Source: a virus
IMG/VR virus record: IMGVR_UViG_3300011114_000087
Location: 1 to 22,442 of that record
Strand: one strand, 5' to 3'
Length of the DNA stretch: 22,442 nt
Shown piece after piece: positions 1-22,442 of this stretch; the stretch's first letter is position 1; every line of letters starts with the position of its first letter. The position numbers were made by a program, and so were the translations under genes. The notes under the pieces were generated by a model, which was given only the letters and a program-made list of their open reading frames with translations, was not told where the DNA came from and did no database searches.

Positions 1-458
1 CCAGCGCCTCGGCCTACGGTGAGTCCGTAGACAGTCAGGTCAGTACCTGAGTACAGCAAGTTAGCGGAGTCGGTCAGCAGGCCAGCGGTGGTTGCGTAGG
101 GGACGCGGCCCGAGGTCAAACTGGATAACGTAATGGAGCCAGACGATGTGAGGCCAGTCAAACCAGTCAACACACCCGCATCGCTCAAGATGCCAACAGA
201 GTTCTGAATCAGTTTGCCAGTGGTGGTATCAAACCTCGCCAGAGCGTTGTCGGTGGCCGATGCTGGGCCAACCACATCGCCAGAAGAGCCTGCGGTAGAC
301 GCCAGCAAGGTGACCACGTTGCTGCTGTTTTTGTAGTACAGCTTGCCGTCCAACGTGTTGAGCGCAAGCTCACCTGCGACAAGGTTTGCGGCCAGCGGAA
401 CAGCCGACGCCGTAGCGCTGTAGTAGATGGATATAGGCGTGAAGCCGCTTTGTGCCAT
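1..458 (-). CDS. Tail fibre/tail appendage protein, N-terminal part (3' end outside window)
   Basis: I translated this open frame by hand from the ATG at 458; it stays open to the window edge (about 152 codons), so the C-terminus is missing. It begins MAQSGFTPISIYYSATASAV, followed by PLAANLVAGELALNT and DGKLYYKN. This is the usual opening of phage tail appendage proteins, in which a short N-terminal module attaches to the tail and precedes a repetitive shaft. The following text (VVGPASATDNALARFDTTTG, then Gly/Ser/Thr-rich beta repeats) is typical of fibre shafts. The start is supported by an AAAGGA Shine-Dalgarno 7 bases upstream, inside the end of the upstream homing endonuclease, whose stop is 2 bases away. 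The likely role is host recognition or accessory tail structure; the receptor-binding end is not visible. Confidence 0.8.
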   Translation of the reverse strand, partial: MAQSGFTPISIYYSATASAVPLAANLVAGELALNTLDGKLYYKNSSNVVTLLASTAGSSGDVVGPASATDNALARFDTTTGKLIQNSVGILSDAGVLTGLTGLTSSGSITLSSLTSGRVPYATTAGLLTDSANLLYSGTDLTVYGLTVGRGA

Positions 459-460
459 GA

Positions 461-1021
461 TTAAATCCTTTGCTCAAACCGTTTTTTCAGTGCTTCAGAG
501 ATTTTTCGTCTTGTCTCTTCGCTCCTAGGTTTGCCAGCCCAAGGGCCAGCGCAACCTTTTTTTGTTGCTGAAATTTTGTTTTTTGTTTCTTCACTATGCG
601 TCCGCCCAAAGAAGTGATTTTTTTCACCGAGATGGGCCTCATGCATTTTGAGTTTTGACTCTGCGGACATTTTAGTGCCACGTTTTTTTGCAGCAACGCG
701 CCTAATCACTTCTTTGGATTGCTTGTAGCCAAAGACGCCGTCCCCGCCCATAGTCAAGTTGTACCCTGACGGCACAATGGTGTTATGTTGAATAATTAAT
801 TGCTTCTCAAGCTCTTTGAGGCCATCAACATCGGCAAGTGCGGATGCCAACACCGTGATTTCAAACGAATCTGCGCCGTATTTTTGAATGGCTTTTGATA
901 ACAGCTTGCCACAGCTATTTGAAACAAAGCGATGCTCGTACCACCGACGGCCAACAGACCGCGTTGTGATTCCAATGTAGCCCTTGCCATTGAGTCTATT
1001 TTGGATAAGGTATGCCTGCAT
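461..1021 (-). CDS. Free-standing GIY-YIG homing endonuclease with NUMOD3 motifs (1)
   Basis: This 186-residue protein has an N-terminal GIY-YIG nuclease domain (about residues 1-95). The paired motif is AYLI (residues 3-6) and GKGYIG (residues 12-17), with Arg25/26 and His30 in GRRWYEH, Glu70/Glu72 in LKELEKQLI, and Asn88 in SGYNLTMGG, as expected for the family's catalytic set. The second half carries NUMOD3-type DNA-contact repeats (HSEETKNKISATKKG and RSEETRRKISEALKK). The family cuts DNA at a specific site and promotes copying of its own gene. The ATG at 1021 overlaps the stop of the long fibre by one base (TGATG) and has GGAGGT 8 bases upstream; a TTG codon three bases earlier is not needed. 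No intron is evident because flanking genes remain intact. By eye the gene is more AT-rich than its neighbours, fitting lateral arrival. Confidence 0.9.
   Translation of the reverse strand: MQAYLIQNRLNGKGYIGITTRSVGRRWYEHRFVSNSCGKLLSKAIQKYGADSFEITVLASALADVDGLKELEKQLIIQHNTIVPSGYNLTMGGDGVFGYKQSKEVIRRVAAKKRGTKMSAESKLKMHEAHLGEKNHFFGRTHSEETKNKISATKKGCAGPWAGKPRSEETRRKISEALKKRFEQRI
466..471 (-). promoter_or_regulatory. Shine-Dalgarno for the second fibre gene, inside the endonuclease gene
   Basis: On the minus strand AAAGGA lies 7 bases before the ATG at 458, within the last codons of the GIY-YIG gene. The endonuclease therefore supplies a ribosome site for the gene it separates from its old neighbour. 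Confidence 0.6.
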
Positions 1022-3126
1022 CAAAACGTACCTCCGAAGATTCCAGTTGTGGCAGTCACAGTCGTGAAGTTGCCCGTTGTTGGCGTGGTGGCCCCAACAG
1101 TACCGTTGATGTTAATCGACGCAGTCCCAGTCAGGTTGGTCACCGTGCCGCTGCTTGGGGTTCCCAAAGCGCCGTTAAATGTGATTGGAGCACCAGCAGA
1201 GCCGATGGCAATTGCCAGCGCGGTAGCCACGCCAGTGCCCAAACCGGACACGCCCGTGGATATTGGCAACCCTGTTGCATTGGTCAGAGTGCCGCTGCTT
1301 GGCGTGCCCAGAACGCCGCCGTTGACCACGAACGAACCAGCAGTACCTACGTTGACGGCCAGCGCAGTCGCCACGCCTGTTCCAAGTCCCGTGATGGAGC
1401 CAACCGCTGGAGTGACCGTGGTGTTCCCGGCCAGCGTCAATTGGCCCTGCGCGTTGACGGTGAAGGTTCCAACCTGCGTGGCCGAGCCGTAGGCTCCAGC
1501 GGTGACCGCCGTGTTGGTGATGCTGAACTGGGTTCCCGTGAGGGTCAGTCCTGTGCCTGCGGTGTAAGAGCCTACACCAGCAAACTGTACCCAAGTGATG
1601 GCGGTTACGCCTATTGTGCCGCCAGCGTTTGATGTGCAGACCCAGCCAGTGTCAGCATACAGGGTTCCTTGCTCAATGAAGGTAAACGCCCCCGGCACTT
1701 CCAACCAATTGTCCATATCCGTTGCGCGAGTCCAAGAGCCTGTTGCAACAACATAGATGCCGTTATCTGCTTGCGCAGTTTGATTTTTAACTAAGCAACG
1801 GTCACCCGCCGTAAGGGATACGCCATCTATGGTCTGCGCCCCCGAAAGTGTAATGTTTGCTGTTGTTGCCGCTACGCATGATGCTTTAGGGTCTAACCCT
1901 TGTGCCACCGCGTCCACATACTGCTTGGTCGCCAGTTGCAGGGCAGATACTGGGTCTTGGGTTACCGTCACCGTAGTCAGACCGCCCAGCGTCAGGCTGC
2001 TTGCGCCAAGGCTGATGGCCGTTGTTCCAATGGTCAATGAACTGTTTGCTAGGCCAACATTTGGGATTGTCGTAGCGGCGGTCATCACACCAGTGCCGTT
2101 GCCGTAAACGTAGCCAGTCAGCGTGGCAGCGCCAGTCCCGCCGTTTGATGCGTTCAAAATGCCGCCGAGGGTCACCGCGCCCGTAGTGGCTGTGTTTGGA
2201 GTGAAGCCTGTAGAGCCTGCGGTGAAGGAAGAGACCAATGCCGTGCCGTTGGAGGCAAGAGTAATCTGCCCCTGCGCGTTGACCGTGAAGTTGGCTAGGG
2301 TGTAGCTGCCAGCAGTGACCGCCGTATTGGCAATGGAGATGGTTCCAATGCCCGTAATTGGGCCACCAGTCAGGCCCGTCCCGGTGTTGACTTGGGTTAC
2401 CCCTCCAGCCAGAGAGAACTGGTTCCATCCACTACCAGAATACCCGAGGAACGCTCCTACGGTGGAGTCGTAACGAATCATGCCAGCACTACCAAAAGGC
2501 TGCTGCCCCGTCGTACCAACTGGGACTGTCATCGACCCTGTGCCGGGCATGATTGCGTTGTCAGCCAAGCCAACAGTAGGATTGCCACTGATACCGTTGC
2601 CGTTGGTCACAGCAATCTGGTTTGATGTGCCCGTGATGGTGGCCGAGGTGATAGCACCTCCGGTGGAAAGGACAACGAGGCCATTGAAGCTGGCGTTTGC
2701 AAAGTTTAAGACCTGCCCGGTCAACGAGATGGTCGGGTCACCAGACACGCCGCTGCCGTTGGAGATGGACAAGGCAGTCCCGGAAACGGCGATAGAACGC
2801 GGCGTAATGGCCGTAGAAGACGTTTTTACTTGAAACCCAGTACCGGAGTTCACCAGCGACAACAAAGCGCCTGTGGTGCTGATATTGAACAACCCTTGGG
2901 CACCGCCGTCGGTAATGACCAGCCCATTGGTGACGCCGACGTAGCGGCTGTTGGCCAACTGCGGGGTCTGGGTGACCGTCAGGTAGGTGTAGGTCTGCGT
3001 TGGAGACCCAGCAATTGCACTTGTGGTGGTCTGTACCGTAACCCCGCTTTGGACGATGGGTACGAGTTCAGAGCCAGTAATTGCTCCAGCCTGCGGCAGT
3101 TGGGTAATTGTGACTTGTGCGGACAT
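1021..3126 (-). CDS. Long tail fibre protein, repetitive beta shaft
   Basis: This 701-residue Gly/Ser/Thr/Val-rich protein is typical of trimeric phage fibres. It opens MSAQVTITQLPQAGAITGSE and continues with degenerate beta repeats such as NQIAVTNGNGISGNPTVGLADN (about 169-190) and VPVGTTGQQPFGSAGMIRYD (201-220). A distinct conserved module sits at about 398-517 (LATKQYVDAVAQGLDPKAS through GDRCLVKNQT, NGIYVV, WTRATD and TGWVCT to TWVQFAG), a segment common in phage fibres. Two shaft repeats carrying NTAVTAG..FTVNAQGQ.TLA flank that module. Near the C-terminus are two copies of a GLGTGVATALA...LGTPSSGT.TN unit. The start overlaps the previous stop by one base (TAATG) and has no clear Shine-Dalgarno, suggesting translational coupling. 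The role is probably receptor binding or tail structure. No chaperone or peptidase domain is seen at the C-terminus. Confidence 0.85.
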   Translation of the reverse strand: MSAQVTITQLPQAGAITGSELVPIVQSGVTVQTTTSAIAGSPTQTYTYLTVTQTPQLANSRYVGVTNGLVITDGGAQGLFNISTTGALLSLVNSGTGFQVKTSSTAITPRSIAVSGTALSISNGSGVSGDPTISLTGQVLNFANASFNGLVVLSTGGAITSATITGTSNQIAVTNGNGISGNPTVGLADNAIMPGTGSMTVPVGTTGQQPFGSAGMIRYDSTVGAFLGYSGSGWNQFSLAGGVTQVNTGTGLTGGPITGIGTISIANTAVTAGSYTLANFTVNAQGQITLASNGTALVSSFTAGSTGFTPNTATTGAVTLGGILNASNGGTGAATLTGYVYGNGTGVMTAATTIPNVGLANSSLTIGTTAISLGASSLTLGGLTTVTVTQDPVSALQLATKQYVDAVAQGLDPKASCVAATTANITLSGAQTIDGVSLTAGDRCLVKNQTAQADNGIYVVATGSWTRATDMDNWLEVPGAFTFIEQGTLYADTGWVCTSNAGGTIGVTAITWVQFAGVGSYTAGTGLTLTGTQFSITNTAVTAGAYGSATQVGTFTVNAQGQLTLAGNTTVTPAVGSITGLGTGVATALAVNVGTAGSFVVNGGVLGTPSSGTLTNATGLPISTGVSGLGTGVATALAIAIGSAGAPITFNGALGTPSSGTVTNLTGTASININGTVGATTPTTGNFTTVTATTGIFGGTF
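1030..1035 (-). promoter_or_regulatory. Shine-Dalgarno GGAGGT in the fibre's last codons
   Basis: Codons for the Gly-Gly of the fibre's terminal GGTF read GGAGGT, 8 bases before the endonuclease ATG at 1021. It probably served the downstream fibre gene before the endonuclease arrived. Confidence 0.6.
1135..1389 (-). repeat. Tandem fibre repeat (GLGTGVATALA...GTPSSGT.TN, two copies)
   Basis: Two adjacent units in the fibre gene start at residues 580 and 628, 48 residues apart: 1389-1246 and 1245-1135, the second lacking the last ten or so residues of the first. Both contain GLGTGVATALA, a central AG and LGTPSSGT. Units of this type are widespread in phage fibres. Confidence 0.8.
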
Positions 3127-3485
3127 TATGTACTCGTATTGCTAGGTGGGCTGGGTGCAATCGTATCCTTATTCCCCGTCTGAGTAGGCGTCTGCGTGTT
3201 CTGCTCGGTGGAGATGTACAACTCGTTGTTGCCGCCAGTCAGCAGGTAGTCATCGTTCGCGGCAACGCTTGCATCTGGACGCGGGAAACGGATGTTGATG
3301 CGCTCTGTTTTCCTCGCGGCAAGGCGGTACGGGTCAATCTGGTCTGCGCAGCCCTCGTTGCACACCCGCAGGCCGGGGAAGTTGGGGTCATTCCTCATCA
3401 CCGAGTGGGCACGCTTCATCTTGCACCTATCGCAGATGGCGATGGACAGGGTGGAGTTGCCAAGGGTGTCAAGGAAGATGGGCAT
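3126..3485 (-). CDS. Small Cys4 (zinc-ribbon-like) phage protein
   Basis: This 119-residue protein starts MPIFLDTLGNSTLSIAICDR. The open frame extends 56 codons upstream, but those codons overlap the endonuclease gene in another frame. The ATG at 3485 has GAGGTGG 5 bases upstream and overlaps the endonuclease stop by one base (TAATG), so it is chosen. Cys18 and Cys21 (ICDRCKMK), and Cys42 and Cys46 (RVCNEGCADQ), form a CxxC/CxxxC set likely to bind zinc. Similar small phage proteins carry CDRC..LRVC ribbons near tail genes. The last 25 residues are Thr/Pro/Asn-rich and probably disordered. It lies between adaptor and fibre genes, so a tail or fibre assembly role is possible; no enzymatic function is recognisable. 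Confidence 0.75.
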   Translation of the reverse strand: MPIFLDTLGNSTLSIAICDRCKMKRAHSVMRNDPNFPGLRVCNEGCADQIDPYRLAARKTERINIRFPRPDASVAANDDYLLTGGNNELYISTEQNTQTPTQTGNKDTIAPSPPSNTST

Positions 3486-4120
3486 TACAACCACCTCACT
3501 TCGGTGAGGTGTTGATATTTTGCCCCACGCTGAATTTCTGGGTGGTTTAGCCAACGGTGCAAAGTGCCATGACGAATCCCAAGAAGGCGAGACGCCTCCA
3601 TCAAAGAAACATACTGCACGCCATTGACCACGCAGGGCTTGGTTGGATGGCATTTGCGTAAAGCAGCTAAATGCACATTGGAAAATTGCATACCAATTCG
3701 CGCAAGACTTTGTTTTGCTCGAATTTCGGGACGATTCATAGCTAGTTTCAACGCGGAAACTTGTTTAGCGCGGACTCCCGGCTTACTCATTGGGTTGCGC
3801 TCACGCATCCTTTCTGCCAAAGATGCCTTGTGTTTATCGGAATGCCTAAAGCCAGTAGACCCCATACCTCCAGCAGCGATATTGACCAACGGGGTTCCTA
3901 TGCTTCGCAAAGTATTTATCAAAAAAATTTCATGGTCAAAGGCTTCTGGCTCAGATGCCCATCGACCAAGAATTTCCACAGAAAAACCGCCATGTTTTTC
4001 CACTGTGCGCTTCCACACAATATTCCGTCCAGCGGCACTATGGGCGCGTTTAACTGAGCCTTTTCCAATGTAAAACATTGAACCGTCTGGCTTGTAGTGG
4101 GCGTAAGTACAAAACTGCAT
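3485..4120 (-). CDS. Free-standing GIY-YIG homing endonuclease (2), with C-terminal DNA-binding motif
   Basis: This 211-residue protein belongs to the GIY-YIG variant with CTYAHYKPDGSMFYIGKGS at residues 4-22. Further conserved positions include Arg25 and His27 in KRAHS, Trp36 in RNIVWKR, Glu59/Glu64 in the SEPEAFDHEIFLI segment, and Asn80 in PLVNIAAGG. The middle (about 90-145) has NUMOD3-like helical repeats rich in Lys/Arg (FRHSDKHKASLAERM). The end (about 162-192, VNGVQYVSLMEASRLLGIRH) resembles a NUMOD1-type helix-turn-helix used for target recognition. It sits exactly between two tail genes: its ATG is 6 bases after the adaptor stop, and its stop overlaps the next ATG by one base. It has no obvious Shine-Dalgarno. 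It differs clearly from the other endonuclease here, so the two probably arrived independently. Confidence 0.88.
   Translation of the reverse strand: MQFCTYAHYKPDGSMFYIGKGSVKRAHSAAGRNIVWKRTVEKHGGFSVEILGRWASEPEAFDHEIFLINTLRSIGTPLVNIAAGGMGSTGFRHSDKHKASLAERMRERNPMSKPGVRAKQVSALKLAMNRPEIRAKQSLARIGMQFSNVHLAALRKCHPTKPCVVNGVQYVSLMEASRLLGIRHGTLHRWLNHPEIQRGAKYQHLTEVRWL
3491..3497 (-). promoter_or_regulatory. Shine-Dalgarno GAGGTGG inside the endonuclease 3' end
   Basis: GAGGTGG lies 5 bases before the ATG at 3485 and is encoded by the last codons of GIY-YIG gene 2. It decides the start of the Cys4 protein over the longer open frame. Confidence 0.6.
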
Positions 4121-4126
4121 AAATGA

Positions 4127-5188
4127 CTATGCTGTGTAAGGATGAATATTGGGTGCCAAATATATCGGGCTGCGGTCACGCTCTTCTTCCTCGGCCATCG
4201 ACAGGTACTTTGCGGCCTGCCCTTCGAGGTATTGAATTTTGTTCAAGTCCACACCGGGCAACTCTTGCGACATCTGGTGCGACAACATGCACAAGACGGC
4301 CATGTACCAGCGCTGCGGTATCTCCAACTCGCCGTACAGGTCGCCCACATCCATGATTTGGCGCGAGTACCACACCGTCATTTGGTAGAAGGCGTTCTGC
4401 GGGGTCGGCCAAAGCCAGATCTGCGCCTGCGGAATAGTGCGGTTGAACCAGAACTGGAACGGCTGGTTGGCCGTGAAGTTCTTGTTTGGCAGGTTGGTGT
4501 AGTCATCGCGGTTCAGGCGCGACATGGTGATTTCGGTGGAGTTGTTGCCGAAGTACAGTTCGCGCAGACTCAGTGTGGTTCCGCTGTAAGCGCGGATGCG
4601 GTAGAAGCCGACGTTCTGCCCGTTTTCAATGTCCGTCCACACCCACTCGTTGTTGACCACGGCAATGCTGCCCAAGTCCACAAGGGTCTGCCAAGTGCTG
4701 CCGTCAATTGAGTATTCGTAGATGATTGACCATGTGCCAGACGCTGCGGGCAAGAAGCCAATGGAGCCAACGTAGATGGGGTTTGCAGTACCGAAGGTGA
4801 CCGAGATGTTGCCGTTGGCCGATGTCTGGGTGCAGATGGTGTCTACATCGCCGTCGTACAGGTTGGCTACCGTGCCGCCAGCAGACGAGGTGTAGGAACC
4901 ATTGGGCCTGTCCATCCAGCGGTACAGGGCGTTCAGGACATCGTTGCCGCCCAAAGGCAGGTCGTAGATGTACTTGTCCGCCGTGAAACCGTAGACCTTC
5001 TTGTCGATGGCCCAGTATTGGATGCCAATGTTGATGAGGTTGGACAGCAGAAAAAACAGCGACTCGCGGGCAGACAGCACCTGCTCCGAAGTCAGTTCCT
5101 CCGCCAGCTTGCCGCAGCGCCGAGCGCCGTGGTCAATCAGGGTCTGTACCGTGATAACGGTAGTGCCAGTGGTTCCAGAGTAGGCCAT
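4127..5188 (-). CDS. Head-tail adaptor/tail tubular-like protein with inserted discoidin-like (F5/8C) domain
   Basis: This 353-residue protein shows two parts of a helical adaptor interrupted by a beta domain. Residues 1-95 (TLIDHGARRCGKLAEELTSE, then ARESLFFLLSNLINIG and DKYIYDLPLGGNDVL) and 218-353 (TMSRLNRDDYTNLPNK, FQFWFNR, IWLWPTP, PQRWYMAVLCMLSHQM) match phage proteins annotated as tail tubular or connector subunits, which ring the portal exit. Residues about 98-214 read as a compact beta sandwich resembling a coagulation-factor F5/8 type C module (NLYDGDVDT, SIGFLPAASGTWSIIYEYS, DGSTWQTL, GFYRIRAYSG, LRELYFGN). Such modules often bind sugars. The position just before the fibre genes fits a tail role. 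The ATG is 3 bases after the previous stop, with weak Shine-Dalgarno. The adaptor call is by recognition and could instead be another tail-neck protein. Confidence 0.65.
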   Translation of the reverse strand: MAYSGTTGTTVITVQTLIDHGARRCGKLAEELTSEQVLSARESLFFLLSNLINIGIQYWAIDKKVYGFTADKYIYDLPLGGNDVLNALYRWMDRPNGSYTSSAGGTVANLYDGDVDTICTQTSANGNISVTFGTANPIYVGSIGFLPAASGTWSIIYEYSIDGSTWQTLVDLGSIAVVNNEWVWTDIENGQNVGFYRIRAYSGTTLSLRELYFGNNSTEITMSRLNRDDYTNLPNKNFTANQPFQFWFNRTIPQAQIWLWPTPQNAFYQMTVWYSRQIMDVGDLYGELEIPQRWYMAVLCMLSHQMSQELPGVDLNKIQYLEGQAAKYLSMAEEEERDRSPIYLAPNIHPYTA

Positions 5189-5191
5189 GTC

Positions 5192-5551
5192 TTACCAAGC
5201 GGGAGATGCTTTGTTCTTCGAGGTCGTGTTGACCTTGCAATCGCCAAGATTGATTTTTCCGCCAGTGGCTTTGCGCAACGGATTTTGCTGCATTGCTGCT
5301 CTGCGGGCACGCATGGCTTGTGCAGTATCGTCTTGCGTAAAACCCGCATCTTGTTCAGCCGCTTGGGTTACATCATTAAACCCTTGGTCGGTTACGGTGT
5401 TAAATTTTGCCTTCAGTCGGTTGTAGGCATCAGCATCCTGCAACTCAGTTTTTTTCTGAGTGTTATTGTTGGTGTAAAAGTATTTTGTTTCACCAGTAGA
5501 TGGGTTCTGTTCTGCGGTGAAGCTGTAGTTGGGTGCGTAATCGTCAGCCAT
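5192..5551 (-). CDS. Small phage protein with C-terminal GGK...Cys motif
   Basis: This 119-residue protein of unknown function starts MADDYAPNYSFTAEQNPSTG. TAGGAG, 6 bases before the ATG, is formed partly by the upstream gene's stop. The first half is polar (ETKYFYTNNNTQKKTELQDA), the middle is helical and Gln/Ala-rich (about 45-90), and the end has KATGGKINLGDCKVNTT followed by a terminal Trp. Its only Cys (105) lies in this motif, which is nearly the same as the end of the next gene upstream (GGKINLGACGVST). It lies just before the adaptor gene. A minor virion or injected protein is an inference from position only. Confidence 0.75.
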   Translation of the reverse strand: MADDYAPNYSFTAEQNPSTGETKYFYTNNNTQKKTELQDADAYNRLKAKFNTVTDQGFNDVTQAAEQDAGFTQDDTAQAMRARRAAMQQNPLRKATGGKINLGDCKVNTTSKNKASPAW

Positions 5552-5560
5552 AATTTTCTC

Positions 5561-6214
5561 CTACCAGTTAGCGTTTTTCTTGCTGGGCACATGGGTGGAC
5601 ACACCACATGCACCAAGGTTAATTTTTCCACCTTTGGTGTACTGATTCGCAGCGCCACCTTTTTTGAATCCGCCGGGGGTTTCATCTCCAAAAAGACTAT
5701 CCCTTGACCTGCCAGATGAAAATGCCGGGTCTTCTTCTTTGGAGATTGGCTTGTCTTTCTTGGACATATATTTGACCAACGAGCCAATTGCAGGCCGAAC
5801 GGCACTTAAAGCCTTCCCAGCGGGCATGGCGGCAATTGCAAGCTGTCCAGCGCCCATCAGCGCATCATTAAACGGGCTGTCGCCGCGTGCTGCTTTTTTG
5901 AACCCTGCCTCCGCGTCTTCGCCAAAAGTTGAATCCCAGCTAGACCTGCTTTTTGGCTTGACGCCACCTTCTTCAATTGAAGGCTTGGCGTAGGTAGCAC
6001 CTTGACGTTGAACTTCCGAACCGTCCTTGACGCTGGGGTTGCGGGGCTTGTTGACACCAAACTCTGGCGCACGGGACAGCCCCTTGTCTGCGTTCAGCAA
6101 GTCGCGCAGGGTCTTGTCGCTTCCGTACTCGGACTGGAAGTCTGCAAGCTCCTTTGCGGAGACAACAGCTTTCCCGTTCACGACTTTGCGGTCAGGGTTG
6201 GGTTTGTACGCCAT
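5561..6214 (-). CDS. Phage protein with internal repeat and C-terminal GGK...Cys motif
   Basis: This 217-residue protein of unknown function starts MAYKPNPDRKVVNGKAVVSA, with AAGGAG 5 bases upstream. It contains an Ala/Gly-rich, mildly hydrophobic stretch (about 116-150, FNDALMGAGQLAIAAMPAGK), possibly membrane-interacting. Two related units occur: SSWDSTFGEDAEAGFKKAA (91-109) and RSRDSLFGDETPGGFKKGGA (169-188). The C-terminus carries KKGGAANQYTKGGKINLGAC, with a single Cys at 203 and a terminal Trp. The sequence is basic and probably largely disordered. It shares its C-terminal signature with the 119-residue protein downstream, so the two may be handled by the same partner or process. Confidence 0.75.
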   Translation of the reverse strand: MAYKPNPDRKVVNGKAVVSAKELADFQSEYGSDKTLRDLLNADKGLSRAPEFGVNKPRNPSVKDGSEVQRQGATYAKPSIEEGGVKPKSRSSWDSTFGEDAEAGFKKAARGDSPFNDALMGAGQLAIAAMPAGKALSAVRPAIGSLVKYMSKKDKPISKEEDPAFSSGRSRDSLFGDETPGGFKKGGAANQYTKGGKINLGACGVSTHVPSKKNANW

Positions 6215-6223
6215 GATTGCTCC

Positions 6224-6475
6224 TTACCAGCCGGGACAGTTCCACCGTTGCATTGAAGCCCTTGCGCGGCTTCCCTTGTCGCTTTTCTCAGCCACTGGCT
6301 CCATTCGAGCGCAGAAAGAATCGCGTCTGGAGCCACCCTGTGGCTGGGGAGCCTTCAGGTTGGAACCAGTCTCACGATTGTACTTCTCGCGGCCCTTTGC
6401 GGTAAGCCCTGCGCCTTGCTTGGCAGGTAGCTTTTCGCCACGGCCAATGGCGAGGGATGGGTTCTTTTTTGCCAT
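6224..6475 (-). CDS. Small basic phage protein, DUF6321-like
   Basis: This 83-residue protein contains GLTAKGREKYNRETGSNLKA and PQPQGGSRRDSFCARM, the hallmark of a small phage family that I recognise as DUF6321 (function unknown). The ending QRWNCPGW is also typical. The protein is Lys/Arg-rich and may bind nucleic acid, but nothing proves that. Its ATG is 3 bases after the preceding stop, and the TGG-TGA end of that gene gives a weak GGTGA ribosome site. Its own end, TGG-TAA followed by GGAG, builds the Shine-Dalgarno for the 217-residue gene. Confidence 0.75.
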   Translation of the reverse strand: MAKKNPSLAIGRGEKLPAKQGAGLTAKGREKYNRETGSNLKAPQPQGGSRRDSFCARMEPVAEKSDKGSRARASMQRWNCPGW

Positions 6476-6478
6476 GAT

Positions 6479-6922
6479 TCACCAGCAAGACTTTGATGCC
6501 TTGCCGCCTGTTTTCATTTTGGCTGTTTTGGCTGACTGCTTGAAGGCATCAGCCGTTGGCGCACCTTTGCTGCCCACTCGGCGCATTTTTTCACCAGAGC
6601 CTTCAGATATGCGCTCACGTTTTGCATTGATATTTTCATACAAGCCGCCGCCTTTCATTTTCTTGGCCGAGAATAATTTTTCCACAATTTGCACCCGCTC
6701 AGGTTTGGTTGTTGCTCGGTTGACAATCTTCAAGCGCTCTGGCCTGCTCTTGCCCTCTTCGTAAAACCCAGCTTTTTTCAGGGACTGGGCTACTCCGCCT
6801 TCTGCCATCTTGTCGGCCTTGACAAACTCCTTGCCGACCTTCTGGGGGACGCCACCAAACCCGCCCTTGGTGTGGGCCGCAGCCGCCATCAGGCGGTGCT
6901 GGGCAGCAGATTTGCTGGGCAT
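6479..6922 (-). CDS. Basic phage protein of the KSxAQHRLM / GLYxNIxAKR type
   Basis: This 147-residue protein of unknown function has conserved blocks known from many phage hypothetical proteins. Residues 1-38 (KSAAQHRLMAAAAH, then GGVPQKVGKEFVKADK) are a common N-terminal module. Residues 93-135 (GGGLYENINAKRERISEGSG, then EKMRRVGSKGAPTADAFKQS) form a second common module. Between them lie MAEGGVAQSLKKAG and a helical region with two similar stretches (SRPERLKIVNRA and TKPERVQIVEKL, about 59-82). The C-terminus KTGGKASKSCW contains the only Cys, next to a terminal Trp. It starts 2 bases after the previous stop without a clear Shine-Dalgarno, so coupling is likely. Gly-Gly motifs link it to the neighbouring KGG proteins. 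Confidence 0.75.
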   Translation of the reverse strand: MPSKSAAQHRLMAAAAHTKGGFGGVPQKVGKEFVKADKMAEGGVAQSLKKAGFYEEGKSRPERLKIVNRATTKPERVQIVEKLFSAKKMKGGGLYENINAKRERISEGSGEKMRRVGSKGAPTADAFKQSAKTAKMKTGGKASKSCW

Positions 6923-6924
6923 GG

Positions 6925-7344
6925 TCAGGTCACAGGGTTGACGTAATGCTTTTGCATCTCTAGCACCACGGTGTAGGTATCGCCTGCGCTACCGTCGAAC
7001 GTAGTGAATGAGATGCCGCCTGTTTTACCCGTGCCAGCGTTGTTGGTGAGACCACCAATCTTAGAATAGTCTTGCGTGTACTGGCTATTTTGCGGAACAG
7101 TTTCAATGACCACGGGCGCGGTAGCAACCCAGTTCATTTGAACTTCCAGCCCGTGGGTGAGCGCTGTCACCTTCAAGATAGACACCGCGTCACAAGCTCC
7201 GCCAGCAGCAGATGCCGTGAGAGTTGAAGGATTTACCTTGACAACGCCTGATTCATTTTCAGTCGCGCTCATGGTTGCGTAAAACTTCATAATGGCAATG
7301 CGCTCACCATCAAAAAGCGTTTGAGAGGTAGCTGTAATAGCCAT
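6925..7344 (-). CDS. Small beta-rich phage structural-type protein
   Basis: This 139-residue protein starts MAITATSQTLFDGERIAIMK. The open frame runs 21 codons further upstream, but those codons include the hairpin at 7364-7379. GGAG lies 6 bases before the ATG at 7344, so the shorter start is preferred. The sequence is Thr/Val/Gly-rich with alternating hydrophobic positions (SGVVKVNPSTLTA, VEVQMNWVATAPVVIETV-like pattern, GDTYTVVLEMQKHY), suggesting a beta sandwich. Its length and its place just after the capsid block would fit a minor virion or neck protein. No specific family is identified. Confidence 0.7.
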   Translation of the reverse strand: MAITATSQTLFDGERIAIMKFYATMSATENESGVVKVNPSTLTASAAGGACDAVSILKVTALTHGLEVQMNWVATAPVVIETVPQNSQYTQDYSKIGGLTNNAGTGKTGGISFTTFDGSAGDTYTVVLEMQKHYVNPVT

Positions 7345-7354
7345 AGAAATCTCC

Positions 7355-7379
7355 AAAGAAAGCGGGGGCCGAAGCCCCC
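7355..7379 (-). terminator. GC-rich UUCG hairpin, probable terminator or processing site
   Basis: On the minus strand GGGGGC-TTCG-GCCCCC (7379-7364) is followed by GCTTTCTTT. The stem of six G-C pairs with a UUCG loop is very stable; the T-rich tail is interrupted, so termination may be partial. It lies between the stop at 7388 and the next Shine-Dalgarno at 7351-7354, so it could set different levels for genes on each side. Confidence 0.65.
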
Positions 7380-7387
7380 ACTCGTTT

Positions 7388-8638
7388 TTAACAAACGCGC
7401 CCGCCACGTTTCTTCGCTGGTGACACCGTGACCGATTCCTTGGTCTTGGTGACGCTGCCGTCAGCCCGTTCTTTGTCGGTCATGGAGCCTTGCCCGTTAA
7501 ACGCATTCCGCGCCTTGTTGTATAGCTCTTTCACCATGCTCAACGGGTTCAACGCCTCTTCAAGCTCACGGCTGGTCTTGTCTGTCACAGCCTTGGGGTC
7601 TTTGAGGGTGTACTTGTCGTTGGGTGAACCACCTTCAGCCAGCTTCAGCTTGTTGGCTGAGCCGTACTTCAGGTTGCTATCCATTTTGGCTTGGCGCATC
7701 GCGGTAGCGTTTTCCATCTTGTTGACTGCTTGCAACTGGCGGTTACCCGGGGCGACTTTGCCGCCCTTTTTGTAGGTTCCAGCCAGTTGGGTGATTTCAA
7801 CAGGAGAGGGAATAGGCTTGCGACCTTGCGGCATTGCCACGGCAGAACCAGCGCTGTTAACACTGCCCCCCGTGGCGAAGTGCTTTTTTGTTGCACCTCC
7901 GCGCTTGAAGCCACCAGCATTGCCGTAACTCACGCCGCCAGTTTTAGCGGGAGCGTTGTCGTACTTACCAGTGTCCACAATGGTCGTAGCAGGTGAACCA
8001 GAGGTGCTTTCCGAAGGAATGCGTCCACCAGTTGCATAGCCAGCTTGGCCCTTCACAACGCCGCCAGTAGCCATCTTTTTCATGGCCCCGCCACGCTTGT
8101 AGCCGCCGCCGTTGCCGTTCTTCACGCCACCAGTGGTGGCAGGAGAATTGTCAGCTTTAGCTTGATGCATGATGGTCGTAGCAGGCGTACCGGAAGTTGT
8201 CTCGCTGGGGATTGCTCCGCCAGTGGCGTACTTCTTCATCTTGCCGCCTTTTTTCAAGGCCAACTTGGTGCCCTTTCCGCCCTTGTGTTCTTGCATGTCA
8301 TGCTGCTTGAAGGCTTTCTGAATCATGGCCTTGTCTTGGGCCTTGTCAGACTTGCCGCCCTCTTTCATCATGCGGCTTGCTGCCAAGCCAACAGGAGCGG
8401 AGGGGCCAGCACCCATCGAGCGCATAGCGCGGCGACGAGCGGCCAAGGAAGGAGCCATAGGGGTAGCTGCCTTCATCATGCCGCCACGAGCAGGCATAGC
8501 GCTCATAGGCTGCGCGGTAGGTGGCATACCACCCATCATTCCGCCATCAGCCTTCTTGACGCTGCCACCTTTTTTGAGCTTCAGTTCGACTGAAGGCTCA
8601 GTGGTCATCATTTTGACCATTGGTTTGAATTGGCCCAT
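7388..8638 (-). CDS. KGG-repeat protein of unknown function
   Basis: This 416-residue, strongly basic, Gly/Lys/Met/Ala-rich protein starts MGQFKPMVKMMTTEPSVELK. TAAGGAG at the end of the previous gene is its ribosome site. It repeats short Gly-Gly motifs throughout: KKGGSVKKADGGMMGG (22-37), KKGGKMKKYATGG (129-141), KRGGAMKKMATGG (181-193), KRGGATKKHFATGG (245-258), YKKGGKVAPGN, LAEGGSPND and the final KKRGGRVC. Residues 137-193 and 201-258 form two copies of a longer unit. It has a single Cys, which is the last residue. It appears largely disordered, with a helical tail segment (SRELEEALNPLSMVKELYNK). Proteins with this KGG/ATGG style are known from uncultured aquatic phages without assigned function. 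It lies right after structural genes; virion association is inferred only. Confidence 0.75.
   Translation of the reverse strand: MGQFKPMVKMMTTEPSVELKLKKGGSVKKADGGMMGGMPPTAQPMSAMPARGGMMKAATPMAPSLAARRRAMRSMGAGPSAPVGLAASRMMKEGGKSDKAQDKAMIQKAFKQHDMQEHKGGKGTKLALKKGGKMKKYATGGAIPSETTSGTPATTIMHQAKADNSPATTGGVKNGNGGGYKRGGAMKKMATGGVVKGQAGYATGGRIPSESTSGSPATTIVDTGKYDNAPAKTGGVSYGNAGGFKRGGATKKHFATGGSVNSAGSAVAMPQGRKPIPSPVEITQLAGTYKKGGKVAPGNRQLQAVNKMENATAMRQAKMDSNLKYGSANKLKLAEGGSPNDKYTLKDPKAVTDKTSRELEEALNPLSMVKELYNKARNAFNGQGSMTDKERADGSVTKTKESVTVSPAKKRGGRVC
7865..8230 (-). repeat. Two long tandem repeats within the KGG protein gene
   Basis: Units at 8230-8060 (residues 137-193) and 8038-7865 (residues 201-258) share the pattern YATGG.IPSE.TSG.PATTI, then PA.TGGV..GN.GG.KRGGA.KK..ATGG. 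The period is 64 residues. Conservation of the protein pattern with scattered synonymous and conservative changes points to an old duplication under selection. Confidence 0.85.
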
Positions 8639-8648
8639 GATTTACTCC

Positions 8649-9626
8649 TTATGCTTGTGTGACGCCAAATGCGCCAACACGGGTTGCATTCGGGCCTGCC
8701 GCAATCGCTGGCAGGGCTATTCCCATCACAAGGCGCTTGACACCGTCCGCCGCAGAGGAGGGTAAGTAAGTGCCTCGCACATCACCAGTGGTGGTGGTTG
8801 CTGTAGCAGTAGCGGCAACGGTCATAGTGCCAGTATCTTCAGCCAAGGTGTTGTCCCAGCCAGCGCGGGTGATGTAACCTCGGTCAATCACTCGCAAGGG
8901 CAGACCCAAAATATCAGTTGTGCCGACAGCCACGGTAACTACGCTGGCCCCCGAAGAAACAACGCTGGAGATTTGGTAGAAGGCTTTCTTACCGCTCACA
9001 GTTGTTGACGCCACCGTCCCTGTTGCAATCACCTCGCTCATGGCCTGACCGTAGTAGTCGTAGCCTGAAACGGTGATATTGACCGAAGTGGGACTACCTG
9101 CGCCTGTGGTTGTAGAAACAGCGCGGGGGCAGTCCAGTTGCAGTCCAGTTGCACCGTTTACGAGGGTAGCCGATTTAACCCCGGCTCCAGCGGCAAGCGT
9201 CAAAGTCGTGGCAGTGGTAATTACCGCCGCAACAATGTTGGTCGTCAATTTGGCCTGTGGCACCACATCCCAGATGTACAGACGACCCACTGGGCCAACG
9301 CCCACTTCCATTGGGGCAGGGTTTTGCAACAAGGCATTACCAGAGCCAACAATGGTGGAGCTTGCAACAGTCTGCGAAGCACTTACGGTGTAGGTGCCTA
9401 CGCCACCTGCGCCAGTGCCAAATGCCGTGATGTAGGTTCCATTTGTCAGGGCGGTTGAGCTGTCAATGTACATACCCAGAACAATGGGGTCGCCCGACAG
9501 CATTTCCGTGACGGTCAGTGTGGTGGTGGCTATGGAGCCAGTAAAAGTAGAGGTGTTGGGGTAAGCGTCTATGCCTTGATAGGCGACAGCCGTTCCCAGA
9601 AATAGATCATCTGCAAATGAAGGCAT
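8649..9626 (-). CDS. Beta-rich phage structural protein (capsid-associated)
   Basis: This 325-residue protein starts [20 protein letters not shown], with AAGGAG 6 bases upstream. It is Thr/Val/Ala/Gly-rich and probably all-beta. Residues about 100-130 ([20 protein letters not shown]) look like a conserved core. Residues 29-93 ([13 protein letters not shown] through [20 protein letters not shown]) are a module found repeatedly in phage virion proteins and appear inserted between [11 protein letters not shown] and the core. The C-terminal part ([17 protein letters not shown], then [20 protein letters not shown]) is probably structured too. It follows the major capsid gene across a hairpin, which suggests a head fibre, decoration or neck protein. 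The exact role is unknown. Confidence 0.65.
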
Positions 9627-9658
9627 GGTCTGCTCCTTGAAAAGTTTGACCGATGTTG

Positions 9659-9694
9659 AAAATGTTAGGGGGTGGTCAAGGCCCAGCCCCCCAA
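9659..9694 (-). terminator. Strong hairpin after the major capsid gene
   Basis: On the minus strand TTGGGGGG (9694-9687) pairs with CCCCCTAA (9672-9665), including one G-U pair. A single bulged C and an inner TGG/CCA pair close a 7-base loop. CATTTTC follows. The position 12 bases after the capsid stop is typical for a terminator or RNA-stabilising hairpin; the short T tract suggests partial read-through to the next gene. Confidence 0.6.
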
Positions 9695-9706
9695 AGCCTT
9701 GTGACT

Positions 9707-10621
9707 TTACAGTCCGGGCGTGCCGTACATAGCGCGTGGGTCGGTATATCCGGGGATATAACGCTCAGTTGCCTTGTAGCGCATCGAGTCAGTCTCGAAG
9801 TCGCCTTCCATCGTCTTCTCCAGCTTGCGGCGCATCAAGAGCTTCATGCCCTCGGGAGTGTCGGTCTGGACAAAGAATGCGGTTGCGGAGGTCAAACGCG
9901 ACAGAACAGCGGCACCCTCGTCCAGCAAGCCAATGGACTTGATGGGGTTGATGTCGTTGTTGGCGTTGCCAGCACGCAGAACCGATTTCAGCAGAACTTC
10001 AGCTTGGAAGACGTTGCCGGGGGCGACCACCAGTTGGCGGGGCACCAGACGAATCTTCTTGCCGTTGTTGTCCACAGCTTGGCGAATCTGAATCAGCATC
10101 TGCTCAAGCGATGTCTGGGACAGGTTTGCGGCTGTAGTCAACTGGTTGCTGAAAGTACCGTTCACGATAGGATGAGCAGTGCTAATCAAAGACACGCCAT
10201 CGCCACCGGGGTAGCTGGAGTTGAACGCACGATTCAGGATGTTCGCGCACAGGGTCTCTTTGGTCTCGATGAGAGACTGAGCCAAGTGACGAGCATAGAC
10301 CTGACCGATGCGGATGTGGTCGCCGTCTTCAACCAGCACTTTGGTCAGCGCGAAGGCGAGGCCATACACGTTGTACACATAGCGTTGGAGGAAGAGAACG
10401 CCGCCCTGCTGGTACGAAACAGGAGTTCCGTCTGGCAGTTGAGGCGCAGCGCCGAATCCGTACAGGACAGGCTCTTCGTGGTAGTTGCGGGGAATACCGT
10501 CCTGCTCACGGAAAACCCGTGACCATTCGTCGGTACGTTGGTCATAGACACCATCGAAACATTCGTTCAGGATTGGTTCAACAATCGAACGGAAGTCCGT
10601 ACTTCTCATTGGAGCAGCCAT
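9707..10621 (-). CDS. Major capsid protein (HK97-fold type)
   Basis: This 304-residue protein starts [20 protein letters not shown]. It has the arrangement of phage major head proteins: an early region ([16 protein letters not shown]), a central domain with [18 protein letters not shown] and an AHP motif ([15 protein letters not shown], about 152-166), and a P/A domain region ([20 protein letters not shown]), followed by [20 protein letters not shown] and [17 protein letters not shown]. The ending [18 protein letters not shown] is typical of this family. It would form the icosahedral shell. The ribosome site is the best in the window (TAAGGAGGT, 7 bases before the ATG), fitting a protein made in hundreds of copies. 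There is no prohead protease domain here; scaffold and decoration-like genes lie directly upstream. Confidence 0.85.
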
Positions 10622-10628
10622 TTTTTAG

Positions 10629-10637
10629 ACCTCCTTA
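10629..10637 (-). promoter_or_regulatory. Perfect Shine-Dalgarno TAAGGAGGT for the capsid gene
   Basis: Nine bases match the full complement of the bacterial 16S 3' end. The first three (TAA) are the stop codon of the upstream decoration-like gene, and the ATG follows 7 bases later at 10621. Confidence 0.85.
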
Positions 10638-11207
10638 AATTGCGTTGATGGTGGCAACATACTGGCTTCGGCTCACTTGAACCTGTACCACGGTGTATGC
10701 ATCACCCCAAGCGTTATCGACACCGGGCGACAGATTGATGATTCGCAAATCACCAACAGCGCTCGAACCCGCCAAACTCGTAGAGATGGTGCATTGCGAC
10801 AGACCAGTGGTTGCAGAACCAGCGGTGATGTTGCTGAAGTTGGCTTGGTCTCCAATGGAGGTTTGAGCCAACGAGCCGTCTGCCTGAATGTCGTAAACGA
10901 TGTTCGGGTCAGAGTAGTAGTACGCAATGCAAGAACCAGTGACATACGCGGTAGACGCAGGCCAGTAGTTGGAGACGCGCACACGGCCAGTGGTATCAGT
11001 CCACTGCACACCAGCGAAGGCACCTTGGTAGGCACTTCCAGCAGTAGCAGCAATGATATTGCCCGAGCTATTCAAAGCTACGGGTTGGCCCTTCAGAATG
11101 TTCGAGCTATAAGCCGAAGCGATACCGTCAGTCAGCGCAACCGCTCTATCCAAACCAGTCGGATGGAAAGAGGGACGCAGACCAAACGGAGCATTTGTCG
11201 AAGACAT
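10635..11207 (-). CDS. Probable capsid decoration/head-stabilising protein
   Basis: This 190-residue protein starts MSSTNAPFGLRPSFHPTGLD, with AGGAG 6 bases upstream. The N-terminal NAPFGLRP opening followed by a small beta barrel (ILKGQPVALNSSGNIIAATA, then YQGAFAGVQWTD and VSNYWPA), then DPNIVYDIQADGSLA and later beta strands, matches a family of small phage proteins placed just before the major capsid gene. That family is often taken as head decoration or stabilisation. The composition is Ser/Ala/Thr-rich with few charges. Its stop overlaps the capsid ribosome site, so the two genes are probably translationally linked. The structural role is inferred from family resemblance and neighbours. 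Confidence 0.65.
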   Translation of the reverse strand: MSSTNAPFGLRPSFHPTGLDRAVALTDGIASAYSSNILKGQPVALNSSGNIIAATAGSAYQGAFAGVQWTDTTGRVRVSNYWPASTAYVTGSCIAYYYSDPNIVYDIQADGSLAQTSIGDQANFSNITAGSATTGLSQCTISTSLAGSSAVGDLRIINLSPGVDNAWGDAYTVVQVQVSRSQYVATINAI

Positions 11208-11225
11208 AAGTAACTCCTAAGTTAA

Positions 11226-11774
11226 TCACCCGTAAAACACGGGCAGTTTCACATTGTTTCGGTCAAACTCGCCAAAACCTTCGCCTTCGACGTTGACAAG
11301 AGACTTGCCATTGCTATCGCGTCCAGAACCTTGAAGTTGCTCAACTTGGAGCCGAACTTTGTCCGCCTCGTCCATCGGTAACTCATGGTGCATTTGCAAC
11401 ATAGCTTCCTGATAAATCTCCATAGGGAGCTTATAAAGAATCATTTCATTGCACGCAATAAAACCAGTCTGCTCTCCAGCCTTTACGCGGTAATTGTCGA
11501 ATCCGGGGAACTCATCCGCCATCACGGGAACGTACCCTAGTCGCATCCGCTTGTCGATGCTGTCGTAGCTATTGGTTGTCGATAACCAGCAAAGATGCCA
11601 CCCCGTTAATTCCGGGACTTTTGGCAAAGCACTTTGTGTCCACTCATCGCTCCACATCTTCCGACGTTCCTGCGCTGACATGAACTTTCCCTCTGGGGCT
11701 GCACGGCTGGCGTCCTCACTTGCGCGAGTTTCGCGTCCACCTGCGGACAGAGATTTTTTAAGACGAGTATCCAT
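11226..11774 (-). CDS. Conserved phage protein of unknown function (head region)
   Basis: This 182-residue protein starts MDTRLKKSLSAGGRETRASE, with AAGGAG 9 bases upstream. The N-terminus (1-45) is charged and disordered. A core follows: GWHLCWLSTTNSYDSIDKRM, RLGYVPVMADEFPGFDNY, GFIACNEMILYKLPMEIYQE. The DKRMRLGY and MILYKLP motifs recur in uncharacterised phage proteins between scaffold and capsid genes. After it comes a helical stretch (ADKVRLQVEQLQGS). A small hairpin (CCCGT-GTTTT-ACGGG) overlaps its last codons. Its position suggests a head assembly or head completion role, but I do not recognise a defined function. Confidence 0.7.
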   Translation of the reverse strand: MDTRLKKSLSAGGRETRASEDASRAAPEGKFMSAQERRKMWSDEWTQSALPKVPELTGWHLCWLSTTNSYDSIDKRMRLGYVPVMADEFPGFDNYRVKAGEQTGFIACNEMILYKLPMEIYQEAMLQMHHELPMDEADKVRLQVEQLQGSGRDSNGKSLVNVEGEGFGEFDRNNVKLPVFYG

Positions 11775-11779
11775 AATGT

Positions 11780-12718
11780 TTAGCTCCTTTTGTTTCGTGC
11801 TTCTAGTGCGTACCGTTTAATCATGCGGTTACGCTTTTCAAGGTTGTCCCACATGCCTGCATCTTTCATGGCCCGAACCTGTTCTGGTTCAAGCACAAAG
11901 GTGTTTCCACCTCCTCGGATACTGGACTCGCGGCCCGACCCCGTCACTACACTTCTGGGAGGACTCCTTCTGGTTGGTTCGTCTGACGATAGTGTATACC
12001 TATTGGGAAGGCGTTTTTGCAAGCGTTTGTCTAACTCGCTCCAATACTCTTCAGTTTCTGGGTTAAAACCCTCCGCCACAAGGCGGTTGTCAACGACTTT
12101 GGCAATCTGGGAGTCCTCGTCGGCCCCGTTCGGGTCATACCAGTCGTTGCGCTCCATCCAGTTGTTGGCAAGGCGCTGGAGGCGGGGATTGACCGCGCCA
12201 CCTTCACTTTGTCTCTCAGCAGAACGTGCTTTGAAGTTCTGCATGGCCTCCAACTTGCGCTTGGTCTCGTACCAAAGCTCTTGCGCCTCGGCTAGGGCGG
12301 CACCGTCAGCGTTGTCGGTGGCCTCCCGTAGCTTGGCAGAGGCGTACCGAAGGCGGAGTTGCTCGTCCTCAATAGCCTTGTCAAACCGGGCAAGGTCTGC
12401 GCCGTGGGTCTTGCGCTCCACAACAGACAAACGCTCCATTAGGTCTTGATTCTGGCGCTGCAACAGGGTCAGACGCTGGTCTTTCTCCTCGTTGGTGCGC
12501 TTGATGTACTCCTTCTTGGCGCGGCGGCGATTGCGTCGAGCGTCCCGCACCGCTTCGGTGTCATCGGGGTGGTCAACGTCATCGGCGTCAGCAGCGGGCT
12601 GCTTGCCAGCGTCATCGTCATCGTCGTGTACCGCCAGATTGTCTGGCAGGTCAACGGTGGCAGAGCCGTCCTGCTCCTCAACAACGTCGAGGAGGTCTTC
12701 CTTGGTTTTGTCGTTCAT
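11780..12718 (-). CDS. Scaffolding-like protein
   Basis: This 312-residue, highly charged protein lies upstream of decoration and capsid genes, where scaffolds usually lie. The N-terminus is very acidic, with a run of five Asp (HDDDDDAG, about 31-38) and DDVDHPDD. A basic segment follows (RRNRRRAKKEYIKR, about 61-74), then a predicted coiled coil (RLTLLQRQNQDLMERLSVVE and on, about 82-170). The middle (RLQRLANNWMERNDWYDPNG, then DNRLVAEGFNPETEEYW) is a block seen in phage scaffold candidates. The C-terminus is basic (RNRMIKRYALEARNKRS), like the capsid-binding end of known scaffolds. The start overlaps the GroES-like stop in ATGA, so they are co-translated. The function is inferred from composition and place. 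Confidence 0.7.
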   Translation of the reverse strand: MNDKTKEDLLDVVEEQDGSATVDLPDNLAVHDDDDDAGKQPAADADDVDHPDDTEAVRDARRNRRRAKKEYIKRTNEEKDQRLTLLQRQNQDLMERLSVVERKTHGADLARFDKAIEDEQLRLRYASAKLREATDNADGAALAEAQELWYETKRKLEAMQNFKARSAERQSEGGAVNPRLQRLANNWMERNDWYDPNGADEDSQIAKVVDNRLVAEGFNPETEEYWSELDKRLQKRLPNRYTLSSDEPTRRSPPRSVVTGSGRESSIRGGGNTFVLEPEQVRAMKDAGMWDNLEKRNRMIKRYALEARNKRS

Positions 12719-13158
12719 AGGTAAGCCTTCATAGCAAGTGGGTCGCCAGTCAGCTTGGCGATGACTTCGTGGTCGTTCAAGACCATGAACAGGGCTGGGT
12801 CTTCGTGGTCATCGGAGCCGGGGACGCGAACTTCCCAACGGTCACCGCCCCACTTCGGAACGCGGATGTACTCACCCACGCTGCACCAAGAGCCTTCAGG
12901 CCACCCTTGCATCGTGTCCCGATGCTTGAATGCCAGAGGGCCAATCTCGATGACCTTCGCCACCATGTTCTGCCACTTTTCGGTTTCCTTAGTTTCTTCA
13001 ACCAAGATAATTCCCGCGCTACTTGTCTTTTGCTTCGTGCGGCGGAGTTGCACCAAGATACGTCCGCCAAGAGGTTTTGCGCCGGGGTCTACGCTCGGAA
13101 ATGCCCAAGCTAATTCAGTCGTGTTAGCGACTTCCGGTTCGTTCATATTCATCTTCAT
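12715..13158 (-). CDS. Phage GroES-like co-chaperonin
   Basis: This 147-residue protein has a GroES-type (Cpn10) domain at about residues 28-135. GGRILVQLRRTKQKTSSAGI aligns with the family's first strands and mobile loop, and the loop carries the hydrophobic tripeptide Ile50-Ile51-Leu52 that contacts GroEL in the family. NMVAKVIEIGP matches the GKVVAVGPG region, GSWCSVGEYIRVPKWGG matches VKVGDKVLF.KYAG, and the final FMVLNDHEVIAKL matches YLILREDDILA. About 20 N-terminal residues and a Trp-rich insertion (MQGWPEGSW) go beyond bacterial GroES. Phage GroES analogues help the host GroEL fold the capsid protein, which fits the scaffold and capsid genes just downstream. The start could be any of three in-frame ATGs (13158, 13152 or 13146); the first overlaps the upstream gene by 35 bases. 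Confidence 0.85.
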   Translation of the reverse strand: MKMNMNEPEVANTTELAWAFPSVDPGAKPLGGRILVQLRRTKQKTSSAGIILVEETKETEKWQNMVAKVIEIGPLAFKHRDTMQGWPEGSWCSVGEYIRVPKWGGDRWEVRVPGSDDHEDPALFMVLNDHEVIAKLTGDPLAMKAYL

Positions 13159-13324
13159 CTTTCAAGAGTTTGTTAAGTATGTCGAGGGCTTCTTGAAGGC
13201 CCGCGAAATGACCGACCATCCGGTGATAAGACTCCCAGTTAGCTGCATTTCCAGCAGCAAGGGACGCGGCTATTTCAGCCTGCCTAGCCTTGACTCCTCC
13301 GATAAGGTCGCCTACGGTTCTCAT
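13124..13324 (-). CDS. Small helical phage protein of unknown function
   Basis: This 66-residue protein starts MRTVGDLIGGVKARQAEIAA. It appears fully helical (AANWESYHRMVGHFAGLQEA, then LDILNKLLKDEDEYE) and has no Cys. Its ATG overlaps the preceding stop in ATGA, and its 3' end overlaps the start of the GroES-like gene, so all three are probably translated together. Small helical proteins with a GLQ-AL-L ending occur near phage portal genes without assigned function. Confidence 0.7.
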   Translation of the reverse strand: MRTVGDLIGGVKARQAEIAASLAAGNAANWESYHRMVGHFAGLQEALDILNKLLKDEDEYERTGSR

Positions 13325-13476
13325 TTTTTCTTAGCTTGCGATAAGCCTCCTTGTGGTTTAGCGGGCTTGCTGTCGCCCTTGGTTTGCATGGACTGGCCCG
13401 TAATAGGTGCGCCCATTGCCATGCGTTTGTGCTGACGCACATTCACGCTCTTTTGCTCTGCATCACTGGTAGCCAT
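13321..13476 (-). CDS. Very small basic phage protein
   Basis: This 51-residue protein starts MATSDAEQKSVNVRQHKRMA. The open frame extends 21 codons upstream inside the portal gene, but AAGGAG lies 6 bases before the ATG at 13476, so this start is preferred; it overlaps the portal end by 14 bases. It is rich in Lys, Gln and Ser and ends in a lysine run (QAKKK). The SVNVRQHKRMAMG block resembles other tiny phage proteins next to portals. It is probably disordered; function unknown. Confidence 0.65.
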   Translation of the reverse strand: MATSDAEQKSVNVRQHKRMAMGAPITGQSMQTKGDSKPAKPQGGLSQAKKK

Positions 13477-16009
13477 AAGGAACTCCTTGGTTTGGTGGAT
13501 TGACAGACTTGTCTTGCTCGAACTTGAGCTTGGCCGCATCCCGTGTTAAGCGGGCTGTCTCGATGCGTTCTTTGGTCTCTTGGTCGCCCTTGGCGATGGC
13601 AAGGCGCAGTTGCAGTTCTTCCATGTCGTACTGCTGTTTCTGCTGAAGTTCTTGCATGTCCATCTCGATGCGGGATTGAAGCTCCTGCCCCTTGAGGTTC
13701 ATCTCTGCTTGGTCGCGTTTGGTGCGGCGTTGGGTCTCGGCCATGCTGGTGTCCAACAAGACCTTGGTCTCTGCCGACATCTGTGGCTGTGGCTGGAACT
13801 GCTGCAACTGCTGCTGCATCTGCTGGATGGCAGGCATGACCTTCTGCAACGCCTCGTCGCTGTCCATGCGCACATGCTGGGACACGGCGGAGAAGAGCTT
13901 GTCCACCTTGGCAGGGTTCTTGACCATGTCGTAGTTTTGCGTCTTGTTGTCCATCGACATGTCCACATAGCCGTTCATGCGGTTCAAGTACCACAAGACC
14001 AAGTGCTGCTTGATGTGTTCCATCGCCTTGGGCAGGTAGACGGGCGCAATCGCGGGGTTTCCGCCCAGCACTGGGTTGTTGGCGAAGTCCAAAATGACTT
14101 GGATGTGGGCAAGGTGGTCTTGCTCGATGTAGGCGTAGGCCGCTTGGCCCAAAGCCATTGCCACGTTCTCGTTGGCGGCGTCCAGCTTGGCAGGCGCGGG
14201 CACATCGACCATGAGTTCGTTGACTCCGGGCACCTTTATCTGCTTCAAGAAGCGCTCCAGCACGACTTTTTGGTTGAATTGGGCGGGATACTTCTCCATC
14301 AGCGACATAACGGCCTGTGTCTGGGCCATGCGCTGCGTCTCAGAGAAGATGTGCGGGTCGGAGACGGGAATAACGTCCGTGATGCGGGCGAAATCCTCTT
14401 TGGTGATGTCCAAATCCTCCACAACCTCGCCACGGCGCATGTCATCCAAGTACCAGCGGTTGATTCGGCTCAAAACACGCAGCACACGGCCCTGAGACTC
14501 GTGCAAACGGGCGTGAATGGCCGAGAAAACGGCTGCACCCTGCTCAATCAGCGCCTGAGTGGTGCCGACAGGGGTGTTTGCGTTGACATCGGCAATCTTT
14601 TCCTCTGCCGTGGTCACCACGCCCTTGGCGGCGTTGGTCAACCAGCCCAAAAGCTCGAACAAAACCTGCGATGGCGGGTTGAAAGGCATGGGCATAGCCA
14701 GTTTGCGGACATCATCCACCCCCGGCGCACCCTCAATCTCCACCACTTGGGTGACTTCGACCTCTTGGGACTGCCCAGAAATCTTGCCGCCCTTGAGCTT
14801 CAGGAGCGTTGCAGCGTTGTTGATGTGGGCAGAGTCCAGCAAGGCCCGCAAAGCGCCTGTGAGGGCCGCAGAGAGGCCGCCAATTAGCTGCGGCAGGCCA
14901 ACAGCGACGGCTCCACGCCACGGAATGAACTTGAACTCGACAATCCAGTCCAATTTGGTCAGCGTTTCGTCGCCTTCTTCCCAGTTCCGGTATAGGCCGA
15001 TGACCTCGTTGGACAGGTCATCAATCATCAAGATGTACGGCGCTGACTCACCCTTGGAAATTCCGTCCTCTTCCAGTTCCAAATGCGTGTAGATGTGGTA
15101 GACGGTGCGCATTCCGTCTTCGTTGTCGTTCTCCGACTTGCCTTCGACCTTGTTGGTCGCTTTTTGGGCAAGCGAAAGCTCCGGGTTCATGGTCGCCCGG
15201 ATGTAGCTGGTGTCGCGGTACAGCCCAGAAGCCACGCGGCTCTTGTATTTGGCCTCCGAGATGATGTCCACCTCGGTCACACGCTCCGCGCCGTAGAAGT
15301 TGCTGGCCGAATACGGCAGGATGACGTTGTCTATAGGTAGAAATTCAGCACATGGTCGCTTCTTTTTCTCGTCGTACCAGAGCTTCATGTACTGGGTGCC
15401 GCCCAGTGGTAGCTGGGTCAGCATCTGCTCCTGCTCGTCGCGGAACTCTTCAATCTGCTCGGTCAACTGCCAGTTCATAAAGTCGCGCTTGCGCTCTGCA
15501 ATCTCGACCTTGTCGTCGTCCACGTCGCCCAAAATCTTGGTGCGGGTCGGGCCGTCAGGCGGGAACATCTCCTTGATGGCGCGGGAGGCGAAGTCGATGC
15601 AGGCTTCGGCCATCACAGGATGCACCACCTTGCTTGCGCCGTTGAAGTTTGCGCCGCCGGGGGCGTCCTTGCCCATGCCCGTGCGCTTGATGCCCTCCTC
15701 GTACTGCTTGTCGCGGTCTTTGCGGGCTTCCTTGTCCTTCTCGACCAGTTCGATGAACTTCAGCGGGAGCTTGTCAAGGTCATACGGGTCAAACGAGTCG
15801 GCCAAGTTCTGATAGAACTCCTCGTCCTCCATCGGGCCTTTGTCGCCAGTGTGGACAATGACCGAGCCGTCGGGCAGTTCCTCAATGGTCGAGTCGTCCA
15901 ACTCAGCCATCTCAGGCATGTCCACCTCTACGCCTTCGCCTTCTGCGTCAGGCGGCTCACCGCCGATGAAGCGCTGGAACTCTGGGTCAATTGGAAACTG
16001 TGTTGCCAT
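13463..16009 (-). CDS. Portal protein (large, P22/podovirus type)
   Basis: This 848-residue protein has the length and layout of large podovirus portals, which form the dodecameric ring for DNA entry. The N-terminal arm is acidic (1-60). The wing and clip region includes NFNGASKVVHPVMAEACIDF (about 119-138), ASRAIKEMFPPDGPTRTKIL, QEQMLTQLPLGGTQYMKLWY and PIDNVILPYSA. A core with FIPWRGAVAVGLPQLIGGLS, ALRALLDSAHINNAATLLKL and the NANTPVGTTQALIEQG block follows, then NRWYLDD. The C-terminal 130 residues are a Gln/Glu/Met-rich coiled coil (PAIQQMQQQLQQFQPQPQ and on), like the long barrel helices of P22-type portals. The start has AAGG 9 bases upstream and overlaps the giant protein's end by 23 bases. 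Confidence 0.9.
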   Translation of the reverse strand: MATQFPIDPEFQRFIGGEPPDAEGEGVEVDMPEMAELDDSTIEELPDGSVIVHTGDKGPMEDEEFYQNLADSFDPYDLDKLPLKFIELVEKDKEARKDRDKQYEEGIKRTGMGKDAPGGANFNGASKVVHPVMAEACIDFASRAIKEMFPPDGPTRTKILGDVDDDKVEIAERKRDFMNWQLTEQIEEFRDEQEQMLTQLPLGGTQYMKLWYDEKKKRPCAEFLPIDNVILPYSASNFYGAERVTEVDIISEAKYKSRVASGLYRDTSYIRATMNPELSLAQKATNKVEGKSENDNEDGMRTVYHIYTHLELEEDGISKGESAPYILMIDDLSNEVIGLYRNWEEGDETLTKLDWIVEFKFIPWRGAVAVGLPQLIGGLSAALTGALRALLDSAHINNAATLLKLKGGKISGQSQEVEVTQVVEIEGAPGVDDVRKLAMPMPFNPPSQVLFELLGWLTNAAKGVVTTAEEKIADVNANTPVGTTQALIEQGAAVFSAIHARLHESQGRVLRVLSRINRWYLDDMRRGEVVEDLDITKEDFARITDVIPVSDPHIFSETQRMAQTQAVMSLMEKYPAQFNQKVVLERFLKQIKVPGVNELMVDVPAPAKLDAANENVAMALGQAAYAYIEQDHLAHIQVILDFANNPVLGGNPAIAPVYLPKAMEHIKQHLVLWYLNRMNGYVDMSMDNKTQNYDMVKNPAKVDKLFSAVSQHVRMDSDEALQKVMPAIQQMQQQLQQFQPQPQMSAETKVLLDTSMAETQRRTKRDQAEMNLKGQELQSRIEMDMQELQQKQQYDMEELQLRLAIAKGDQETKERIETARLTRDAAKLKFEQDKSVNPPNQGVPYGYQ

Positions 16010-19000
16010 GTCGTTTTACCTTTTTAATTTGGGCGAGTCCGCCTTCTTTGCGACCCTTCTTCTGAAGCCCAGTCAAATACTTGTCGCTCACAAATTGGCT
16101 TGGCACAGCGCGTGACATTGCCCAAGCATTGATTGGTTCATTTGGCTTGATGCCCCGTGCTTGTATCCAATCAGGTGCTGCATCACGGAATGGAGTGAGT
16201 TCGTACCGCATTCCAAGGTCATTGCCAGTCACTTGGTAAGGAAATGCCTCGTTCAAGTCGGGGCGGTGGATGATGCCATTGTCCATCACAAACAGGTTTG
16301 GGCCTACATCATTTGTGTTTGCGCCCATCATTGCAGGGTCAGTCTCGCGCTGGAGGATGGCTTCAATGTTGGCGGCGTCTTGCCACTTTACGCCGGGGTT
16401 AGCCGCCTTGAACTCTTTACTAATCATGGGCTTCTTGACGCCAATGCCCATCAATGCGTCACTGATTGCTGCTCTGCGGTCAAACGTGGTCGCAAAGTCA
16501 AACGCTTTGGGGTCGGTAATGTCAAAGTCGCTGGGAAACAACGGCTTGCCATTTTTGCTCAAGGAGCCACGGATGCGGTCATTGATGAACTCAATTTGTT
16601 TGGGGTGTACGGCACCGCTCAAATTGGCAGATTGCAGTTGGCCCAAGGCATCCTTGACCACCACGGTGTTGGATTTGTGCTGGGTGGGTGAACCTGCGTA
16701 GGTTGTCCAGATTGTGTTTTCAGGGTCGTTCTGATTTATTTTCTTTTCGGTAATCCCCTTGCTACCAAACCCCCAGACGGTGTTGGCTTCTTTGTGGGGC
16801 AACGAGTAGTGCTGAAGCCCAGCAAACCCTGCGCCACCACGGTTAGGGCCAAACACCCGTGAGCGGTCAGTCTCGGTGAAGTTGAGCGTCTTGCCCTCGG
16901 CTCCAACATTGCCCAGAGCCTCGGACATCTTCATAGTTGGCGGAGCAAGCGGGTCAGCGTAGTGGACACCGGGCAGGTACGGAGCAACTTCCGCAGCTTT
17001 CTTTGCGGCCTTTGCAGCTTCCGCTACTTTCCGCGCCTTGAGTGCTGCACCACCAATGCCCATGTGAACTTCGCCGCCACGTTGGTACATGGGCAGGCCG
17101 TTGTTCAGGATGTCTTCCCGCATCTCGGGGGTGATGTCGAAGCTGTGCAGCTTGGTGGCGTGTTCTGCCCTGACCCTGTCAGCAAAGGCTTGATTGATAG
17201 CGTTGCGTTGCTCCACAGGAAGAGCGGAAATGGCTTGGATGTCACTCACTCCGTACATCTCTTGCGCAAGGCGCTGCACATCCGCCAGCGTTGGCGTGGT
17301 CTTGGAGTACGGCACATCGCCTTCAATCGCATGTTCGCCAACCCGCACGCCGTACTTCTTGCCAATGTCGTTCAAGTAGCTGGGTACCATCTTGTCGTAA
17401 AAGCCAGCCATGCCTTCGCCTCCTACTTGAAGGTCAAGGCCGCTCAATTGCTTGTAGCTGTGAGAGGTGGGTTGCTCCATCAGCTTCTTTGCCGTTTCCT
17501 TGCCAACATAATCAGCGATATTGTCTGATGTCACGTTGTCTGCAATTTTTCTGTAATCGCCAGTTTCTTTTTCTTTGGCGTACAGACGGCCAGTGTCTGT
17601 ATTCCATTCCACCGTGTCAATTTGTTGAGACAAGTCAAACCGCTTGGCTTGCTCGGCTCCGGGCGTAATCAGTAGCTGGTCATAGCCGCCTTCTGCTGCG
17701 TCCATGAGCGCTTGCTTGAGGGCGTGTTCGTGCCAGTTCTTTTTGAATGGGGCGTCGGGCATACCAACTGGTTGAGGCAACCGACCCATATTGCCTTTCA
17801 TCGCGTTCTCCGCGCTTTCAGCAGTCAAGAATGCACTCATTCTTTCGCCATCAAGATATGGCTCAAACGTATTTCCGCTGGCGTCTTTAACGCGATACAT
17901 GCCGTTCACGTCTTGCTCAATCGTGTAGGGCTTGTCAAACATATTGACGTAACCCTTATCTCGCCCTTTCTGGTGCCAGTCGGATTGAATCTCTTCGATG
18001 TGCAATGCCCGCTTCTGCGCAGGCGACATGTCAATGTCCATATTGCGGAAGTCCTTGGCATGTGCAAACTGCGCAGCTTCCAGCGGACTGATGACACCTT
18101 GGCGAATCATCATTTCAGGCGCACCGCTGCCAAGGTTCTCTACCTTGGTGCCCATCGCGTCAGCCATGCGTTGGCCGATGGCATCAATTTGTGCGCTGTT
18201 GTACGTCGGCGTGACCCTGTCTGTCTGGCGCATGTGGTACAGGATGTTGGGGTCATCCCAGTGGCTTGCCGTAAACGCCGTGCCCTTTGGGTTTTCGTAC
18301 TGGTACAGGCTCTCGCGGTAGTTCTCAGCACCGGGCATTTTGTATTTGCTGTACTTTGTGCCGCTCTCTTCAGACAACTCATCCTTTGCCCGCTCGTAAT
18401 ACTTGTCGTAGTCGTGGTCGTAGGAATAATTAAAGGCGTCTTCGTAGGTTATATCGCCATTACGGTCTACAAAATCACCAACATCATCGGCCATCATCTG
18501 CATGGCTTTTTTGTCAATTGCTTCATGCGTGAGGTTTTGCTCACCAAGCGTAATCTTTCTGACGCCGGGCGGCTTGTACTTCTCGTTCAGGTGCGAAACA
18601 AAATCCTGCTTGCTCATCTTGGGTAGCTGAGTCAGCGCGGGGTTCAGCACTGGGCCGTTCTTGCTGGGCACCATAATTCCACGGTCAACCAGTTCGGCTT
18701 TTTTGATGCCGCTGGTTTTGGCAAGCTCGTTGGCAAACTCCATGCCTGTGCCTGCGCCGCGTTTGGAGGCTTCCAAAGCCTTGTCCACAGCGGAGAACAT
18801 CTGAGCCTTTTTGGTTGTCTTCTGTGCTTTGCCAATTGCCTTAAGCAGACCACCGCCAGCCATGTGCGGCTCTTCAGCAATCATGTCCAGCAGGCGTTGC
18901 TTAGCGCTCTTCTCCTCAAAGAAAGATTTGACCTCGCCGCCTTCGGCCATGCCTTCTTCTGGCGGTTGAAGCTGGTTGAGCAACCAATCGTCATGTTCAG

Positions 19001-22000
19001 GCTCAGTCATGTATTGGCCCTCGACCTTGCGCAGCCCCGTGTTCCGTAAATCTCCAACGTCAGACCACTGACCACCCTTCACAAAGTCCTGCACGAACGG
19101 CAGGTAGTCTTCCTTGGGTGCGCGGTTCTGCTTGCCTTTGATTTGGACAATGCGGTCTGGCTGTGGCGCTACTCCAGCTTCCTTGAGGGCTTGAGCGGTA
19201 TGCTCGTCCGTCAACTCTTCAACGTCAGGGTTGCGCTGACGCCATTGCCTCACATACTCACGGTACTGGGCTTTTTCTTGAGGACTCAAGCGAGTAAATG
19301 CTTCTCCACTTACGGGGTAAGGATTTTGGTTTGGCTCAACCTCCACCGTTACATGCGGCTCACCCTTGGCGTCACGCAGGCTGAAAATGCGGCTGCGGCC
19401 TTCCAGCACATCAGGGCAATAGCCACCAACGCAGTGGCCCATCGTGTCGCCTTCATACTTGAGGGCTTCAGCCAATTGGCTTTCAGGATACCTTTCAATG
19501 TAGTCTTCTGGTGTCAAACCTTTTTGCTTGGCCTCTTCAGTCAACCGAGCAATCATTTGTTTGCGTTCTTCAAGAGGCAAAGAGTTGTAATCTGGAGCCT
19601 TCAACTCAATCCACTTGTAGCCCTTGTCGGAATAGTCTTTGTGAACAGGCATACCCTCGGTGACCTTGGCCTGCGTCTCACGCATCTTCTTTGCCATCTC
19701 TTGGTCAAACTCGTAGGTGCGGCGCACTGCCTGCTCCATGCTGATTTTGTTCAGTTGCTCGGGACGGATGCGGCCAGCGGCAAGGTCTTGGTTCAAGACA
19801 TCGACGATGTGGTCAAAGCCGAGGCCGCGTGCAAAAGAATCAGCGTCTGCTGCATGGAAGACAGGAGTGTCTGGGTCAAGTTTGGTAAGCCACGGGTCAG
19901 TGTTTACGGCTGAACTGAATCCGCGCCGAATTTCTGATTCTGTCAATGGCTTGGTATATTCTTTTGCGGGAGCAACATTGAGCCTATAGTCTGTTGCGGT
20001 CTCCCATCCTTTTGCTGCGTTTGATTTACCAACGCCAAGCGGCGCTTGTCCAGCATTCATGCGCAATACGGCAAGAGACTCTGGAACGCTTCGGTTGGGA
20101 ATATCAAGTTCAGGCATATGTGATATGCCTTCTTCTGCCAACTTGCGCACCGGGTCACCGGGTGTTGCCATTTGCTTCTTGACGTAATTGGTCAAATTGC
20201 GGTCAATCCAGTCGTTTATGGCTGACCCTTGTTTAACCTCAGTTATGCTTTCATTCACAAAATCTTGTAAATTAGGCGATAACCTACTCATTGCTTCTGG
20301 AGTGTATTTATTAGTTAATTCATTCAGCACTTCGGATGGTTCGCTACCTACGGCGGTTTTCTTGCGCAGCGGCTTCATTGCCTGCTCAACACTGCCACTC
20401 AGCCAGTTGCCACCCGGTTCTTTGATGACACTGGTCTTTGCGGCAGGCACATCAAACTTGCGGGTGCCGCTGCGGATTACTGGCGTAGCAATGTCCGTGA
20501 AGGTCTGCATGGCGGTCTCAGCATCCTTCACCGCCTTAGCCGTCTTCTGGGCCTTGCTGATGGCTTTGAGCAGGCCACCGCCAGCCATGTGAACTTCACC
20601 GCCTTTTTTGCGGCGCTGCACCGGGGTCTTGTTGAACATGATTGCCATTGGCTTGGACGCTTTGGGGTTTGCCATGCCTTCGTAGCCGTACTCACGGACG
20701 AGGCGCTCAATGTCGTTGGCGTCCTGCGTGGGGTAGGTGATACCTTGGTTGTACTTGGCGGTGTAGGGTGTGCGGTTGGACTCACGAGCCAGCACGTTGA
20801 AGTTCAGCGGGTCTTGCGTGATGTCGTACAGGTTTGACGACTCGCCACGGTAGCGGTTGACGCCAAGCCCCGGCTCCGGTAGGACTGATCCTGGTTCGCC
20901 CATGTAGAAGTAGGAACGGTCACGCACGGCACCGGGGTAGTTCATCAGGCGCTCGGCCTCGGCACCCTTGATGCCCGTGCCGTACATCCGGGGGTCGGTA
21001 AAAGTCAGACCCGGCTCGTTGCTGAAGTGAGTTAGGGGCGATTGAATAGAAGTTCCCGGCATTGGCTTGTTTGCGGCAGCAAGGTATTCAGGGATTCCCC
21101 CAGCAAACTGGGGATTCATAAACTCAGGGGGCAGTAGCACGGCCCTGTTGGGAGCAAACTCCAACCCGGAATACGCTTGACGCTTTAGCTCCGCAATTTT
21201 ATTTACAAGAGCTTTGTCACCGCGCCTTCTTGCCTCGTTTCCTAAGCGCTCATATTCCGATATGGTCTGCTTGAGCTTGGCGTTCAGCGGACTGTAGTTC
21301 ACCACCGAATTTTGCCCACGGGTCTCAGCCGTCATAGCCATCCGCGCAAGTGGAGAGTACATCTGCTGGTGGACAGCCCATGCCATCTCTTCGCCCTTGG
21401 GGCCAAACTCGTTGCCGTAAATGGCGTGACCCAAAAGATCATGGACGGCCCGGAACTTCTCGTTCTCATTGAGGCCGCTTTGCGGATCGACGTTGTGCAA
21501 GAAGTCGTGTTTGTCGCCACCTTGATAAACGTACAGGTGCTTGTTTCCATGCACATCAGAAGCCATGTCTTTGGCCCCGTTGTAGTTGCCTTCGCCAGCG
21601 CGGTGGTACGAGAAGTTGTACGGCAGTCTCTTGAATTGGTCGTCAGTCTCCTTTGCCATCTGACGGTAAGCCTTCTCCATCAGGTCGTCGTAGTTCTTTG
21701 CGCCAATCCTCTCCATCAACTCAGGCATCTCCCGGCCATAAGCCCCAAAGATTGCAGACTTGTATTCGGGCGATCCTTGGACGGCTAAATCAAAAATGCG
21801 GGCAATGCCTGACTGTTTTGCCAACGAGCTACTGGGAACCTGCGGGACTCCAAAATCCGTTCCTTGAGTGTCTCGCGTGTACTTCTTTGCAATGTTCAGC
21901 GGCTCGTTCGCAACTGGGTCAGCAATTATTCGACCCACCTCTTCTGACGATAGGAATTTCGGAACTTCGCGTCCAGCTTGTTCTGCTCCTCCTCCGTCAA

Positions 22001-22442
22001 GGGCGGAGCCTCGTAGCCCATCCGCTTCTTTAATTCCGCGAGTTGTTGCCTTACTCGTGTCAAGTGCTGTTGGGCTGACTCGGAAGAACGGGCCTTCTTG
22101 TTTTGTTGCATAAGTAGCTCCTGTTTCTAAGGGCGTAATTTTACTTGGAGTTAAAGCCTGTGTTGCTTTCTTTGCAGCACCAGCAGCCGCACTGCCAGCC
22201 TTGACGCCACCCTTGATAGCACCATACCCAAGAGCGGCCACACCAGCGGCGTCCAGCAGGTCAAGCGGGTCAGGCATCTGGCCGTAGCCAATGCTCTCTG
22301 CCACGTTGCTCATTCCAGCAAATGGCGTGAAGTCGGACACCTTGAAAACTTCCATCAAGTCCTTGGCTGGAATCTTGCCCATCTCGATGCCAGCCTGCTT
22401 GTACACAGGCGTGCCCTGCTCTGACATGTACTCAGGCATGAA
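15987..22442 (-). CDS. Giant multi-domain polyvalent protein (5' end outside window)
   Basis: At least 2150 residues; residue numbers count from the Met at 22439, but the frame is open to the window edge and the first residues look internal, so the N-terminus is missing. An Ala/Gly-rich segment (60-95) may touch membrane. Modules, called by eye: HDxxGH type (about 210-440; HDLLGH 333-338, ETRGQN 372-377); ADP-ribosyltransferase-like (468-607; LTHFSNEPGLTFTDPRMYG, YFYMGEPG, SSNLYDI); PcfJ-like (985-1110; GHCVGGY, IFSLRD, IVQIKGKQNRAP); phage EEIQSDW/GGEGM module (1370-1786; IEEIQSDWHQKGRDKGY, GGEGMAGFYDK, FDITPEMRE); and a last conserved module (1850-2120; GGAGFAGLQHYSLP, TQHKSNTVVVKD). Gly-rich linkers with GGEVHM or HMAGGG separate them. 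This architecture matches phage 'polyvalent' proteins, thought to enter the host with DNA; that role is inferred. The stop overlaps the portal start. Confidence 0.85.
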   Translation of the reverse strand, partial: FMPEYMSEQGTPVYKQAGIEMGKIPAKDLMEVFKVSDFTPFAGMSNVAESIGYGQMPDPLDLLDAAGVAALGYGAIKGGVKAGSAAAGAAKKATQALTPSKITPLETGATYATKQEGPFFRVSPTALDTSKATTRGIKEADGLRGSALDGGGAEQAGREVPKFLSSEEVGRIIADPVANEPLNIAKKYTRDTQGTDFGVPQVPSSSLAKQSGIARIFDLAVQGSPEYKSAIFGAYGREMPELMERIGAKNYDDLMEKAYRQMAKETDDQFKRLPYNFSYHRAGEGNYNGAKDMASDVHGNKHLYVYQGGDKHDFLHNVDPQSGLNENEKFRAVHDLLGHAIYGNEFGPKGEEMAWAVHQQMYSPLARMAMTAETRGQNSVVNYSPLNAKLKQTISEYERLGNEARRRGDKALVNKIAELKRQAYSGLEFAPNRAVLLPPEFMNPQFAGGIPEYLAAANKPMPGTSIQSPLTHFSNEPGLTFTDPRMYGTGIKGAEAERLMNYPGAVRDRSYFYMGEPGSVLPEPGLGVNRYRGESSNLYDITQDPLNFNVLARESNRTPYTAKYNQGITYPTQDANDIERLVREYGYEGMANPKASKPMAIMFNKTPVQRRKKGGEVHMAGGGLLKAISKAQKTAKAVKDAETAMQTFTDIATPVIRSGTRKFDVPAAKTSVIKEPGGNWLSGSVEQAMKPLRKKTAVGSEPSEVLNELTNKYTPEAMSRLSPNLQDFVNESITEVKQGSAINDWIDRNLTNYVKKQMATPGDPVRKLAEEGISHMPELDIPNRSVPESLAVLRMNAGQAPLGVGKSNAAKGWETATDYRLNVAPAKEYTKPLTESEIRRGFSSAVNTDPWLTKLDPDTPVFHAADADSFARGLGFDHIVDVLNQDLAAGRIRPEQLNKISMEQAVRRTYEFDQEMAKKMRETQAKVTEGMPVHKDYSDKGYKWIELKAPDYNSLPLEERKQMIARLTEEAKQKGLTPEDYIERYPESQLAEALKYEGDTMGHCVGGYCPDVLEGRSRIFSLRDAKGEPHVTVEVEPNQNPYPVSGEAFTRLSPQEKAQYREYVRQWRQRNPDVEELTDEHTAQALKEAGVAPQPDRIVQIKGKQNRAPKEDYLPFVQDFVKGGQWSDVGDLRNTGLRKVEGQYMTEPEHDDWLLNQLQPPEEGMAEGGEVKSFFEEKSAKQRLLDMIAEEPHMAGGGLLKAIGKAQKTTKKAQMFSAVDKALEASKRGAGTGMEFANELAKTSGIKKAELVDRGIMVPSKNGPVLNPALTQLPKMSKQDFVSHLNEKYKPPGVRKITLGEQNLTHEAIDKKAMQMMADDVGDFVDRNGDITYEDAFNYSYDHDYDKYYERAKDELSEESGTKYSKYKMPGAENYRESLYQYENPKGTAFTASHWDDPNILYHMRQTDRVTPTYNSAQIDAIGQRMADAMGTKVENLGSGAPEMMIRQGVISPLEAAQFAHAKDFRNMDIDMSPAQKRALHIEEIQSDWHQKGRDKGYVNMFDKPYTIEQDVNGMYRVKDASGNTFEPYLDGERMSAFLTAESAENAMKGNMGRLPQPVGMPDAPFKKNWHEHALKQALMDAAEGGYDQLLITPGAEQAKRFDLSQQIDTVEWNTDTGRLYAKEKETGDYRKIADNVTSDNIADYVGKETAKKLMEQPTSHSYKQLSGLDLQVGGEGMAGFYDKMVPSYLNDIGKKYGVRVGEHAIEGDVPYSKTTPTLADVQRLAQEMYGVSDIQAISALPVEQRNAINQAFADRVRAEHATKLHSFDITPEMREDILNNGLPMYQRGGEVHMGIGGAALKARKVAEAAKAAKKAAEVAPYLPGVHYADPLAPPTMKMSEALGNVGAEGKTLNFTETDRSRVFGPNRGGAGFAGLQHYSLPHKEANTVWGFGSKGITEKKINQNDPENTIWTTYAGSPTQHKSNTVVVKDALGQLQSANLSGAVHPKQIEFINDRIRGSLSKNGKPLFPSDFDITDPKAFDFATTFDRRAAISDALMGIGVKKPMISKEFKAANPGVKWQDAANIEAILQRETDPAMMGANTNDVGPNLFVMDNGIIHRPDLNEAFPYQVTGNDLGMRYELTPFRDAAPDWIQARGIKPNEPINAWAMSRAVPSQFVSDKYLTGLQKKGRKEGGLAQIKKVKRHGNTVSN
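16986..17081 (-). repeat. Inter-module linker 3 of the giant protein
   Basis: Residues 1787-1818 (RGGEVHMGIGGAALKARKVA followed by Ala/Lys repeats) resemble linkers 1 and 2 and separate the EEIQSDW module from the last module. The GGEVHM core is kept; the rest has drifted. Confidence 0.75.
18798..18950 (-). repeat. Inter-module linker 2 of the giant protein
   Basis: Residues 1164-1214 contain MAEGGEVKSFFEEK and HMAGGGLLKAIGKAQKTTKK, nearly the same as linker 1. It separates the PcfJ-like and EEIQSDW modules. Confidence 0.8.
20520..20609 (-). repeat. Inter-module linker 1 of the giant protein
   Basis: Residues 611-640 (KKGGEVHMAGGGLLKAISKA and a short Ala/Lys helix) separate the ADP-ribosyltransferase-like and PcfJ-like modules. 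On the plus strand 20575-20591 is an exact 17-base match to 18850-18866 in linker 2. Confidence 0.8.

Follow-up and report, generated by a model that had tools for sequence, protein, structure and literature searches.

Polyvalent proteins, a class described by Iyer et al. 2017 (PMC5512222), carry several unrelated enzymatic domains, including the ADP-ribosyltransferase (ART) domain ART-PolyVal, in a single polypeptide and are encoded near the packaging genes of portal-terminase phages. T4 Alt is the model of an ART that is packaged in the head and injected (PMC5512222), and AcrIF11 is an ART that inactivates CRISPR (PMC12421852). The giant gene of a freshwater phage analyzed here encodes a member of the polyvalent-protein class. 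By sequence or fold, its 2500-aa ORF holds at least two disparate domains, ART-PolyVal and PcfJ, plus an ART-fold domain (module D) and the unrelated modules C, F, and G. The phage is of the portal-terminase type, with the portal identified by PHROG and terminase-like ORFs identified in a sister contig by sequence and synteny. We consider it probable that a slot for cargo genes within the packaging operon encodes a cassette-built polyvalent effector that is packaged and ejected and whose cassettes are shuffled via linkers.

Results

A giant frame in the packaging operon

The window, the whole 22,442-base virus record that was analyzed, contains one open frame on the minus strand at 15987-22439 that encodes 2150 aa from its first ATG and is still open at the contig edge (Table 1). 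Contig L002 matches all 2150 residues with 100% identity and extends the frame to a 2500-aa ORF with the start MTDAKARLLQMIADEPHM, supplying the 350 N-terminal residues that lie beyond the window. The uninterrupted giant frame adjoining the portal gene that had been proposed from this DNA is real, and recovery of the sequence past 22442 makes the N-terminal modules visible.

Table 1. Coordinates of the giant gene, its modules and linkers, and neighboring or related features
Feature	Location	Strand	Basis or remark
Portal protein	13463..16009	-	phrog_1216, E 3e-17; 23-bp overlap with stop of giant gene
Giant polyvalent protein gene	15987..22439	-	ORF, 2150 aa in window; completed by L002
C-terminal tail KEGGLAQIKKVKRHGNTVSN	15987..16037	-	kept at portal junction in relatives whose last modules differ
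Module G (to aa 2134)	16038..17003	-	no family match; occupies first position in other architectures
Linker 3, GGEVHMGIGGAALKARKVAEAAKAAKK	17004..17078	-	sequence comparison
Module F (aa 1200-1787)	17079..18842	-	widespread, without Pfam match; EEIQSDWHQxGR ... GYD ... VGGEGMxGFYDK
Linker 2, MAEGGEVKSFFEEKSAKQRLLDMIAEEPHMAGGGLLKAIGKAQK	18840..18944	-	repeats N terminus of full protein
Module E, PcfJ-like half (aa 840-1165)	18945..19922	-	PF14284 at aa ~957-1038; aa 916-1147 predicted GNAT-like
Module E, N-terminal half (aa 650-839), helical	19923..20492	-	relatives; AlphaFold2 model
Linker 1, GGEVHMAGGGLLKAISKAQKTAK	20520..20603	-	sequence comparison
Module D, ART-fold domain (aa 455-612)	20604..21077	-	AlphaFold2 fold; nearest solved structure AcrIF11
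Module C, helical domain (aa 201-450)	21090..21839	-	phrog_3170; AlphaFold2 pLDDT mostly >90
Region B (aa 1-200), hydrophobic/Ala-Gly rich	21840..22439	-	homologues in L003-L008, L018, L040; sequence reading
Small-terminase-like ORF	L002 2523-3104		ORF size and sequence
Terminase-sized ORF	L002 3406-4827		ORF size and sequence; synteny with annotated relatives
Giant	L002 5478-12980		ORF
Portal	L002 12958-15504		ORF
Stand-alone C homologues with kinase-UvrD-Cas3-Cas8e	L296 5274-16209; L286, L287, L290, L294, L295, L300, L302, L303, L304

The gene order in L002 is TerS-TerL-giant-portal. The stop of the giant gene (15987) overlaps the start of the portal gene (16009) by 23 bp within this TerL-portal operon, which implies cotranslation with a late structural gene. 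In characterized phages with a related portal, the content of the TerL-portal interval varies: Caulobacter phage RW has nothing there apart from a tRNA, HTVC023P has one small gene, ctpbd312 has a gene for an 890-aa protein, and DSL-LC04 has one for a PcfJ-like protein. This range from empty to large indicates that the interval is an optional cargo slot. Nearly half of the module ORFs found (108 of 225) lie directly upstream of a portal gene, and sibling proteins that occupy the slot can contain LPD23 or a GDSL lipase. In one of these slot proteins (L009 5196-10493), a GDSL lipase/acylhydrolase cassette (PF13472) fills the N-terminal part. What looks like a truncated ART cassette (KGGQVHKNPFDYENA...GHDSYYV...KAEGGNV), bounded by two GG motifs, is present in the ctpbd312 slot protein (L051 8197-10899) and may be a relic.

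The position of the gene, its cotranslation with the portal, and the precedents of T4 Alt and of polyvalent proteins in general (PMC5512222) make it plausible that the giant is packaged in the virion and ejected with the DNA. Alternatively, it could be an unpackaged early counterdefense protein made in the infected cell, with the portal neighborhood merely tolerating cargo. Slots that are empty or almost so in related phages would suit this explanation, as would the different location of homologous modules in some other phages, such as Planktothrix phage Pag-Yong1. We nevertheless judge it quite unlikely, given a gene that lies within the TerL-portal operon with the overlapping stop described above and relatives of module C in unrelated phages that are annotated as structural proteins or are located amid head genes.

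Three further observations concern neighboring genes and a related record. A GroES-like co-chaperonin (phrog_3188) is encoded downstream of the portal (window 12715-13158) and also occurs in related phages. Among the tail genes, the ORFs at 461-1024 and 3485-4120 resemble GIY-YIG homing endonucleases by eye. A 39-kb circular record, Limnohabitans phage DC33 (L057; PQ492659.1), encodes a 3125-aa polyvalent-type protein and is classified as Inoviridae, apparently in error.

Module content of the giant

Modules A to G were delimited using relatives from IMG/VR. At least five modules had been predicted; the modular character stands, and L002 raises the number to eight segments (A to G, with E as two halves). 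The modules were found again in 49 loci in a first viral scan, and single-module scans returned 576 relatives for C and 456 for F, so they are not chance readings. Pfam matched only PcfJ in the window part of the giant, and PHROGs added matches for C (phrog_3170), F (phrog_7348), and E (phrog_3169/8470). When searched against the PDB, the sequence profiles built for A, C, D, E, F, and G gave no convincing match, and PADLOC matched nothing in the giant. Pfam detected no metallopeptidase domain in the giant; such a domain is typical of many polyvalent proteins but is not universal.

Two modules have an ART assignment. Module A (L002 aa 40-260, outside the window) matches ART-PolyVal (PF18760) at 59 bits in L002 (cutoff, 31.2), 29 of 29 relatives match this family at E < 0.01, and the strand-5 aspartate of ART-PolyVal is invariant among the aligned relatives. 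The original prediction had placed the ART-like fold of polyvalent proteins at residues 468-607, where the LTHFSNEPG...YFYMGEPG pattern is indeed present (~470-520). Structure prediction of this region, which belongs to module D, gives an ART fold, but the canonical ART-PolyVal domain is module A and D lacks a conserved catalytic acid on strand 5.

The AlphaFold2 model of C and D together reaches a pLDDT of 91.8 and a pTM of 0.90. The best PDB match of module D is AcrIF11 (6kyf; Foldseek E 4.4e-3, probability 1.00), which VIA aligned with Z 6.9 over 113 aa at 3.8 Å. Further structural matches were MbcT (6fkg) and NatT (8qnl), which we take to be ART-related folds too, and tankyrase. The profile link between D and ART-PolyVal is weak (hhalign E 4e-5) and confined to the GY[D/E]G strand-helix-strand, and none of the 26 module D members matched PF18760 at E 0.1. 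Module D is ART-like by its predicted fold only. In the module D family, the ART histidine (strand 1) and tyrosine (strand 2) are conserved, and the strand-5 acid position is occupied by E, Q, S, A, G, T, or D. This variability means that D may be inactive or rely on another residue, and catalysis by D appears doubtful. Its likeness to AcrIF11 offers a lead but does not assign a function.

Module C, which the AlphaFold2 model joins to D as one rigid unit with no linker, has the invariant pattern HDxxGH...GE..H...SETxGQ and is a putative helical metal enzyme. A resemblance of HDxxGH to aromatic amino-acid hydroxylases was supported by neither profile search nor fold search, and the VIA alignment barely covered C. 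Free-standing relatives of C occur in bacteria. In ten Micromonosporaceae genomes, a C homologue of about 220-260 aa has a type I N6-methylase gene on one side and a protein kinase-UvrD helicase-Cas3-Cas8e run on the other, and in four further genomes it adjoins the methylase gene (14 with methylase adjacency in all). Judged by its neighbors, the stand-alone homologue is possibly an uncharacterized defense gene in Micromonosporaceae. This neighborhood is consistent with a defense-related activity of C, and synteny within one family may just be inheritance.

The PcfJ-like module that had been read from the GHCVGGY/SLRD/IKGKQN pattern, present at ~1001-1105, was borne out. Module E scores 35.7 bits against PF14284 (cutoff, 25), and 38 of 49 relatives match this family, which to our knowledge is uncharacterized in conjugative plasmids as well. 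Literature searches on PcfJ in phages returned nothing useful. In the AlphaFold2 model of module E (pLDDT 87.3), model residues 277-508 follow the order helix-helix-strand-strand-(insert)-strand-helix-strand. All 50 rows of a second-look VIA alignment were GNAT or MYST acetyltransferases (Z 7.5 to 5.8), the GNAT matches from Foldseek were weak (E 0.7 at best), and sequence gave the resemblance no support. Because Foldseek scores were weak and a Z value below 8 is possible for a common arrangement, we lean only slightly toward a GNAT-like fold for the PcfJ module, a likeness of which no earlier mention was found in the literature searched.

The acetyl-CoA loop of GNAT proteins, Q/RxxGxG/A, lies between strand 4 and helix 3. 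Module E has an invariant Q.KGK.N (QIKGKGN in several relatives) at a strand-helix junction, which may or may not be in register with the GNAT loop. H1029 is also invariant, and C1003 of GHCVGGY is missing in several relatives, which argues against the PcfJ module being a cysteine enzyme. In L008, module E is spread over two overlapping ORFs (3517-7995 and 7800-9566), suggesting a frameshift, either real or a sequencing error.

Region B is often found upstream of C-D in protein order. Module F is a separate ORF adjoining the E-bearing ORF in about ten relatives, and the F ORF starts within the corresponding linker region. Separate, unrelated genes in related phages had been named as evidence against a modular protein; F is indeed separate and adjacent there, but these ORFs are homologous cassettes, not unrelated genes. 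The possibility that F or G are ARTs received no support from hhalign.

Linkers and cassette turnover

A recurrent linker, GGxVHMxGGG, in places followed by LLKAxxKAQK, separates the cassettes, and the linker DNA is repeated too. The full protein opens with AKARLLQMIADEPHMGGGGLLKAVTKAQK, and the same stretch returns at L002 aa 1530-1558 (75% DNA identity over 85 bp), with its second half found again at aa 967-986. In relatives, the GGxVHMxxGG core is present at most module borders. Linker motifs number 77 per 264,000 aa in module ORFs versus 8 per 927,000 aa elsewhere.

If the linkers were protease sites, the giant would be a polyprotein whose cassettes separate after cleavage in the prohead or host cell. 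The recurrence of the same linker between cassettes, the separate F ORFs that start in a linker region, and the processing proposed for polyvalent proteins (PMC5512222) all point that way. Against it, no prohead protease or metallopeptidase was recognized in the window or the giant by Pfam or PHROGs, the linker sequence varies (AGGG, GIGG, QKGG, DKGG), and C and D are predicted to be a single rigid unit. We regard cleavage at the linkers as unlikely.

Motifs that recall the linkers of the giant were seen in small proteins encoded between the capsid and tail genes (window 5192-5551, 5561-6214, 6479-6922, and 7388-8638). These carry KGG/TGG motifs (KKGGSVKKADGG, GGKINLGxCxV), several with a terminal Trp. 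From their sequences, these motifs and the linkers are perhaps a shared virion signal.

The 185 complete ORFs combine seven module types in 34 different orders. To the right of the junction, L035 and L043 share 99.85% identity over 9709 bp; to the left, they share 98.4% over 3.8 kb. They differ by exactly one ART cassette of 711 bp, which L043 carries in frame at a GGxVHM linker. The cassette is flanked by a direct repeat of ~40 bp, the DNA coding PDLNxAAGG. L004 and L007, whose portals are 95% and 98% identical, respectively, to that of the phage analyzed here, have just some cassettes in common with L002, with several breaks at linkers: L004 tracks L002 at 90% DNA identity to aa 973, within a linker, and then jumps to a different linker copy, and L007 rejoins L002 directly after linker 3. 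The expectation that the protein is built from swappable parts is borne out beyond the original claim by the 34 orders and by a clean cassette gain or loss between near-identical phages.

Across 160 internal homology breaks, 32.5% lie within 30 aa of a linker versus 8.2% for random positions, and about two thirds lie more than 30 aa from any recognized linker. The enrichment also fits selection for joints at domain boundaries without a role for linker DNA.

The close relatives are all metagenomic contigs and the linkers are repeats, so the mosaic could in principle reflect misassembly with joins at repeats. This is extremely improbable: the window and L002 agree exactly, both L034 and L035 have the short form that lacks the 711-bp cassette, frames are open throughout, and the repeats are mostly 40-85 bp, below typical read length.

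The same turnover bears on whether the giant is mainly structural, i.e., an internal core or ejection protein whose enzyme-like folds are inactive scaffolding. Many members of the D family lack the strand-5 acid and several relatives lack the PcfJ cysteine, as would be expected of such a protein. We give it little probability, because whole cassettes turn over between near-identical phages, related phages leave the slot empty or nearly so, and the ART-PolyVal aspartate is retained throughout the aligned relatives of A. Near-identical phages that differ by whole cassettes make the giant look like a rapidly re-armed injected weapon, not a fixed structural part.

Discussion

We favor a model in which the TerS-TerL-slot-portal cargo slot codes for one long effector of independently folding cassettes: two ART-fold domains, the putative HDxxGH metal enzyme, PcfJ with its predicted GNAT-like fold, and the unassigned domains F and G. 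The giant would be made late, packaged in the capsid close to the portal, and ejected with the DNA. Its cassettes may then modify host proteins or blunt early defenses, with T4 Alt and AcrIF11 as models. Recombination between linkers, intragenic or with a coinfecting phage, would add, drop, or swap cassettes in frame while the portal and terminase flanks stay fixed. The analysis demonstrates the modules, the linkers, the in-frame turnover of cassettes, and the location in the operon, and it shows both fold resemblances as predictions; we infer packaging, ejection, the enzymatic activity, the targets, and linker-mediated recombination as the mechanism. A literature search on the virion proteomics of Flavobacterium elemo phages returned nothing useful. 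A bolder version, in which the linker is a dedicated cassette-exchange site and the protein is an in-frame shuffled, integron-style arsenal delivered in the virion, including a PcfJ-type acetyltransferase and an AcrIF11-like ART against early host defense, strikes us as possible but doubtful.

Polyvalent proteins were defined from distant genomes; here, the unit of exchange, a cassette bounded by repeated linkers, and a single gain or loss event are visible at 99.85% identity. Near-isogenic phage pairs are therefore a natural comparison set for the role of each cassette. A GNAT-like PcfJ, if true, would give the PcfJ family a testable activity.

Comparison with known systems sets out what is new. 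The class itself is known. The linker-delimited cassettes, the observation of a single cassette gain or loss event, and the tentative GNAT-like reading of PcfJ are new here. Unlike the polyvalent proteins described previously (PMC5512222, whose main text contains neither "linker" nor "PcfJ"), the giant spaces its cassettes with a recurrent linker, and the gain or loss of a cassette in frame is documented. T4 Alt belongs to a different ART clade (R-S-E) and is not built from cassettes. The anti-CRISPR ADP-ribosyltransferase AcrIF11 (6KYF; PMC12421852) is the nearest solved fold to module D, which has the strand-1 His and strand-2 Tyr; however, AcrIF11 is free-standing, the two share 13% identity, and no conserved counterpart was identified in D for the acid that AcrIF11 uses in catalysis (D115; D146/E147 in a homologue). 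Module E scores above the Pfam cutoff for PcfJ of the enterococcal plasmid pCF10 (PF14284) but is phage encoded, fused to other domains, and predicted to be GNAT-like in fold. Among phages, DSL-LC04 likewise fills the TerL-portal slot with a PcfJ-like gene, and the Manatee Spring isolate ct7L0027 encodes modules F and C downstream of its portal gene, in both cases in smaller proteins with fewer modules than the giant.
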